Part shown: positions 1 to 64,000 of the stretch, in pieces
Position numbering within the stretch: the stretch's first letter is position 1
Layout: every line of letters begins with the position of its first letter
Assembly: GCF_007746795.1 (NCBI RefSeq)
Contig: NZ_CP036343.1
Coordinates: 310,001 to 374,000 of the forward strand
DNA: 64,000 nt
Origin: Gimesia algae
Lineage (GTDB): Bacteria; Planctomycetota; Planctomycetia; Planctomycetales; Planctomycetaceae
Direction of reading: 5' to 3'
Notes under the pieces: model-generated
The model's input: the letters and a program-made list of their open reading frames with translations, nothing else
The model's database searches: none
What the model was told of the DNA's origin: nothing
Program-made: the position numbers and the translations under genes

Positions 1-86
1 AGTTTTACTGTAGCGTCTCCAAGGCCATTTGGACCGAGTATACTAGATTGAGAGACGCTATGGTTAAATGTGATGCGCTCTAGAGG
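1..86. repeat. Dispersed repeat copy 1 with 9-bp dyad
   Basis: About 86 bases here match 29060-29145 at roughly 90% identity, in the same orientation, with one single-base indel. Inside is a perfect inverted repeat: TAGCGTCTC (11-19) and GAGACGCTA (52-60), separated by 32 bases. The copy begins at the window edge and may extend further left. No ORF explains the conservation. It could be a MITE-like or REP-like element, or a structured RNA or regulatory cassette; the sequence does not decide between these. Confidence 0.75.
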
Positions 87-343
87 TCTGCTTACTGAGC
101 GAGGTTGCTTCAGTCTGCAGAACCGGATCAGGAAGTGTACCCGATTTATGATTATTCAGCAGGTCGGCAATTTCTTTGATTGCGAACGAAATTGAGGGGG
201 TTACAATCAGGGTACAGGCAGCCCGGCTGTCGGCATTTCCCCGTTGCGCCAGACAATTGCAACAGACAAACAACTCACTCAGGCCGATCAGACGAACAGA
301 CCAGATTCAACAATCAGCAGTATCAGAGACAAGGGACATCAAT

Positions 344-1447
344 ATGGGATTCTGGATGGATAAACTGCGAGCCGAACTCGTAGATATTATTGAGTGGATC
401 GATGATTCAAAACACACCATGACCTGGCGGTTTCCCCGTTATCAGAATGAAATCAAAAATGGCGCGCAACTGATCGTCAGGCCCGGCCAGATGGCTTTGT
501 TTGTGCATCGCGGACAGGTCGCCGACGTCTTTGAGCCTGGGCATTATGAGCTCAAAACCGATAATCTGCCGATCCTGGCGACACTGCAGGGCTGGAAACA
601 TGGTTTCAACAGTCCCTTCCGTTCGGAAGTCTATTTCGTCAATACCACACAAATTACCGACTTGAAATGGGGCACTCCCAATCCGATCATGCTCCGTGAT
701 CCGGAGTTCGGTCCGATTCGACTGCGGGCCTTTGGCAACTATTCACTCAAAGCCAATGATCCGCGAATCCTGGTGAAAGAACTGGTGGGCACCAATGCGG
801 AGTTTCATTCAGAAGAAATCAACGAACTGTTACGCTCGATCATCAACAGTTCGTTCGCCGATCTGATTGGGGAGTCAAAATATGCGGCACTGGATCTCGC
901 TTCGAAATATACCGAGATTTCCACAGAACTGAAAAAAATAGTCAATGAACGAATCGATGATGAATATGGTCTGGAGACTCCCCAGTTACTGATCGTGAAT
1001 ATTTCCCTGCCGGAAACGGTGGAAAAAGCGCTGGATACCCGGACCAGTATGGGCGTGATTGGTGATATGAATAAATTCCAGCAGTTCCAGATGGGCCAGG
1101 CGATGCTCTCTGCAGCCGAAAACCCTTCGGGGGGAGGCGCAGCAGATGGCATGGGGCTGGGCATGGGGTTCGCGATGGCGAATCGGATGATGCAGTCTCC
1201 CGGAATGGGGGCCCCCACTCAGATGACGCCACCACCACCGCCGGCGGCCTGGCACATCGCCGTGAATGGCCAGTCACAGGGACCATATTCCCCGGAACAG
1301 ATTTCACAGGGAATCGCCGGGGGGCAGATCACCGATCAGACTCAGGTCTGGTCAGCCGGGATGTCAGGCTGGTTACCCGCGGGTCAGGTACCTCAGCTGT
1401 CAGGTTACTTTCAGGCCACACCACCTCCTCCACCACCGGCTGGTTAG
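344..1447 (+). CDS. SPFH/Band 7 protein with C-terminal GYF_2 domain
   Basis: The protein has 367 residues and resembles the bacterial 'virion core protein-like' SPFH family. The SPFH part covers roughly residues 25-245, starting near the conserved IVRPGQMALFV segment. A Gly/Met-rich linker follows (about 260-300). The last 60 residues form a GYF_2-like domain (GPYSPEQISQG, then a W-containing SGWLPA segment) and the protein ends in a proline run. The ATG at 344 is chosen because AAGGGA lies 7 bases upstream. The frame is open back to a TTG at 176, but that extension is Arg/Gln-rich and has no ribosome site. There is no signal peptide, so the protein is probably cytoplasmic or membrane-associated. 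The role is unknown: SPFH proteins scaffold membrane microdomains, and GYF_2 domains usually bind proline-rich peptides. Confidence 0.88.
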   Translation: MGFWMDKLRAELVDIIEWIDDSKHTMTWRFPRYQNEIKNGAQLIVRPGQMALFVHRGQVADVFEPGHYELKTDNLPILATLQGWKHGFNSPFRSEVYFVNTTQITDLKWGTPNPIMLRDPEFGPIRLRAFGNYSLKANDPRILVKELVGTNAEFHSEEINELLRSIINSSFADLIGESKYAALDLASKYTEISTELKKIVNERIDDEYGLETPQLLIVNISLPETVEKALDTRTSMGVIGDMNKFQQFQMGQAMLSAAENPSGGGAADGMGLGMGFAMANRMMQSPGMGAPTQMTPPPPPAAWHIAVNGQSQGPYSPEQISQGIAGGQITDQTQVWSAGMSGWLPAGQVPQLSGYFQATPPPPPPAG

Positions 1448-1542
1448 TCGAATATGGTTTCTGAATATGTTGACGGCATGAAAGCGGTACCGATCGTGAA
1501 ATCAGGCTGCCCCGGGCAGAGAGACCAGAGGCTGGTGTTTGC

Positions 1543-2709
1543 GTGAGAGTCGCACATATTATCACTCGTATGATTATCGGCGGTGCGCAGCAGAATACGC
1601 TTTACACGGTCGAGGATCAGTATCGGGATTACCAGGATGAAGTGATCCTGATGACTGGCCCCACCGATGGCCCGGAAGGAACACTTATTCCCCGCGCGGA
1701 ACAGGGGGGCTTTGATCTGCAGATCCTACCGCATCTGACACGGAGTATCAGTCCTCTGAATGACTGGCGCGCGTATCGGGAGCTGATTGCTGCTTTGCGG
1801 GAGTACCAGCCTGATCTGGTTCACACGCATAGTTCCAAGGCAGGTATTCTGGGAAGAGCCGCCGCCTGGAAACTGAAATTGCCGACGGTCCATACGATTC
1901 ATGGCGCCGCCTTTCATTTCGGGCAGTCCCCGGTGAATTATCATGCTTACATCGCCGCAGAGAAGTGGGCCGCCCGGCGTTGTGATCGGCTTATCAGCGT
2001 GTGTGATGCCATGACCGATCAGTACGTCGCCGCCGGAATTACTACCAGGGATCGCTGTGACACTGTCTACAGTGGCATGGAAGTCGAACCGTTTCTCACG
2101 CCCCCACGACCGCCGGAAGAAGTACGTCGTGAACTGGGAATCCAACCGGGGCAGATCGTCATTGGCAAAGTGGCTCGGCTGTTTCATCTGAAAGGGCACA
2201 AATATCTGATCGAAGCTGCCAGGCAGGTTGTCGATGCACAACCTGAGGTTCGATTTTTACTGATTGGCGATGGCATTCTTCGTGCAGAATTTGAAGCGAG
2301 GATTGCCGAACTGGGGCTGTCGGAGCATTTTATTTTTGCCGGACTGGTTCCTCCCGAACGCGTACCGGAATTGATTCATGCGATGGATATCATCGTGCAT
2401 ACCAGTGTCTGGGAAGGACTGGCCCGGGTGCTGCCTCAAGGGTTGATCGCCGGCAAGCCGGTCGTCTCCTATGACGTGGATGGGGCACGTGAAGTGGTGA
2501 TCCCCGAGGAAACCGGTTATCTGCTGCCCCCCGAGTCGATCGAACCACTGGCGCAGGCGTTAATAGAACTTGCCGCTGATCCGGAAAAACGGGAGCGGTT
2601 CGGTCAGACGGGGCGTGAACGGTTCACGGATCAGTTTCGGCATCAAACCATGACCCGCCAATTACGCGAAATTTATCAGCGGGTCCTGGATGCACGTCAG
2701 TCGGATTAA
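1543..2709 (+). CDS. Glycosyltransferase family 4
   Basis: This 388-residue protein has the two-lobed GT-B layout of GT4 enzymes, which transfer a sugar from a nucleotide-sugar donor to a glycan or lipid acceptor. The N-terminal loop GGAQ (residues 13-16) and HTHSSKAGILGR are typical of the acceptor lobe. The donor lobe carries IGKVARLFHLKGH, and the late segment around residue 290 (HTSVWEGLARVLPQGLIAGK) holds the family's E-x7-E-like region. The start is a GTG, because no ATG lies nearby in frame. It is downstream of the SPFH gene by 95 bases and convergent with the FG-GAP gene. The substrate cannot be told; surface polysaccharide or glycolipid synthesis is the usual role. Confidence 0.9.
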   Translation: MRVAHIITRMIIGGAQQNTLYTVEDQYRDYQDEVILMTGPTDGPEGTLIPRAEQGGFDLQILPHLTRSISPLNDWRAYRELIAALREYQPDLVHTHSSKAGILGRAAAWKLKLPTVHTIHGAAFHFGQSPVNYHAYIAAEKWAARRCDRLISVCDAMTDQYVAAGITTRDRCDTVYSGMEVEPFLTPPRPPEEVRRELGIQPGQIVIGKVARLFHLKGHKYLIEAARQVVDAQPEVRFLLIGDGILRAEFEARIAELGLSEHFIFAGLVPPERVPELIHAMDIIVHTSVWEGLARVLPQGLIAGKPVVSYDVDGAREVVIPEETGYLLPPESIEPLAQALIELAADPEKRERFGQTGRERFTDQFRHQTMTRQLREIYQRVLDARQSD

Positions 2710-2723
2710 GGCAATGGTCCGAT

Positions 2724-3944
2724 CTATTTCTGAATCAGAACATTCACCCCTTTTTTGTTGGACAGGACGATATCAGGACGTCCATCGCCGTTCATGTCAG
2801 CCATGGAGAACTGGGTTCCCACGCCTGTATCATTGCCGGCTTCAATTTTGTGCGGAATGATGTCAGGAGCCGCGTTTTTATTGCGTTTGATTTCATACCA
2901 GTACATCACGACCGGTTCTTTTCCACCCGGGTCTTTGCCGTTGTGGGCGAAGAACCGTTTCCCGGTGACCATATCCCGCTGTCCGTTGCCATTCATATCA
3001 ATGAAGTGCACGGCATGTGTTTGAGAATAGCTTTTATCGATCAGGTGTGCTTTGAACTTGGGCTTATCTCCACCAGTGAGATTTTCAAACCACCACACGC
3101 CAAACGCATGGGCGGAACTGCCGATGATGTCGTTGTCACCATCCATGTCGAGATCTTCCACGTGCAGATCAGCCATTTTTTCTGAGGGTTCAGAGCCATT
3201 CACGCTGAGCGTAAAGGGATGGAATTCCCACAGGCTTTCTCCCAGTACTTTCGGGGCTTCCCACCAGCCATTGGGGATCAATACGTCCTGTCGCCCATCC
3301 TGATTGAAGTCACCAACACCCAGCCCATGGTAATATTTGAATGTTCCGTTCTGCATGGGATCGCCAGGTTTGCTGATCGGAGTAAAGGTCCATTTTTTGT
3401 CAGCCAGATCGGGAGAAGGGATTTCCAGATAGCCCATCTGCTGTTCGGGTTGAGACCCAAAAATCAGTTCCGGTTTACCATCTCCGGTCAGGTCGGCGAA
3501 CTGCGGAGACTCATTACAGATACTGTGCCAGATCAGGTGTTCTTTCCAGTGACCTGATTCGTTCTTGGGATTTTCATACCAGTAGAACTCTTTGCCTGGG
3601 AAGCTGACGTAAATGAAATCGGTCCAGCCATCCTGGTTTATGTCATAGGCAAAATTACAGAAGCTGTCACTGTATCCTACACCTGCGACGAATTTTCCCG
3701 GTTTGCGAACTTCATGCATTTTCCAGTCGGGGGCTTCGTACCAGACGTCGCCGGCAATCACATCCATCTTGCCATCTTTATTCACGTCGGCGGCTGCAGA
3801 ACCTTCCGAGCGGAAGGCGGCGTCCAGTTGCTGTCGCTGCCAGGTTTCGCCGGCGGAAAGTGTCAGCGGAGCGGTCAGCAGAGCCAGCAGCGTGAAGATG
3901 GAGCAACGACTCAGTTGATGGTGGGTGTGATTGAGATTGTTCAT
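2724..3944 (-). CDS. Secreted FG-GAP/VCBS repeat protein
   Basis: This 406-residue secreted protein has an N-terminal hydrophobic segment (SIFTLLALLTAPLTLSA) that fits a signal peptide cleaved near residue 31. The rest is built of FG-GAP/VCBS-type blades, seen as repeated D-x-N/D-x-D-G-x-x-D motifs (DVNKDGKMD, DINQDGWTD, DLTGDGKPE, DFNQDGRQD, DLDMDGDND, DMNGNGQRD, DMNGDGRPD). Seven such calcium-binding-like loops imply a beta-propeller. Its ATG overlaps the TGA of the NHL gene in an ATGA junction, so the two are probably translated together. No catalytic motif is visible; extracellular binding is the likely role. Confidence 0.9.
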   Translation of the reverse strand: MNNLNHTHHQLSRCSIFTLLALLTAPLTLSAGETWQRQQLDAAFRSEGSAAADVNKDGKMDVIAGDVWYEAPDWKMHEVRKPGKFVAGVGYSDSFCNFAYDINQDGWTDFIYVSFPGKEFYWYENPKNESGHWKEHLIWHSICNESPQFADLTGDGKPELIFGSQPEQQMGYLEIPSPDLADKKWTFTPISKPGDPMQNGTFKYYHGLGVGDFNQDGRQDVLIPNGWWEAPKVLGESLWEFHPFTLSVNGSEPSEKMADLHVEDLDMDGDNDIIGSSAHAFGVWWFENLTGGDKPKFKAHLIDKSYSQTHAVHFIDMNGNGQRDMVTGKRFFAHNGKDPGGKEPVVMYWYEIKRNKNAAPDIIPHKIEAGNDTGVGTQFSMADMNGDGRPDIVLSNKKGVNVLIQK

Positions 3945-5047
3945 TTATGAGTTCCTGTTGTTAACTTGCGAACGCGGTAAGTTTCACTGTCTCCAATATA
4001 GACATTTCCTTTTGGTCCCACGTACACGCCGTGCGGGCGCGCCATGCGGCACTGGGCCGGATCTCCGTCTGGGCCATCTCCTTTTTTACCATCTCCCACA
4101 GCGGTTTCAATTGTGCCATCATTTTTACGGATGACGCGAATCGTATGGCTTTCTGTATCAGCCAGATAAATATCACCATTCGGAGCGACAGAAATTCCTT
4201 TCGGGCCGGACAGAGTTGCTTTCTCTGCGGGGCCGCCATGTCCCGTATATCCTTTTTTACCAGTGCCTGCGATGTGATGTAAAGTCTGATCATCCAGATC
4301 GATGCGATATACCTTGTTTCCTTCACGCAACGCGAGGTACAGAGAACCCTTACCGGAACCATCGGTAAAAAAGTCCAGCGCGCGTGGACCGTTAAGAGGA
4401 GTGCCGCCGACTTTCGCACCATCGGAAGTCGCCTTACGTTCACCCGTACCAGAGAATGTACTGACCGTGCCGGTGGTCAAATCAACGCGGCGAATGCGAT
4501 GGTTGCCGATATCGCAGATGTAGAGATTGTTGTCATTGTCCAGCGCGATGGAGTGCGGACGCGAGAATGTGGCATTCGTTGCCGGGCCGCCATCTCCGGA
4601 GAATCCTTTTTCGCCTGTGCCGGCAACGGTTGAGATCTGACCTGTTTTCGCATCGACGCGGCGGACAATGTTATTGATCATCTCAACAAAATACATATTG
4701 CCGGTTTGATCGAAGCGAACTTCGTAAGGTTCATTGAGTTTTGCTTCCAGAGCCGGGCCGCCGTCGCCGCTGTAGCCTTTCTTACCGGAACCGGCGACCG
4801 TGGAAATCTTTCCTGTTTTCTCATCAATGCGACGGATGACATGGCTTTTAATTTCACAGACATACAGTCCGCCGTCCGGTCCCAGAGTCAGGCCATAGGG
4901 TTCACCGACCTGGGCTTTCACTGCGGGGCCACCGTCGCCGGTATGACCGACTTTTCCTGTGCCGGCGAGTGTTTTGACGGTTTGAGCAGAAGCAGACGTA
5001 GTTAACAGGCTGAGCAGCAGGACTGCAGGGAACATCAATCGGTGCAT
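3941..5047 (-). CDS. Secreted NHL-repeat protein
   Basis: This 368-residue protein has a signal peptide (FPAVLLLSLLTTSASAQ) followed by six NHL-type units. Most units carry the signature G-T/S-G-x-x-G-x-x-G-D-G-G-P-A (for example AGSGKKGYSGDGGPA); the fourth and sixth are degenerate. The ending NHRIRR / SHTIRV-like strands are typical of a six-bladed propeller. It is the third gene of a minus-strand run (DUF1559, lipoprotein, NHL, FG-GAP) and is translationally coupled to the FG-GAP gene by a four-base overlap. A second possible ATG lies four codons in. Function unknown; protein or polysaccharide binding outside the cytoplasm is likely. Confidence 0.9.
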   Translation of the reverse strand: MHRLMFPAVLLLSLLTTSASAQTVKTLAGTGKVGHTGDGGPAVKAQVGEPYGLTLGPDGGLYVCEIKSHVIRRIDEKTGKISTVAGSGKKGYSGDGGPALEAKLNEPYEVRFDQTGNMYFVEMINNIVRRVDAKTGQISTVAGTGEKGFSGDGGPATNATFSRPHSIALDNDNNLYICDIGNHRIRRVDLTTGTVSTFSGTGERKATSDGAKVGGTPLNGPRALDFFTDGSGKGSLYLALREGNKVYRIDLDDQTLHHIAGTGKKGYTGHGGPAEKATLSGPKGISVAPNGDIYLADTESHTIRVIRKNDGTIETAVGDGKKGDGPDGDPAQCRMARPHGVYVGPKGNVYIGDSETYRVRKLTTGTHK

Positions 5048-5076
5048 GTTGTCATTCCAGAAGAAGAGTAGTTCAT

Positions 5077-5418
5077 TTACTGAGGAAGATCGTCAAACGG
5101 TCGTTGCGGATCGTCGTGTTTAAAGATCAGGTAACGTCCGACATTCGGATTCTGTTTTAACAGTTCCTTAGGAGAGATCAATTTGTGTGCATTGGACTGT
5201 TTGTCAATGACCAGTATTTTAACACCTTCTGGATGATCTTGCTTCTTGAAAAACTGTTCGAGCATAATATTATCAGGTTTCCCTTCTGCATCGAGTATCA
5301 CGACGTATTCGGCTGAAGGCTGGGGGACAAACGGTCGTTCCTCGGCACAGCTCTGAAAGATAAACGAGCACGCAGTTAACAGGCTCAGCGGAAAGAAATA
5401 TGAGTTAGCGGTATGCAT
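5077..5418 (-). CDS. Small predicted lipoprotein
   Basis: The protein has 113 residues with a hydrophobic leader and a lipobox-like FQSC, so lipidation would fall on Cys24. The mature part (about 90 residues) is charged, with a segment reading EYVVILDAEGKPDN, and resembles no family I can name. Its ATG follows directly on the stop of the DUF1559 gene with no spacer, and 29 bases separate it from the NHL gene, so it belongs to the same transcript. Confidence 0.75.
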   Translation of the reverse strand: MHTANSYFFPLSLLTACSFIFQSCAEERPFVPQPSAEYVVILDAEGKPDNIMLEQFFKKQDHPEGVKILVIDKQSNAHKLISPKELLKQNPNVGRYLIFKHDDPQRPFDDLPQ

Positions 5419-6345
5419 TTAATGTACGCCTCCCATCTCAGTTTCCAGTTTGTCTTTGTTGTTGAAAAGAATATTACTATCCATGGGGCCGAACCAGCCG
5501 ATCTGGAATTTTTGGGGGTCTCCTCCATAGACAGATGTTCCTGTTCCCGACATCACGGCTGACGTCACCCGACCATCCGCCCAGCCAATATTCGCCACAG
5601 TTCCCGTATGTCTAAAATGAATGGACGGGTCGGGACGATATGATGATTCTAGAAAAGTGGGAGGCGTGGGAGGCGAACCCCAGTTATCAACGAAGTAAGG
5701 GGGTTCGATAAAGCTGTACTCAATGATGTGTAAATCAGGGCCCTGTGCTAAAGCGGCATCAGAAAAGGCGACCGTGCGTGCGAGGCTGCCGATCTCCCGC
5801 ATGTTCGTGGAGACCATATTGTTGGTAGGATATGTATTCTTCCATGAGGTTCCCCCCAAATAGGCCTGGTTGTACCCGTAGCCGCCGGTTCCGCCTTCAA
5901 AGGCATTGTCCACAGTGCCGTGCTCGGCATAGTTTCCAAAGGTCGGGCATTTTTTGATACTGGTGCTCTGTTCGAGGAAAGGAGCTAATGGTCCCAGGTG
6001 CGCCTGAAATTTCGTGGTGGGATCGTCGGTGGTTCGTTCACCATGCCAGCGTTTTTTGCCTCCAATGCCGGCATGGTGGTCGGCTGCAGCGCGTGGCCAG
6101 TAGCCGCCGTTTGAATCCGCATACATATGGCAGGCCAGCACAATCTGACGCAGGTTATTTTTACAGTGCGCCATCCGGGCTGCTTCGCGTGCCTGTTGAA
6201 CTGCAGGCAGCAGTAATGCGACCAGAATTGCAATAATTGCGATGACGACCAGCAGCTCAATCAGGGTAAACCCACGCTTGCGGTGCGTTCTGGTATGCTG
6301 GTGATCAATCTGTGGGGCGGCGGAGGGAGGATTCGAAAAGTACAT
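5419..6345 (-). CDS. DUF1559 pseudopilin-like protein
   Basis: This 308-residue protein has the prepilin cleavage/methylation motif [20 protein letters not shown], preceded by a basic leader, so it should be processed by a type IV prepilin peptidase after the Gly. The conserved [12 protein letters not shown]-x-CKNNLRQI segment and the late [13 protein letters not shown] motif (an H-x9/10-DG signature) identify the planctomycete DUF1559 family. These proteins occur in large paralogous sets and are thought to be surface or pseudopilus-like. It is the first gene of the run leading to the NHL and FG-GAP proteins. I see no clear Shine-Dalgarno sequence. Confidence 0.95.
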
Positions 6346-6469
6346 TCTGACGGTTACTTTATGGTTAGAGTGAAGCGTTGCAGGTGAAAAATATCACCCG
6401 GCATTCTAACCCTTCGCCGTTATTACTGTCTTGTCAGCAAACGGACTTCGAGCGTGGTAAACCACATTT

Positions 6470-6508
6470 TTACCGAAAAAGCAGTCCGAAGGTGAACGTT
6501 TTCGGTAA
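6470..6508 (-). other. Stem-loop after small membrane protein gene
   Basis: TTACCGAAAA (6470-6479) and TTTTCGGTAA (6499-6508) form a perfect 10-bp inverted repeat with a 19-base loop. On the minus strand it starts immediately after the stop codon at 6509-6511. There is no T-tract after the stem, so it is either a weak terminator or an mRNA 3'-end stabiliser. It supports the short upstream ORF being a real transcription unit. Confidence 0.5.
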
Positions 6509-6700
6509 TTATTCCGTCGCAGCGTCTGCCTGATTTTGTTTAGCGATGATTTCACGCTCTTTCTTCAGGCACATGGTGATGAAAGTACCTGAGATCGCGA
6601 CCTGGGCGATCAGATAGATCAGGATCTGTGGTCCGTTCAAGATAATACAGGCGCCGAAGGCGATGACAAACAGCGTAATCAGACGTGCTTTCAAACTCAT
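6509..6700 (-). CDS. Small hypothetical membrane protein
   Basis: The protein has 63 residues. Two hydrophobic stretches (about residues 7-23, LITLFVIAFGACIIL, and 26-44, QILIYLIAQVAISGTFIT) suggest two membrane passes, followed by a charged tail (KKEREIIAKQNQADAATE). It fits no family I recognise. A perfect stem-loop begins right after its stop. It lies alone between the DUF1559 run and the divergent Nif3-like gene. Confidence 0.6.
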   Translation of the reverse strand: MSLKARLITLFVIAFGACIILNGPQILIYLIAQVAISGTFITMCLKKEREIIAKQNQADAATE

Positions 6701-6867
6701 GAACTGGACCTTACTTTATTTCGAAGAAAGGAATCTCTTGTCTTTGGTTACACAAAGTATAGTGCTGTATGATACATTGATCAATTCAGATTTAATATAG
6801 CCAGAGAACCAGCAACTCGTTTTCTGGAAAACAGATAGTCTTCAGGAGACCCGGAGTAGAAATCACC

Positions 6868-7683
6868 ATGACCGATGTTGCAGAAATTCAGGAATATCTG
6901 ACGCACCTTGCTCCCCCGGATCTGGCAGAGAGCTGGGACAATGTCGGTTTAATAATGGGTGACCCGACTCAACCGGTCAGCCGGATTCTCACTTGTCTGA
7001 CGTTGACTCCAGATGTGGCTGCAGAAGCGATTTCCGAAAAAGCAGACCTGATCATCAGTCATCATCCAATTCTGTTTCGTCCGGTCCAGCAGATTACATC
7101 TAACTCAGTAGAAGGGAAAATGCTGCTGGACCTGATCCAGGCGAATATTTCTGTTTACAGTCCCCACACGTCGTATGACAGTGCCGAACAGGGTATCAAC
7201 TGGCAGTTGGCCCAACTGCTGGGACTGGAAGACGTGGGAATTCTCAGGCCTCTGAATTCCGGTGCAGATCCGAGTCTGCCAGAGCAGGGGGCAGGCCGCT
7301 ACGGCTCTTTACCCGCCGAATTCACCCTTGCGCAGGTGAATCAATTAATCAAACAGGCACTCAAGATCGATGCCCTGCAGTTTGTAGGAGATCCTGGTCT
7401 GAAGGTGAAACGGATTGGCATCGCGTGTGGAGCAGCAGCAGAGTTTCTGAGGGACGCACATCATCATGACTGTCAGGCTCTGTTGACGGGTGAAGCCCGG
7501 TTTCATGCCTGCCTCGAAGCCCGCGCACTGGGAATGGGCCTGATTCTACCCGGCCACTATGCCACGGAGCGTCCTGCGATGGAGCGGATGGCAGAACTGC
7601 TGCAGCAGAAGTTTTCTCAGTTAACGACCTGGGCGAGTCAAAAAGAGACAGATCCATTGCAATGGGATTGTGAAGCAGAGTGA
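6868..7683 (+). CDS. Nif3-like dinuclear metal-centre protein
   Basis: This 271-residue protein belongs to the Nif3/YbgI/DUF34 family, which forms toroidal hexamers with two metal ions per subunit. Expected metal ligands are visible: ISHHPILF near residue 65, the conserved SPHTSYD segment, and GHYATERP near residue 230. The opening WDNVGLIMGDP is characteristic. The family's reaction is not firmly established; a GTP cyclohydrolase-like or metal-chaperone role has been proposed. The gene is divergent from the small membrane protein gene and has GGAG upstream of the ATG. It looks ordinary in length and content. Confidence 0.93.
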   Translation: MTDVAEIQEYLTHLAPPDLAESWDNVGLIMGDPTQPVSRILTCLTLTPDVAAEAISEKADLIISHHPILFRPVQQITSNSVEGKMLLDLIQANISVYSPHTSYDSAEQGINWQLAQLLGLEDVGILRPLNSGADPSLPEQGAGRYGSLPAEFTLAQVNQLIKQALKIDALQFVGDPGLKVKRIGIACGAAAEFLRDAHHHDCQALLTGEARFHACLEARALGMGLILPGHYATERPAMERMAELLQQKFSQLTTWASQKETDPLQWDCEAE

Positions 7684-7893
7684 AAAGGAGCGAAAACAGT
7701 GATTCAGGACTGATTTAGATGGCTCTATGTATATTCCATATTGGTTGCCATTGACCTGATCGGCAGATTTCGCCATTATCCTCCCTCTCTCAGTCGTATA
7801 GATCCTCTTTTTTGACACACTCTCTGAACACAATACCGTTTTAGAGTGTCATAATCTGTAACAACCAGCTCACATAAGACTTAAAAAATTTCG

Positions 7894-9375
7894 ATGTCCA
7901 AAGTGAAACCCAACCGTTTTGAAGCAGAACGGATAAAAAAATTAGAGAAAATTCAGTCACTCGGATTTGATCCCTGGGGTCAACGGTTTGATGGCCATAT
8001 TCCGATCGCTGATGCACGTACCCAAGCCCCCGAAGCTTCCGGCGAAGACGGGGAAGAAGTGCGCATTGCGGGGCGCATCATGTTGCGTCGTAAAGCGGGA
8101 AAACTCCGTTTTTATGATATCAAAGACTGGACCGGCAAAATCCAGCTGCTCTTTTCCCGGGGAGATTTGACCGAAGCCCAGTGGGAACTGATGGGAACAC
8201 TGGATCTGGGTGACCTGATCGGCATCGATGGCTGTCTGCGACGGACTGAGACCGGTGAGATTTCCGTCTTCGTGAAAGGACTGACCGTACTCTGTAAATC
8301 ACTGGCACAGCCGCCGGAAAAACACCATAGTGTCAAAGATGTCGAACTACTGCTGCGTCAGCGCTCACTGGATCTGATCTATACCGAAGGCGTTCTGGAA
8401 AAAATGCTCAAACGGAGTCAGATCATTGACTCGGTCCGGCAGACGCTGCGGAATCAGAAGTTCGCGGAAGTCGAAACGCCCGTGTTACATGCTGTCGCCG
8501 GTGGCGCCGCTGCGCGTCCTTTTACTACACATCATAATACGCTCGATATCGAGCTCTACATGCGAATTGCCCTGGAACTGCACCTCAAGCGATTGATGGT
8601 CGGCGGAATTGAACGCGTGTATGAAATGGGCCGCGTCTTCCGTAATGAAGGAATTGACGCAACCCATAATCCCGAATTCACGATGATTGAAATCTACCAG
8701 GCATATGGCAATTATGAAACAATGATGGATCTGACCGAAGCCATCGTCACCGACGCCGTCAAAACGATCAGCGAAACGATGGAACTTCCCTGGGGCGAAG
8801 AGGAAACGATTGATTTCAGTGGTCCCTGGGAACGGAAAAAATATCTTGACCTCATCAGAGAACATGCGGGCTGTGATCCAGCAGATCCGGCTGCTGTTGC
8901 AGCAGTGGCAAAACAGCATGGGATTGAAACGGAGAATGTGCATCCCGATGTGGTTCTGAATGAAGTTTTTGAGGCCACCTGTGAAGAACATCTGACCGGG
9001 CCGGTTTTCGTGATTGATTACCCCGCCTCGATCTGTCCGCTCACCAAGCGGAAGCAGGATGATCCCCACATTGCCGAGCGGTTCGAACTGTTCGTTAAAG
9101 GGATGGAACTGGCGAATGCCTACACTGAACTAAATGACCCGCTGCTGCAGGAAGAATTATTCCAGACTCAACTCTCGGGGCTTTCGGAAGAAGACTCGAT
9201 GGCGAAGATGGATACAGATTTTATTAAAGCGTTAAAGGTTGGTATGCCACCGGCTGGAGGCCTGGGGATCGGGATTGACCGTCTTGTAATGTTGCTGACG
9301 AACAGTCACAGCATTCGTGACGTGATCTTCTTCCCACTGCTTCGACCCGAAGGACAGCCGTCACAGCCTGAGTAA
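7894..9375 (+). CDS. lysS: Lysyl-tRNA synthetase, class II
   Basis: This 493-residue cytoplasmic enzyme charges tRNA-Lys with lysine using ATP. The N-terminal OB-fold for anticodon binding covers about residues 50-150 ([17 protein letters not shown]). The class II catalytic core follows: motif 2 ([13 protein letters not shown] and HNPEFTMIE, residues about 245-270) and motif 3 ([14 protein letters not shown], near 455-470, ending FFPLLRPE). Its length is normal. The ATG has no obvious Shine-Dalgarno sequence; the upstream bases are A/T-rich. The ABC permease gene starts 67 bases downstream, so the two may be co-transcribed. Confidence 0.97.
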
Positions 9376-9442
9376 ACCATGGATGTATTCGGCAATCAGT
9401 TGTATTGATTGTCGTCAAAAAATCAGCCAAAGGATTGGCCGT

Positions 9443-11044
9443 ATGTACAAATCACTGCTTTGCCTGCGATATTTGAGAACCCGATATATTGCGCTGGCCA
9501 GTATCATTAGTATGACCCTGGGTGTGGCGACGATGATTGTCGTCAACAGTGTGATGGATGGTTTCAGTACGGATATGCGAACCCGTCTGCGAGGCATTCT
9601 CGCGGATGTGATCGTGGAAACCAATTCACTGGACGGTGAAGACAATACCCAGGATCTCAAAAACAGCATCCAGCGTGCTGTGGGAGATGATATTGATGGG
9701 ATGACGGCGACCGTCGAAATTTACGCGATGCTCAGTGTGCAGTATGGTTCGCAGTGGCAAAGCAAGCCGGTGACTTTAATCGGCATTGACCCTGCCACCA
9801 AAGCCACCGTTGGCCCGCTGGCTCAATATCTGGAACACACCAACGATAATGACATTCCCAACTGGGAACTTTCGCCGGAGGCGATGGCCTATCGTAAAGA
9901 ATGGACCACGCGCGCCCAGTGGATGGTTGATCGCTGGAATCATAACCCCCCCGCAATGGAAGAGAACGAACAGGTTTCATTTGAAGAACCTGTCGAGTCG
10001 AAGGAGCCACTGCCGGTCCCGAGATTTGCCAATGATTCCGGCTCGGCGTCGCCCTTTGATCAGGCACCGAAACCTACAGCATCCAACAAAGCGAACCCGA
10101 ATGAAAATCCTTTCAGCGGAGACCTGAAAGCATCCCCCTGGGAAGAAAAGGTAGAACGGGACCCCGGCAGTCCCCTGGAGGGACGCGTTTATATCGGGTA
10201 TGGACTGGTGAGTTTTCCTTATGAAGATCCAGAAACCGGCAAGACGGAAATGTTCCAGATAGTCAAGCCGGGTGATGATGTCAAAATCAGTACGGTAACC
10301 GCCGGTCAACCACCGGAGCCGACGCACTTCAATGCCACGGTCGTTGATCTGTTTAAGAGCAACATGAGCGAGCATGATAGCAGCCTGGTATTCTGTAATC
10401 TCGAATACCTGCAGGAAATGCGTAGCATGATTGACCCTGAAAGCGGGGAGAAATCGATCACGTCGATTCAGATTAAATTGAAACATCCGGAAGACGCCGC
10501 CCTGGTCGTCAGTAAGCTGGAAAAAGCTTTGCCCGCAACTAAGTTTCGCGTGCGAACCTGGGAAGACAAACAGGGGCCCCTGCTGGCTGCAGTCGAAGTG
10601 GAATCTGCGATCCTGAATGTGCTGTTGTTTCTGATTATTGCGGTTGCCGGTTTTGGAATCCTGGCGATCTTCTTCATGATCACAATTGAAAAAACGCGCG
10701 ACATCGGAGTGCTTAAAGCATTGGGCGCCAGCTCAAACGGCATCATGTCCATCTTTCTGTCTTACGGACTGGCTCTGGGGCTGGTGGGCAGCGGTGTCGG
10801 TGTGATTGTCGGTCTGCTGTTTGTCCGCTACATCAACGAAATTGAAAAAGCGATTACCTGGATCACCGGGCGGAAGGTGTTCGACCAGCGTATTTATTAC
10901 TTCCCTGAAATTTCGACTCATGTGAATCCGATGATGGTCTTCTGGGTTGCCTTGGGCGCAATGGTTATTGCTGTCCTTGCCAGTATATTACCTGCACGAA
11001 AGGCGGCACGATTCCATCCTGTGGAATCACTGCGTTACGAGTAA
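9443..11044 (+). CDS. LolC/LolE-type ABC permease
   Basis: This 533-residue inner-membrane permease has one N-terminal membrane segment (about residues 15-37), a large periplasmic part, and three C-terminal membrane segments in an FtsX-type domain (AILNVLLFLIIAVAGFGILA and following, ending ILPARKAARFHPVESLRYE). That layout matches LolC/LolE, which extract lipoproteins from the inner membrane. The periplasmic part has an unusual Pro/Glu/Asn-rich stretch at about residues 170-240 (for example NENPFSGDLKASPWEE). I use the ATG at 9443 because AGGA lies 8 bases upstream and the membrane segment then sits near the start; an in-frame ATG at 9383 would add 20 residues. The ATPase partner follows after 81 bases. 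Confidence 0.88.
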   Translation: MYKSLLCLRYLRTRYIALASIISMTLGVATMIVVNSVMDGFSTDMRTRLRGILADVIVETNSLDGEDNTQDLKNSIQRAVGDDIDGMTATVEIYAMLSVQYGSQWQSKPVTLIGIDPATKATVGPLAQYLEHTNDNDIPNWELSPEAMAYRKEWTTRAQWMVDRWNHNPPAMEENEQVSFEEPVESKEPLPVPRFANDSGSASPFDQAPKPTASNKANPNENPFSGDLKASPWEEKVERDPGSPLEGRVYIGYGLVSFPYEDPETGKTEMFQIVKPGDDVKISTVTAGQPPEPTHFNATVVDLFKSNMSEHDSSLVFCNLEYLQEMRSMIDPESGEKSITSIQIKLKHPEDAALVVSKLEKALPATKFRVRTWEDKQGPLLAAVEVESAILNVLLFLIIAVAGFGILAIFFMITIEKTRDIGVLKALGASSNGIMSIFLSYGLALGLVGSGVGVIVGLLFVRYINEIEKAITWITGRKVFDQRIYYFPEISTHVNPMMVFWVALGAMVIAVLASILPARKAARFHPVESLRYE

Positions 11045-11125
11045 GGTACTCTGATCGAGAACCGTTTTTAAATACGGCAAAGTATCAGCCACAGTTGTTT
11101 TCCCGTTTATATTGAGTATGAATTC

Positions 11126-11872
11126 ATGACTGAGACCCTATCCATGCCTCATCCACAGTTAGCGGCGGTTGCCATCGAAAAGGCTTATCGAAAAGACAAG
11201 CACAAAGTCCCCGTTCTGCGGGGCATTGATATGGAAGTTCAGAAAGCTGAGTTTCTGTCGATTGTGGGGCAGTCCGGGTCCGGGAAAAGCACGCTGATGC
11301 ATCTGTTTGGGCTCCTGGATTCGCCTGACATTGGCGAAATTCATCTGGAAGGCCAACGAATCGATGATCTGCCTGACCATGCCCGAGACCAGATTCGCAA
11401 CCGGGTATTCGGCTTTATTTTCCAGTTCTACCATCTGCTGCCCGAACTGAATCTGCTGGAAAATGTACTCTCTCCGCTGATGATCCGATACTCGACATGG
11501 GAATACTGGAAGAAGAGAAAGCAGTTTCGTCAGGACGCTTTGGAGATTATCGAAAAAGTCGGTCTGTCGCATCGAATCAAACATCGCCCGTCAGAAATGT
11601 CGGGTGGGGAAATGCAGCGGGCCGCCATTGCCCGGGCCTTAATTGCCAAGCCTCAGATCCTGCTGGCGGACGAACCTACGGGAAATCTGGATAGTAGTAC
11701 CGGTAAAGAGATTATGGACCTGCTGACCAACTTGAATGAGCAGGAACAGCTGACTATCATCATGGTGACGCACGACAATTCGATTGCCGCCCAGGCGCAT
11801 CGGACGGTTCGTTTACTGGAAGGTCAGATTGAGGTTCTGGGGAAATCCCACGCCGCTTCCGTTCCCGCTTAG
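11126..11872 (+). CDS. lolD: LolD-type ABC transporter ATPase
   Basis: This 248-residue ATPase belongs to the LolD/MacB-like group. The Walker A motif GQSGSGKST is near residue 49, the signature MSGGEMQRAAIARAL near 157, and Walker B ILLADEPTGNLD near 177, with the switch His in VTHD. It should pair with the upstream LolC/LolE-type permease and drive lipoprotein release or export of another hydrophobic substrate. The order permease then ATPase, without a second permease nearby, suggests a homodimeric permease. The gene symbol is assigned by family likeness only. Confidence 0.9.
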   Translation: MTETLSMPHPQLAAVAIEKAYRKDKHKVPVLRGIDMEVQKAEFLSIVGQSGSGKSTLMHLFGLLDSPDIGEIHLEGQRIDDLPDHARDQIRNRVFGFIFQFYHLLPELNLLENVLSPLMIRYSTWEYWKKRKQFRQDALEIIEKVGLSHRIKHRPSEMSGGEMQRAAIARALIAKPQILLADEPTGNLDSSTGKEIMDLLTNLNEQEQLTIIMVTHDNSIAAQAHRTVRLLEGQIEVLGKSHAASVPA

Positions 11873-12057
11873 TGACAAACGATCAGCGTACCGCTGCTGG
11901 TTTGAACCACTGTCGCCTGCGTTGTGTCAATGGCGTACGCCGTTGCTCGTGATGCTTCTGACTGAAATGGATTTCGCTGAATTCAACTTCGGATTAATCT
12001 TCCGCCAAAACCAGCCAGCCGTGCCTCGGCGTATTTTGAGAATGGTACCAGATTCCA

Positions 12058-12915
12058 ATGTCGCTCCAAGTTTATATTGACGGAAAACTGCTTCCCAAGG
12101 AAGAAGCAAAAATCAGTGTATTCGATCATGGTCTGCTGTATGGTGACGGCGTATTCGAAGGAATCCGCGTCTACAATAAAAAAGTGTTCCTGATACAGGA
12201 GCACATTGACCGTCTGTATGAAAGTGCTCTGGCGATTCGACTGACAATTCCGCTTACGAAGCAGGAAATGGTTTCGGCCATCAATGAAACAGTAGCAGCC
12301 AACAAGATTGAAAATGGCTACATCCGACTGGTGATCACACGTGGTGCCGGTTCTCTGGGACTGGATATCCGCCGGACCAGTAATCCGCAGGTGATCATCA
12401 TTGCGGACAATATCTCCCTCTACGATCCGCAGCTGTATATCGACGGCCTGAAAATCATCACCGCTGCCACGATTCGCAATCACCCGGCGGCATTGTCTTC
12501 CCGGGTGAAGTCGCTCAACTATCTGAATAATATTCTCGCGAAGATTGAAGGCACCGACGCTGGCTGTATTGAGGCATTGATGTTGAATCATAAAGGAGAA
12601 GTCGCGGAGTGCACGGGCGACAATATTTTCATTGTGAAAAATAATGTGTTGAAAACTCCGTCCGTGGATGCAGGAATTCTGGAAGGCATCACTCGCAATG
12701 CGGTGATCAGGCTGGCTGAGCAGTCAGGTATTATCGTCGATCAGTCGCCGTTTACGCGACACGATATTTTCGTGGCTGACGAATGCTTCCTGACCGGTTC
12801 TGCTGCGGAAGTGATCCCAGTGGTGGAACTGGATGGTCGCCAGATCGGGAGCGGAAAACCAGGGCCGATGACGTTAGATCTCAATGAGAAGTTCAAACAG
12901 CTGACGCGAGAATAG
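12058..12915 (+). CDS. ilvE: Branched-chain amino acid aminotransferase
   Basis: This 285-residue PLP enzyme is of fold type IV. It transfers amino groups between branched-chain amino acids and 2-oxoglutarate in Ile/Leu/Val synthesis. The N-terminus has the family pattern DHGLLYGDGVFEGIR, the PLP lysine sits in RVKSLNYLNN near residue 150, and the cofactor-phosphate region reads GILEGITRNAVI, followed by CFLTGSAAEVIPV. Its length is typical of the short bacterial group. D-alanine aminotransferase and aminodeoxychorismate lyase are relatives, but the EGIRVY and SAAEVIPV segments favour IlvE. It is preceded by a 185-base gap with no clear signal. Confidence 0.9.
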   Translation: MSLQVYIDGKLLPKEEAKISVFDHGLLYGDGVFEGIRVYNKKVFLIQEHIDRLYESALAIRLTIPLTKQEMVSAINETVAANKIENGYIRLVITRGAGSLGLDIRRTSNPQVIIIADNISLYDPQLYIDGLKIITAATIRNHPAALSSRVKSLNYLNNILAKIEGTDAGCIEALMLNHKGEVAECTGDNIFIVKNNVLKTPSVDAGILEGITRNAVIRLAEQSGIIVDQSPFTRHDIFVADECFLTGSAAEVIPVVELDGRQIGSGKPGPMTLDLNEKFKQLTRE

Positions 12916-13093
12916 CAGTGTCGCAGCTCACGTCGGGATCAGTCGAAATCGGCCCGTGACCGGAATGCCTGTTGCATGAGTCTTTTCCTGTGATACGATA
13001 AGAATTCGCCAGTTAGCGCGACCTGTTAACGCTGCTCTGGTGTTAATTCTCTCAGCGAATTTGAATTGATCTGTCCCGTCTGGAAACCTGTTC

Positions 13094-13855
13094 ATGCGAA
13101 TTACAACACATGCTGCTGTCCGTATTCTATGCGTTTCACTGCTGCTGCTATGTGTGACTGGCGCACAGGGTGAACCAGCCAGTAATACGAATCCCGAAGC
13201 GAAAAAAGATCCACAGACGGTCAAGCAGGCATTGGCGGAATTTAATTCCCTGATTGGTGGCTGGCGTGGGGTCGGCATGATCAAACGCAATTCGCGTAAA
13301 GGAGCCTGGTCCGAAAATGCAGAGTGGGTCTGGAAATTCAAACCCGGGTCCACCAGTATTGCTTACGAGATTACCGATGGGAAATTCCTGAAATCGGCGT
13401 CTCTCAGTTATGATCCAGAGCAGAAGCGTTATCAGCTTGCTACCGTTCTTCCGGACGGAACAAGCCGTGATTATGCGGGGACGTTAAATAAAGACACGCT
13501 GGTTTTGGAATCAGCCCCCGACCCGGAAGGTGACATCTATCGGATTTCAATTCGCCGCTTGAATGAGAAACGGACCCTGGTGCTGTTCGAACAGCGTAAT
13601 CAAGGACAGTCATTTTATTACCGGCTGGCCGAAGTGGGGTACACCAGAGAAGGGACACGACTGGCAGACCCCGGGAGTGGCGGACCTGAGTGCATTGTGA
13701 CCGGAGGTGCGGGAACGATTCAGGTCAGCTATCAGGGAAAAACGTATTACGTCTGCTGCAGCGGCTGTAAGCAGGCTTTCGATGAAGATCCGGAAACCTA
13801 TATTGCGGAAGCAAAACAGAAAGCGGAAGCACGCCGGAAACAGAAGTCGAACTAA
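13094..13855 (+). CDS. Secreted protein with C-terminal YHS-like domain
   Basis: This 253-residue protein has a signal peptide (AVRILCVSLLLLCVTGAQG). Residues about 45-190 form a beta-rich domain of the kind seen in lipocalin-like or DUF1579-like proteins (FNSLIGGWRGVGM at its start). The last 60 residues resemble a YHS/TRASH metal-binding domain: ECIVTGGAG, then YQGKTYYVCCSGCKQAFDEDP. The CCSGC and the early Cys could bind a metal. Convergent with the lipoprotein gene downstream; a shared stem-loop lies between them. Function unknown; heavy-metal or copper handling is one possibility raised by the YHS-like tail. Confidence 0.8.
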   Translation: MRITTHAAVRILCVSLLLLCVTGAQGEPASNTNPEAKKDPQTVKQALAEFNSLIGGWRGVGMIKRNSRKGAWSENAEWVWKFKPGSTSIAYEITDGKFLKSASLSYDPEQKRYQLATVLPDGTSRDYAGTLNKDTLVLESAPDPEGDIYRISIRRLNEKRTLVLFEQRNQGQSFYYRLAEVGYTREGTRLADPGSGGPECIVTGGAGTIQVSYQGKTYYVCCSGCKQAFDEDPETYIAEAKQKAEARRKQKSN

Positions 13856-13868
13856 TCCAGCCTGGCGA

Positions 13869-13895
13869 TAAGCGGAATCCCGCTTAGAAATTTTC
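13869..13895. terminator. Likely bidirectional terminator stem
   Basis: TAAGCGG (13869-13875) and CCGCTTA (13880-13886) form a 7-bp stem with a four-base loop, followed on the plus strand by GAAATTTT. It lies between two convergent genes and contains the stop codon of the minus-strand lipoprotein gene. The T-tract is short, so termination strength is uncertain. Confidence 0.5.
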
Positions 13896-14294
13896 CAGTG
13901 AAGAACCGAGTTCACCCGAGGCTCTATCTTCGGGGGCTTCTTCCAGAATGACCTCAGTTTCAGCCAGATCCGTGCGAGGCAGCGGAATTCGTTCTTCCGT
14001 TACCGATTTTTTCGACATGGGATTCAGCCACTTGGGAAGTCGTGAAAAACGGGATGGTTCTTCCGCCTTGGTCTGTAGAATGGCGGGCTCAAGTTCTACA
14101 GGTTGCTGCTGTGAGACATTTTGCACCGGAGTCGTCTGTCTGTCTTTTTTCGTATAAAATTCCAACCCGAAAAAAGGTGAGCGACTGTTGCTGTCTATCT
14201 GGAATAATTTGTTACCCAGACCCTGACATCCCGTCTGTGTACAGAGTATGAGCGTCAAGACGCACAATACTCTGGTTAATCTTAGCCCGTTCAT
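13884..14294 (-). CDS. Small predicted lipoprotein
   Basis: The protein has 136 residues from the ATG at 14294, which places a hydrophobic leader directly at the N-terminus and a lipobox (QTGC) with Cys23. An upstream in-frame start at 14408 would add 38 polar residues ahead of the leader and is less likely. The mature part is polar and proline-rich (RFSRLPKWLNPMSKK) with an acidic tail. I recognise no family. A second small lipoprotein gene lies about 210 bases upstream on the same strand. Confidence 0.7.
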   Translation of the reverse strand: MNGLRLTRVLCVLTLILCTQTGCQGLGNKLFQIDSNSRSPFFGLEFYTKKDRQTTPVQNVSQQQPVELEPAILQTKAEEPSRFSRLPKWLNPMSKKSVTEERIPLPRTDLAETEVILEEAPEDRASGELGSSLENF

Positions 14295-14507
14295 TTGTTG
14301 ACTTATTCCATCCTTGTCCAAGTCAAATACTCTTTGCTGTATTGATGACTGAAATTCGAAGCAGCGTCCTGATCTGTGGCTGAACTGAATTTCGTCCTCT
14401 ATCGTCATCGGCTGAATCTGAAGACAGATTTCCTGTTTTTCCCGTTTCTATAAAACTTGAAGGGGAATAGTCTGTCCCCGGTCGATTTATATTAACAGTT
14501 GACCGAT

Positions 14508-14702
14508 TTACTCCTGTGCGGTTTCTTCTGAGAGGCGGCTTTCGATTTCTTCTTCCGATTCCACAGGAGGCTCACTCTGTTTGGGTACGCCTCGAAATGC
14601 GAGTTTGCTTGTGATCGGGCTCTCATTTCCCATCTGACAGCCAGACCAGGTCATGACGCACATCAGCGAACAGCAGATGGCAAGGTGTGATTGTTGACGC
14701 AT
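14508..14702 (-). CDS. Very small predicted lipoprotein
   Basis: The protein has 64 residues from the ATG at 14702, chosen because AAGGGAA lies 6-7 bases upstream. The leader ends in a lipobox, WSGC, with Cys22. The mature part has about 43 residues and ends in a Glu-rich stretch (EEEIESRLSEETAQE). It resembles the neighbouring lipoprotein only in layout. An in-frame start ten codons earlier exists but is not needed. Confidence 0.65.
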   Translation of the reverse strand: MRQQSHLAICCSLMCVMTWSGCQMGNESPITSKLAFRGVPKQSEPPVESEEEIESRLSEETAQE

Positions 14703-15195
14703 TGGGATTCCCTTCCCAGTAAATATGAACAATACCCCCTACGATTATCGGGTGCGTTTCATAACAGGTATTGACTCTCAGGTGAAGAGCGTTTTTCGGA
14801 TCCATGGCATCCAATTCTTATTTTCAACCGGTTTTTCAGGACTCCCTCCGGTCACGTTGCCGATTCCCCACATGTTGCTTTGAGGCATCCCTGGCGTTAA
14901 CTGAATGTCAACTAACGGGTTACGTGTAAACTGCGGTCGGGGGCTTGAGGCGTGTTGTTTTTTTACCTCAAGCGGCTGCGTTCCATTTCAGGGTGGTGCC
15001 AGAAAATCTCTGCCTGGATTGCTTTTATTATCTCCCTTTACGGTAACCACTTACGATTCCGGTTCTGAACAGTTTGTAAAAAAAGATTTACGGTTTGGCC
15101 CCTTTGGTATTCAGCTTGCTTTACATCCCTTTATCAACTTTGAAATGCAAACAACTCGATGCAAAACTTTCATATCAACTTTGGAGACCACCACG
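14703..15195. other. Intergenic leader of pilin genes
   Basis: This stretch holds no convincing gene. A frame is open from 14905 into the first pilin gene, but its N-terminal part looks non-coding. One stem, GCTTGAGG (14943-14950) with CCTCAAGC (14966-14973), encloses a T-rich loop and could be a leader structure or an attenuator for the pilin genes. No strong promoter match stands out. Confidence 0.4.
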
Positions 15196-15474
15196 ATGAA
15201 AAACATTATCAACCAACTGATCAACGACGAAGCCGGCTTCATTGTTTCTGCAGAACTCGTCCTGATTTCCAGCATCGCTGTGCTGGCCATGATTGTCGGA
15301 CTGTCTGAAGTCGCCAACAACGTCAACCAGGAACTGGAAGATGTCGGCAGTGCCTTCGCCAGCATCGACCAGTCTTACAAACTGAGCAACGCACATGGCC
15401 ACAAAGCCTGCACCGATGGCAGCAGATTCAATGACTGCCCTGACTTCTGCTCAGGTCAATGGGACGTGCAGTAA
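15196..15474 (+). CDS. Flp-like pilin, first tandem copy
   Basis: This 92-residue protein has a short charged leader (MKNIINQLINDEAG) and then a hydrophobic helix (FIVSAELVLISSIAVLAMIV), as in Flp/type IVb prepilins: cleavage after Gly14 would leave Phe1 and Glu6. The ATG at 15196 has GGAG about 10 bases upstream. Unlike ordinary Flp pilins, the C-terminal third has a cysteine-bearing motif, AHGHKACTDGSRFND then DFC, shared with the next gene. No tad/flp assembly genes lie in the window. It may form a surface pilus or a membrane-anchored small protein. Confidence 0.82.
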   Translation: MKNIINQLINDEAGFIVSAELVLISSIAVLAMIVGLSEVANNVNQELEDVGSAFASIDQSYKLSNAHGHKACTDGSRFNDCPDFCSGQWDVQ

Positions 15475-15612
15475 TCCTTTCGCTGAACTCTTCAACAACC
15501 CCGAAACGTGCTTTCTTTCCGACGACGACCGCCTGCAGGGCTTCACCACCCCTGCAGGCTCCGAAATACCCGAAACAAAAATGAACCAATTCTCTTTCTG
15601 GAGTCCATCACC

Positions 15613-15933
15613 ATGAAAACTATGCTGATCCGTTTAATGAACGACGAGGCTGGCTTTATTGTCTCGTCCGAGCTGGTCCTGATTTCCACCATCGCCGTGC
15701 TGGCCATGATTGTCGGGCTGAGTGAAGTGGCCCACGGCGTCAACCAGGAGCTGGAAGATGTCGGGAGTGCCTTCGGGCGAATTAACCAGAGCTACTACGT
15801 TGCGGGTGCTCACGGCCATAAAGCCTGCACGGACGGCAGCAGCTTCCATGATCAGGCTGACTTCTGTGATGGCGAGAACGATATCGTCTGCGACCGTTCA
15901 CCACGGCAGGAAGGTAACGGCTACTACAACTGA
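15613..15933 (+). CDS. Flp-like pilin, second tandem copy
   Basis: This 106-residue protein is a paralogue of the gene 139 bases upstream. The leader (MKTMLIRLMNDEAG), the hydrophobic helix starting FIVSSELVLISTIAVL, and the helix VNQELEDVGSAFG are almost the same in both. The motif AHGHKACTDGSSFHDQADFC is retained, and this copy has an added tail (about 20 residues with one more Cys). CTGGAG precedes the ATG at a normal distance. The pair probably shares one transcript that ends at the terminator at 16016-16053. Confidence 0.82.
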   Translation: MKTMLIRLMNDEAGFIVSSELVLISTIAVLAMIVGLSEVAHGVNQELEDVGSAFGRINQSYYVAGAHGHKACTDGSSFHDQADFCDGENDIVCDRSPRQEGNGYYN

Positions 15934-16015
15934 TGGTCGGCCTTAAAGGGCTGACGGAAACATCCAGCTTTCCCGACAGGAAAGCAAGCTTGCATCGAGG
16001 CGGAGGTCTCCACCT

Positions 16016-16053
16016 CAGGCACTCTCATCGTACTGGTGAGAGTGCCTTTTTTT
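16016..16053. terminator. Strong intrinsic terminator after pilin genes
   Basis: AGGCACTCTCA (16017-16027) pairs perfectly with TGAGAGTGCCT (16037-16047) around a nine-base loop, followed by a run of seven T (16047-16053). It ends the plus-strand pilin transcript and lies just beyond the end of the convergent fliS gene. Confidence 0.88.
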
Positions 16054-16087
16054 ATGCGCTTATGCTTCTTGTTGCTTCTCCGCAGAA

Positions 16088-16582
16088 TTAAGTTAACCAG
16101 GAGCGGCTCTGATGTGGTTGTTCGGCTTTTTCCATGTGATGTGGAGGCTGGAGAGAATCGTGTGAGTGGATGATCGCCGATTGTTCTGGTATTTCCACCT
16201 GAATTTGTTCAATCAGTTCACACCAGCTCTCCCGATGAATCTCAAGGACTTTAATTGCATTCTGGATATATCTGGCATCCTGTTTCACATCGGCATGATG
16301 CAGATTTTCATAAACGAACACAAACAGCGCTTTAAGCTGGTCGACCATTTCCGGCTGTTGGGACGGATCCAGACCGCCAATCAGTTCTGCAACGAGGTCG
16401 CGGCTTCTATCGAGTGCAAAATGAGCCTGCTCAAAATGTTTTTCTTCGGCGGCCAGAGCTGCTTTTCTGGCAAAACGCAAGGCACCATCAACTACCATGA
16501 GATGTAACTGGTGCGGTTTTGCTGTTAAAACCTGGTTCTCGATATAATCAGTTCCGTTCATCGCTTTGGTGGCCCCTCGCAT
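16088..16582 (-). CDS. fliS: Flagellar export chaperone FliS
   Basis: This 164-residue cytoplasmic chaperone binds the C-terminus of newly made flagellin and keeps it from polymerising before export. The opening (YIENQVLTAKPHQLHLMVVDGALRFARKA) matches the FliS family's Y-x5-L-x-P-x-x-L-x-x-M-x-x-DG-A pattern. It is about 30 residues longer than usual because of a polar, His/Gln-rich tail (SLQPPHHMEKAEQPHQ). It is 46 bases downstream of fliD on the same strand, the standard arrangement. The start could be the ATG at 16561, seven codons in. Confidence 0.92.
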   Translation of the reverse strand: MRGATKAMNGTDYIENQVLTAKPHQLHLMVVDGALRFARKAALAAEEKHFEQAHFALDRSRDLVAELIGGLDPSQQPEMVDQLKALFVFVYENLHHADVKQDARYIQNAIKVLEIHRESWCELIEQIQVEIPEQSAIIHSHDSLQPPHHMEKAEQPHQSRSWLT

Positions 16583-16628
16583 TAATACAAATGAGTCTAA
16601 AACTTTAAATAGTTATGATGCAGACTGC

Positions 16629-19349
16629 TTAACTGCTGATCGAATTCTGCAGACCATCCAGCGCCGTCTGCTGTGAATTCAACTGGTTGACGATGGTTTC
16701 CTGTAGTGTGAACTGTCGAATGAGTCGCTCACGTCTGGCTTCCAGAATCGTATTCAATTCATCAACGCGTGTATTCAATGCCAGTGCCGAAGCCTTTAGT
16801 GAATCGGTTTGTGCTTTGAGTGTTCCGGTAAACGGGTCAGTCATTGCTGTAATGACATCATTCATGACGACGGCGAACCCGGTGTCCTCCTGCTGGAAGA
16901 ATTCGGTGACAGCATCGGGGTCGTCAGCCAGCAGTGATTCGAGAGTGGCGCTGTTTAACTGCAATTTACCGCTGCCATTAAACTGAACTCCCAGCTGAGC
17001 CATGCTTTTGACAGAGCTGTTACTGATGGACAGCTTTTTCGTCAACATTCCTTCCAGGCGGGAAACGGTTGTCTGGACCAGACTGTTTCCGTTCAGCACG
17101 CCACGTGCATTGGTTTCGGAATCGTAACCGGTGAGTGAGTTCTTGGCGTCCACAAAACTGTTGTACGCATTAATGAAGGTCGTGACTGTGCTCTTAATTC
17201 CCGAAGTATCGCGGGCCACATTAATGGTTGACGATGACAACCCGGTAGAAAGGAGATCGATTTCCAGTCCCGTGATGGCGTCGTCAAAACTGTTGGTCGA
17301 GGAAGTCAGCAGGAACGAAGTCTGGGGGTTGCTACCGATACGGATCAATGCATCATCTGCATCCACGGATGTGGAGAAACCGAAATTATAATCGCTTTCC
17401 AGAATCAATTCGCCTGCCGCACCACTACGGGACGATGTAATCGATAGCCGGGCAGAATTAAAAGCCGTCCCATCGTCGATAATGGTGGCGGAAGCAACCC
17501 CGGTCGCATTGATTTTTTCTGTGATATCCTGGAGTGTGTCAGTCGCTTCAACGGAAATCTCCGTGAGCTGTCGACTGGTGACTCCGGTTGTTCCCGAGCC
17601 TTTTATGCCCAGGCTGGCCGCGACGGTGCCACCGGAAACTTCTTCGACTTTGACATCAAATGAGCTGCCCCCGGTGCCTTCTACAATAAAGCCGTCACCG
17701 TAATCGTTTAACCGTGCATTGATCTGTGCTCCGGCGGTGGCTGCAGCTTCATTGATTTTTGTGAGGACATCCCCAATCGTTTTTGTGGTGGCTGAGTCAG
17801 ATAATTTGACATTGAAGCTGACACCATCACGGTCTGTGATTCGAATACTTCCGGTTGTGACTGGTGTTCCGTTTTTACCATAGGTTGAGAGTGAAGTATC
17901 CTCGTTGATGTAGCGTAAATCGAGTGAACCGGAATCAACGGTGTGTTTTGAGTCACCCAGAACGGTATCAATTTTCAGGAAGCTGCCCAGGTTCCCGGTT
18001 GTATCCTGGATTTCAATCGACGTGCCCGAAGCAGCGGAGGTATCTTTGATCTGGATGCCTGTTTTGGTGGCGTTGAGACTGGCCTCAATTTGAATGCTGC
18101 CGTTGGCGTTGATGGCATTGATCACATCGTCCAGTGTTTCCACTCCGGAAAAATCAATGGTGGCATTGCCGCCGGCTCCATCTTCAAAGTAAACCTGGCC
18201 GGCATCGAGCACAGTGCTGGTTGAGGACACGCCTCCATTTAAATTCCGCAGAAGTACAGAATTCAAACCACCCGACAGAGTACCCGTGATAGTGCCACCC
18301 AGGCCCGTGGTCTGGATGCCCAGTTCTCTGGCTGCGAGCGAACCGTTTAAAGCAGTGACTTCAAATGGTGTAGCAACACCGCCGGTGTTATCAGTCAGGC
18401 TGAGCTTACCGTCACTGGTGATGGCCGCAGTGATCTTTCCACCATTCGATGCGTGGTTGTTGACCAGGTCAACAACGTCACCGACCGTTTGTGCAGAGTC
18501 CAGATCGATATTAAACGTTGAAGCATCAGAGGCGGTGATCTGAAAATCTTCGGAGCCGGATACGGTGGTAATACCATTACCGTCATTGATCTGCGCCAGA
18601 TTGAAATCGCTGGTCACGCGGTAGACCGAATCACCTGTTAAAGTCGAACCTGCAACAGACTGCAGTATACCCAGGTCGGCGGCTGTTTTTCCTCCAGAGA
18701 CTTCTGCGACTTTTAGTGTTCCGAGACCGGAGCTCGTGTCTGTAAGAACCAGATGGTCATCTTCAATGCTGGCAACAATGGAAGTTGCCGAGCCGTTAAT
18801 CTCGTCAACGACATCATCAATGGTGAGGGTTCGCGTCAGATCGATGACTTCTGTCTGGCCATCCCTGTCGGTGATGCGAATGCTGCCCCGCTGAACTCCC
18901 AGGCCATTATTCAATTCTTCCAGCAGCTTGGAATCATCCAGTTTTCCACCTTGTGAAAGTGTGATGGTAGTGGCGGTGCCCAGGGGAGTAGTGTCGGAGT
19001 CCGCAAATCCATTTGAGACAATCTGGTGATTCGATGAAAGTCTTAATCCCTGCAGCTGATAAGTGGCTGCGGTCGCGGTGCTGTTGGCGGCGACACTGAA
19101 CTGGCTGCTATCAGAACTGGTGGCCTTCAGGGTTTCGAAGGTACTTTTCTGGTTCAGTTTCTGAACGGCTGTGTTAAGCGTCAACAGGTTGGCTTCGAGG
19201 GTTTTGATGCCCCCTTCGGTTGCCTCAAATGCGGATGCACGGTTCGCAAGTTTCACCAGAGCGTTACGTTGTACGCCGATGATTGCATCAGCGATTTCCG
19301 TGATGTTCAATCCGGTTGCCAGACCGACACCGGAACTGATGCCTGACAT
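16629..19349 (-). CDS. fliD: Flagellar filament cap protein FliD, enlarged
   Basis: This 906-residue protein is FliD (hook-associated protein 2), which caps the growing filament and helps flagellin insert. The N-terminal domain starts SSGVGLATGLNITEIADAI and the C-terminal domain carries the expected coiled-coil ends (about residues 690-900). The protein is far longer than the usual 450-700 residues. The extra length lies in the middle, which holds repeated flagellin-hook-IN-like units: two copies of GSIRITDRDG, plus TVGDVVDLVNNHAS, TLDDVINAINANGS and TLQDITEKINATG. AGGT stands 5 bases before the ATG. A sigma-28-like box lies about 85 bases upstream. Confidence 0.95.
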   Translation of the reverse strand: MSGISSGVGLATGLNITEIADAIIGVQRNALVKLANRASAFEATEGGIKTLEANLLTLNTAVQKLNQKSTFETLKATSSDSSQFSVAANSTATAATYQLQGLRLSSNHQIVSNGFADSDTTPLGTATTITLSQGGKLDDSKLLEELNNGLGVQRGSIRITDRDGQTEVIDLTRTLTIDDVVDEINGSATSIVASIEDDHLVLTDTSSGLGTLKVAEVSGGKTAADLGILQSVAGSTLTGDSVYRVTSDFNLAQINDGNGITTVSGSEDFQITASDASTFNIDLDSAQTVGDVVDLVNNHASNGGKITAAITSDGKLSLTDNTGGVATPFEVTALNGSLAARELGIQTTGLGGTITGTLSGGLNSVLLRNLNGGVSSTSTVLDAGQVYFEDGAGGNATIDFSGVETLDDVINAINANGSIQIEASLNATKTGIQIKDTSAASGTSIEIQDTTGNLGSFLKIDTVLGDSKHTVDSGSLDLRYINEDTSLSTYGKNGTPVTTGSIRITDRDGVSFNVKLSDSATTKTIGDVLTKINEAAATAGAQINARLNDYGDGFIVEGTGGSSFDVKVEEVSGGTVAASLGIKGSGTTGVTSRQLTEISVEATDTLQDITEKINATGVASATIIDDGTAFNSARLSITSSRSGAAGELILESDYNFGFSTSVDADDALIRIGSNPQTSFLLTSSTNSFDDAITGLEIDLLSTGLSSSTINVARDTSGIKSTVTTFINAYNSFVDAKNSLTGYDSETNARGVLNGNSLVQTTVSRLEGMLTKKLSISNSSVKSMAQLGVQFNGSGKLQLNSATLESLLADDPDAVTEFFQQEDTGFAVVMNDVITAMTDPFTGTLKAQTDSLKASALALNTRVDELNTILEARRERLIRQFTLQETIVNQLNSQQTALDGLQNSISS

Positions 19350-19431
19350 GTTACCTAACCTGTATTAAGGTTGAATGAGATAATGTTTTTCATAATCAGT
19401 CCGCGCATGCGGAACTACTGCATCTAACTAT

Positions 19432-19460
19432 TTATCGGTTAGTCAAAGCTTACTGCTTGA
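19432..19460 (-). promoter_or_regulatory. Candidate sigma-28-type promoter for fliD
   Basis: On the minus strand, ACCGATAA (19439-19432) matches seven of eight bases of the FliA -10 element GCCGATAA. A TCAA (19460-19457) stands 17 bases upstream, a poor match to the TAAA -35 element. The site is 83 bases from the fliD start, in the 190-base gap after the methyltransferase gene. This is a pattern match only. Confidence 0.35.
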
Positions 19461-19539
19461 GTAGAGTGCTTGATTACAGCGCTGCTGTTCTGACTTTGAC
19501 CTGGACTCTATCGGTTGTAGTGAATATGTATGTTGTGGT

Positions 19540-20322
19540 TTATTCGATCACTGCGTAGGAAAGAGAAGTAGCAAACGGAAATCTCTTCAAACGCAGGTTT
19601 GGCAGCCCTAGAGTTTCCATGGCGGCCAGTGTTTCTCCGGGAAATAAATCCATATTGAGTTCATCAAAGGCGATAATTGCCCCTTTGGGCATCCGGGGAA
19701 TCAGCAGTTCCAGCGCGACTTTGGTTGGCTCGTACAGGTCTGCATCCAGATGCAGCAGTGAAACTACCAGGTGCTGATTCTTTTCCAGGTACTCTGGCAG
19801 TGAAACGCTGATGTCTCCTTTCACCAGTTCGACCTTAGAAATATGATTCAGGTAACGTGAGGAATTATAAACCTGAATCGCTTTCTCCAGGTCTTCCATG
19901 GCATTTTCTTCTGATTTAAAGCCACCGACTTCCAGATGTTCGCTGGTACCCGTTGTGTCTTTCTCACTCAATGAGGGAAAGCCTTCAAATGTATCAAAGC
20001 CGATAATTTTGCGGAGATAATTGACCGGTTCCAGAATCGCGCTGAATTGTGCCCATGCCATCAGGCTGGCACCACGGTGTACACCCAGTTCAACAACAGA
20101 TCCGTTGACTTCCAGCTGCTGTTTAAAAATTTCATAGCGGGCCAGCAGTTTAGTAATGGATTGCCGGGAGACGTACTTGGTAAACGCATCGAGTTTGTTC
20201 AGATTCGTGCCGACACTCGATTCCCAGTATGCTTCGACAGCATTCAACGCATTAAGGTCACTGTCAGACTGGTTTTGTGACTCGCCGACGTTCCCTTTTA
20301 ACAGCCCTTTTTTTTCTGCCAT
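19540..20322 (-). CDS. TylF-type SAM methyltransferase
   Basis: The protein has 260 residues from the ATG at 20322. The SAM-binding glycine loop is VVELGVHRGASLM, followed by IIGFDTFEGFPSLSEKD and LLHLDADLYEPTKVALE, the pattern of TylF/MycF/NovP-like sugar O-methyltransferases (the DAD segment holds the metal ligands in that family). An upstream in-frame start at 20439 would overlap the PhyH gene and adds a non-conserved stretch. The place between the dioxygenase and fliD genes suggests that it methylates a flagellar glycan. Acceptor unknown. Confidence 0.85.
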   Translation of the reverse strand: MAEKKGLLKGNVGESQNQSDSDLNALNAVEAYWESSVGTNLNKLDAFTKYVSRQSITKLLARYEIFKQQLEVNGSVVELGVHRGASLMAWAQFSAILEPVNYLRKIIGFDTFEGFPSLSEKDTTGTSEHLEVGGFKSEENAMEDLEKAIQVYNSSRYLNHISKVELVKGDISVSLPEYLEKNQHLVVSLLHLDADLYEPTKVALELLIPRMPKGAIIAFDELNMDLFPGETLAAMETLGLPNLRLKRFPFATSLSYAVIE

Positions 20323-20377
20323 TTCAGTTGCGCTTTTATAATGAAGTGTGAAGGGGATCTGACAGGATGTAGCCTGA

Positions 20378-21229
20378 TTAAGATGCGGTTCGCTGCATCG
20401 CCTGTCTGGCATGGGTGATATCTCTGATCCGCCAGCCATCTCTCAAAAACTGCGGATCTCTCAGGTCTCGATACCGCAGATTTAACACAAACCGGACATG
20501 ATCTGATTGATTCTTACAGGGAGTATGTGGAGTCAGGCTGTGAAACAGCAATACGTCGCCGACTTCCAGTTCCGTTGGTACAACACGTTCATATTGCTGA
20601 ACTACCGCGGGAGGCAAAGAATGCCATTTTGTGTTGATGCCATGGTTATGTTCATCATGGGCGACCGGGGCTTTCTGGTGTTCTCCCAGCGCGAGCGTCA
20701 GACTCCCGTTATTCCGATCCGTTTTCTGCAGCGGTGCATACAGGGTGATCGTAGAATAGGGACCTTCGTTGTAATACCAGTCCTGATGCCATGAAGCGAG
20801 ATGCCATTCCGCGTGGGGCATACTCATGAGAATAATGTAACGATCATGGATTGAGAGTTCCGGAGAGAGCAGTGCTTCGAGGATCGCCAGTAATTTGGGA
20901 TGTGCTCCCATTGAGTGTAAAGCAGGCGCAGCATTCATGGAATCATATAAAACACTCTGCGCACCAGGATGGTTCCGTTCCAGTTCACGCAGGCGATCGC
21001 TGATCTGTACGATTTCATTCGCGTCTTGTGAAGTGCTGGCGCCGAAGTGTCGTTCCAGGAGAGAGAGTCGGCCTGACATATCTTTGCGGATGGAAAGAAA
21101 CTCATCAGGTGAGAACAGTCCCTTTACCAGGATCGCACCTTCTTCTGCATATTGTTGTTTGAGTGCGTCTGAAAGTTCAAAACCGTCCTGGGGACAGTTC
21201 AGAGTGCATAATTGATTGAGGGGCAGCAT
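20378..21229 (-). CDS. Phytanoyl-CoA dioxygenase family (PhyH)
   Basis: This 283-residue protein is a predicted Fe(II)/2-oxoglutarate dioxygenase. The metal triad is visible: His and Asp in WHQDWYY near residue 148 and the distal His in HSLTPHTP near 230, with an Arg (RFVLNLRYR) about 13 residues later for 2-oxoglutarate. GDVLLFHS is typical of PhyH proteins. It lies inside the flagellar locus, 38 bases downstream of the sulfotransferase-like gene. In such a setting, hydroxylation or oxidation of a sugar or side chain is plausible; the substrate is unknown. Confidence 0.88.
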   Translation of the reverse strand: MLPLNQLCTLNCPQDGFELSDALKQQYAEEGAILVKGLFSPDEFLSIRKDMSGRLSLLERHFGASTSQDANEIVQISDRLRELERNHPGAQSVLYDSMNAAPALHSMGAHPKLLAILEALLSPELSIHDRYIILMSMPHAEWHLASWHQDWYYNEGPYSTITLYAPLQKTDRNNGSLTLALGEHQKAPVAHDEHNHGINTKWHSLPPAVVQQYERVVPTELEVGDVLLFHSLTPHTPCKNQSDHVRFVLNLRYRDLRDPQFLRDGWRIRDITHARQAMQRTAS

Positions 21230-21267
21230 CGGTTTCCATCCCTGGTTAATTTTGCTGAAAGAGAAAA

Positions 21268-21957
21268 TTATTCACCGTAGCCGAACTGGGTCACGAGCGG
21301 TTTGAAAAACCGGGTGACCATAGCCTGTTCTGATTGAGAAAGTCGGTTGCGCCATTTTCCAATCATTAATGGTTGAATTGGTTCAGTGTCTACGGTGTGT
21401 TCACCATCGATTCGTAATGCTGCTGAAGTGACTGCAGTGTCGGAGACAGCTGCAGGAGCCATCAGTAGGACATTCATTTCCTGTGCAATCGCCTCAACGT
21501 CATCCAGTTTCAGCAGGACTCCCAGCTTGGTTGCCATCTGAAAGATCAGTCCTTCTGCATTTTTCAATAGATGCTCGTAAGGGATGACCATGATGCCGGG
21601 CAGGCAGAGTGCATGATGAATTTCCTGGTATGCAGCGACCGTCTGATCGACGGCATCTGCAAACGACATGTCCTGGAATTCCATTTCTGCACAAACGACG
21701 TCCCGCGGATCTCGATAGTGATAAAAGGGGCGTATGGCATCATCCTGGGCAGCTGAAACCGCTTCTTCCGTCAGGAAATCGAACTGCAGGATTAACCGCT
21801 CATTCACATCCATGGTGCCGATGAGCTGGTTGAGTTCTTCAACAGAATTTGCCTTCTCAACTCGAAACTCAAGGCTTTGATGCTGCCAGATTTTCTGAAA
21901 GACGGCTTGTGACCAGTCTGTACCTGAGTTGGGAATGCCGAAATTGAAAATGATCAT
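21268..21957 (-). CDS. Sulfotransferase-like protein
   Basis: This 229-residue protein resembles PAPS-dependent sulfotransferases. The N-terminal strand-loop GIPNSGTDW corresponds to the 5'-phosphosulfate loop, although the usual Lys is absent. HYRDPRDVV near residue 82 is the 3'-phosphate segment, and VIPYEHLLKNAEG matches the family's later Y-E-x-L motif. The end KWRNRLSQSEQ resembles the G-x-W-K/R substrate-side loop. AGGAAG precedes the ATG by 5 bases. In this locus it could sulfate a flagellar glycan. Loss of the lysine makes activity less certain. Confidence 0.8.
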   Translation of the reverse strand: MIIFNFGIPNSGTDWSQAVFQKIWQHQSLEFRVEKANSVEELNQLIGTMDVNERLILQFDFLTEEAVSAAQDDAIRPFYHYRDPRDVVCAEMEFQDMSFADAVDQTVAAYQEIHHALCLPGIMVIPYEHLLKNAEGLIFQMATKLGVLLKLDDVEAIAQEMNVLLMAPAAVSDTAVTSAALRIDGEHTVDTEPIQPLMIGKWRNRLSQSEQAMVTRFFKPLVTQFGYGE

Positions 21958-22027
21958 AATACTTCCTGTATGAGATGAAGCTTAGAAAATTTGACAGAGG
22001 AGAACGCCTGGCAGGATTTATGAATTT

Positions 22028-25000
22028 CTATTTGAGATCCAGTTCGTTTGCTTCACGCTGACGAGTTTTCTGCGTGAGGAATTGCGGACGCGGAACTTTC
22101 GTTTCTGCCTGTGTACTGCGGTAGGGATGCTGATCCTGAAAATAATCAATAAGTTTTCCCTGGTATTCAATCAGTAGCGTTTCAAAGGGGATTTGATTAC
22201 GTTGAATTTCCAGTACGATATCTGCGGCCCGCCATTGCGTGGCAATCAGAATGATATCCACTGGTTCTGCGATGAGCTTATCACGGAAGTAGATTTCCTG
22301 GCCGGTTCCCGGGACGAACGTGCCGACTTTGTTCATGTCGGAATCAATCACTGTCGGGAACCGCTCTTTGTCCAGTTTGTGCTGATTGATGAAGGCAGCC
22401 GCTTTCCCCGTGCCTCCCCAGATGGCAGTTCGCTTGCCGGTCTCTGCGAGTTCGTCAAACTGAAACGCGAGTTGTGTTGCTGACTGCAGAGCTTTTTCCT
22501 GAAATGCGATCGCCTGCCGCGCCAGTTCCACCTGATGACTCTGGGGTTGGAAGCTGGCCATCCCGTAGATGACTTCGTCGTTATAACTGGTTTCAATCAG
22601 GTCAACACTGGTGGCACAGCGTTTCAGTAAGCGTTCCAATGAGAGTGTTGTGAAATGTGAGTTGTGTTCGTAGAAGAAATCCACAGTACGACCGGCGGCC
22701 AGTACGCCATCTATACAGGGGACTTCAATAAACAGACTGGTTTCACAATCAGCTACATTGGCAGCAAATGCGACTTCCTGAGCAAATCCCAACGGGTTCA
22801 TCAGGTGTTCGAAAACATGGCGGCTGATAATGAGATCCGGCTTCAACTCAGCCAGATGCAGGCCTGGTTCAAACAGCATGGCACGGGCTTCGATCAAGCC
22901 ATCTTCGGTTTCGATCTCTGCGTTGGGATCAAAGCCAATGAATTTTCCCCAGGGTATTTTTTTTGCCAGGGAACGCAGTAAATGTCCTTCGCCGCAACCA
23001 ATTTCCACAACGATTGGATTTTCCGGGAGTCTGACGGCAATCAGGTCACAGACATTCTGCAGGTGTTCGGACCAGATTGCACCTTTGTTAAACATCAGGT
23101 TGGGTTTATCAGAATAAGGGACCTTGGCATAATCAAAGGCAGCATTTGAGATGTGGCCACAGTCCACGCATCGCATAAAATCATGTGGCAGTCGTTCCAT
23201 TGCCTGAGCTTCTTCACAGCTTTGAGGCCACGCCAATGTGGTCAATGGCAGTAATCCCCCATCGTAAAACTGGACTGCGATATGATAACCACAGGCGGGA
23301 CAGGTGTAATTCTGCATGGCAGAATTCAGGATTTTGATGTAGTCAGCGTTTCCTGTCTGATTTAATGAAGCATCCATGCTGGGTTCCTTGTTGATGTCCG
23401 AGCTATTCAGACTGAGAGATGATTGTTTGTCAGGCTGCTGGGTATCGCTGTGTTTTAATGCTGATTCGAAAAAAGATTCCATTTCCCGAACCGTATTGAT
23501 GTCTTCAAAAACCAGATGACTTTTGGAGAGGATTTTCAGGCGAAGCTGATCGCGGAATGCTTCATCAGCACCGATGCGACAGGCCAGTTCGATATACTCA
23601 TCAATCGTAGAAACGACGCAATCCTGAAGCCCCATCTTCTTATAAATCGCGAGCATGCCCCGCCCGCGCATGTATTTTGCCGGCAGCGTGACAACCGGGG
23701 TTCCGATTGCCATCGACTGATAGGATGTATTTCCGCCTCCAAAGTGGAGAGGGTCAAGCAGTACATCAGAAATATAAATCAGATTCAAAAAGTCAGATGT
23801 TGCCATCCCGCGTAACCAGTGAATCCGATCCACCACGTCCGGGAATGTGTTATTGAAACGTTCAACCAGCAGATTTTTCCATTTGGAGTTTTTGTCACGA
23901 ATCATGACAATCCGTGCCTGCGGGTCCTTTCGCAGAATTCCCGCCAGAATCTGATCAAATTCGGGATGAATTTTAAACAGCGTCTGAGGGCAGGCATAAA
24001 CGTGTTCGTCATCGGAAAGCCCGAACGCAGCCCGTGCTTTAATCTTTTCAGGCAGCGTAGGGCGATAGTAGTACGAAGGAAGCGCATCCAATTGTACCAG
24101 TTGCTCTGAATAATGTTCTTCGGCATCTTCCGGCTCGATCAGTTTGCTGGAGATAAAGTAGTCGATGGTTTTTAAACCGGTTGTAATCGGGTGTCCCCAG
24201 GTCACACATTGGATAGGGGCATGTCGCGTGGTGGCCAGCGAGAAGATAAGGGGGTCCATGCCGATATCGGCATAAAACAGAATATCCAGTTCCAGGCTTT
24301 GTAATCGTTGATTGGCCTGCAGGAGGTCAATCCCTAGAAAGACATATTCGTCTGAGTTGGCACGAATTTCCTGGGCAACGTTGTCATTATGTTTTAATGG
24401 TGAGATGGTGATGACATGATATTTTTCACGATCAAAATTCTTGATGATTCCTTTCATCAGGGTCCCGATTGTATGTGCATAGAACAGGTTGGAGATAAAG
24501 CCGATTCGGATGCGACCATCTCGTTCTACTGTTGGGTTTTGTTGATTCCAACTGAGTGTGTTCTTTAGTTGATGCAACTCCGCCATACGTTCGATAATCG
24601 GCCGATCGTTATATCCCTGGTAAGCGAGATAAAACGTACCGGGAGTTAATTTGATTGAAGCGTCGATCTGAATCTCGTCGGCGTGCATCTCTTCAATTTT
24701 TTCCATAAAGGATATACGCACATCCTCAATCGCTTCCTGGGAAGCAGGTATGGGAGGCAGCAAGCTGGCGATCGCAAGTCGATATTCCGGCAGGGGGCGC
24801 AATTGGAAAGCTTTCTCCAATGCCTCTTTTGCTTCTTCGAACTGACCCATGCCTTGGTAGAGAGACGCCAGATTATTGTAAATGGAGGGACTGGAATCAT
24901 CGAGTTTCAACGCACGCTGGAAATATTTGAGTGCTTTACGGGTTTGCTTTTTTTGATTGCTGAAGAATCCGCGAAAGCTCCAGAGAGTGGCGTTATCAGG

Positions 25001-26224
25001 ATGATCATTGAGCGCTTGCTTTGTCTGCTCTTCAGCATCCTCCATTCGCAATTGTGATGAATAGAGGTCGATCAGTTTTAATCGTGACTGAAGATGATCC
25101 GGTTCCAGCTCAACCAGTAATTCAAAATAGCCAACAGCAGAACCGATTTTTTTTTGCCGTAATCTGACGGAACCCATTCCATACAGGGAAGCAGTGTTCG
25201 TCTGGTCGCTCTGGTAGAGACTTTGGAAGATTTCATAGGCATTGTCCAGGTCGCCGAGCGATGCCATCAGAGACCCCAGGTGAAAAGCAGCACCAGGATG
25301 ATTTCGGTGTTTTTCCAGAACTTCTCGATACGCGAGCATTGCCTGGGAAATTTCTTTTGACTTTTCGAATGCCTTACCCAGGTGAAATAAAATTTCATAA
25401 TTATCTGGTGCCTGCTTTAACGCATCCTGAAAACATTTGATGGCGGATTCAAATTCTTTCTGCGCGGAATAAACGATGCCCAGGTTGTTTTTGATTTCCC
25501 AACTACCTGGATGTAACACGATCGCTTTTTGGAGCACCGTGATTGCTGCTTCGTATTTCTGCTGTGATGTCAGAAAGACAGCGTAATTTTTCAGAGTACC
25601 AATATCATCAGGAGCAAACTGCAGTGCCCGTTGATAGGACTTTTCGGCAGCTTCCGGGGCGTCTGATTTCGCGAGCGCATTCGCCAGATTGAAATGAGCC
25701 GTATGTACCTGCGGTACCAATTTCACGACATTTCGGAAAATCGAAATCGCTTCTTCTAGCTCATCTTCTTCCTGTAAGAGGTTTCCGAGATTGATTAACG
25801 CGTCGATGTAATCGGGTTTGAGTTGAAGGGCTTTACGGTATTCATCGATGGCTGCCTGCTTTTTTCCAGAACTGGCGAGTGTGATTGCCAGATTGTAGAT
25901 GAAAGTCGGGTTCTGAGAATCCAGCTCGATGGCACGTTCATAGTTGGTAATCGCGTCTTGAAATTTTCCTAAGCCTTTACAGGCGGCACCGCGATTGGAA
26001 AAGAACGAAGCGATCCCGTCGTTCCGGCAGATCGCCCGTGTCATGAAATCGATGGCTTTGTGATATTGTTTCAGATGCAGATAGACCACACCCAGTAAAT
26101 GCAAGGCATCAATCTGTCCGGGATCGTGTTGCAAAACTTCGCGATACAGTTCTTCTGCCAGAGGGAGATTGCCCGCCTGATGCTGTTGAACCGCAGTTGC
26201 CAATAGTTCCTGAGGTGATGGCAT
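22028..26224 (-). CDS. TPR / GT41 O-GlcNAc-transferase-like / methyltransferase fusion
   Basis: This 1398-residue protein has three parts. Residues about 1-500 are TPRs (at least twelve, e.g. ALNLGNLLQEEDELEEA-type units). Residues about 565-920 match the catalytic part of GT41 (OGT/SPINDLY): FYAHTIGTLMKG gives the conserved His, CPQTLFKIHPEFD the UDP-contacting Lys, and FGGGNTSYQSMAIGTPVVT the donor loop. Residues about 970-1398 form a sugar C-methyltransferase-like module: a CPAC/CVDC zinc part, the SAM loop VVEIGCGEGHLL near 1075, and a Rossmann-like end (AIWGGTGKAAAFI). It follows fliC on the same strand, so flagellin is the likely acceptor. The fusion of a glycosyltransferase and a C-methyltransferase in one chain is unusual. 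No frameshift is visible. Confidence 0.92.
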   Translation of the reverse strand: MPSPQELLATAVQQHQAGNLPLAEELYREVLQHDPGQIDALHLLGVVYLHLKQYHKAIDFMTRAICRNDGIASFFSNRGAACKGLGKFQDAITNYERAIELDSQNPTFIYNLAITLASSGKKQAAIDEYRKALQLKPDYIDALINLGNLLQEEDELEEAISIFRNVVKLVPQVHTAHFNLANALAKSDAPEAAEKSYQRALQFAPDDIGTLKNYAVFLTSQQKYEAAITVLQKAIVLHPGSWEIKNNLGIVYSAQKEFESAIKCFQDALKQAPDNYEILFHLGKAFEKSKEISQAMLAYREVLEKHRNHPGAAFHLGSLMASLGDLDNAYEIFQSLYQSDQTNTASLYGMGSVRLRQKKIGSAVGYFELLVELEPDHLQSRLKLIDLYSSQLRMEDAEEQTKQALNDHPDNATLWSFRGFFSNQKKQTRKALKYFQRALKLDDSSPSIYNNLASLYQGMGQFEEAKEALEKAFQLRPLPEYRLAIASLLPPIPASQEAIEDVRISFMEKIEEMHADEIQIDASIKLTPGTFYLAYQGYNDRPIIERMAELHQLKNTLSWNQQNPTVERDGRIRIGFISNLFYAHTIGTLMKGIIKNFDREKYHVITISPLKHNDNVAQEIRANSDEYVFLGIDLLQANQRLQSLELDILFYADIGMDPLIFSLATTRHAPIQCVTWGHPITTGLKTIDYFISSKLIEPEDAEEHYSEQLVQLDALPSYYYRPTLPEKIKARAAFGLSDDEHVYACPQTLFKIHPEFDQILAGILRKDPQARIVMIRDKNSKWKNLLVERFNNTFPDVVDRIHWLRGMATSDFLNLIYISDVLLDPLHFGGGNTSYQSMAIGTPVVTLPAKYMRGRGMLAIYKKMGLQDCVVSTIDEYIELACRIGADEAFRDQLRLKILSKSHLVFEDINTVREMESFFESALKHSDTQQPDKQSSLSLNSSDINKEPSMDASLNQTGNADYIKILNSAMQNYTCPACGYHIAVQFYDGGLLPLTTLAWPQSCEEAQAMERLPHDFMRCVDCGHISNAAFDYAKVPYSDKPNLMFNKGAIWSEHLQNVCDLIAVRLPENPIVVEIGCGEGHLLRSLAKKIPWGKFIGFDPNAEIETEDGLIEARAMLFEPGLHLAELKPDLIISRHVFEHLMNPLGFAQEVAFAANVADCETSLFIEVPCIDGVLAAGRTVDFFYEHNSHFTTLSLERLLKRCATSVDLIETSYNDEVIYGMASFQPQSHQVELARQAIAFQEKALQSATQLAFQFDELAETGKRTAIWGGTGKAAAFINQHKLDKERFPTVIDSDMNKVGTFVPGTGQEIYFRDKLIAEPVDIILIATQWRAADIVLEIQRNQIPFETLLIEYQGKLIDYFQDQHPYRSTQAETKVPRPQFLTQKTRQREANELDLK

Positions 26225-26527
26225 GAGATCTTCTTTGAATCACTTTTGTGATTGAAAAAAATTCAAATAGTACTGAGCGAAACTGCCTGAGGCAGAACGC
26301 TCGGCAGACTTTTCCGGTTATTCTGTTTGTATCGGCTGCGGTGGGGGGCTAGATAAGCAGTTTCTCTGGTCTGCAGAAAATCAATCGTAATCTCGGTCCT
26401 TCACCTCAGAATGGTTGGTAAGCTGGGTGGGAATGAAGATATAAATAAAAAAACACTACCCATCATTGGATGGATAGTGTTTTTGTTAATTCAGTATTTC
26501 TCATTCGATGAATGAGGCCTTTGAGGA
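26225..26527. other. Gap between fliC and the GT41 fusion gene
   Basis: This 303-base gap contains the fliC terminator (26447-26485) and, nearer the fusion gene, a minus-strand GCCGATAC (26336-26329) that matches seven of eight bases of a FliA -10 box, 105 bases before the start codon. No good -35 box accompanies it. The fusion gene therefore probably has its own promoter here. No ORF is credible. Confidence 0.4.
26447..26485. terminator. Flagellin gene terminator
   Basis: A long hairpin with near-symmetric ends: AAACACTA...TAGTGTTT outside and CCATC...GATGG inside, with a four-base ATTG loop, flanked by A and T runs on both sides. It starts about 40 bases after the flagellin stop on the minus strand and is followed there by a run of seven T. 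It should end most fliC transcripts before the fusion gene. Confidence 0.85.
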
Positions 26528-28336
26528 TTATCTCAAGAGACTCAATACCTGTTGTGGGTTCTGGTTGGCAATCGAGAGAACCGAAATACCAGCCTGGTTC
26601 AAAATCTGAGCTTTCGTCAGATTTGCGGTTTCGACAGCGAAGTCGGTATCCACAATCTGGCTACGTGCTTCAGAAATGTTTTCCAGAGCAACACCCAGAG
26701 AGGAGACGTTGGTTTCGATCACGTTCTTCTGAATCGCACCCAGACGACCGCGAAGGGTGGAAACACGGTTGACCGCTTCTTCGATGATGTTCACCAGGTC
26801 AGAGCCGGGTACTGAAGGACCGACGTCCAACAGACTCTTTCCACCACCGGAACCCAGTTCGAACAGCTTACCGGAGACACCGCCCAGACGGGCTGTGTTG
26901 ACCGCTTCAATTCCGATACCAACCTGACCAGCGGCTGACACGTCCTGTCCAATCTGGAACAGTGAACCACCACCAGTGATGGTGATGCTGGCAGTATTGT
27001 CAACAGTGTTCGCGGCAGCAGTGAAGGAGAACGATGCATCCAACTGTTGCGACCGCAGGTTCGCTGACAGACCGGAACCCTGGGCAACCTGACCGTTGAT
27101 TCGTGCAACAATGTCCGAACCAATGTCTCGTTTCAGAGAATTCCCGTCGGTAATATTATCGACTGTGTCAAATGTTCCAGACAGCACGTTGACGTCCACG
27201 AATTCATCAGCACCATAGTTATTGGCACTGAAGGTCAGGTAAGCGTCCGTACCACCGGCTAAGGCAGCAGAAGCTGCAGCGTCGACCACACCGGCACCAG
27301 CACCTTCCACGGCTGTTGAGACGTACGCGTTGGCATCTGCGTTAGCATCCAGCAACGTTTTGATGTCGGCTGCAGTCGAGGTAATGGCACTACCAGCGTT
27401 CGTTGCCAGACTGACGACAATGTTAATGTCCGTGGCATTATTCGTGACAGTCACGCCTAAAGCTTGACTGGCCCCACTAGGGTCGACAAACGAAATGTTA
27501 ATATTTTGGTTTGTATCACCCAAGATACTGTCCGATGAGCGAGCGTCGGTAAAAGTCAAATCGGAGTTGACGGCAGCACTGTCGACTGTCAGGTTGCTGG
27601 CAACCTTATTGGTTTTGGTCGCTGTCACACCTGTAATATCGGTCACGCCATTCACAGCATCCTTGACGTTGTCCAGCGTGCTGGATGCACCAAGGAAGAG
27701 CACCTGAGAACCACTGGAACCACCCACTTCGATGGTGGTCGCAGCTGCCAGTCCACCGTCAACAGCACTGTAATCCAGACTGGCCTGAGTAGCTGCAGTG
27801 ACGATAGTAGCGTCGAGTGTAATCGAACTGCTGCTACCAAATACGGCTTCGTTGACCTGGAAGTCGGAGAGTTTTGCTGAATCGACTGCAGAAGACTGTG
27901 TACGGAATGCTTTGCTTCCGTCAATCAGTTTGTCACCAGCGAATGATGTATTGGCGGAAATTCGGTTGATCGCTGATAAAGCAGTGTCGATCTGCAGCTG
28001 ATTAGCTGAGATTTCGTCTTGAGACAAAGCACCTTCGTTCAGACCTTCCTGGACCAGACCACGAACCTGATTCAACAGGTTAGTCACTTCGCCCAGAGCC
28101 GAGTCAGCAGTCGCAATTACGTTACTGGCACGGTTACTGTTTTTGATTGATTGTTCAATAGCAGATACCTGAGATCGCAGAGTTTCACTGGCGATCAGAC
28201 CTGATGGATTGTCTTTACCGGAGTTGATTTTCAAACCGGTTGACAGTCGTGTCAGCGAGGTATCCAGAAGATTCGTAGATTTGTTTAAACTACGCAGACC
28301 TCGCAACGAGGCAACGTTAGTATTAATTCGCGTCAT
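26528..28336 (-). CDS. fliC: Flagellin
   Basis: This 602-residue protein is the filament subunit. The N-terminal D0/D1 region (RINTNVASLRGLRSLNKS, then LSTGLKINSGKDNPSGL, residues 1-140) and the C-terminal D0/D1 region (about 515-602, ending NQNPQQVLSLLR) are well conserved. The middle, about 370 residues, is rich in Ala, Ser, Thr, Asp and Val, has no Cys, and gives many possible O-glycosylation sites. It is longer than the common 270-500 residues. AAAGG lies 10 bases before the ATG. Its transcript ends at a strong hairpin. The modifying enzymes and FliD/FliS lie downstream. Confidence 0.97.
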   Translation of the reverse strand: MTRINTNVASLRGLRSLNKSTNLLDTSLTRLSTGLKINSGKDNPSGLIASETLRSQVSAIEQSIKNSNRASNVIATADSALGEVTNLLNQVRGLVQEGLNEGALSQDEISANQLQIDTALSAINRISANTSFAGDKLIDGSKAFRTQSSAVDSAKLSDFQVNEAVFGSSSSITLDATIVTAATQASLDYSAVDGGLAAATTIEVGGSSGSQVLFLGASSTLDNVKDAVNGVTDITGVTATKTNKVASNLTVDSAAVNSDLTFTDARSSDSILGDTNQNINISFVDPSGASQALGVTVTNNATDINIVVSLATNAGSAITSTAADIKTLLDANADANAYVSTAVEGAGAGVVDAAASAALAGGTDAYLTFSANNYGADEFVDVNVLSGTFDTVDNITDGNSLKRDIGSDIVARINGQVAQGSGLSANLRSQQLDASFSFTAAANTVDNTASITITGGGSLFQIGQDVSAAGQVGIGIEAVNTARLGGVSGKLFELGSGGGKSLLDVGPSVPGSDLVNIIEEAVNRVSTLRGRLGAIQKNVIETNVSSLGVALENISEARSQIVDTDFAVETANLTKAQILNQAGISVLSIANQNPQQVLSLLR

Positions 28337-28452
28337 GGCAAACAGCCTTTCTCACTTGTAAATTAAGCTCCCCAAGGGATTAATGGGTATTAGCTACTTA
28401 TATGATTTAGGTTTCGAGTGATGCTGAAACCACCCGAAGACATTAGTTTCTG

Positions 28453-28503
28453 ATCCTGTCAAATCCTATAAATGTGAAACAAATCGATACATTCTGACAG
28501 GAT
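28453..28503. repeat. 9-bp inverted repeat upstream of fliC
   Basis: ATCCTGTCA (28453-28461) and TGACAGGAT (28495-28503) are perfect inverted copies 33 bases apart, about 117 bases before the fliC start codon. This could be a regulator-binding dyad or a leader hairpin. Confidence 0.5.
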
Positions 28504-29059
28504 TCCTCGAACTGATGTGGCTTATCTTTCCATAACAAAACCATTCCAGATTCAGACGACGCAAAGAATGAACAGAGGGAAATTGCGCATTCATGCTCAT
28601 ATTCTATCGGAATGTTACTTTAGGTAATCTGAGAGTCTTTGGTGTTTTTTTGAAAATAAACCGATCCCTCTGGTATCGCACGCAGGAAGGGATGAGTTGT
28701 AACTATTATCCGTTCCTTCATCAAAAGTTCGGCTGTAACTCTATTAGCGTGAGAGAGGAAAGTGGTGATCGTATCATACAAAGGAATATTTATATTAAGG
28801 CTGGCTGCAAGATTGTTGCTGTTTGCCTAACCGGACTCTGCCCGTGTTGCGGAACGGGTAATGACTTCTTAACTGCTAAAGTTTGCCATGAGGTAAATCC
28901 CTCTTACTCTCACAGCACTTAGCTTGTGCCCCGTTTCAATACCTGCGTCAGACTGGTTGAAATCCAGGATGAGTAATCCATCGCTGGGAGCTGTCGAACA
29001 GATTTGTTGCCGGACGAAATGAATCACGCTGACATTCAACTTGCAGTTAGACTGTGTCC

Positions 29060-29145
29060 AGTTTTACTGTCGCGTCTCCAGGGCCATTTGGACCGAGTAG
29101 AATAGATTGTGAGACGCTATGGTTTTAATGTGATGCGCTCTAGAA
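29060..29145. repeat. Dispersed repeat copy 2 with dyad
   Basis: This is the second copy of the element at 1-86, same orientation, about 90% identical. The dyad is TCGCGTCTC (29070-29078) with GAGACGCTA (29111-29119), so one of nine pairs is lost relative to copy 1. The central stretch GGCCATTTGGACCGAGTA is unchanged. Similarity ends after the TAGA at 29141-29144. Confidence 0.75.
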
Positions 29146-29188
29146 GTTGACCGATCGGTGATCTGGGATTTCCGCTCCTGGAACTTCT
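29142..29188. repeat. 7-bp inverted repeat beside dispersed repeat
   Basis: AGAAGTT (29142-29148) and AACTTCT (29182-29188) are perfect inverted copies 33 bases apart, starting where dispersed repeat copy 2 ends. The short palindrome ACCGATCGGT lies inside. The corresponding sequence after copy 1 does not have this dyad. Confidence 0.4.
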
Positions 29189-29884
29189 GTTTTAATAATG
29201 GTCACTCACAGAATTGAAGTACCGGTTTCGGATGCCGTTGGTCGGGCGTTAAGGATTGAAAACTGCAGGGTGCACAATCATCAGGAGAAACGATACGATC
29301 CCTTCGGGACTCTGCAGACAATTTCAAACAGAGTTACATTATCCGTTGTCTGGCAACGGGATTCCTGCAGTCAGACTGTGATTCCACCGGCTAAGTTGTT
29401 ACATCTCAAAGAAGTTTGAATGAGCTGGATCAACTCAGGCAGAATCAGAGCATGCCTGGAATAATTCAATAATTAAACAGCAAATCGTAGTCTGTAATTA
29501 AGTTTGCTGGCAGGAAACCAACAGGTGCATTCTGTAACTGCTATTGCAGAGTTGTTGATTATGCGGGTTAATGATAATTGTTCTGATGAATGCCGATCGT
29601 ATCAAATGAACTTGGTCTTCCCGGAGTCTCATTCTTTTCATGTGAAAAGTCAATGCTTATTGCTCAAGATCACTGATCGGCAGCGACGATCTATCTTTCA
29701 TATCTTGCCAAAAGCGAACATGCCACAGCAGGTGGTTGAATAAGCAGACAAATGATGTCGCAACAGTTGATGGAATAAATATCACAGATCATATTGCACC
29801 TGCGCTGAACAGATTCACTTTCAAGATGTATTCATCCTAAGAAGACCATATTCACGAATCGCATACCTTAGGGAGCAGCATCGC

Positions 29885-30157
29885 ATGCCTTTGTGTCCCC
29901 AACACACTAGTCATCAGGTTAAGGAAGCCCACTCAAGATTAGGACGATCACTTGTAAAAATCCAAACGACCCGTCACGCCTCAACAGTCGCTTCAGAGAA
30001 TAATGCAACCATGTTCCATGACTGGGAACAAAAGTGGTCGCATCGTCGCGAACTGATCGCCAGTCGCATCGAGTTGATCGAAACGCAGCTCAAGGCTCTT
30101 GAGCAGTCAGATCTGCCGATGCCACAGTTTACTATTTTTGATGATCCGGGAGAGTAA
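29885..30157 (+). CDS. Small hypothetical protein, coiled-coil tail
   Basis: The protein has 90 residues and no signal peptide. The second half (HDWEQKWSHRRELIASRIEL, then IETQLKALEQ) is strongly charged and helical, probably a short coiled coil. GGGAG is placed 9 bases before the ATG, which supports translation. No family is recognised. It stands alone after the 1.5-kb non-coding region and is convergent with the cysteine desulfurase gene. Confidence 0.55.
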   Translation: MPLCPQHTSHQVKEAHSRLGRSLVKIQTTRHASTVASENNATMFHDWEQKWSHRRELIASRIELIETQLKALEQSDLPMPQFTIFDDPGE

Positions 30158-30223
30158 TAACTGCCCGGCCTGGAATAACGTCGCTGATGAAACCAACGCG
30201 GTCTCTGGATCAGAGAGCGGAAC

Positions 30224-30266
30224 AAAAAAGCCTGACAAAATAGACAAGACTCTGTATCAGGTCAGG
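30224..30266 (-). terminator. Possible terminator of cysteine desulfurase gene
   Basis: On the minus strand CCTGAC (30266-30261) pairs with GTCAGG (30236-30231) and is followed by C and six T. The loop is 24 bases and the stem overlaps the end of the coding region, so it is a weaker candidate than the other terminators here. Confidence 0.4.
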
Positions 30267-31407
30267 ACCGCAGTTGGTTGACCACTTTGCTGATTCGCAT
30301 GATGGCTGCTTCGATCTCCTCGTTTGTATTGAGGAACGAAAGGCTTAATCGAACTGCAGAGCGATAGACGCGTTCCTCGCAGCCCATCGCCAGCAGCACG
30401 GGAGCCGGGTCTCGTGAACCGCTGGCACAGGCGCTGCCCAGAGAGCAGGAGATGCCTGCCAGATCGAGTGAGATCAGCAGGGCTTCTCCATCCAGGCCGG
30501 GAAAAGAGATGTTGAGGGTATTGGGAAGCCGATGCTGTTGACTGCCATTGACAACTGTTGGCGAGCAGAGTTCCTGCAGTCCCACCTGCAGACGATCTCT
30601 GAGCGCTGCAGTCTGGCTTGCTCGTGCTTCCTGATCCTGCACAGCTGCTGCCAGCGCTTTTGCCATGCCCGCTGCCAATGCCACCGGTTCGGTTCCTGCC
30701 CGTTTGCCCCGCTCCTGATGTCCGCCTGCAATTTGAGGCAGCAGGCGTGCGTCTGCTTTAACGATCAGGGCACCTACGCCTCGCGGACCATGAAATTTAT
30801 GAGCTGCCAGGCTGACGGCAGTCGCGCCTGAGTCATGAAAATGAAACGGAATCTTCCCGATGGCCTGCACGCAATCCAGATGCAGGGGAATATTATGTTT
30901 CTGACAGCTTTCCGCCAGCGGGGCAATATCCTGAATTACCCCGGTCTCGTTATGAGCCAGGATAGAGGTGGCCAACTGCACGTGTTCCCAGTTTAGTTCA
31001 GCGAGTGCTTTAGTCTCAATTCTGCCCTCGTCGTCCAAAGGAAGTGGAATCTGTTTCAGTCCCCGCGGTGCCAGGCGACGGATGGTGTTGACCGTAGCGG
31101 GATGCTCACCCGCTGGTAAGACAATCTCTCCGGGAGATCCAGACAAAAATCCCTGAATGGCCAGATTGATCGATTCCGTACCACCGCTGGTAAAAATGAC
31201 TTCCTGGGGATGCGCACCCAGGAGTGCGGCCAGTTGTTCGCGGGCATCTTCCAGTACTCTGCGCGCCTGGCGCCCCTCTGCATGAGCGCTGCCGGGATTG
31301 GCATAGTGTGTTCGATACTGTTCTGCAAGCAAGTCCACCACGTCATCCAGGGGACGTGTTGTGGAATTGTTATCCAGAAAAATCCGTTGTGAAGCTGGTA
31401 TCGACAT
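30262..31407 (-). CDS. Cysteine desulfurase, NifS/IscS family
   Basis: This 381-residue PLP enzyme takes sulfur from cysteine for iron-sulfur clusters or thiolated products. The opening FLDNNSTTRP, the PLP lysine in AAHKFHGPRG near residue 203, and HNETGVIQDI are all family features. The active-site cysteine is in GSACASGS near residue 327, typical of the IscS/NifS type rather than SufS. No scaffold gene (iscU or sufB) is adjacent. It lies 45 bases downstream of the MoxR gene on the same strand. A role in tRNA thiolation is equally possible. Confidence 0.92.
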   Translation of the reverse strand: MSIPASQRIFLDNNSTTRPLDDVVDLLAEQYRTHYANPGSAHAEGRQARRVLEDAREQLAALLGAHPQEVIFTSGGTESINLAIQGFLSGSPGEIVLPAGEHPATVNTIRRLAPRGLKQIPLPLDDEGRIETKALAELNWEHVQLATSILAHNETGVIQDIAPLAESCQKHNIPLHLDCVQAIGKIPFHFHDSGATAVSLAAHKFHGPRGVGALIVKADARLLPQIAGGHQERGKRAGTEPVALAAGMAKALAAAVQDQEARASQTAALRDRLQVGLQELCSPTVVNGSQQHRLPNTLNISFPGLDGEALLISLDLAGISCSLGSACASGSRDPAPVLLAMGCEERVYRSAVRLSLSFLNTNEEIEAAIMRISKVVNQLRS

Positions 31408-31452
31408 GACCGGTCAGTATTTCAAAGTCGGTAGTCCCTTTGGGAAAAACCG

Positions 31453-32526
31453 TTAACCTTTTGCGGCTGCTTTCGCCTGAGTTTTAAGCTGGTTGGGAAC
31501 ATGTTCAATCAGCATGTCAATAATATCGTCGGGAGCAAGCCCTTTACTGTCTGCCTGAAAGGTGGTGACAATGCGATGCCTGAGGACTGCATGGGCAACG
31601 GATTTGATATCCTCGGTCGAGACATGAAAACGCCCTTCCAGAATGGCTCGGGCTTTGGCTCCCAATATCAGAAACTGTCCAGCACGTGGGCCGGCGCCCC
31701 ATGACAAATATTCTTTAATGAACTTGGGGGCCGTCGCTTCTCCCGGACGCGTGGCCCGTACCAGATCCCGGGCATAGACAAATACATGCTCGGCGACAGG
31801 AACTTTGCGGACGACTTCCTGCAGCGCCAGAATCTGACGCCCCGTTAATGCGGCTTCCAACTCCGGTTTTTGATTGCCGGTCGTCTGTTTGAGGATCATG
31901 AGTTCTTCGGCAGCAGTCGGATAATTCACAACCACATTAAACATAAAGCGGTCCAGCTGCGCTTCCGGCAGTGGATAGGTACCTTCCTGTTCGATCGGAT
32001 TTTGCGTTGCCAGTACAAAAAAGGGTTCCGGCAGACGATAGGTATTTGAGCCGACAGTCACATGACGTTCCTGCATGGCTTCCAGTAGCGCAGCCTGAGT
32101 TTTGGGAGGCGTTCGGTTAATTTCATCTGCCAGCAGGACGTTCGTGAAGAGTGGTCCCTGCATAAACTGGAAGGAACGATGCCCGGTTTCCGGATCGTCC
32201 TGCAGAACGTCGGTTCCTGTGATATCGGAAGGCATCAGGTCCGGGGTAAACTGGATGCGACGAAATGAAAGGTGCAGGATTTTGGCAATCGTGCTGACCA
32301 GCAGTGTTTTGGCCAGTCCCGGTACACCGACCAGCAGGCAGTGGCCTCGGCTGAACAGTGAGATGAGGATTTCATCCACAACTTCCGACTGACCGATGAT
32401 GACTTTCCCAATTTCATCGCGCATCAGCAGGTAAGCATTGGACAGCCCACGGATGGCCTGTGCTTCCAGATCACGTTGTGCTTCATTGTCTTCCTGAACC
32501 ATCAGATGCTCTTCATGGTCGGTCAT
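31453..32526 (-). CDS. MoxR-family AAA+ ATPase
   Basis: This 357-residue ATPase has Walker A GVPGLAKT near residue 70, Walker [23 protein letters not shown] near 130, and the sensor-1 [22 protein letters not shown], all typical of MoxR proteins, which act as chaperones in metalloprotein maturation or stress. The usual DUF58 and von Willebrand domain partners are absent nearby; the next gene is a cysteine desulfurase. I use the ATG at 32526, which has AGGG 4 bases upstream; an in-frame TTG at 32550 is less likely. Confidence 0.92.
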
Positions 32527-32726
32527 AAACCCTGTCTGCCTTTGCAACAAAAGACCAAACTACTCGAAACGCTTCTTATTGTTTATACTGGTCAGCAGAA
32601 CCGAATGGAAGGGGCCATTTGTCGGGAGCGGATATCCCGAACAGTCTGGCTCCGAATCCTGTTCGTCAGTGAACATGTTTTATGCTGTTATTATCATCAC
32701 TTCACCCGTAAAATGCGAGTCAGAAC

Positions 32727-33542
32727 GTGTCCCAGCCCCCCGTAGCGTATCTTGTATTTGATGTGGAAGCGATCGCCGATGGCGATCTGATTTCCCGTGT
32801 TCGTTATCCGGGGGAGGAATTGTCCCCTGCGGAAGCCCTGGCCCGCTATCAGGCCGAACAGGTTGAGGCCACCGGCAGCGACTTCATTCCGGCTACTTTT
32901 ATGCTGCCGGTCTCTGTGGCGGTGGCTAAGTTGTCTGAAGACTATCGGCTGCAGGATCTGACAGTACTCGATCCACCCGAATTTCGCCCGCAAATCATCA
33001 CAAAGAAATTCTGGCAGGGCTGGGTGCACTATGGTCAGCCAACCTTAGTCACTTTTAATGGTCGTGGTTATGATTTGCCGGTTCTGGAACTGGCAGCATA
33101 TCGCTATGGAATTTCACTGCCGGAATGGTTCAATGTGAACGCCCGCAGTTTTGATCAATCACGCAACCGCTATAATACCGGCGCTCACCTCGATCTGATG
33201 GATCTGTTTTCCAATTTCGGTGCCGGCCGGATAACGGGAGGGCTGAACCTGTTGGCCAATCTGATCGGCAAGCCAGGCAAAACCGGCATTGATGGTTCGC
33301 AGGTGCAGTCGATGTATGATTCCGGCAAAGTGGATGAAATCAACGACTACTGCCGTTGTGATGTTCTGGATACCTATTTCGTATTTCTCCGTTCCCGGGT
33401 CCTGGCAGGATTCCTCAGTATTGATGCTGAGCAGGAGATCGTCACGGAGGCCTATCGGTATCTGGAGCAGGAAGCAAACTCCAACAAGGCGTATCAGCAC
33501 TACCTTGAACACTGGGGAGATTGGGAACCGCCGACCGAATAG
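32727..33542 (+). CDS. Predicted 3'-5' exonuclease, PolB-like
   Basis: This 271-residue protein is a DEDD-type exonuclease of the DNA_pol_B_exo2 family. Exo I is [10 protein letters not shown] (Asp12, Glu14), Exo II is [13 protein letters not shown], and the third part includes [14 protein letters not shown] and [11 protein letters not shown], which supplies the last acidic residues. It should remove nucleotides from DNA 3' ends; the family's biological role is not settled. The start is a GTG. The gene is divergent from moxR across about 200 bases and its end lies 9 bases before the end of the convergent gene. Confidence 0.88.
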
Positions 33543-33551
33543 GCTCTGGCT

Positions 33552-34712
33552 TCACTCGGAATAAGTTACGTCCATGCCTGACAGTAGAAACTGAACCACC
33601 TGCTGGTTTCTGGTCTCACTGATTTTGACTGGAAGTGGTTGAGCGGTGTGGAATTCCAGTTCGACAGACTGCCAGCCGGGTTGAGGTTGATCCGGCTCTG
33701 GCTTAAGTTTCAGTGTAATAAACTTTGCTGCCACCGGTCCTGGCTCGTCTGTGGATAATTCGATTGTAAACGATTCGATCAGGAATGTACTCTGATCGAC
33801 GTTCATTAACCACGAGGACAGGTTTTGCATGGCAGACAGATAGATTGCTCTCGTTGAGAGATTCGTATTGTTTTGAGAAATCTCAAACTCCAGTGATTTC
33901 TGCTGCTCACTATGTGGATAAAGAGTAATTCCATTTCCCAGTTTGACCGAATCAATTTTGCGAGAGACAGAAACCCAGCGCTTCACCAGTTTTTCGATTT
34001 CCAGCAGTTCTGTTTTATTCCTGTTTTCAGTACTGGTTTGGGAAAAAGAAATGCGTCGGATGGGATTTCTTTTTGCAGGGTCTGGCGGAGTAATCGCTTG
34101 CGGGAAGATTGCCTTGGCAACGGTTTGTGAAACGAATTCTGGTTCTGGATGTCCTGCGATGATGGCAGACTTGCGTACTTCTTTTAACGTGGTTAACTCG
34201 ACCGCCGCAAACCCGGATTGTGACTTTGTCTTACCCGGCAGGAACGTTAAAGTTTCAGGCAGCATGGATTGTGTATTGAACTGCAGTTCAAATGGGCGGC
34301 ACAGATGCCGGGTTAAGAGATCTTTAGGAACTCCCCGCAGGATGATAACGGAACCTGTTTTTCTGATCACATGCCACTCATATTCTGTCAGTAATGTCTG
34401 AGCTGAGATGGGTTGTTGAAATTCGGAAATCAGTGTCAGCTCATGCCCGCTGAAATAGACCTGATTCTGCTTCTTGAATTTTTCGATAGTGGATTGAGGG
34501 CCGACAGGCGACAGAAAGCTGGAGGCAGCCGACCATTGTGTCAAAATCTGTCGCGGATCATTCTGGTTAATTTCGACGGTAGTCTGGTTTGAGATCCCCG
34601 CAGCAACTTTTGTTTTAACCTGTGTCGCAGGTGGATTTTCAGCCGGAAGCGAAGTGGCAGCCAGCAAAGTCAGCAGGATCGAATTAAGATTCAGGAAAGG
34701 ATGACGACGCAT
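33552..34712 (-). CDS. Secreted hypothetical protein
   Basis: The protein has 386 residues from the ATG at 34712, which sets a signal peptide (LNLNSILLTLLAATSLPA) at the N-terminus. An open frame upstream to 34835 is probably not coding. The mature protein is beta-rich by composition, with a Lys/Thr/Gln-rich start and no Cys motif. A middle segment (EWHVIRKTGSVIILRGVPKDLL) and a late one (MNVDQSTFLIESFTIEL) suggest an outer-membrane-lipoprotein-sorting-like (LolA-like) fold, but this is only a guess. No partner is obvious. Confidence 0.7.
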   Translation of the reverse strand: MRRHPFLNLNSILLTLLAATSLPAENPPATQVKTKVAAGISNQTTVEINQNDPRQILTQWSAASSFLSPVGPQSTIEKFKKQNQVYFSGHELTLISEFQQPISAQTLLTEYEWHVIRKTGSVIILRGVPKDLLTRHLCRPFELQFNTQSMLPETLTFLPGKTKSQSGFAAVELTTLKEVRKSAIIAGHPEPEFVSQTVAKAIFPQAITPPDPAKRNPIRRISFSQTSTENRNKTELLEIEKLVKRWVSVSRKIDSVKLGNGITLYPHSEQQKSLEFEISQNNTNLSTRAIYLSAMQNLSSWLMNVDQSTFLIESFTIELSTDEPGPVAAKFITLKLKPEPDQPQPGWQSVELEFHTAQPLPVKISETRNQQVVQFLLSGMDVTYSE

Positions 34713-34937
34713 CACGAAACTCACTCTGAAATGGGGAGAAAAAACAGACCTCGCGCCGAATCGGAATTCACTGGTGAGATGCCTGATAGATGGGGCTGGA
34801 AATGTAGCAGAAAGCGTGATTTGAGAAAACGGCAATCTCCAGGCAGGGAGGCGAGGCAGGAACCATCTGCAGCAATGCTACTTTAAACTCAGACGGATCA
34901 GTGGTTTAGGTGCAGATCAGTGCTCACCAAGGGTGAG

Positions 34938-37900
34938 TTACTGTAATAGGCTCGTTTTCTTTTCGAGTGTCTGAACCAGTGCTTTGAATGCGGGAAGGGG
35001 CTGTAATTCACTGAGATCAGGATCTTTTTGCATCCACTCGACATCTTGAAAGCCGAGATCGGAAGCCTTGCTCAGATGCTGGATCGCTGTGTCCTGATAA
35101 CCTTTGATGGTTTTCTGAGCGTCAGGTGTTTTTTTCTCATCCTTCAGATTGATCAACGCCCGTCCGTAAACGCAGGCGACATTATAATGAAACAGCCCAT
35201 CTTCTTTGAAGTTTTTCAACTGTTCATTCACGAACGAAATCGCTTTGTCTTCCTGATGATTGTAAACCATGCAGATTGCCAGGCCGGTAATCGCCTGTGA
35301 GCTTTTATTGTCAATCTCAAAAGCTCGCTGGAAATCTTTCTGAGCAGACTGCCAGTCCATGCGCTGTAAATTCATATGACCGCGGCCGGTAAAGGCATCT
35401 ATCAGGCGATTGTCTTTCTGGATCGTGGGATCCTGAATCATCTGATCATATACGTGCAACGCTTTTTCCCATTGCTCTGCTTCGGTATAAATATGAGCTT
35501 TGGTGAGGTAAGGCTGCATTTCCCCGGGTCTGATTTTAATTGCAGCGTCACAGGCGGCGATGGCATTCTCCAGTTGAGAGAGTTGCTGATAGGTATTGGC
35601 TTTTGTCAGATAGGCATACATAACATACTGCGGATTTCTCTTCAGGCTGCCTTCTTTTAAGATATCATCACAGACGGCCAGAACCTGGTAGTAGCGGTGG
35701 AGTTTTCGCAGCAGGGTCATCTTGCTGGAATAGGCCTTGATCTGTCCGCGATTGACTTCGATGGCCTGATCATAGGTTTTGAGTGCATCGTCGGGACGTT
35801 TGAGGGAGAGCTGGAGATCGGCTTTGAAATCGTAAAGATCCATATTACGGGGGTTGGCATGAATGGCACCGTCATAGGCTTCCAGCGCTTTTTCGTTTTG
35901 ATTATGTTTGGAATAATGTGAAGCCAGCATGACATAGGAGAAATGATCCAGCGGGTCGATTTCAATCGCTTTGTGAAACTGCTGCAGTGCTTCTTCGGAT
36001 TGCGACAGGTTGCTGTAGATCATCCCTTTCGCGACATATAATCGCGCATGCATGCTGTCGATTTTCAGCCCCTGATCTGCGGTCTTGAGAGCCTCTTCAT
36101 ATTTCTGCATTGCATTTTGAACATTGACGATACCCTGATAGGCCGGCACGAGCAGCGAATCGATGCTGAGCGCAGTCTGATATTCTTCCAAAGCTTCCTC
36201 GTATTGTTTTCTACCCTGTTCCGTATTACCATTTTTTACGTACTGGGAGCCTGGTGAACGCGTATAAATATTATTCAGCGCCGTGGCAGCAGCCCTTTTT
36301 TTATCATCGAGATCTCCTTCAAAACGGGCGTCCATAATAATCCGTCGTGCCTCAGGGGTACCGATTGAAACCAGCGATGAATAGATGGCTCTCCAGGTAG
36401 AAGACTGATCGGTTTTGCGTAATGTCTTCTGTAATAAATTGACGGCTTCGATGGAACCGGATTTGCGCAAACTGTCGATGGCTCCATTAACAATCTTCAG
36501 ATCGCTGTCATTTAAAGCCTGCTCTACCAGTTCGTAATAGTGAGGGGAATCGACTTCCTGCAGTGAGGAGAGGATCACTAATTTTTCGTTGACCTTTGCC
36601 TGGGGATAAACTTTGAGGAAACCGGATTCTACTGTCTGGTCACCAATCGAGGCCAATGTTTTTATGACGGCGACCCGCAGTCCGGAATCGAGTTTTGGAT
36701 TTTCCAGATGCCGAAACAGAAGCGGGATGGCACGCTGATCTTTCAGTCGATCGAGAAAAGTAAGCATGGCCTGGGTTGGTGCAGTCTGTTTCAGTTGCGA
36801 CAGAACATAATTCAAGGCCAATGTTTCACTCTCATTGTCTTTCTGTTGAATCAGTTCCTGGAAGGCTACTTCGCGTATTTCCGGATTGGGAGACTGTAGC
36901 GCCTCTGACAATATTTCAAAGAGTCGTGGATGACCATTAAGTATCAGCGCCTGGATCGCCGCTTTACGGAGTTCCAGGTTATCACTGGAGATGAATTGAT
37001 AGATGGCATCTCCCCACTGAGGACGTGGGCTCTGAGCGATAATCTGAATCATTGTTTTCTGAGAGGCCGGAGGGCTTTCTTTTAACAGTTTTAACAGCAC
37101 CTTCTGGCCTTGGGCAAACCGGGATTCTGCCAGGCTGGCAACGGCGACTTCGGCCTGAGGGCCGCCCGTTTTAGCGACCTGGGTTAACCGTTCATAGACG
37201 CGGGAGTCTCCCAGATAACGTAAGGCAAATAATGCGGCCTGTTGTACGAGCGGGTCCGGATCTGATGTGAGTTCCAGGATCAGCGGCAGTTCTGCATTGG
37301 TCAGCTGTCGACCGCCACTGATGAGTGCTGCGATTTTCACTGCCGGTGAACCTGTCCGGATCTGCTCTGCTACTTTTTCCCGCGTGAGAACACTCATTGC
37401 ACTGTCGAGTGCGGCGTGGATCGCCGCTGATTCTGTTTCATGCGTGACCTGTCCCTTCTTGATTCCGAGGAAAGGTACTTTGGAGTTCTTAAACACTTCT
37501 CCGGACAGATGCAGTTCAGAGATCATGTTGGGAAAGACAGGGAAGGGAGAATTCACCATCGCATTGATCCCCACTTGACTTGCTGCGCGAGGTAGCCATT
37601 TTTCGACCGAATCGTCGATCTGAGTTTTCGGGTCCGGGAAATGCATGACGAAGCGTTTGATGTTCTGGGTTGTCAGGAGATCAATTTCCTGAATGAGGCT
37701 TCCGATATTAATGGAATTCAACTCGCCGCTCACAGTCAATTCTGCCAGACACTGGCTGGGGCCCAGCAATTTGATGGTATATTTCAATTTACCGAGTTCG
37801 AAGCGGTTCACATTCAGTTTCAGTGTCTGATCATTGACCGTGACTTGAAATTCGATTTTCGGAATATGAGGTGCCCCAGGTAAGTCTGTGAGTAATATCC

Positions 37901-38405
37901 ACAAACTGCCCTGTTCGCCGGGTGGTACGGTGGCATCATTTTGAAAATTTAAACTATTGAGTCGCAGGCTACGTTTTCCCAACTGGACAGGTTGGTTGAT
38001 CAGATTGGGAGGTAAAGTTCGCAGGGGAGTTTCCTGACCATCTACGAAAGCTTTAATCTGGCTGCGGACCAGTTTGAGGGGCCGTGGGCTCTGGTTGATC
38101 AGAATCAGACGCGTCAGCAAAAAATGCACGTTGGGCGTCCTGTTATAGTTTACGCCCCTGACTGTATCGTCAACAATGATAAAAGCATCGCTCTCCGCTG
38201 TCACCGGGGGCTGATGCGCGGTTGGTTGGTTGACCGTTTTGAGTCGCGCTTCTATATCATTGAGTAACCGCAGACTCTGGGCCTTCGTTTGCGGACTTTC
38301 CGATGAGACCTGCTGCTTTCGCAGCCTTTCCGCCTGGGAGAAGACCTGTGCGGGAAGCAGGGTAAAGAGTGTCAGACACAGCAGCAGACAGATTCGATTT
38401 GTCAT
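34938..38405 (-). CDS. Secreted HEAT-repeat and TPR protein
   Basis: The protein has 1155 residues from the ATG at 38405 (GGGAG about 8 bases before). A signal peptide is clear (CLLLCLTLFTLLPAQVFSQ). Residues about 40-330 form an unassigned domain with beta strands. Residues about 340-740 are HEAT-like repeats (e.g. DPDPLVQQAALFALRYLG, NPEIREVAFQELIQ). Residues about 750-1110 hold roughly nine TPRs (e.g. AYQGIVNVQNAMQKYEEALK). Such a long all-helical scaffold outside the cytoplasm suggests a protein-binding role. It is 22 bases downstream of the epimerase gene on the same strand. Confidence 0.85.
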   Translation of the reverse strand: MTNRICLLLCLTLFTLLPAQVFSQAERLRKQQVSSESPQTKAQSLRLLNDIEARLKTVNQPTAHQPPVTAESDAFIIVDDTVRGVNYNRTPNVHFLLTRLILINQSPRPLKLVRSQIKAFVDGQETPLRTLPPNLINQPVQLGKRSLRLNSLNFQNDATVPPGEQGSLWILLTDLPGAPHIPKIEFQVTVNDQTLKLNVNRFELGKLKYTIKLLGPSQCLAELTVSGELNSINIGSLIQEIDLLTTQNIKRFVMHFPDPKTQIDDSVEKWLPRAASQVGINAMVNSPFPVFPNMISELHLSGEVFKNSKVPFLGIKKGQVTHETESAAIHAALDSAMSVLTREKVAEQIRTGSPAVKIAALISGGRQLTNAELPLILELTSDPDPLVQQAALFALRYLGDSRVYERLTQVAKTGGPQAEVAVASLAESRFAQGQKVLLKLLKESPPASQKTMIQIIAQSPRPQWGDAIYQFISSDNLELRKAAIQALILNGHPRLFEILSEALQSPNPEIREVAFQELIQQKDNESETLALNYVLSQLKQTAPTQAMLTFLDRLKDQRAIPLLFRHLENPKLDSGLRVAVIKTLASIGDQTVESGFLKVYPQAKVNEKLVILSSLQEVDSPHYYELVEQALNDSDLKIVNGAIDSLRKSGSIEAVNLLQKTLRKTDQSSTWRAIYSSLVSIGTPEARRIIMDARFEGDLDDKKRAAATALNNIYTRSPGSQYVKNGNTEQGRKQYEEALEEYQTALSIDSLLVPAYQGIVNVQNAMQKYEEALKTADQGLKIDSMHARLYVAKGMIYSNLSQSEEALQQFHKAIEIDPLDHFSYVMLASHYSKHNQNEKALEAYDGAIHANPRNMDLYDFKADLQLSLKRPDDALKTYDQAIEVNRGQIKAYSSKMTLLRKLHRYYQVLAVCDDILKEGSLKRNPQYVMYAYLTKANTYQQLSQLENAIAACDAAIKIRPGEMQPYLTKAHIYTEAEQWEKALHVYDQMIQDPTIQKDNRLIDAFTGRGHMNLQRMDWQSAQKDFQRAFEIDNKSSQAITGLAICMVYNHQEDKAISFVNEQLKNFKEDGLFHYNVACVYGRALINLKDEKKTPDAQKTIKGYQDTAIQHLSKASDLGFQDVEWMQKDPDLSELQPLPAFKALVQTLEKKTSLLQ

Positions 38406-38427
38406 CCTGTTTCTCCCGACGTTACCA

Positions 38428-39393
38428 TCAGACAATTACTTTTCCTGCCCGAATTTCAATCCAGGTTTTGATCTCTGATTCCGGTGGCAGCACCCGGAGT
38501 CCGGTTTCCACATCCGCGCTGAGCAGATTGATGGCATTCGTGACACACGTGTAAGGCTCCAGGCAGACGCAATCCCGATCAGGGGGCGTAAAAACAACCA
38601 GCTCGGAGAAGATGGCATCATAGTCCTGAGTTACGACCAGACCTGCCTGCTCATCCATAATCAGGCATTCATACTGTTCAATATCTTCAGGCATGCCAGT
38701 GAGGATATCATCTGCCTGCAGCTGGTCCAGCCAGGCACCTTCTCGCAGGTCGTGAGATTTTCCAATCGACTTTTTGACGCCGACGGGCAGGCAGTCTTCG
38801 AGCACCCATTCCTCACTCGCCGGCGACTCCACCAGGCAGTTTTTGAGACTGCCTGATTTTGACAGGGGAACTTTGAAGTAAGGGTGTGTGCCCAGCCCCC
38901 AGGGCACCGAATTCGAGCCTGGATTACCAACACGAATATCTGCGCGGAGAGCCGCCCCTTTGACTTCATATCGGACTTCAATAAAAATGTCGCCGGGCCA
39001 GTATTTCAGCCGGTGTTTTCCGTCAATACTCAATTGAAACTGGCCTGTCACAGCAGACTCTTCCTGCGAAATGACCCGCCAGGGAAGATCCAGACAGAAG
39101 CCATGAATGGCGTTGCCGGTTTTGTCATGATAGGTTTTATCAGCAGGGAGTTCATAAGGAACCCCATCCCACTGAAAACTCGCGTTGGCGATGCGGTTCG
39201 GGAAGGGGAACAGAATGGGAATTCCACCACTGCTCGGGCGTTGGTTTCCTGATGCAAAATCAGGATGTGCGTCGATTACATCAATCGGCTGACCATTCAC
39301 CATTGCCTGGAATTCAAAGCAGTTGAATCCCAGCTCTGGTAAAATGTTGGCGAAGGAACCAGTATCCGGGTCTTTGATCTGAATAGGCGTCAT
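38428..39393 (-). CDS. Aldose 1-epimerase family protein
   Basis: This 321-residue protein has the galactose mutarotase fold, interconverting alpha and beta anomers of sugars. The expected catalytic and binding residues are in place: AIHGFC near residue 97, GTHPYFK near 168, and the catalytic Glu in VCLEPYT near 278. The early GIPILFPFPNRI is typical of bacterial members. It is cytoplasmic (no signal peptide). Sugar specificity cannot be read from sequence; the relatives include galactose and glucose-6-phosphate epimerases. It precedes the large HEAT/TPR gene. Confidence 0.9.
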   Translation of the reverse strand: MTPIQIKDPDTGSFANILPELGFNCFEFQAMVNGQPIDVIDAHPDFASGNQRPSSGGIPILFPFPNRIANASFQWDGVPYELPADKTYHDKTGNAIHGFCLDLPWRVISQEESAVTGQFQLSIDGKHRLKYWPGDIFIEVRYEVKGAALRADIRVGNPGSNSVPWGLGTHPYFKVPLSKSGSLKNCLVESPASEEWVLEDCLPVGVKKSIGKSHDLREGAWLDQLQADDILTGMPEDIEQYECLIMDEQAGLVVTQDYDAIFSELVVFTPPDRDCVCLEPYTCVTNAINLLSADVETGLRVLPPESEIKTWIEIRAGKVIV

Positions 39394-39470
39394 GCGAGAG
39401 ATTACTTTTCTTATGGTGGATTCAGTGGATTAAGTGGGTCGTTCTCAGGTCAGTCTGTCAGCAGCTTACA

Positions 39471-40037
39471 TCAGTTCCACTCGGGATGTGCCGTTTCTTG
39501 AGGTAGAAATCGTCGTTCTGACATGGCACGTTGCAGCAGGGTATCCCAGATATCATAGGGGTCGATGTCAAAGATGTCTTGCGTCATCGCAGGAGTATAG
39601 AGCCAGTCCATCCGATTTATTTCGGATTCCAGTTGTAAAGGTGCCCAGCCGGCACAACCGAAAAAGATCCGAAAATCCAGATGCGGGTCACCTTCCGAAA
39701 TGCGCCAGATTACCTGTTCGAAAATCTCCGGGCTGCTGCCCATGAATAAATCCGGGACGATCGCCTCAGTTGATTTTTCAAGATCACTGGCATTATGCAG
39801 GGCAAACATGCCATTCGGTTCTACCGGACCTCCCATAAATACCATGTCCTCGAGTTTGGGCATGTCAAAATAACGCGATAATGCATTGGTAATCGAAAAG
39901 GAGGAAGGGCGATTGACAATCAGACCGGTGGCTCCCTGTTCGTTATGTTCTACGATCAGCACAACAGATCGATAAAAATTGAGATCGTTCAGCTTACGGG
40001 ACGCGACTAAGAATTGCCCCTTCAAAGAATTCAGCAT
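39471..40037 (-). CDS. YqgE/AlgH family protein
   Basis: The protein has 188 residues from the ATG at 40037; a GTG four codons earlier is possible but GGAG would touch it. The opening LKGQFLVASRKLNDLNFYRSVV-type sequence (here in pieces LKGQFLVAS, NFYRSVVLIVEHNEQGATGL) and the middle VFMGGPVEPNGMFALH define the family. Its function is unclear, though AlgH relatives were linked to alginate regulation and YqgE is widely conserved. Near the end lies FFGCAGWAPLQLE, also typical. Confidence 0.9.
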   Translation of the reverse strand: MLNSLKGQFLVASRKLNDLNFYRSVVLIVEHNEQGATGLIVNRPSSFSITNALSRYFDMPKLEDMVFMGGPVEPNGMFALHNASDLEKSTEAIVPDLFMGSSPEIFEQVIWRISEGDPHLDFRIFFGCAGWAPLQLESEINRMDWLYTPAMTQDIFDIDPYDIWDTLLQRAMSERRFLPQETAHPEWN

Positions 40038-40356
40038 AAAGTGAACCACTCTCCTTTAATTGGATATTCAACGGATAAAAACAATCTGACTGCACAAAAG
40101 ATATTATATCTGTACAAAAGCGGAAAAAACAGAGTTAGATTTTCAGAACAGAATTGCCCTTTCTGAGAGGCCTGATAGAGGGATTTTACGGATCAACTGA
40201 ATTTTGGGACAAGCCTCTCCCTGGATTCTCAAATTTTCAATTTTCAGTATTTCAAGTTGAACGGATGTGGGCTATTCTGATAGTTGTAGTTTAGTGGTTA
40301 AATTTAAGAATTTCCTAAACGCCTCGAACCTCATTTTATAACATGGTCTGGTCATA
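40038..40356. other. Divergent intergenic region, yqgE-like and SHD1 genes
   Basis: This 319-base A/T-rich stretch lies between divergent genes and should hold both promoters. The only visible structure is AGATA-TTA-TATCT (40099-40111), flanked by two direct copies of ACAAAAG (40094-40100 and 40114-40120), about 60-80 bases before the YqgE-like start. It could be an operator. No ORF. Confidence 0.35.
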
Positions 40357-42381
40357 ATGAAGACGACAAAAACGCAATTTGCTGTTTTGTGCGCGATGCT
40401 TTGTTCATTGATGCTCTCTCAACGGTTACCTGCTGAAGAAAGTTACGAACGCTTCACCGTGCGCAACTGGACCTATCGGGATGGAACTGAAGCGACCGGG
40501 AAACTGATTACCGTTAAAGGCCCGACTGCCACTCTCAGTCTGAAGGGAGAGGGGACAGTGTATGTCCCTCTTGAAAAATTAAGTGTAAAAGATCTGAACT
40601 GGATCTACGAATATCACAAGCGAAAAAAACTGTTAAGTTTTCTTCCCCCTGAATATCGTAAACCTCAAAAAGAATTTGTGAAAGGTTCAGAGCCGGACAC
40701 TTCCCCGCCTGCGAAACCGGCTTCCACGCAGCCTGCATCAGAACCGACTCCCGAGAAACCTGCTCCGGAATCAATGCCTGCAGAGACAGCGAAACCCTCT
40801 GTTGAAGAAGAGTCATTCAAACCGTTTACGGTCCGTGAATTTACATTGAAAGATGGTACCCGTCATCAGGCCAAACTCCTTTCAGTGAGCTCGCAAGGCA
40901 AAGTCACGCTGCTGAAAGATGCGGGCGGTTCGGTCCGGGTACCCCTGGACGATCTGAGCGAAAAAGACGTCGCGTGGATCATTGAATATCATCGCCACAA
41001 TAATCTGGTTGCTCTTCTTCCTGAAAGCCTGAAGGCCAAAGCTGGTGAACCGGGAGCGAAAGTCGGCTCTTCAGATGCGCCCTTGAAAATGGAAGCAGGC
41101 GCTGTTGTGGATGATGCCTCTAAAACGACGAAAGCGGACACGAATCCGGATGTGGAAAAAGTGGATACGGAGATTGATCCCCAACTGGTAGCAGCCTTGA
41201 ACGAATATCGTGTCTGGACTGACAAGCAGGGAAAGAAATCTGAAGTAAGATTTATGCGTATCAATGGCCGCGAAGTGGTATTTCTGGGCAAACCGGTTGG
41301 TTTTATCAACGTACATATTGGAACCCTGATCCCCGACGATCTGAAACTCTTACGGGATGCTCTGAAAATGCATGGCCGCTTTGATGAAATTCCCCTGGCC
41401 TATCGTGAGGATCCCGATCCGAGTCTGTCACCTACCAGACTGAAACAGTTCATGCAGCTCAATTTTCAACGTAAGTGGACCGATTTATCTGGCAATTCGG
41501 TCGCCGCCTCTTATGTTAAAATGGAGGATGGCAATGTCACTCTGTTGATAACAAAAACCGGAATGGTTCAGGATTTTCCCTATCAGAACTTCTGTGCCGA
41601 GGATCAGATCTATGTGCAGGAACGGCTGCAAAAAGAAATTCCCGGTAATTTCTTTCCTGCACTAGCTGAAGAAACTGTTCTTAGTTTAACCCCAGAAGAG
41701 CGAGAAAAAGAATTCCGCATCTGGACCGATCTCAGCAAACGTCAGATCAAAGGCAAATTTGTCCGGTTGGCTTACGGCGATTCAGTGGCTGTCCTGAATA
41801 CCGGTGAGAAAGAGGAACTGTTCATCACAGACTTCTTCAGTGCCCCTGATATGAGCCTGATCAAGCCTCGGAAGCAGACCGATCAACTGGCCATGAACCA
41901 GGAAAGAAATCCAGGATTTCCCGGTCAAACGGGAATGGGGGGCAGAAACCCGTTTCCCAACATGCCCGCAGAATCACCACAGATGAACGCGCCACGCATG
42001 CCTACCATGCAATACGAGATTGAATGTAACTTCTGTAATAAGAAACATGTTTCAGATACTCCGGTGATGCTACAGTGTCCCCATTGTGGAGGCAAAGCTG
42101 GAGAATCAATTTACATATGCGGTAAGTGTGGTAAGAAATTCCGATCAACGGGATTTAGTTCTACAGCGCCTTGCCCTCATTGTAATCAGGGAAGGCAGGA
42201 CCAACAGGTTGCTGCCAATAACAGGAGTCCCTTTCCGGCATCATCCAATAATGATGGAGCCGGCTCTTCAGTTGGTTCCGGTAGCTCCGCATATCGTTCT
42301 GGTCGTGCGATGGGTAAAGTGTTCGCCTGGATCTTGATGTTTGTCGGCTTAATCGCCGGTGCCATGAGACTGCGAGGTTAA
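40357..42381 (+). CDS. Five-SHD1 protein with zinc ribbons and membrane tail
   Basis: This 674-residue protein has a signal peptide (FAVLCAMLCSLMLSQRLPAE). Five SHD1 (SLA1 homology 1)-like domains follow: about residues 29-85, 152-210, 280-335, 367-427 and 449-505, each starting with a pattern such as F-x-V-R-x-W-T/F-x-x-x-G. Domains 1 and 2 are separated by a Pro/Ala/Glu-rich linker. Residues about 555-615 hold three zinc-ribbon-like pairs (CNFC, CPHC, CGKC, CPHC). A membrane segment (VFAWILMFVGLIAGAM) ends the chain. SHD1 is known from yeast endocytosis protein Sla1; in planctomycetes the domain is widespread and its partners are unknown. Confidence 0.85.
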   Translation: MKTTKTQFAVLCAMLCSLMLSQRLPAEESYERFTVRNWTYRDGTEATGKLITVKGPTATLSLKGEGTVYVPLEKLSVKDLNWIYEYHKRKKLLSFLPPEYRKPQKEFVKGSEPDTSPPAKPASTQPASEPTPEKPAPESMPAETAKPSVEEESFKPFTVREFTLKDGTRHQAKLLSVSSQGKVTLLKDAGGSVRVPLDDLSEKDVAWIIEYHRHNNLVALLPESLKAKAGEPGAKVGSSDAPLKMEAGAVVDDASKTTKADTNPDVEKVDTEIDPQLVAALNEYRVWTDKQGKKSEVRFMRINGREVVFLGKPVGFINVHIGTLIPDDLKLLRDALKMHGRFDEIPLAYREDPDPSLSPTRLKQFMQLNFQRKWTDLSGNSVAASYVKMEDGNVTLLITKTGMVQDFPYQNFCAEDQIYVQERLQKEIPGNFFPALAEETVLSLTPEEREKEFRIWTDLSKRQIKGKFVRLAYGDSVAVLNTGEKEELFITDFFSAPDMSLIKPRKQTDQLAMNQERNPGFPGQTGMGGRNPFPNMPAESPQMNAPRMPTMQYEIECNFCNKKHVSDTPVMLQCPHCGGKAGESIYICGKCGKKFRSTGFSSTAPCPHCNQGRQDQQVAANNRSPFPASSNNDGAGSSVGSGSSAYRSGRAMGKVFAWILMFVGLIAGAMRLRG

Positions 42382-42384
42382 AAC

Positions 42385-42427
42385 AACAATGCGGGCATCT
42401 CTCAAGCAAGATGCCCGCGTTGTTTTT
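42385..42427. terminator. Bidirectional terminator between SHD1 gene and thiC
   Basis: GCGGGCATCT (42391-42400) pairs with AGATGCCCGC (42410-42419), and the stem continues outward through T-G, A-T, A-T, C-G, A-T, A-T pairs. T-rich sequence follows on the plus strand (TTTTT at 42423-42427) and A-rich sequence precedes it. It serves the SHD1 gene and probably the convergent thiC. Confidence 0.85.
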
Positions 42428-42456
42428 ATCTGATTTTCAATGCCGGCTGGCGGAAA

Positions 42457-44280
<1,824 letters not shown>

Positions 44281-44590
44281 GTGTAAAAGCATCCTTGTAA
44301 AGTGTGATGCGGTGAATCAAGTCGATTTGTCGCCGGTTTGAGTTTTTAAAGAATCCGGCCCCAGAATCATCTCAGCGTTTGAGATAGGGTTCTGGATGTG
44401 AATTCTTGCCTATATAGTAGTGACCTGACTGCTTTTTTCAAACTCAGTAGATGCATACTCTCTGTGGTTTCCCATTGAATGTCTCTTTAGTTATGATCTG
44501 CACATCATCAAAAAAGCAGATATGGACTACCTCTTTGTTACAAAAAGAGGGAATTGAAATTATTCAGAATGGATCAGGTTAAGGGAAACC
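44281..44590. other. thiC leader / divergent intergenic region
   Basis: This gap separates thiC from the divergent kinase gene. Two stems lie in the thiC leader: CCAGAA..TTCTGG (44361-44366 and 44390-44395) enclosing ATCTCA..TGAGAT (44369-44374 and 44380-44385), and GCCGG..CCGGC (44332-44336 and 44355-44359). One arm reads GCTGAGATGA on the minus strand, like the CTGAGA box of a TPP riboswitch, but the matching ACCTGATCTGG box is missing. For the kinase side I see only a weak AAGGGAAACC ribosome site before its ATG. Confidence 0.4.
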
Positions 44591-45577
44591 ATGCAGTACG
44601 ATGTTTATGGCGTTGGCAACGCATTAGTTGATATTCAGGCACGCGTCTCGGACGCCACGCTCCAGAAACTCGGTTTTGCTAAGGGAATCATGACCCTGGT
44701 GGATGAAGAAATCCAGCAAAAAGTTCTTGGCGAACTGGATGGTGCCCCCATTTCCCAATGTGCGGGCGGTTCCGCTGCGAATACGATACTCGGAGTCGCT
44801 GATTTCGGTGGCAAAGCAGCCTACGCCGGTAAAGTGGGCAGTGACATGCTGGGGGAATTCGACCTCGCCGACATGCGTAAGCTGGGAGTGACGATAGAGG
44901 TTCCTCCCGCTGCGGAGGGGCAGACAGGAACGTGTGTGGTCCTCATTACTGAGGATGCGCAACGGACGATGCTCACGAATCTGGGGGTGTCAGCCACATT
45001 GAGCGTGGAAGATATCAACGAAGAACACATTAAACAGTCAAAATATGTGTATGTCGAAGGGTACTTGTTTACCGGAGAAACACAGAAGCGTGCTGCTTAC
45101 CGCGCGATCGAACTGGCAAAAAAACATGGTGTCAAAGTGGCATTTACGGTATCCGATCCCTTCCTGATCAATCTGTTCCGGGATGAATTCCAGGAATTAA
45201 TCGAAGGACCAGTGGATCTGCTGTTCTGTAATCTGGAAGAGGCCCGCAGTCTGACTGGCAAACAGGATGCCGTCGATTGTGCGCATGTGATTCACAAGCA
45301 TGTCCCCAATCTGGCGTTGACACTGGGTGGTGATGGTTCGATTCTGATGCATGAAGGACGCGTGATTCCCATTGAAGGCGTGGAAGTGAAAGCCATTGAT
45401 ACGACCGGTGCCGGTGACATGTACGCCGCCGGGATTCTGTACGGAATCACCAATGGTTTGAACTGGCATCAGGCGGGCCATCTGGCTTCGCATGCTGCTG
45501 CCCGGATTGTCTCGCAACTGGGGGCCCGCTTACAAAATCCATTCACTCAGGATGACATTCAGGAACTGTTGAACTGA
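44591..45577 (+). CDS. PfkB-family kinase, adenosine kinase-like
   Basis: This 328-residue protein is a ribokinase/PfkB sugar-nucleoside kinase. The two signatures are present: [27 protein letters not shown]-like (seen as [20 protein letters not shown]) and [13 protein letters not shown] near residue 268, whose second Asp is the catalytic base. The bacterial adenosine kinase group has the same start ([14 protein letters not shown]). It would phosphorylate adenosine or a related nucleoside with ATP. One base separates its stop from the start of a permease gene, so the pair is co-translated and may serve nucleobase/nucleoside salvage. Confidence 0.9.
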
Positions 45578-45578
45578 A

Positions 45579-47255
45579 ATGAAGCACAGCAATTACCCCC
45601 TCTTCGTACGACGCGACCTGGACGGTTTTTTCGCTTTAATGATTGATAACCTGGTCCAGCTTCTGCTCATCGTCGCGCTGTGCGGCTTGTGTGGTATCTC
45701 TGCTGATTCAGAACTGTTGCTGCAATATATCCTGCCTGGCGCTGCGTTGAGTATTCTGTTCGGGAATATTTTTTATGCGTGGCAGGCGCATCAGCTGGCG
45801 AAACGGGAAAATCGCAGCGATGTTTGCGCACTGCCTTATGGCATCAATACGCCTTCACTGCTGGTGTATATCTTTTTTGTAATGGTGCCCGTCTATCAAC
45901 GGACCAACAGTGCAGAAGCCGCCTGGCAGATGGGACTGCTGGCCTGCTTCGGCAGTGGCGTGATTGAGTTCGCTGGTGCCTTCATTGCTGATCGTGTGCG
46001 GCGGGTAACGCCTCGTGCGGCGTTACTGTCGACACTGGCAGGGATTGCCATCGGTTTTATCTCGATGACGTTTGTTCTGAAAATTTATCAGCGACCGATG
46101 ATCGCGATGCTGCCCGCTGCGGTTGTGCTGCTGACGCTGTTTTCGCATAAGAAATTACCCGTGCCGATTCCCGGTGGACTACTGGCGATTATCGTCGGGA
46201 CGATTTGCGCCTGGGTGTTACCGGAAGTGATTCCGCAAATGCTGCAGGGATCACCGATGAGTGCAGAAGCGATCAAAACAGCCTGGGAACAATCGGGCTG
46301 GTATCGGCCCCACTTTGCTGGGGGGGCCCTGTGGGAACTGTTGAAAGAGCCGGGCGAATGGGCCGGCTATATGTCGGTAATCTTTCCGATGGGGCTGTTC
46401 AATGTGATTGGCAGCATGCAGAACATAGAATCAGCCGAAGCTGCCGGTGACAGTTACCCTGCCAAACCCGCGATGATGGCCAATGGCGTGGGAACGATCA
46501 TGGCTTCATTGCTGGGCAGTTGCTTTCCCACAACGATTTATATCGGACATCCCGGCTGGAAAGAAATGGGATCACGGGCCGGGTATTCCACACTGAACGG
46601 GGTTTTCTTTCTGCTGATCTGCCTGACGGGAACGACGGGGGTCATCAGCAGGATCATTCCCCTGGAAGCGGGTGTGGCGATCGTGCTCTGGATTGGTATG
46701 GTGATCACGGCCCAGGCATTTCAGGCGTCTCCGAGTCGGCATGCACCGGCTGTGGCGCTGGGATTATTCCCCGCGATTGCTGCCTGGGGTGCGACGATTA
46801 TGCAAGGCACGTTTCTCGTCGGCGGAGGCAAAACACTGCAGGATATTTTATCGACGAATCTGTTTACCGAAGTGAATGGCTTTCTGGTGCACGGTTTGGT
46901 TGTGATGGAGCGGGGTTTTATTTTTACCTGCATGATTCTGGCGGCGATCTGTGCCTGTCTGATCGATGGTAAATATCGCTCAGCGGCAATCTGGTCCGGG
47001 GTCGCGGCTCTGTTCGCTTTTCTGGGACTGACGAATGCCTATGAAGTCATTAATAATGACATTCATTTCCGTCTGGCGTTTACGGCAGACAATGTTGACG
47101 GTTTCACTTTTCATGCGACAGGTATTGGAATCGGTTATCTCTTGTTCGCCGCCACTTTTCTGATTCTGGGTGGTTGCAAAGACGAACCCGCAAAAGACGA
47201 ACCCGCACCTGGGGAAGCGGAAGAGCCGAACCCCAAGCCGAATCTCAGTCACTGA
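45579..47255 (+). CDS. Xanthine/uracil-permease-like membrane protein
   Basis: This 558-residue membrane protein has about twelve hydrophobic segments and resembles the NCS2/AzgA group of nucleobase transporters. The early [15 protein letters not shown] recalls the family's motif around its first half, and a mid segment ([19 protein letters not shown]) and QN-type contacts match the second. It ends in a short polar tail ([16 protein letters not shown]). The upstream kinase gene is one base away, suggesting uptake coupled to phosphorylation. Which purine or other solute it carries cannot be told. Confidence 0.82.
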
Positions 47256-47264
47256 GCTCCGCAA

Positions 47265-48695
47265 TTACTGTTTGGTAGGCGCTTCATAAATCCGCACATT
47301 GCGAAACTGGCTTTCGGCGCGGGCAATCACATCTTCATCGGCAATAAAGTGCAAATAACGATATTTCCCAGTCAGATAACGGCCCACACGAATCCGAAAT
47401 CGTTTCCAGCCTGTTCCCGTATAGGTATTAAACTGCTGTCCAATGTGAGACCAGGCTTCATAGCCGTAAATCTGGAAGACATGATTCCCTTTGCCGTACT
47501 TCTTATCGTGATCAAAGCCAAAACCATGAATTTGACCTTGATGTAGGGAGCGGAAATCAAATTCGATCACCGTATTGGGGGTGATTTCTGTGTTGACGTC
47601 CAGCGTCTTCCAGGCGTTCCCCCACAGACGAATTCCTTTGCCTTGTTCAATGAGCTGGTAATCAGTGGGCAGTTCATATTGCCCATCCTGAAAACTGTAC
47701 GGCTCAATTTTATGTGCCGCAAAATCGATGGCGGGGATCTCTCCGGGGGGATCTGCAACGGAAAACTGATCGCGTGTAGGGAAGGCACCCTGGTCAGCCA
47801 GTTGTCGCGTCACTTCCTGGCCGGTGCTGTCAAAGACAATTGCCTGTCCTGCGGCGACAACCAGTTCATCCGTGGTTTCTGGAGTCTGTTCCTGTTTGAT
47901 CTCGGCGTCTGGTTTTTTCTGTGATTGAGTAATAGAGACGCTGCCTGAAAATACATGAAGCTCTGTCTGTTCGTCGTCGTTAACTGACAGACCAAAGTTA
48001 GCCGATTGCGACAGCAGTGTCAGATTTGCGGTCGTCAGAGTGAATTCATGATCGCGCGTACTACCGACGACAGCCAGGCGACCCGATTTCAGATACGCGC
48101 GGTTATCAGAATTGATTCCGAGTTCTGCAGGCCCCTCAAGGGCGATGGTCGTACCACTTAAAAAGTCGATGAGTGCCCGTCCTGACTTGAGTTTCAGCCA
48201 GCCGGGAACAAGTGGCTGGCTCACATCCTGAGTCCACTCGGTGCGTTCCCAGACCGGTTGATGTTCTTCGATGATCATGGCGGCAGGTACGCCATCACTG
48301 GAGTCAAGCCGCGTGACGGCGCGGGCAGGTGTGCCGTCCATCAGCAGGAGAACCGTCAGAAACAGGCAGGCAACGACTGTTGTTGCCAGCGCATAGCGCA
48401 TCACGGTTAACTGCTTGCGTGCTGATACAATACCGGGATCAATACGGGGAGGAATCGTTTCACCTTTGGGAGGCAGACAGAATAATTCGGAGAGAGGATC
48501 TGTCTGGCCTTGTTCCCACTGCAGGAAGGAATCGGTATTCATCATTTCCAGATAGAGTTTGCGGGCTTTTTCATCAGTCTCCAGACGTTTCAGGAAATTC
48601 TGGTTTTCCTCATCTGTCAATACGCCATCCAGAAAGGCGGAGATGATTTCCTGAGTCTTGTTCTGTGTTTCTTCAGGATTTGGTTTCTGGTTCAT
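47265..48695 (-). CDS. FecR-like membrane protein with C-terminal jelly-roll-like domain
   Basis: This 476-residue protein is the putative partner (anti-sigma factor) of the ECF sigma gene three bases upstream. An N-terminal cytoplasmic part (about residues 1-95, helix-rich with FLDGVLTDEENQNFLKRL) precedes one membrane segment (ALATTVVACLFLTVLLLMDG). The outer part has a FecR-like strand region (SGRALIDFLSGTTIALEGPA and LKSGRLAVVG). From about residue 325 a further beta-rich domain follows, ending YRYLHFIADEDVIARAESQFRNVRIYE. That tail resembles domains I know from planctomycete surface proteins and may sense a ligand. Confidence 0.85.
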   Translation of the reverse strand: MNQKPNPEETQNKTQEIISAFLDGVLTDEENQNFLKRLETDEKARKLYLEMMNTDSFLQWEQGQTDPLSELFCLPPKGETIPPRIDPGIVSARKQLTVMRYALATTVVACLFLTVLLLMDGTPARAVTRLDSSDGVPAAMIIEEHQPVWERTEWTQDVSQPLVPGWLKLKSGRALIDFLSGTTIALEGPAELGINSDNRAYLKSGRLAVVGSTRDHEFTLTTANLTLLSQSANFGLSVNDDEQTELHVFSGSVSITQSQKKPDAEIKQEQTPETTDELVVAAGQAIVFDSTGQEVTRQLADQGAFPTRDQFSVADPPGEIPAIDFAAHKIEPYSFQDGQYELPTDYQLIEQGKGIRLWGNAWKTLDVNTEITPNTVIEFDFRSLHQGQIHGFGFDHDKKYGKGNHVFQIYGYEAWSHIGQQFNTYTGTGWKRFRIRVGRYLTGKYRYLHFIADEDVIARAESQFRNVRIYEAPTKQ

Positions 48696-48698
48696 GAC

Positions 48699-49226
48699 TC
48701 ACAATTCTCCCTGCTCACTGGCAAGTGTTTTCTGAACGCACTCTTGTAATAATTGTCGTATGCGATATAGCGTCTGAGACACTGCGCCGACAGACCGCCC
48801 CTGCGCCTCTGCAATCGATTGCACCGAGCCCCCCGAGGCATACCGCAATTGAATCAGGTTTCGACTCTGTTCTGGCAGTTTGGAAACGCAACGTGTCAGT
48901 ACCCGCTGCAGGTCCTGGGCACCCGCCAGTTTCTCTTCATTCTGTTTTGCCAGCATTTCAACCAGCTCTACGTTAAAAACCATCGAATCACGTTTGTGAT
49001 CGCGATAATAGGCCAGTACCTGAAAGTAAGCGACTTTGCAGGCCCAGGCCACAAAATTACTGCCCGCTTCAAATTCTTCTGAACGGCGCCAGAGTACGAG
49101 ATTCGTTTCCTGCAGCACATCCTGAACGGCTTGGGAATCAGGCAGCAGAGAGCGAATATAAGCATAAAGCTTGCTCTGGTGAGCAGTTAGAAGTTGGACA
49201 AATTGTTCAATCTCATCGGGTTTCAA
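48699..49226 (-). CDS. ECF-type RNA polymerase sigma factor
   Basis: The protein has 175 residues from the TTG at 49226, with AAGGA about 11 bases before it. The frame stays open to a GTG at 49316, which would add 30 residues without family likeness. Region 2 holds QDVLQETNLVLWRRSEEF, with the DNA-melting Trp/Phe cluster near FVAWACKVAYF; region 4 is LPEQSRNLIQLRYASGGSVQSIAE with the helix-turn-helix end. It fits the Rhodopirellula/Verrucomicrobium sigma-70 family. It probably recognises promoters for the surface-protein genes nearby, though that is inference. The FecR-like gene follows with a three-base gap. Confidence 0.9.
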   Translation of the reverse strand: MKPDEIEQFVQLLTAHQSKLYAYIRSLLPDSQAVQDVLQETNLVLWRRSEEFEAGSNFVAWACKVAYFQVLAYYRDHKRDSMVFNVELVEMLAKQNEEKLAGAQDLQRVLTRCVSKLPEQSRNLIQLRYASGGSVQSIAEAQGRSVGAVSQTLYRIRQLLQECVQKTLASEQGEL

Positions 49227-49536
49227 GACGGCGCTGATCCTTACGGTCCCCACTGCCGACGAATCAGCAGCGTTATGATTCTTTGCTTTAATATACCAGA
49301 AATTCTGAAATCTCACAGAATGAGACCATTCCTGACAAAAAAAACATAAATCGATGAATCCCGATATGAATTAGCGTGAGATCAGGCTGCAGTTCGGTAT
49401 ATTTTAATAGATCACGATTTACGCTGATGTGAACTTCTCGCGTACAGTATTGTTTGTCGGGTCAGGAATTCCTGAATTTCGCAAAACTCGCCTGCTGTGA
49501 ACTTTCTTCCAGAATCTGATATCGGAATTGCCTGCT
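49227..49536. other. Divergent regulatory region, ECF sigma and LamG-DUF1549 copy 1
   Basis: This 310-base gap holds the promoters of two divergent units. Blocks here recur upstream of the second LamG-DUF1549 gene: GTGAGATCAG (49376-49385), GGTATATT, TAGATCA-GATTTA, and GTACAGTATTGTTTGTCGGG (49442-49461; copy 2 differs at one base). The conserved blocks are candidates for promoter or regulator sites. No ORF. Confidence 0.5.
49442..49461 (+). promoter_or_regulatory. Conserved upstream block, copy 1
   Basis: This 20-base block, GTACAGTA-T-TGTTTGTCGGG, matches 53223-53242 in 19 of 20 bases. It lies about 76 bases before the GTG start of the first LamG-DUF1549 gene. Retention in both copies suggests a regulatory site, but recent duplication alone could explain it. 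Confidence 0.4.
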
Positions 49537-52500
49537 GTGAATCAAAACCCTGTGACATATATCAAAAGTGCCTTTGTTCTTCTGCTGGTTTCACTTACCT
49601 TGCCTCTGAACCCGGGGCTCTCATTTGCCAATCAAGTCAAAACAGCAGCAGTGGCAGAACAAAAGAAAGCTTCTCCCAGCTATCGGGAATTGATTCTGTC
49701 TCATAAACCAGTAGCTTACTGGAGTTTCGAACAACGCGAACAAAACGGTTTCAACAGTCTGTCGGTGAGCGGGCAGGATAAAACAGAGGCAGGAAAGCCC
49801 GTCCCGGCTCTGGTGAGCGGCAAACGAGTGGATCTCACTGCGGGACCTCGGCCTGCCGAATTTCCGTTGTTTGACGGTAAGAATCAGGCGGCTGCGTTTC
49901 AGCCGGGCCAGGGATTCCTGCGGGTTGTTGATCCCGGCGAGCAGAGCATTTTTGATTTTACAGCCGGGGATGCGATCACTCTGGAAGCGTGGATCAATCC
50001 CAATTCCACGAAGTCCGGTCAATTTTACTACATCATCGGAAAAGGTCGCACGCATCGCAAAGGAGTTGCCCGGGACAATCAAAATTATAGTTTGAGGCTC
50101 ACTGGTTCAGAAATCAGCTTTCTGTTTTGTACCCAGCCGGAAAAGAAAGGTGAAAAACCGACCTACCACCGTTGGACTTCTTCCGGGGGCGGAATCAGTA
50201 CCCATAACTGGCATCACGTGGTTCTCACCTGCACCTTCGGAAAAGTAAAAAGCCTGAAAGCCTACGTTGACGGACAGCCTGTTTCCGGGAAATGGGATGT
50301 CGGCGGGGATACCTCGCGGACACCTGTGGTTGATAATGATGAAGTCTGGATTGGTTCTTCGATGGGGGGGGCAGCGAACAGTTCGTTTGATGGGAAACTG
50401 GATGAAGTGGCTGTCTACCGCAGTGCACTGACGGCAGCACAGGTGGCGTCACACTTTAAATATGCTGCTTTCGATCCACAGATCGACTGGGCCGCGATTC
50501 CTGAAGATCGCGTCAGAGTCGATATTCTGGAAGGGATTCCCAATAAGAAATCCTGGAAGTTTCGGCCGCCACGACTGGCAGAAACTTTTACACAGCCGCA
50601 CTTCGCGTTGATTGAAATTCCCAACCGTTATTCCGAGCGTGGCGTGAAAGTGGATCGCCCCGATCCATTCCTGGTGCGGGCAATGTCTCGAACGACACTG
50701 CCGGCAGGCAAAAAACGGATTCTGTTACGTGCCCGCAATGCATCGCGGCTTTATATTGACGACAAGCTGGTGGCAGAAACCGATTTCCACAGAATTACCA
50801 ATAGCGGTCACGACGTCGTCTACGATGTTGATCTGAGCCTGGCGCCAAATATTCGTCCCTTACACCGGGGTGATACGGAAAAGGTTGTCGAGTATACCGG
50901 CGATGGTAAGTCGCACCGCATTCGCTTCGAGATGATCGTGGGCGGTTCTCGGCATCGTCCCGATTTCGGAGAGACTGCCGTTTTTATTGGTAATCCCGGT
51001 GAAGATTTTCAACTTCTGACTCCGTCTGATCAGGTGGTCATGCTGACCGACGAAGACTGGTTACCATTCGCACGCCAGTACCGCTACAGTCAAATCGCTG
51101 TCAACGCAGCACATCGCCGGGAAGCTTCCGCGAAGGAAGATCAGTACTGGGAATCGCGGTATCAACTTGCAAAAGCAGAAATCCTCAAGCAGCCTCAAGT
51201 CAAAGTGCCGGCTGCAGTGAACGGGCTGCGCGCGAACAACGCCATCGATCACTTTATTAATGTGCGTCTGTCGAAAGAGAAAGCTGCTCAGGCTCCATTG
51301 CTCAATGATCTGGCTTTTCTAAGGCGGCTGTCTCTGGACACGACCGGGACCGTACCTGCTCCAAACCAGATCAGAGATTACCTGGCCGACGATCCAAAAA
51401 CACGACGTGCGAATGCGATTCAACGCTTGATCAACGATCCCGCCTGGGCCGATAGCTGGGTCGGTTACTGGCAGGATGTGCTGGCGGAGAACCCGAATAT
51501 CCTCAATCCGACATTGAACAACACCGGCCCCTTCCGCTGGTGGATTCACGAATCATTTTACGATAACAAGCCATTTGACCGTTTCCTGACCGAACTGGTC
51601 ATGATGGAAGGCAGCAAGTATTTCGGTGGCCCGGCCGGTTTTGAAATGGCGTCACAGAACGACGCCCCGATGGCGGCCAAGGCACATATCATTGGTCAGG
51701 CCTTCCTTGGTCTGAATATGAAGTGTGCCCGCTGTCACGACGCGCCGTTCCATGACTTCAAACAGCGTGATCTGTTCAGCCTCGCCGCCATGCTGAAACG
51801 CAGCCCACAGGGTGTTCCCAACACCAGCTCTGTACCCGGCTTTGATTTCAAATCGAATTCGATGCTGATCTCAGTCACGCTGTTACCGGGAGAGAAGGTG
51901 ACTCCCCAATGGACTTTTGAAGACCTGGTCAAGCCCGGCACGTTCCCGGAAAATTATCTGCGGTCACCTCAGGATACGCGTCAGCAACTGGCCGCTACGA
52001 TTACTTCGCCACAAAATAAACGTTTTGTAAATGTGATTGTCAATCGCGTCTGGAAGCGGTATCTCGGCCAGGGACTGGTGGAACCCGTGGATGACTGGGA
52101 AGGTCAGGAACCCTCCCATCCAGAACTGATGAAGTACCTGTCACAGCAGTTTGTGATTCATGGCTATGATCTGAAGTATCTGGCACAGTTGATTTTCGAG
52201 TCAGATCTATATCAGCGAGAGGCAGCGACCGATAGCGCAAAAATCGAAGGGCTGCTGGATACGACTTATGATTTTTCTTCCCCGGTCCTGCGTCGGATGG
52301 AAGCCGAGCAGATTGTCGATTCGCTGTTTATGATCTGTGGAAAACCACTGGATGCCGGCCGGATGTGTATCGATATTGACGGTGCCCGCGACTATCACGT
52401 TTCACTGGACCTGGGATCGCCACGTCGCGCCTGGCAGTTTACCTCACCGTCCAATGAACGGGATCGTCCCAGCCTGGCGCTTCCGTTTGGCCAGCCTTTT

Positions 52501-53010
52501 ATTACCCTGATGAAAACGTTCGGATGGCGCGATACACGCCAAAGCCCTGTTACGGTTCGCGAATCTACCTCGACCCCCCTCCAGCCGGCAATCCTTGCCA
52601 ATGGCATATTAGGTCGGCGATTCACCCGTCTTTCTGATGACAGTGATTTCACGGAACTTGCTTTACAAGATTTATCACTTGAGGCTTTGATTAAAGCGAC
52701 CGTCATAAAAACACTGACGCGTGAGCCGACTGCTAAAGAGTTCAACATGTTTACAGAACTGCTGCAGCCCGGTTATGCGGAGCGGTTGAATCCGCAGGCC
52801 GCGCTTGTCAGCCGCGAGCGGTTACCTCGAAATCTGGTCAGCTGGTCTAACCACGTGAACTCCCGGTCCAACGAAATCAAAGTGGAACTTGAGGTGGCAG
52901 TCAAACAGGGGGACCCACCGACCAGACGCCTCAATGAAGACTGGCGAAAACGCTATGAGGACATGCTCTGGACTTTATTGAATTCTCCCGAGTTTCTCTT
53001 TGTGCCTTAA
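49537..53010 (+). CDS. LamG-DUF1549-DUF1553 surface protein, copy 1
   Basis: This 1157-residue secreted protein is one of a tandem pair. A signal peptide (FVLLLVSLTLPLNPGLSFA) is followed by a LamG-like beta-sandwich (about residues 50-305, GDAITLEAWINPNS; WHHVVLTCTFGK; VWIGSSMGG). DUF1549 (PSCyt2) covers about 565-770 (FLRRLSLDTTGTVPAPNQI), includes a CARCH near residue 730 like a heme c site, and DUF1553 (PSD1) runs from about 815 to 1135. The GTG start at 49537 aligns with the ATG of copy 2; a TTG three codons earlier is less likely. The N-terminal PSCyt1 cytochrome domain usual in this family is replaced by LamG. Confidence 0.92.
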   Translation: MNQNPVTYIKSAFVLLLVSLTLPLNPGLSFANQVKTAAVAEQKKASPSYRELILSHKPVAYWSFEQREQNGFNSLSVSGQDKTEAGKPVPALVSGKRVDLTAGPRPAEFPLFDGKNQAAAFQPGQGFLRVVDPGEQSIFDFTAGDAITLEAWINPNSTKSGQFYYIIGKGRTHRKGVARDNQNYSLRLTGSEISFLFCTQPEKKGEKPTYHRWTSSGGGISTHNWHHVVLTCTFGKVKSLKAYVDGQPVSGKWDVGGDTSRTPVVDNDEVWIGSSMGGAANSSFDGKLDEVAVYRSALTAAQVASHFKYAAFDPQIDWAAIPEDRVRVDILEGIPNKKSWKFRPPRLAETFTQPHFALIEIPNRYSERGVKVDRPDPFLVRAMSRTTLPAGKKRILLRARNASRLYIDDKLVAETDFHRITNSGHDVVYDVDLSLAPNIRPLHRGDTEKVVEYTGDGKSHRIRFEMIVGGSRHRPDFGETAVFIGNPGEDFQLLTPSDQVVMLTDEDWLPFARQYRYSQIAVNAAHRREASAKEDQYWESRYQLAKAEILKQPQVKVPAAVNGLRANNAIDHFINVRLSKEKAAQAPLLNDLAFLRRLSLDTTGTVPAPNQIRDYLADDPKTRRANAIQRLINDPAWADSWVGYWQDVLAENPNILNPTLNNTGPFRWWIHESFYDNKPFDRFLTELVMMEGSKYFGGPAGFEMASQNDAPMAAKAHIIGQAFLGLNMKCARCHDAPFHDFKQRDLFSLAAMLKRSPQGVPNTSSVPGFDFKSNSMLISVTLLPGEKVTPQWTFEDLVKPGTFPENYLRSPQDTRQQLAATITSPQNKRFVNVIVNRVWKRYLGQGLVEPVDDWEGQEPSHPELMKYLSQQFVIHGYDLKYLAQLIFESDLYQREAATDSAKIEGLLDTTYDFSSPVLRRMEAEQIVDSLFMICGKPLDAGRMCIDIDGARDYHVSLDLGSPRRAWQFTSPSNERDRPSLALPFGQPFITLMKTFGWRDTRQSPVTVRESTSTPLQPAILANGILGRRFTRLSDDSDFTELALQDLSLEALIKATVIKTLTREPTAKEFNMFTELLQPGYAERLNPQAALVSRERLPRNLVSWSNHVNSRSNEIKVELEVAVKQGDPPTRRLNEDWRKRYEDMLWTLLNSPEFLFVP

Positions 53011-53321
53011 TTGATCTCTTTTCCGAACAATTAAGATACTTTTACAGTGCGTTTCAAGCATTTTCTGTATGAAAGTCCAGAAGACGCGAATACTCTCAAA
53101 AGAGGGATGATTTACTTAAAAAATTCATAAATGGGACAATCCGAGTATATTTTGCCGTGAGATCAGCCTGCATCCCGGTATATTAGAGTAGATCATGATT
53201 TATGACATTAATACATTCTTGTGTACAGTAATGTTTGTCGGGACTGGAATAGCTGGATTCCGACAAATCTCGCCTGCTGTAACGTCTCTACTGAGAACCT
53301 GATTATCTGGAATTGCCCGCT
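53011..53321. other. Intergenic region between tandem copies, duplicated upstream block
   Basis: A weak A/T-rich stem (CTTAATTG at 53006-53013 with CAATTAAG at 53038-53045) follows the first copy and may stop or pause transcription. From about 53156 on, the sequence repeats the upstream region of copy 1: GTGAGATCAGCCTGCA, GGTATATT, TAGATCATGATTTA and the 20-base block at 53223-53242. No ORF. Confidence 0.5.
53223..53242 (+). promoter_or_regulatory. Conserved upstream block, copy 2
   Basis: GTACAGTA-A-TGTTTGTCGGG, differing in one base from 49442-49461. It lies about 80 bases before the ATG of the second LamG-DUF1549 gene, almost the same distance as in copy 1. Confidence 0.4.
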
Positions 53322-56300
53322 ATGAACCACCTGGCATTCGTTAAGCGTTCCCTGTGCCTGCTGAGTCTCTTACTCGTCCTGCCTCTGTCAGTGAGCCCCT
53401 CCTATGCTCAAAAAGAGAAAAGTACCAAAGTAAAAAAGAGCCCCAAAGTTACTGCTCCTGCCAGCTATCGGGAGCTGATTCTGGCAGACCAGCCGACGCT
53501 CTACTGGAATTTTGAGACACCCGCTCCAGAGGGTTACGACAGCGTCGTGACTGTGAAGGAAAAGACCGAACCAGTCAAAGCCCTCATCAGCGGCAAGTTA
53601 GCAAAGCCCGCGGCTGGTCCCCGTCCTTCCGATTTTCCTTTATTTACCACGGAGAATCAGGCAGCAGCGTTCCAGCCTGGTGAAGGTTTTCTGCGGGTGG
53701 TTGATCCGGGTGAGAAGAGTATTCTCGATTTTACTGCCGGAGATGCGATCACCCTGGAAGCATGGGTGAATCTGAATTCCACAAATGCGGGTCGTCATTA
53801 TTACATCATTGGAAAAGGACGGACGAACCGCAAAGGGGTTGCCCGTGACAATCAGAACTATGGCTTCCGAGTCACTGGTTCAGAGCTCAGCTTTCTGTTT
53901 CGAGGCCAACCCGAGAAGAAGGATCAGAAAGCTGATTACCATCGCTGGACATCGAGTGGAGCCGGGATCAGTGCTCACAACTGGCATCATGTGGCTGTGA
54001 CTTACACCTTTGGCAAAAAGAAAAGCCTGAAAGCTTATGTCGACGGTCAGCCTGTTTCCGGGAAATGGGATATGGGCGGCGATACGACGCTGGCGCCTGT
54101 TGTGGATAATGATGAAGTCTGGATTGGTTCCTCCATGGGTGGATCCGCTGGCAGCTCGTTTGATGGTCAACTGGATGAGCTGGCCGTTTATCGGAAGGTC
54201 CTGTCAGCAAAACAGGTGGCATCACACTTCAAATATCATGCTCCCGATCCAAAGATTGACTGGACGACAATTCCTGAAAATCGTGTCAAAGTGGATATTC
54301 TGGAAGGGGTGCCGAATAAGAAATCCTGGACGTTCCGTCCTCCGCGTCTGGCAGAATCATTTACACAACCGCATTTTGCGTTAATTGAAATTCCGAATCG
54401 CTATTCCGAACGGGGTGTGAAAGTGGATCGGCCCGACCCGTATCTGATTCGCGCCATGTCGCGCGTGGTGATTCCGAACGGGAAGAAGCGGATTCTGATT
54501 CGTGCCCGCAATGCTTCGCGATTATATATCGATGAAAAACTGGTCGCCGAGACCGGCTTCCACAATATTTCCGGTTCGGCGCACGGTCACGTGTTTAAGG
54601 TGGATCGCAGCCTGTCGCCAAATATTCGACCATTGCATCGAGGTGATCAGGAAAAAGTCATTGAGTTTACCGGTGATGGAAAACCGCATCGCATTCGCTT
54701 CGAAATGATCGTGGGCGGATTTCGGCATCGTCCCGATTTTGGTGAGACTGCTGTATTTATCGGAGAGCCCAAACAGGACTTTCAACTACTGACACCCGGT
54801 GATGAGACCGTCATGCTGACGGATGCAGACTGGCTGCCTTTCGAACGTGATTTTCGTTATAGCCTGATCGCCGTCAACGCAACACGTCGCCGGGAAGCTT
54901 CCGCGAAGGAAGACAAGTACTGGGAATCGCGACATCAACTTGCGAAAGCAGAAATTCTCAAGCAGCCTCAAGTTAAAGTGCCAGCTGCAGTAAAGGGGCT
55001 GCGGGCAAATAACGCCATCGATCATTTTATCAACCAGCGACTGGCAAAAGAGAAAATTGTTCAGGCACCGCTACTCGGTGATCTGGCTTTTCTTAGACGA
55101 CTTTCCCTGGACACGACGGGAACCGTACCCACCACAGAGCAGATCAGCGAATATCTGGCCGACGATCCAAAATCACGGCGTGCGAATGCAATTCAACGAT
55201 TCATTAATGATCCCGCCTGGGCAGACAGCTGGGTTGGTTACTGGCAGGACGTGCTGGCAGAAAACCCGAACATTGTGAATCCGACATTGAACAACACCGG
55301 GCCTTTCCGCTGGTGGATTCATGAATCGTTTTACGATAACAAGCCGTTTGACCGTTTCCTGACCGAACTGGTCATGATGGAAGGCAGTAAATATTTCGGC
55401 GGACCGGCTGGTTTTGAAATGGCATCACAGAACGATGCCCCGATGGCGGCCAAAGCACATATTATCGGACAGACTTTTCTGGGATTGAATATGAAGTGTG
55501 CCCGCTGCCATGATGCTCCGTTCCATGACTTCAAACAGCGTGACCTGTTCAGCCTGGCCGCTATGCTGAAACGCAGCCCCCAGGGTGTTCCTAAAACCAG
55601 CTCTGTACCCGGCTTTGATTTCAAATCGAATTCGATGTTGATCTCAGTCACGCTGCTGCCAGGTGAAAAAGTGACTCCCCAATGGACTTTTGAGGAACTG
55701 GTCAAACAGGGGGCCTATCCGGAAAATTTCCTGCGGTCTCCCAAAGACACGCGGCAGCAACTGGCGGCGACGATTACTTCACCTCAAAACGAACGCTTTG
55801 CGAATGTGATTGTGAATCGTGTCTGGAAGCGGTATCTCGGACAGGGACTGGTAGAACCGGTAGACGACTGGGATGGCCAGGAACCTTCCCATCCGGAACT
55901 GATGAAGTACCTGTCACAGCAGTTTGTGATTCATGGTTACGATCTGAAGTTTCTGGCACAGTTGATTTTTGAATCGGATCTGTATCAGCGAGTAGCAGCA
56001 ACCGATAGCTCAAAAATCGAAGGGTTGATTGATACGACTTATCATTTTTCTTCCCCGGTCCTGCGTCGTATGGAAGCCGAGCAGATTGTCGATTCACTAT
56101 TCGCGATCTGCGGGAAACCATTGGATGCTGGTCGGATGTGTATTGATATCGATGGTTCCCGTGATTACCACAGCTCACTTGACCTGGGAGCGCCACGGCG
56201 TGCCTGGCAATTTACTTCTCCATCCAACGAACGTGACCGGCCAAGTCTGGCACTGCCTTTCGGGCAACCTTTTATAACTCTGTTGAAAACGTTTGGCTGG

Positions 56301-56783
56301 CGTGATACGCGACAGAGTCCGATGACAGTTCGCGAGTATGCTTCCACAGCGATTCAGCCGGCAATTCTTGCGAATGGTGTGGTCGGTAAGCGGTTCACCC
56401 GTCTGTCTGATGACAATGATTTCACGATGCTTGCGTTACAGGAGCAATCACTCGAAGCGTTGATTAAAGCGACTGTCATGAAAACGCTGACACGTGAACC
56501 GACCGAAAGTGAGTTGAAACTGTTTGTGGAACTGCTGCAGCCTGGTTATACAGAACGTGTTAACAAGGATGCAGAGATCGTTTCGCGCGAGCCACTGCCA
56601 CGCAATCTGGTGGGCTGGTCAAATCATTTGAGTCCCGAGGCCAATGAAATCAAGGTGTCTCTTGAGTCATCCGTCAAAGAGGGCGATCTTCCCACGCAGC
56701 GATTGAAAGAAGACTGGCGGTATCGCTATGAAGATATGCTCTGGACGTTGTTGAATTCTCCGGAATTCCTTTTCGTACCATAA
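53322..56783 (+). CDS. LamG-DUF1549-DUF1553 surface protein, copy 2
   Basis: This 1153-residue protein is about 80% identical to copy 1 along its whole length and has the same layout: signal peptide (SLCLLSLLLVLPLSVSPSYA), LamG-like domain (about residues 45-300), DUF1549 with CARCH (near 727) and DUF1553 to the end (LWTLLNSPEFLFVP in both). Differences gather in the N-terminal 100 residues, where this copy is Lys-rich (STKVKKSPKVTAP), and near the C-terminus. The ATG at 53322 follows a GGAATTGCC-type upstream sequence kept in both copies. The DUF1501 gene follows 56 bases downstream. Such PSCyt2/PSD1 proteins are usually paired with DUF1501; their chemistry is unknown. Confidence 0.92.
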   Translation: MNHLAFVKRSLCLLSLLLVLPLSVSPSYAQKEKSTKVKKSPKVTAPASYRELILADQPTLYWNFETPAPEGYDSVVTVKEKTEPVKALISGKLAKPAAGPRPSDFPLFTTENQAAAFQPGEGFLRVVDPGEKSILDFTAGDAITLEAWVNLNSTNAGRHYYIIGKGRTNRKGVARDNQNYGFRVTGSELSFLFRGQPEKKDQKADYHRWTSSGAGISAHNWHHVAVTYTFGKKKSLKAYVDGQPVSGKWDMGGDTTLAPVVDNDEVWIGSSMGGSAGSSFDGQLDELAVYRKVLSAKQVASHFKYHAPDPKIDWTTIPENRVKVDILEGVPNKKSWTFRPPRLAESFTQPHFALIEIPNRYSERGVKVDRPDPYLIRAMSRVVIPNGKKRILIRARNASRLYIDEKLVAETGFHNISGSAHGHVFKVDRSLSPNIRPLHRGDQEKVIEFTGDGKPHRIRFEMIVGGFRHRPDFGETAVFIGEPKQDFQLLTPGDETVMLTDADWLPFERDFRYSLIAVNATRRREASAKEDKYWESRHQLAKAEILKQPQVKVPAAVKGLRANNAIDHFINQRLAKEKIVQAPLLGDLAFLRRLSLDTTGTVPTTEQISEYLADDPKSRRANAIQRFINDPAWADSWVGYWQDVLAENPNIVNPTLNNTGPFRWWIHESFYDNKPFDRFLTELVMMEGSKYFGGPAGFEMASQNDAPMAAKAHIIGQTFLGLNMKCARCHDAPFHDFKQRDLFSLAAMLKRSPQGVPKTSSVPGFDFKSNSMLISVTLLPGEKVTPQWTFEELVKQGAYPENFLRSPKDTRQQLAATITSPQNERFANVIVNRVWKRYLGQGLVEPVDDWDGQEPSHPELMKYLSQQFVIHGYDLKFLAQLIFESDLYQRVAATDSSKIEGLIDTTYHFSSPVLRRMEAEQIVDSLFAICGKPLDAGRMCIDIDGSRDYHSSLDLGAPRRAWQFTSPSNERDRPSLALPFGQPFITLLKTFGWRDTRQSPMTVREYASTAIQPAILANGVVGKRFTRLSDDNDFTMLALQEQSLEALIKATVMKTLTREPTESELKLFVELLQPGYTERVNKDAEIVSREPLPRNLVGWSNHLSPEANEIKVSLESSVKEGDLPTQRLKEDWRYRYEDMLWTLLNSPEFLFVP

Positions 56784-56839
56784 TCAAACTTGATCCTGAC
56801 AGATAAACCAACCTGCAACATTAAACATAAGAGTTAACC

Positions 56840-58177
56840 ATGAACGCATTTGAATCTACTCGTCGCGACTTTATAAGACAGGCTTCGCTCACTGGTCTGG
56901 CAGCGTCTGCATTGGGAACTCCCTGGCAGCAGTTGCTGGCGTCTGAAAAACACGCTGATAAAAAACATGGTGCAAAAAAACTGCCGATGCCGGTTGGTAA
57001 AGCCGAGCATTGTATTATGATCTGGCTGGGCGGAGGTTCCTGTCACATTGATACCTGGGACCCGAAACGCAAAGGTGATCCCAAAGCCAAAAAGGCCGGT
57101 TCCTACTACGATTCGATTCCGACTGCGATCAAGGGAACCGAAGTTTGCGAACATCTTTCCAAATGTGCGCCGATTCTCGATCGGTTCAATATCGTGAGAT
57201 CTGTGCACCATGAAGTGATCGACGAACACGCGGCTGCCACAAACCGTATGCATACCGGACGACCGACAACCGGAACGATAACCTATCCTTCGGTCGGTTC
57301 TGTGGTGGCACATAAACGAGGATCTGCCAGTGAACATGCTCCCGCGTATGTCTTGATTGGATATCCTAACGTGACGCGTGGTCCAGGGTTCCTGGGAAGT
57401 GAGGCGGGTTACATCTATCTGACCGATACCAGTGCTGGTCCGAGTGGCTTCACACGGTCTTCGCACGTGAATCAGAGCCGTCAGGATCGTCGCGAACGTC
57501 TGCTGACCAAGATGCGGGCTGAGTTCCGCCAGAAAAGTGTGGGTGGTCAGGCGATCCAGGATTATGATCAGTCGGTGGCTGAGGCGCTACGTTTGTCCGG
57601 GCCTGAGTTTATGAAAGTCTTCCAGCTGGACAATGAGAAAAGCGATCTCCGCAACTCTTATGGCGGTGAGTTCGGCCAGCGCTGTCTGCTGTCACGTCGT
57701 TTGATTCAGTCCGGCGTGCGGTTCATAGAAGTCTCGCATAATCTGAACTTTGTGAATGGTACCGGCTGGGATACACACAACGACGGCCAGCTCAATCAGC
57801 ATCTGCTGATTAAGGAACTGGACTCGGCGCTGTCGGCGCTGGTGCTCGATCTGGAGAAAAATAAGCTATTGGATAAAACGTTGATCGTCGTCGCTTCCGA
57901 ATTTGGTCGTCCGGCAAAATTTGATTCTGGCGGAGGACGCGGGCACCAATCCAAGGCTTTCAGTGTTGTTCTGGCGGGCGGCGGACTACAAAATGGAAAA
58001 ACGATTGGTGTGACGAACGAACTGGGCGAAGAAATCGTATCCCGTCCGGTCTCTGTTCCCGATCTGCATGCTACGATTTACGCTTCACTGGGCATCGATC
58101 CCAGCGAAGAACTCTTTGCCGGTGACCGTCCTGTACCAATCACCGATATGGGTGATCCCGTTAGGGAACTGTTTTGA
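56840..58177 (+). CDS. DUF1501 Tat-exported protein
   Basis: This 445-residue protein has a twin-arginine leader (STRRDFIRQASLTGLAASAL), so it is probably exported folded. It belongs to DUF1501, which has a sulfatase/alkaline-phosphatase-like fold: IMIWLGGGSCHIDTWDPK near the start, the middle SHNLNFVNGTGWDTHNDG, and VVASEFGRPAKFDSGGGRGHQSK near residue 350 give the metal-binding-like Asp and His. In planctomycetes it nearly always accompanies DUF1549/DUF1553 genes, as here. A strong terminator follows, so the tandem pair and this gene end one unit. Confidence 0.93.
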   Translation: MNAFESTRRDFIRQASLTGLAASALGTPWQQLLASEKHADKKHGAKKLPMPVGKAEHCIMIWLGGGSCHIDTWDPKRKGDPKAKKAGSYYDSIPTAIKGTEVCEHLSKCAPILDRFNIVRSVHHEVIDEHAAATNRMHTGRPTTGTITYPSVGSVVAHKRGSASEHAPAYVLIGYPNVTRGPGFLGSEAGYIYLTDTSAGPSGFTRSSHVNQSRQDRRERLLTKMRAEFRQKSVGGQAIQDYDQSVAEALRLSGPEFMKVFQLDNEKSDLRNSYGGEFGQRCLLSRRLIQSGVRFIEVSHNLNFVNGTGWDTHNDGQLNQHLLIKELDSALSALVLDLEKNKLLDKTLIVVASEFGRPAKFDSGGGRGHQSKAFSVVLAGGGLQNGKTIGVTNELGEEIVSRPVSVPDLHATIYASLGIDPSEELFAGDRPVPITDMGDPVRELF

Positions 58178-58214
58178 TAAGCCTATAAGTCAAACAAAAC
58201 CAGTACAAAGCATT

Positions 58215-58253
58215 CGGGATGGCTGATAAAATCAGCCATCCCGGTTTTGTTTC
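58215..58253 (+). terminator. Intrinsic terminator after DUF1501 gene
   Basis: CGGGATGGCTGAT (58215-58227) pairs perfectly with ATCAGCCATCCCG (58231-58243) around a three-base loop, followed by GTTTTGTTT. It lies 38 bases after the DUF1501 stop. Confidence 0.9.
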
Positions 58254-58367
58254 CAGGTCGATCTGACCGGAAAGCAATCCAGTCTTGGCTGACATCTGCG
58301 TACCAGAAGTGTATTCTTCATTTATAAGAATTCCAGTTCGTTGATTTTCAGCTTAAAGGTTTGTTTC

Positions 58368-61300
58368 ATGCCGTCCCGGTTTTCGCATTTCGCCATCATA
58401 GCTGCTGTGGTCCTGTTTCTGGGGATGCTGGCGTTGTTTCTGACTCTCAAAGCACCGCCGGAGTTAATGAACGCGCCACGGAAACTGGAGCCCATCAGCT
58501 ATGATCGAGCAAATGAACTGTTGAAGCTGAAAAATGAAGGCGTCGCTTACCTGGAGAATGAAAAGTACGCCGACGCAGATCGTCTGCTGGAACAACTGAC
58601 AGAAGCGTTACCCACAGAAGTAATCGGTTTTCGCGATTTAACCATTTGCCGCCTGCTACAACTGACGCCCGAAAAATTAGCTCAACAGCCGGAAGGGGAG
58701 AAACTGGCGGAGCAGGCCCTCAATGCTTTGAGCCAGCTGATTCAAATTTCCTCCAAGTCTGCAGTCAGTTCAATTCTGTCTGCCCGTATTAATACCGCTT
58801 TGGGGAAACCACTTCAGGCGCAGGCAGACCTGCTGCATGCAACAGAACTGAAACCCGAGGATGCCGGCATCTGGTTCGAATTGTCACAGGTACAAAAGCA
58901 GATTCCAGAACAGAACGAACCATCGCTGGCGAATGAGTCACTGGCCAAAGCGTGGGAACTGCAGCCTGAAAATCTGTTTCTGACGCTGGAGTACCTGCAG
59001 GTCACAGCAGAACAACAGTCTGGTCAGGCGACTGCTGTGTTTGAGAAAGTCAAAACGCTGTCAGCGCCCCTGGCGACCAGCGTCAAGGCTCATACGCGCC
59101 TGGATTTAAATCAGTTGATTGAAGATTCGCTGGCTGCGATCAAGGGCAACAAATGGAATGTGGTACTCCGTAACGCGCGGATTTTGCGAAATGTGTTGAT
59201 CGCGGAAGACCTCGTCAAAAGTGATCGTCGACGCGTGGAACAGAACTCGCTGGAGTTTGTGATTCATGACTTTCCGCCCGCCTTCTATCAGGCAGTCGAA
59301 TGGCCGGCTCAACAGAAGCCGCGTACCGTTGAGTTTGCGGATGCACGTCCCCTTACTTTTTCACCGGATCTGCCGACAGGCATTAAAGATCTTCAAGTTG
59401 CCGACTTCGATCTGGACGGAAAACCCGACCTGATTGTGCTGACTGCGACGCAGGTTGCTGTTTATTCTCAAAACGGAGAGACATGGAATTTGATCACACA
59501 GCAGGAAATAGCAGGCGATTTTGCAGAAGTCACGCTCGTCGATCTTGACGCGGATGTGCAAACGATGACACAACCAGAGGCGACTGAGAAAACAGAGCCG
59601 ACAGTGTTTCCCATTTCGCCAACCCGCGATGCCGATCTGGATCTGGTCGTCAATGGCAAATCAGGGATCAGGGTTTTCAAGAATCAGGCTGATGCGAAAA
59701 CCGGTAATCGCACACTGGTGATCCAGGCACAGCCAAAGACCCTGGATACTTTAGCCGAAGTATTCGCTGTCAATTTTTCTGATCTGGACCATGATGGCGA
59801 CCTGGATCTGGTGGCTTCCACGGGGAAGGGGCTTTCGCTCTGGTCAAATCGGGGTGATTTTTCGTTCCGAAACATCAGTGATCACAGCCAACTGCCTCCT
59901 GCGGATCTGGTTGTGACTTCAATGGTGCGCGTCGACTGGGACCGGGATGTGGACCTCGATCTGATCTTATGCAGCCGCTTGTCGAAACAGGCAGGCTATC
60001 TGGAAAATTTACGACATGGTCGGTTCCGCTGGCGTCCCTTTTCCCAAGTCAAAGCGGATGGCGGGCTGACAGCAAATCATTTTGAAGAATGTGTATTGGC
60101 GGACTTTGATCGCAATGGTTCCTGGGATTTGATTGGTGTGCGTCAAAAAGAGCTGATGCTGGCTGAAACCAGGCGGCCTGAACCTGGCAGTGTGCAGATT
60201 GCTTCCGTAAAGCAAATGACAGGAGCCGATCCTGTCGACCTGCAGAGCAACGTGTTACAGACCGGTGATCTGAATAATGATGGCGTACTGGATGTGGTGG
60301 CATTGAATTCAACCGGTTTACAACTGTTATTGGGAACCGCGGAGCAGAGAACTGAGCAGACTGCGTATGTGAAAGATCAGGAGCTGACTTCTTTGGAGCC
60401 AGTTGAGAAGTACCGACTTGCCGATCTGAATCAGGATGGCAGTCTGGATGTGATCACTGTCTTTCAAGATAAAATCGTTCTGCGGCAGAATCAGGGGAAT
60501 AACTATCACTGGATTGATGTTTCACTGCGGGCCGAGCAGATCAAAGGGGAAGTCAAATCTGCCAGCGGGCGCGTGAATCATTATGGCATCGGCAGTCTGC
60601 TGGAATTACGCAGCGGGACGATTTACCAGCCGCAGATTGTCGCTGGGCAGTCGACCCATTTTGGACTGGGGAACCAGAGTGTCGCCGAAGCGATTCGCGT
60701 ACTGTGGACTAATGGAATTCCCGTCAACATTATTAACGCCAAAACCGATCAGCGGATCTATGAGAAGCAGACGTTGATGGGGTCCTGTCCTTATCTTTAT
60801 ACCTGGGATGGGGAACAGTTTTCCTTTTATACCGATCTACTCTGGGCAGCTCCCATTGGTCTGCAGTTTGCGCAAGGAGTTGTGGCGCCTTGTCGTGACT
60901 GGGAATTTCTCAAGATTGAGGGAGACAGACTCAAGCCGAAAGATGGTTTTTATGAACTGCGGATCACCGAAGAACTGTGGGAAGCAGGTTACTTCGATAC
61001 CGTGCAACTGACGGCCATCGATCATCCTGTAGATGTGGAGATATTTTCGAATGAAAAGGTTGGTTCTCCCGATCTGGCGGCGTTCAAAATTCATACGGTT
61101 CAAAGTCCGCAGGCACCCCGCGCTGCAGTGAATCACAAGGGCCGCGACGTACTGTCTGAAATCAAGGATGCGGACGATGTGTATGCCAAAACATTCGACG
61201 AAAAATATCGACAGGGGCTGACGGAAGATCATGCGCTGGAACTGGACTTGAATACCGAGGCCGTTAAAAATTCAAAAACAGTTCCACGGATCAAACTGTT

Positions 61301-62078
61301 TCTAACGGGTTGGATTTATCCGACGGATACGGGGATCAATCTGGCATTATCGGAGAATCCCTCGATGCCTTCGCCGCGACCGCCTGCGCTGGCGGTGCCA
61401 GACAAAAATGGCGCATGGAAAACCGTTCAACCCTTCATGGGCTTTCCTGGCGGGAAGACGAAAACAATCGTAGTGGATCTGACCGACCAGTTTCTGTCAG
61501 ACGATTATCGTGTACGGATCGAAACGAATATGGAGTTCTATTGGGATCAGGTCTTCTTTACTGTAGACGAAACGCCGGCTGAATATGTGACTCAACCTTT
61601 GTCGTTGGAATCTGCGCTGCTGCAATATCGTGGCTTTTCCACGCCTCTCATCCATCCGGGCAACGGACCGGAACGCTATGACTATCTGAGTCTCACGACC
61701 AGCATTCAGTGGCCGCCGATGCAGGGGGGGTTTACGCGATTTGGCGACGTGAAAGCGCTGGTGGAAGCGGCTGACAATCGCCTGGTGATCATGGGCTCAG
61801 GAGATGAAATGCGGCTGCGGTTTAACGTACCCGAATTGCCCGTTAAACCAGGCTGGAAACGTGATTTTATTCTGCATAATGTAGGTTGGGACAAGGATGC
61901 CAACCTGCATACGATCCTGGGGCAGTCGGTCGAGCCGCTGCCGTTCCGGGAGATGCAGAGTTATCCCTATCCGACTGAAGTTTATCCGGATGAGGAGGTG
62001 CTGCAGCAGGATCGGGAAATCTATCAGACCCGTCGTCAAAACAGCGCCCGTTTCTGGAATTCCTTGCAGAGACCCTGA
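58368..62078 (+). CDS. Membrane-anchored TPR / FG-GAP / ASPIC-UnbV protein
   Basis: The protein has 1236 residues from the ATG at 58368 (AAAGG 8 bases before; an in-frame TTG at 58341 is less likely). One N-terminal membrane segment (IIAAVVLFLGMLALFLTL) anchors it. TPR-like helices cover about residues 45-250. FG-GAP/VCBS motifs follow at about 340-720 (DFDLDGKPDL, DLDHDGDLDL, DFDRNGSWDL, DLNNDGVLDV, DLNQDGSLDV), then an ASPIC/UnbV domain (about 735-800, GIGSLLELRSG and IRVLWTNG). This is the CRTAC1-like pattern. The last 430 residues (from about 805, GSCPYLYTWDGEQFSFYTDLL) are unassigned. Secreted binding function is likely. Confidence 0.88.
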   Translation: MPSRFSHFAIIAAVVLFLGMLALFLTLKAPPELMNAPRKLEPISYDRANELLKLKNEGVAYLENEKYADADRLLEQLTEALPTEVIGFRDLTICRLLQLTPEKLAQQPEGEKLAEQALNALSQLIQISSKSAVSSILSARINTALGKPLQAQADLLHATELKPEDAGIWFELSQVQKQIPEQNEPSLANESLAKAWELQPENLFLTLEYLQVTAEQQSGQATAVFEKVKTLSAPLATSVKAHTRLDLNQLIEDSLAAIKGNKWNVVLRNARILRNVLIAEDLVKSDRRRVEQNSLEFVIHDFPPAFYQAVEWPAQQKPRTVEFADARPLTFSPDLPTGIKDLQVADFDLDGKPDLIVLTATQVAVYSQNGETWNLITQQEIAGDFAEVTLVDLDADVQTMTQPEATEKTEPTVFPISPTRDADLDLVVNGKSGIRVFKNQADAKTGNRTLVIQAQPKTLDTLAEVFAVNFSDLDHDGDLDLVASTGKGLSLWSNRGDFSFRNISDHSQLPPADLVVTSMVRVDWDRDVDLDLILCSRLSKQAGYLENLRHGRFRWRPFSQVKADGGLTANHFEECVLADFDRNGSWDLIGVRQKELMLAETRRPEPGSVQIASVKQMTGADPVDLQSNVLQTGDLNNDGVLDVVALNSTGLQLLLGTAEQRTEQTAYVKDQELTSLEPVEKYRLADLNQDGSLDVITVFQDKIVLRQNQGNNYHWIDVSLRAEQIKGEVKSASGRVNHYGIGSLLELRSGTIYQPQIVAGQSTHFGLGNQSVAEAIRVLWTNGIPVNIINAKTDQRIYEKQTLMGSCPYLYTWDGEQFSFYTDLLWAAPIGLQFAQGVVAPCRDWEFLKIEGDRLKPKDGFYELRITEELWEAGYFDTVQLTAIDHPVDVEIFSNEKVGSPDLAAFKIHTVQSPQAPRAAVNHKGRDVLSEIKDADDVYAKTFDEKYRQGLTEDHALELDLNTEAVKNSKTVPRIKLFLTGWIYPTDTGINLALSENPSMPSPRPPALAVPDKNGAWKTVQPFMGFPGGKTKTIVVDLTDQFLSDDYRVRIETNMEFYWDQVFFTVDETPAEYVTQPLSLESALLQYRGFSTPLIHPGNGPERYDYLSLTTSIQWPPMQGGFTRFGDVKALVEAADNRLVIMGSGDEMRLRFNVPELPVKPGWKRDFILHNVGWDKDANLHTILGQSVEPLPFREMQSYPYPTEVYPDEEVLQQDREIYQTRRQNSARFWNSLQRP

Positions 62079-62162
62079 ACGTGAAATCATGAGTGCAATT
62101 GCCGGAGTGATTCGGTAAAATACGGTCTGATTGACTGACTTTAGTTTTTACTCAGGTTTTCC

Positions 62163-62993
62163 ATGATGCCATTTCTCTCGCGTTGCTGCCTCATTCTCAC
62201 ATTTCTCAGTACCACTCAAATAATACAGGCTGCGGAGATGTTGTATCCGCTCTCTGTTGCAGCAGCTGATAAAGGTCCCGTGTATGTGGCGGATCGCAAA
62301 CTGCCTGGCATCTGGAGTGTCGAGAATGACAAGACTACCAGTTACTTTACCGGTTCTAAAGTATTTCGTACGCCTCTGAATGCAGTGCGTTGTATTGCCC
62401 TTGATAATGATGGAAGAGTGCTGGCTGGCGATTCATCAACACGCGATGTGTATCGTTTTGAAAAAGCGGGTGCGAAGCCTCAACCGCTCACCAACGGGGG
62501 AATTGGAATTCCCATGGATGTGGTGGTATTGAAGAACGGCGATCTCCTGGTATCGGATCTGGAACTGCATCAGATCTGGAAAGTCCCGGCTGCGGGCGGC
62601 AAACCGACCCTGTTTGTCAAAGTCGAAGCACCCCGGGGACTGGCATTGGACCAGGCAGAAAATCTGTGGGTCGTTTCCGGGACGGCAGACCAGCTCTTAA
62701 AAGTCAGTCCGGACGGGAAAGTCTCTGTTGTGGTGAAAGGCCGACCGTTTAATTTCCCGCATGATGTCGTAGTCTTTGACGATGGCTCGGCGATTGTCAG
62801 CGACGGCTATGAGAAGGCACTCTGGAAAGTCTCTACCGACGGAACCACGGCAAAATGGGTGTCCGGCGAACCATTCAAAAATCCGGTGGGTATCACCCGC
62901 CAGGGACAGAACATCCTGGTTTCTGACCCGCATGCAAAAACAGTGTTTTCCGTCGATCCTGAGAAAAACGTCAGTGATCTGTTGAAGCCCTGA
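62163..62993 (+). CDS. Secreted NHL/SMP-30-like propeller protein
   Basis: The protein has 276 residues with a signal peptide (FLSRCCLILTFLSTTQIIQA). The rest is a six-bladed-propeller-like chain with NHL/gluconolactonase-type segments: CIALDNDGRVLAGDSSTRDVYRF, VVLKNGDLLVSDLELHQIWKV (in pieces), LALDQAENLWVVSG and VVFDDGSAIVSDGY. The start may be the second of two adjacent ATGs (62166). It is downstream of the CRTAC1-like gene by 84 bases and convergent with the FG-GAP gene at the window end. No catalytic residues can be assigned. Confidence 0.85.
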   Translation: MMPFLSRCCLILTFLSTTQIIQAAEMLYPLSVAAADKGPVYVADRKLPGIWSVENDKTTSYFTGSKVFRTPLNAVRCIALDNDGRVLAGDSSTRDVYRFEKAGAKPQPLTNGGIGIPMDVVVLKNGDLLVSDLELHQIWKVPAAGGKPTLFVKVEAPRGLALDQAENLWVVSGTADQLLKVSPDGKVSVVVKGRPFNFPHDVVVFDDGSAIVSDGYEKALWKVSTDGTTAKWVSGEPFKNPVGITRQGQNILVSDPHAKTVFSVDPEKNVSDLLKP

Positions 62994-63008
62994 GACACAC
63001 AGAAGTTA

Positions 63009-64000
63009 CTATTCCGGTTTTTGGAGCCCTTCATTCCACCAGATTGAGAACCATTCTTTTTTGTTTCGCTGATCTGTTTCGCGTCCTTCAAAATTGCCGA
63101 CAGCCAGATCGGGATCGCCGTCGCCATCAAAGTCACCAGCGGTGATGACGGGATGCTGGCCCATTGAATAATCGAGGGGATAGGCACGGAACTGACCTGG
63201 CGAGAGTTGTTCATACCAGACGATTGTATTGCGTGGTTGATTGTAATCCCAGGTCATGGTACAGGCGGCAAGATCAATGTCGCCATCGCCGTCAAAGTCG
63301 CCGTGCGTGGCGCAGTAGGCACCAGTAAGCGGTGCAATCGGATGATGGGTAAAGGGGAATTCTCCTTTGTTTTCCAGCCATTGCAGTGAATGGCTCGAGC
63401 GGAGTTCGAAGCTGTCCATGGTGTCGCCGTTGGTAAAGAGCAGGTCGAGGTCGTCATCCCGATCCAGATCGACCAGCGCGATGCTGGATGAACCATAGGC
63501 AGGATCGGGAGCCTGATAAATGGTCTCTTTCCGAAACTGATTATTGCCTTCATTCAGAAACGCAACAATGATTTCGTGTTCCTGTGAAAACAGGGTGACG
63601 AAGTCGAGGCGTCCATCCTGGTTCCAGTCAGTGATCAGCATGTGACTGGCTCCATGCCGCTTGTCGAGGACGCGCTGTTCAAATTTCAGTTCTGTCTTTG
63701 CAGGAGAGACATTTTCCAGATACAGCAGTCGACCCGTTTTGTGCCAGCCAAATTCAGCGACGATCAGATCCAGATCACCGTCGCCGTCAAAGTCGGCTGC
63801 TTTGACATCAGCGACACGTCCCAGATGATCTTGAAGTGTTTGTGTCTGCCACGTGTGCGTTTTGGAATTGAATGTCAGCAGACTGACGGTTCCCCGGTCG
63901 TGATCTTCCGGCCCAAAGCTGCCCAGGTCGGCGATGAGATAATCGTCCTGCTGATCCTGGTTCAGGTCGACGCGTTCAATGTGAGCGGGGTGTTTGAGTT
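63009..64000 (-). CDS. FG-GAP/VCBS repeat protein, 5' end outside window
   Basis: The reading frame runs unbroken from the stop at 63009 to the window end, giving about 330 residues of the C-terminal part; the start lies beyond 64000. Its repeats are clear: DFDGDGDLDLIVAEFGW, DWNQDGRLDFVTLF, DLDRDDDLDLLFTNGD, DFDGDGDIDLAACT and DFDGDGDPDLAVGNFEG. These are calcium-binding-like loops of a beta-propeller. An internal ATG at 63641 is not the true start, since coding-like sequence with the same motifs continues upstream. The 15-base gap to the convergent NHL gene holds no terminator. Confidence 0.88.
   Translation of the reverse strand, partial: LKHPAHIERVDLNQDQQDDYLIADLGSFGPEDHDRGTVSLLTFNSKTHTWQTQTLQDHLGRVADVKAADFDGDGDLDLIVAEFGWHKTGRLLYLENVSPAKTELKFEQRVLDKRHGASHMLITDWNQDGRLDFVTLFSQEHEIIVAFLNEGNNQFRKETIYQAPDPAYGSSSIALVDLDRDDDLDLLFTNGDTMDSFELRSSHSLQWLENKGEFPFTHHPIAPLTGAYCATHGDFDGDGDIDLAACTMTWDYNQPRNTIVWYEQLSPGQFRAYPLDYSMGQHPVITAGDFDGDGDPDLAVGNFEGRETDQRNKKEWFSIWWNEGLQKPE

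Follow-up and report, generated by a model that had tools for sequence, protein, structure and literature searches.

The four genes that separate fliC from fliD in the aquatic planctomycete Gimesia algae most likely encode a cytosolic system for the O-glycosylation of flagellin, which is the best explanation for the island. In the window, that is, the whole 64,000-nucleotide stretch of DNA analysed here, the minus strand reads fliC, a TPR-GT41-methyltransferase fusion gene, a sulfotransferase-like gene, PhyH, TylF, fliD and fliS, and all seven genes were recovered at the positions given, with the four enzyme genes between fliC and fliD on one strand, as in the original prediction:

26528-28336, minus strand: fliC (Flagellin_N E 5.5e-25, Flagellin_C E 7.8e-22)
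22028-26224, minus strand: TPR-GT41-methyltransferase fusion, 1398 aa (TPR, Glyco_transf_41 E 1.8e-25, Methyltransf_23 E 1e-13, Methyltransf_14 E 1.4e-9)
21268-21957, minus strand: sulfotransferase-like P-loop protein, a core gene of doubtful activity (PF00685 E 7.8e-4)
20378-21229, minus strand: PhyH-type 2-oxoglutarate/Fe(II) dioxygenase (PF05721 E 2.8e-14)
19540-20439 as an ORF, probable start near 20322, minus strand: TylF/CalS11-type sugar O-methyltransferase (PF05711 E 1.5e-10)
16629-19349, minus strand: fliD, filament cap
16088-16582, minus strand: fliS, flagellin export chaperone

As in a flagellin glycosylation island, a glycosyltransferase and sugar-modifying genes form an insert next to fliC within the filament locus, and a genome search found this GT41 gene as the only one in Gimesia algae. 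None of the four cassette genes is a sugar-biosynthesis gene, a class that is common, though not universal, in such islands; homologues of NeuB, RmlC and APS kinase are located elsewhere in the genome, that of NeuB about 2 Mb away.

This gene order is not due to chance, because it recurs across the genus and the genes are under purifying selection, with dN/dS values of 0.01-0.13 for six genes (fliS left out) that derive from 3 to 5 computable genome pairs, some with saturated dS. The arrangement fliC-cassette-fliD lies on one contig in 14 of the 17 Gimesia genomes, 12 of them with all four genes and 2 without PhyH and TylF, while two more are interrupted by contig ends yet consistent with it, and the cassette directly follows fliC in every Gimesia contig that holds fliC (14/14). 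The fusion gene sits at the same place in 16/17 genomes, the one genome without it being 74% complete. The start of TylF in orthologues suggests that its true start is near 20322 rather than 20439 and therefore that it does not overlap PhyH, and the apparent overlap was set aside as probably a start-codon artefact.

Promoter-like elements precede fliC and the fusion gene, and a hairpin lies between fliC and the cassette:

28605-28612, minus strand: TTCCGATA element upstream of fliC, sigma28-like -10, invariant in 13/13 aligned Gimesia upstream regions
26449-26484, minus strand: intrinsic-terminator-like hairpin of 16 pairs with a T tail, directly 3' of fliC, between fliC and the cassette
26330-26337, minus strand: AGCCGATA element 5' of the fusion gene, sigma28-like -10, invariant in 13/13 aligned Gimesia

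We take both elements to be sigma28-like -10 boxes. A strict complete sigma28 promoter pattern had no match within the window, and a complete sigma28 promoter was rejected, conservation being limited to the CCGATA core, which precedes both fliC and the cassette and was also present upstream of fliD in 5 of the 7 rows listed out of 16 aligned. The hairpin has the most stem pairs among the terminator-like sites of the region, a class that is not itself enriched (13 sites versus a mean of 11.8 in shuffles). These elements suggest that a separate flagellar-class promoter, placed behind a post-fliC terminator, serves the cassette, and it is in this sense that we infer the use of both. They also bear on the idea that the genes are hitchhikers, namely a polysaccharide or small-molecule tailoring cluster within the filament locus that is unrelated to flagellin. 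TylF, PhyH and C-methyltransferases are frequent in secondary-metabolite clusters, and in the genome G018 the GT41, C-methyltransferase and sulfotransferase-like genes stand together about 0.9 Mb from fliC, outside flagellar genes. We nevertheless regard this idea as highly improbable, given that fliC and the cassette are each preceded by a CCGATA element, a fusion gene is kept under purifying selection at one place in nearly the whole genus, and characterised TPR-GT41 proteins modify proteins.

The fusion protein is divided into three parts:

24755-26224, minus strand: TPR superhelix, residues 1-490, the presumed flagellin-binding part
23510-24607, minus strand: GT41 glycosyltransferase, residues about 540-905, retaining the His of FYAHTIG and Lys751 of LFKIHP
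22175-23329, minus strand: sugar C-methyltransferase-like region, residues about 966-1350, with a Cys4 motif, a SAM domain and a Methyltransf_14 domain

The TPR part together with PF13844 (89.6 bits against a cut-off of 25) places the enzyme in GT41 (OGT/SPINDLY), and the His and Lys, which we take to be catalytic, are kept in 16/16 aligned rows, five of which are ordinary GT41 proteins of the genus g24. The GT41 domain finds NGT structures as well (3q3e, E 5.6e-15) and, at 62 bits, far under the cut-off of 1000, the NCBIfam NGT model, as would be expected if it were an N-glycosyltransferase of the HMW1C/NGT type acting on flagellin Asn sequons. We attach very little likelihood to that reading, as the match to O-GlcNAc/SPINDLY-type structures is better (5djs, E 3.4e-28) and none of the four Asn sequons within FliC residues 146-505 is kept across all 13 flagellins; the five sequons that are kept in all 13 sit in the two conserved terminal regions of the protein. 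In the fused methyltransferase, PF13489 and PF08484 score above cut-off and the structure 4rv9 is matched at E 3.7e-8, while the Cys4, His and Glu-His positions, to which we assign the roles that they have in sugar 3-C-methyltransferases (TcaB9, mycarose 3-C-MT), are kept in 32/32 rows, some of which are duplicate contigs. By its sequence this region resembles enzymes of the TcaB9 and mycarose 3-C-MT type. AlphaFold models of the sulfotransferase-like protein and of the GT41-methyltransferase had pLDDT values of 45 and 35.5, too low for use.

On the acceptor side, the original prediction had pointed to a long Ser/Thr-rich centre of flagellin, which does not hold, as FliC residues 146-505 contain 22.2% Ser+Thr, whereas the central parts of 57 other flagellin-like ORFs from the family average 24.3% (range 16.3-29.3). 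Surface Ser/Thr are moreover conserved less than other residues (41/80 identical versus 194/280), and with an ordinary content and less conserved surface residues we rejected Ser/Thr richness as evidence of glycosylation. The only other Flagellin_N match in the genome, at 3.47 Mb and with a lower score than fliC, is taken as a putative FlgL.

The expectation of a methylated glycan is well supported at the family level, with two methyltransferases that are both closest to deoxysugar methyltransferases. TylF (PF05711, 41.2 bits against a cut-off of 23; CalS11, E 1.8e-38) is by sequence closest to TDP-rhamnose 3'-O-methyltransferase, and its LDADLYEPT, whose Asp motif is presumably the metal motif, and FDEL are invariant in 4/4 aligned sequences. 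Residues H148, D150, H235 and R246 of PhyH, which we take to be the HxD...H iron triad and the Arg ligand of 2OG, are likewise invariant (4/4 aligned). At E 1e-25, TylF was found in 16/294 genomes of the phylum, 6 Gimesia and 10 others. Sulfation of the glycan, originally proposed as a possibility, is weakly supported and was rejected as the main reading: Sulfotransfer_1 (PF00685) scores 19.4 bits, below the cut-off of 22, the best PDB match is at E 0.88, and three of the four positions that we take to be canonical for PAPS binding and catalysis (loop Lys/Arg, catalytic base, Arg and Ser of the 3'-phosphate motif) are absent or varied in Gimesia. The 5'-phosphosulfate loop position is Asn in 15/16 Gimesia and Lys in the remaining one, G106, and outside the genus it is Arg in G018; the catalytic-base position is Asp in 10 and His in 6; and in the 3'-phosphate motif the Arg is kept in all 17 while the Ser position is variable. 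The gene occurs in 7/294 genomes of the phylum (E 0.001), namely 6 Gimesia and G018.

A location of the four genes elsewhere than beside fliC in close relatives had been named in advance as an outcome that would count against the system; it was not seen within Gimesia and was partly seen in other genera of the family, in G018 and in G032, where the GT41-methyltransferase fusion and fliC-fliD-fliS are on different contigs. A search for the GT41 subfamily covered 392 genomes, presumably including the control genomes. Flagellin was found in 10/11 non-Gimesia planctomycetotal genomes with the subfamily versus 25/44 controls (one-sided Fisher p 0.034), a weak association in which relatedness and completeness are uncontrolled, one control match falls under the family cut-off, and 22 other non-Gimesia GT41 hits scoring <=151 bits are left out, three of them (G131, G140, G144) being excluded from the controls as well. 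Among the 11 genomes, a C-methyltransferase beside GT41 was seen only in G018 and G035. The order in G035 is GT41, C-methyltransferase, fliD, fliS, with fliC on another contig, and in G437 the GT41 gene, near which no C-methyltransferase was seen, is followed by a series of genes for TPR and GT proteins and then fliC-fliD-fliS. No flagellar neighbour of the subfamily was seen in 9 of the 11 genomes, nor of the GT41 and C-methyltransferase pair in 8 of 10 cases outside Gimesia (among them L101, L102, L103, L104, L106, L112 and L113), several of which are on short contigs. No sulfotransferase-like, PhyH or TylF gene was seen in 57 non-Gimesia fliC neighbourhoods, many ending at contig ends. The G035 pair, a pair on a Vampirovibrio contig that lies 2.3 kb ahead of fliK and of a hook/rod gene, and the several genera without a visible flagellar neighbour would suit an island that glycosylates another flagellar or envelope protein (the FliD cap, the hook or a secreted protein), its adjacency to fliC reflecting shared flagellar regulation. 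We consider this unlikely, since in Gimesia the cassette invariably follows fliC directly, no other filament protein comes near FliC in abundance, and FlmG offers a precedent for flagellin as the target (PMC7591256, in the part available). Flagellin glycosylation thus stands as the best reading of the putative system on account of its position in the genus, the flagellar-type upstream element, the kept GT41 catalytic residues and related GT41 genes near flagellar genes in G035, G437 and Vampirovibrio, and it stands without the sulfation and Ser/Thr arguments.

For flagellin glycosylation, we infer the acceptor, the donor sugar, every reaction and the order of steps as follows. The fusion protein would bind newly made FliC in the cytosol through its TPR arm, and its GT41 domain would glycosylate Ser/Thr at the FliC surface before FliS helps to export the protein. 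The sugar would be C-methylated by the fused C-terminal region, most probably while it is still a nucleotide-sugar, after which PhyH could hydroxylate or otherwise oxidise the C-methylated sugar and TylF could O-methylate a hydroxyl, perhaps one made by PhyH. PhyH and TylF would form an optional pair, while the sulfotransferase-like protein would be a core member of uncertain reaction.

PhyH and TylF are jointly absent from the locus, the only place considered, in two genomes, G102 and G111, which have in common an exchanged block, not found in their close relatives, that starts in the second half of GT41 and stops just short of fliD. Of 581 sites grouping G102 and G111 against G103 and G104, 471 fall between fusion codon ~733 and fliD; the other 110 lie outside the block, mostly in fliD or immediately ahead of the fusion gene and in its first part, and the locus is therefore mosaic rather than the product of a single clean exchange. 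Among the four genomes FliC is 96.7-99.0% identical, and with a FliD tree support of 0.07 among them the recipient may be G102/G111 or G103/G104. Judging from this one event, it is as if the donor half of GT41 and the tailoring enzymes formed one module. Here we speculate, with considerable doubt, that an exchangeable 'glycotype' cassette exists in planctomycetes, where one polypeptide grips flagellin and attaches and C-methylates the sugar, the donor-binding glycosyltransferase half is co-inherited with the tailoring enzymes, and recombination swaps this unit between relatives with near-identical flagellins, changing filament chemistry and not the protein, the glycan being a C-methyl-branched, hydroxylated and then O-methylated sugar. 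If the reading of the locus is right, natural strain pairs with almost the same flagellin and different tailoring enzymes would allow direct tests of how filament sugar chemistry affects swimming, attachment and phage sensitivity, and a flagellin-targeting glycosyltransferase and sugar methyltransferase would be available as one polypeptide.

A flagellin glycosylation island is a known kind of locus; this enzyme set and the exchange of half of it between close relatives look new. Titles and abstract openings of the open-access literature yielded no paper on planctomycete flagellin glycosylation, and the literature searched, seen in part, held no description of a C-methyl-branched, hydroxylated, O-methylated sugar on flagellin. 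Caulobacter crescentus FlmG, as far as the available text describes it, similarly joins an N-terminal TPR part, which binds flagellins, to a C-terminal GT-B glycosyltransferase, and is soluble and acts before export; in contrast to the 1398-aa Gimesia fusion, it has 596 aa, needs pseudaminic acid and has no methyltransferase part described (PMC7591256). The type B locus of Clostridioides difficile also has genes downstream of fliC and a glycosyltransferase with a fused methyltransferase, GT2, to which the addition and methylation of rhamnose are attributed, but its glycosyltransferases are of PF00535, its methyltransferase is of the PF08241 family, and its terminal sulfonated peptidyl-amido sugar is made with other genes (PMC5207246, available in part). 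In Geobacillus, an island with methyltransferases likewise lies inside the flagellin locus, whereas the accessible text is without GT41, sulfotransferase or dioxygenase (PMC5109656). That fliC-linked loci exist in other phyla, as the original prediction held, is borne out for Enterobacteriaceae, where inserts of one to eighteen proteins follow fliC within the fliDC/AZ locus, GT41 enzymes with a fused methyltransferase domain occur in 194 strains, and further methyltransferases are present (De Maayer and Cowan 2016, PMC4875605, available sections). The Gimesia cassette shares with these islands an insert 3' of fliC, additional methyltransferases and a GT41-methyltransferase fusion, a likeness of overall architecture (PMC4875605). 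It differs in phylum and in its position between fliC and fliD rather than fliC and fliA, in carrying a sulfotransferase-like protein and a dioxygenase, the available Enterobacteriaceae text mentioning no sulfotransferase, dioxygenase or hydroxylase, and in variability, the enterobacterial inserts differing greatly among strains whereas the Gimesia cassette is kept in 16/17 genomes of the genus (PMC4875605).

On its gene content, the Gimesia algae locus is best read as a flagellin glycosylation island of a kind already known, with predicted chemistry, whereas the enzyme set, the host phylum and the modular exchange described here appear new. In the accessible excerpts of the respective papers, GT41-methyltransferase fusions are described for Enterobacteriaceae in islands that lie 3' of fliC, the likeness to Gimesia being such a fusion beside fliC (PMC4875605), C. 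difficile type B has a glycosyltransferase-methyltransferase fusion (PMC5207246), FlmG represents TPR-guided flagellin glycosylation (PMC7591256), and islands are also described for Geobacillus (PMC5109656). No joint mention of flagellin, glycosylation and phytanoyl-CoA dioxygenase was found in the literature searched, which holds few subscription papers, and titles and abstract openings in mostly open-access literature yielded nothing on topic for planctomycete or Gimesia flagellin glycosylation.

The original prediction of seven genes, namely fliC, a TPR-GT41-methyltransferase fusion, a sulfotransferase-like gene, PhyH, TylF, fliD and fliS, was borne out in positions, order and minus strand, and the window lies within a single 7.93-Mb contig. 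By domain search, the TPR arm of the 1398-aa fusion protein is followed by a GT41 domain, and the C-terminal part is a methyltransferase region. The GT41 domain matches the solved TPR protein 5djs, a Thermobaculum OGT (E 3.4e-28), as well as SPINDLY (E 1.2e-21) and the OGT 110-kDa subunit (E 1.2e-20), while the methyltransferase region, matching mycarose 3-C-methyltransferase (E 3.7e-8) and TcaB9, has the predicted architecture of a sugar C-methyltransferase. TylF is near CalS11, a TDP-rhamnose 3'-O-methyltransferase (E 1.8e-38), and PhyH, nearest to 1-deoxypentalenic acid 11-beta hydroxylase (E 1.1e-8), retains its iron ligands.

Of the methylated and possibly sulfated glycan originally proposed, methylation seems likely from these enzymes, but sulfation is doubtful, as the sulfotransferase-like protein scores under the Pfam cut-off and three of its four canonical positions are altered or variable in Gimesia. 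No solved structure matched it better than E 0.88. The homologue in the planctomycete G018 looks canonical (Arg in the loop, His, Ser), whereas in the Gimesia proteins the loop residue is Asn in 15 of 16, the second position is either Asp or His, and the last one varies. Nevertheless, a dN/dS of 0.04-0.09 (five pairs) indicates that the gene is kept despite these changes, and the Gimesia algae genome encodes an APS kinase, so PAPS could exist.

Within Gimesia the gene order is kept. Relatives of the fusion protein at 78-84% identity (L097-L100, L105) come from genomes of the Gimesia group. Of 17 Gimesia genomes, 16 have the fusion, complete or truncated where a contig stops; the seventeenth, 74% complete, gave TPR-level matches only. 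In 14 genomes fliC (once cut), the intervening cassette and fliD share one contig, 12 of them with all four cassette genes, and two further contigs (G108, G112) start inside the cassette and run through all following genes to fliD-fliS. A flagellin-family gene occurs in 74 of the 101 family genomes searched, and 60 fliC neighbourhoods were examined, three from Gimesia. The other 57, many ending at contig ends, contained no sulfotransferase-like gene, PhyH or TylF. With these queries, a straight fliC-fliD-fliS was seen in four (L046, L060, L063, L090). As such, the survey of 17 Gimesia genomes and 57 other neighbourhoods indicates that the interval after fliC is stable within Gimesia, except in G102 and G111, and variable between genera. 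In genus g24, three neighbourhoods carry five consecutive TPR-GT41-type genes downstream of fliC (L056 4539-15688, L042 4026-15322, L057 4163-15349), with PF13844 confirmed in both genes scanned; this array is probably another, larger flagellin glycosylation island.

The two exceptions, G102 and G111, have fliC, the fusion, the sulfotransferase-like gene, fliD and fliS, and a search of their loci found neither PhyH nor TylF. Since both nest in the trees among genomes possessing these genes, the simplest interpretation is that the two genes were lost or replaced together. DNA identity in 250-base steps revealed an exchanged block: it starts around fusion codon 740-763 and stops just short of fliD, and G111 is 87.6-100% identical to the Gimesia genome G103 outside it and 71-86% inside, where G111 and G102 share 96.4-99.2%. 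The block holds 471 of the 581 sites grouping G102 and G111 against G103 and G104, although FliC of these four genomes is 96.7-99.0% identical. In the GT-B fold of OGT, the second half of the GT41 domain binds the nucleotide sugar; the left edge of the block, immediately after the conserved LFKIHP, lies near the start of this half as assigned from OGT. The GT41 motif LPA[KR]YMRGRGML, found in 13 of 13 aligned PhyH/TylF-positive Gimesia, reads LPSSYMRGRVTL in both genomes lacking the two genes at the locus. This is suggestive of a coupling between the GT41 half and the tailoring genes PhyH and TylF, not proof, because one or few exchange events are involved. G102 (L128) carries a second, private divergent stretch at fusion codons ~130-760 (later TPRs and first GT41 half), and the fusion gene is thus a mosaic.

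A search of 392 genomes of the phylum gave 11 non-Gimesia genomes with this GT41 subfamily (motifs HTIG, GMDP, WGHPxTTG, LFKxHP, FGGGNT) at 245 bits or more; the match ranking after them reached 151 bits. The subfamily gene adjoins filament genes in two of these planctomycetes: G035 (GT41, separate C-methyltransferase, fliD, fliS) and G437 (GT41, TPR and GT genes, then fliC, fliD, fliS), the latter with no C-methyltransferase seen near its GT41 locus. In this distant planctomycete, the region directly upstream of fliC-fliD-fliS is an array spanning ~20 kb (L157 7856-17473, L180 6-15584) and made up of TPR genes and glycosyltransferases (GT41, group 1, family 2, one family 9 match). The remaining nine, all checked against a few flagellar proteins and seven by Pfam on selected neighbours, showed no flagellar neighbour. 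Ten of the 11 genomes encode flagellin (4/4 from the family survey, 6/7 from a second survey) versus 25 of 44 controls from the second survey (24 over the cut-off), with a one-sided Fisher p of 0.034 uncontrolled for relatedness and completeness. Ten non-Gimesia pairs of GT41 and C-methyltransferase were counted (G018, G035, L101-L104, L106, L108, L112, L113), flagellar neighbours being seen for two, and all eight genomes behind the L loci have a flagellin-family gene. In Vampirovibrio, a relative of cyanobacteria, fliK and a hook/rod gene follow 2.3 kb after the pair (L108 9989-19713). G018 holds GT41, a separate C-methyltransferase and the sulfotransferase-like gene together, ~0.9 Mb from fliC, followed by an ornithine cyclodeaminase-family gene (L126 10756-11745); a putative ornithine cyclodeaminase is also required in C. 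difficile type B for its sulfonated flagellin glycan (PMC5207246), a likeness that may be coincidence. On a short G014 contig (L103 154-3325), GT41, a C-methyltransferase and a 118-aa ORF are consecutive; the ORF matches TylF (63 bits, phmmer) but no Pfam family. The arrangement hints at the Gimesia enzyme set in a further genus.

Upstream of the fusion gene and of fliC, respectively, AGCCGATA and TTCCGATA are each invariant in 13 of 13 aligned regions, and the strict sigma28 pattern is absent. A 16-pair hairpin with a T tail lies 3' of fliC; terminator-like sites in the region are not enriched over shuffles. Two further features of the window were recorded:

14905-15933, plus strand: two adjacent short ORFs sharing the near-identical stretch NDEAGFIVS.ELVLIS.IAVLAMIVGLSEVA, with no Pfam match at 1e-4, resembling a duplicated pilin or secreted protein
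49528-56783, plus strand: two tandem paralogues of ~1160 aa with DUF1549, DUF1553 and a LamG-like domain
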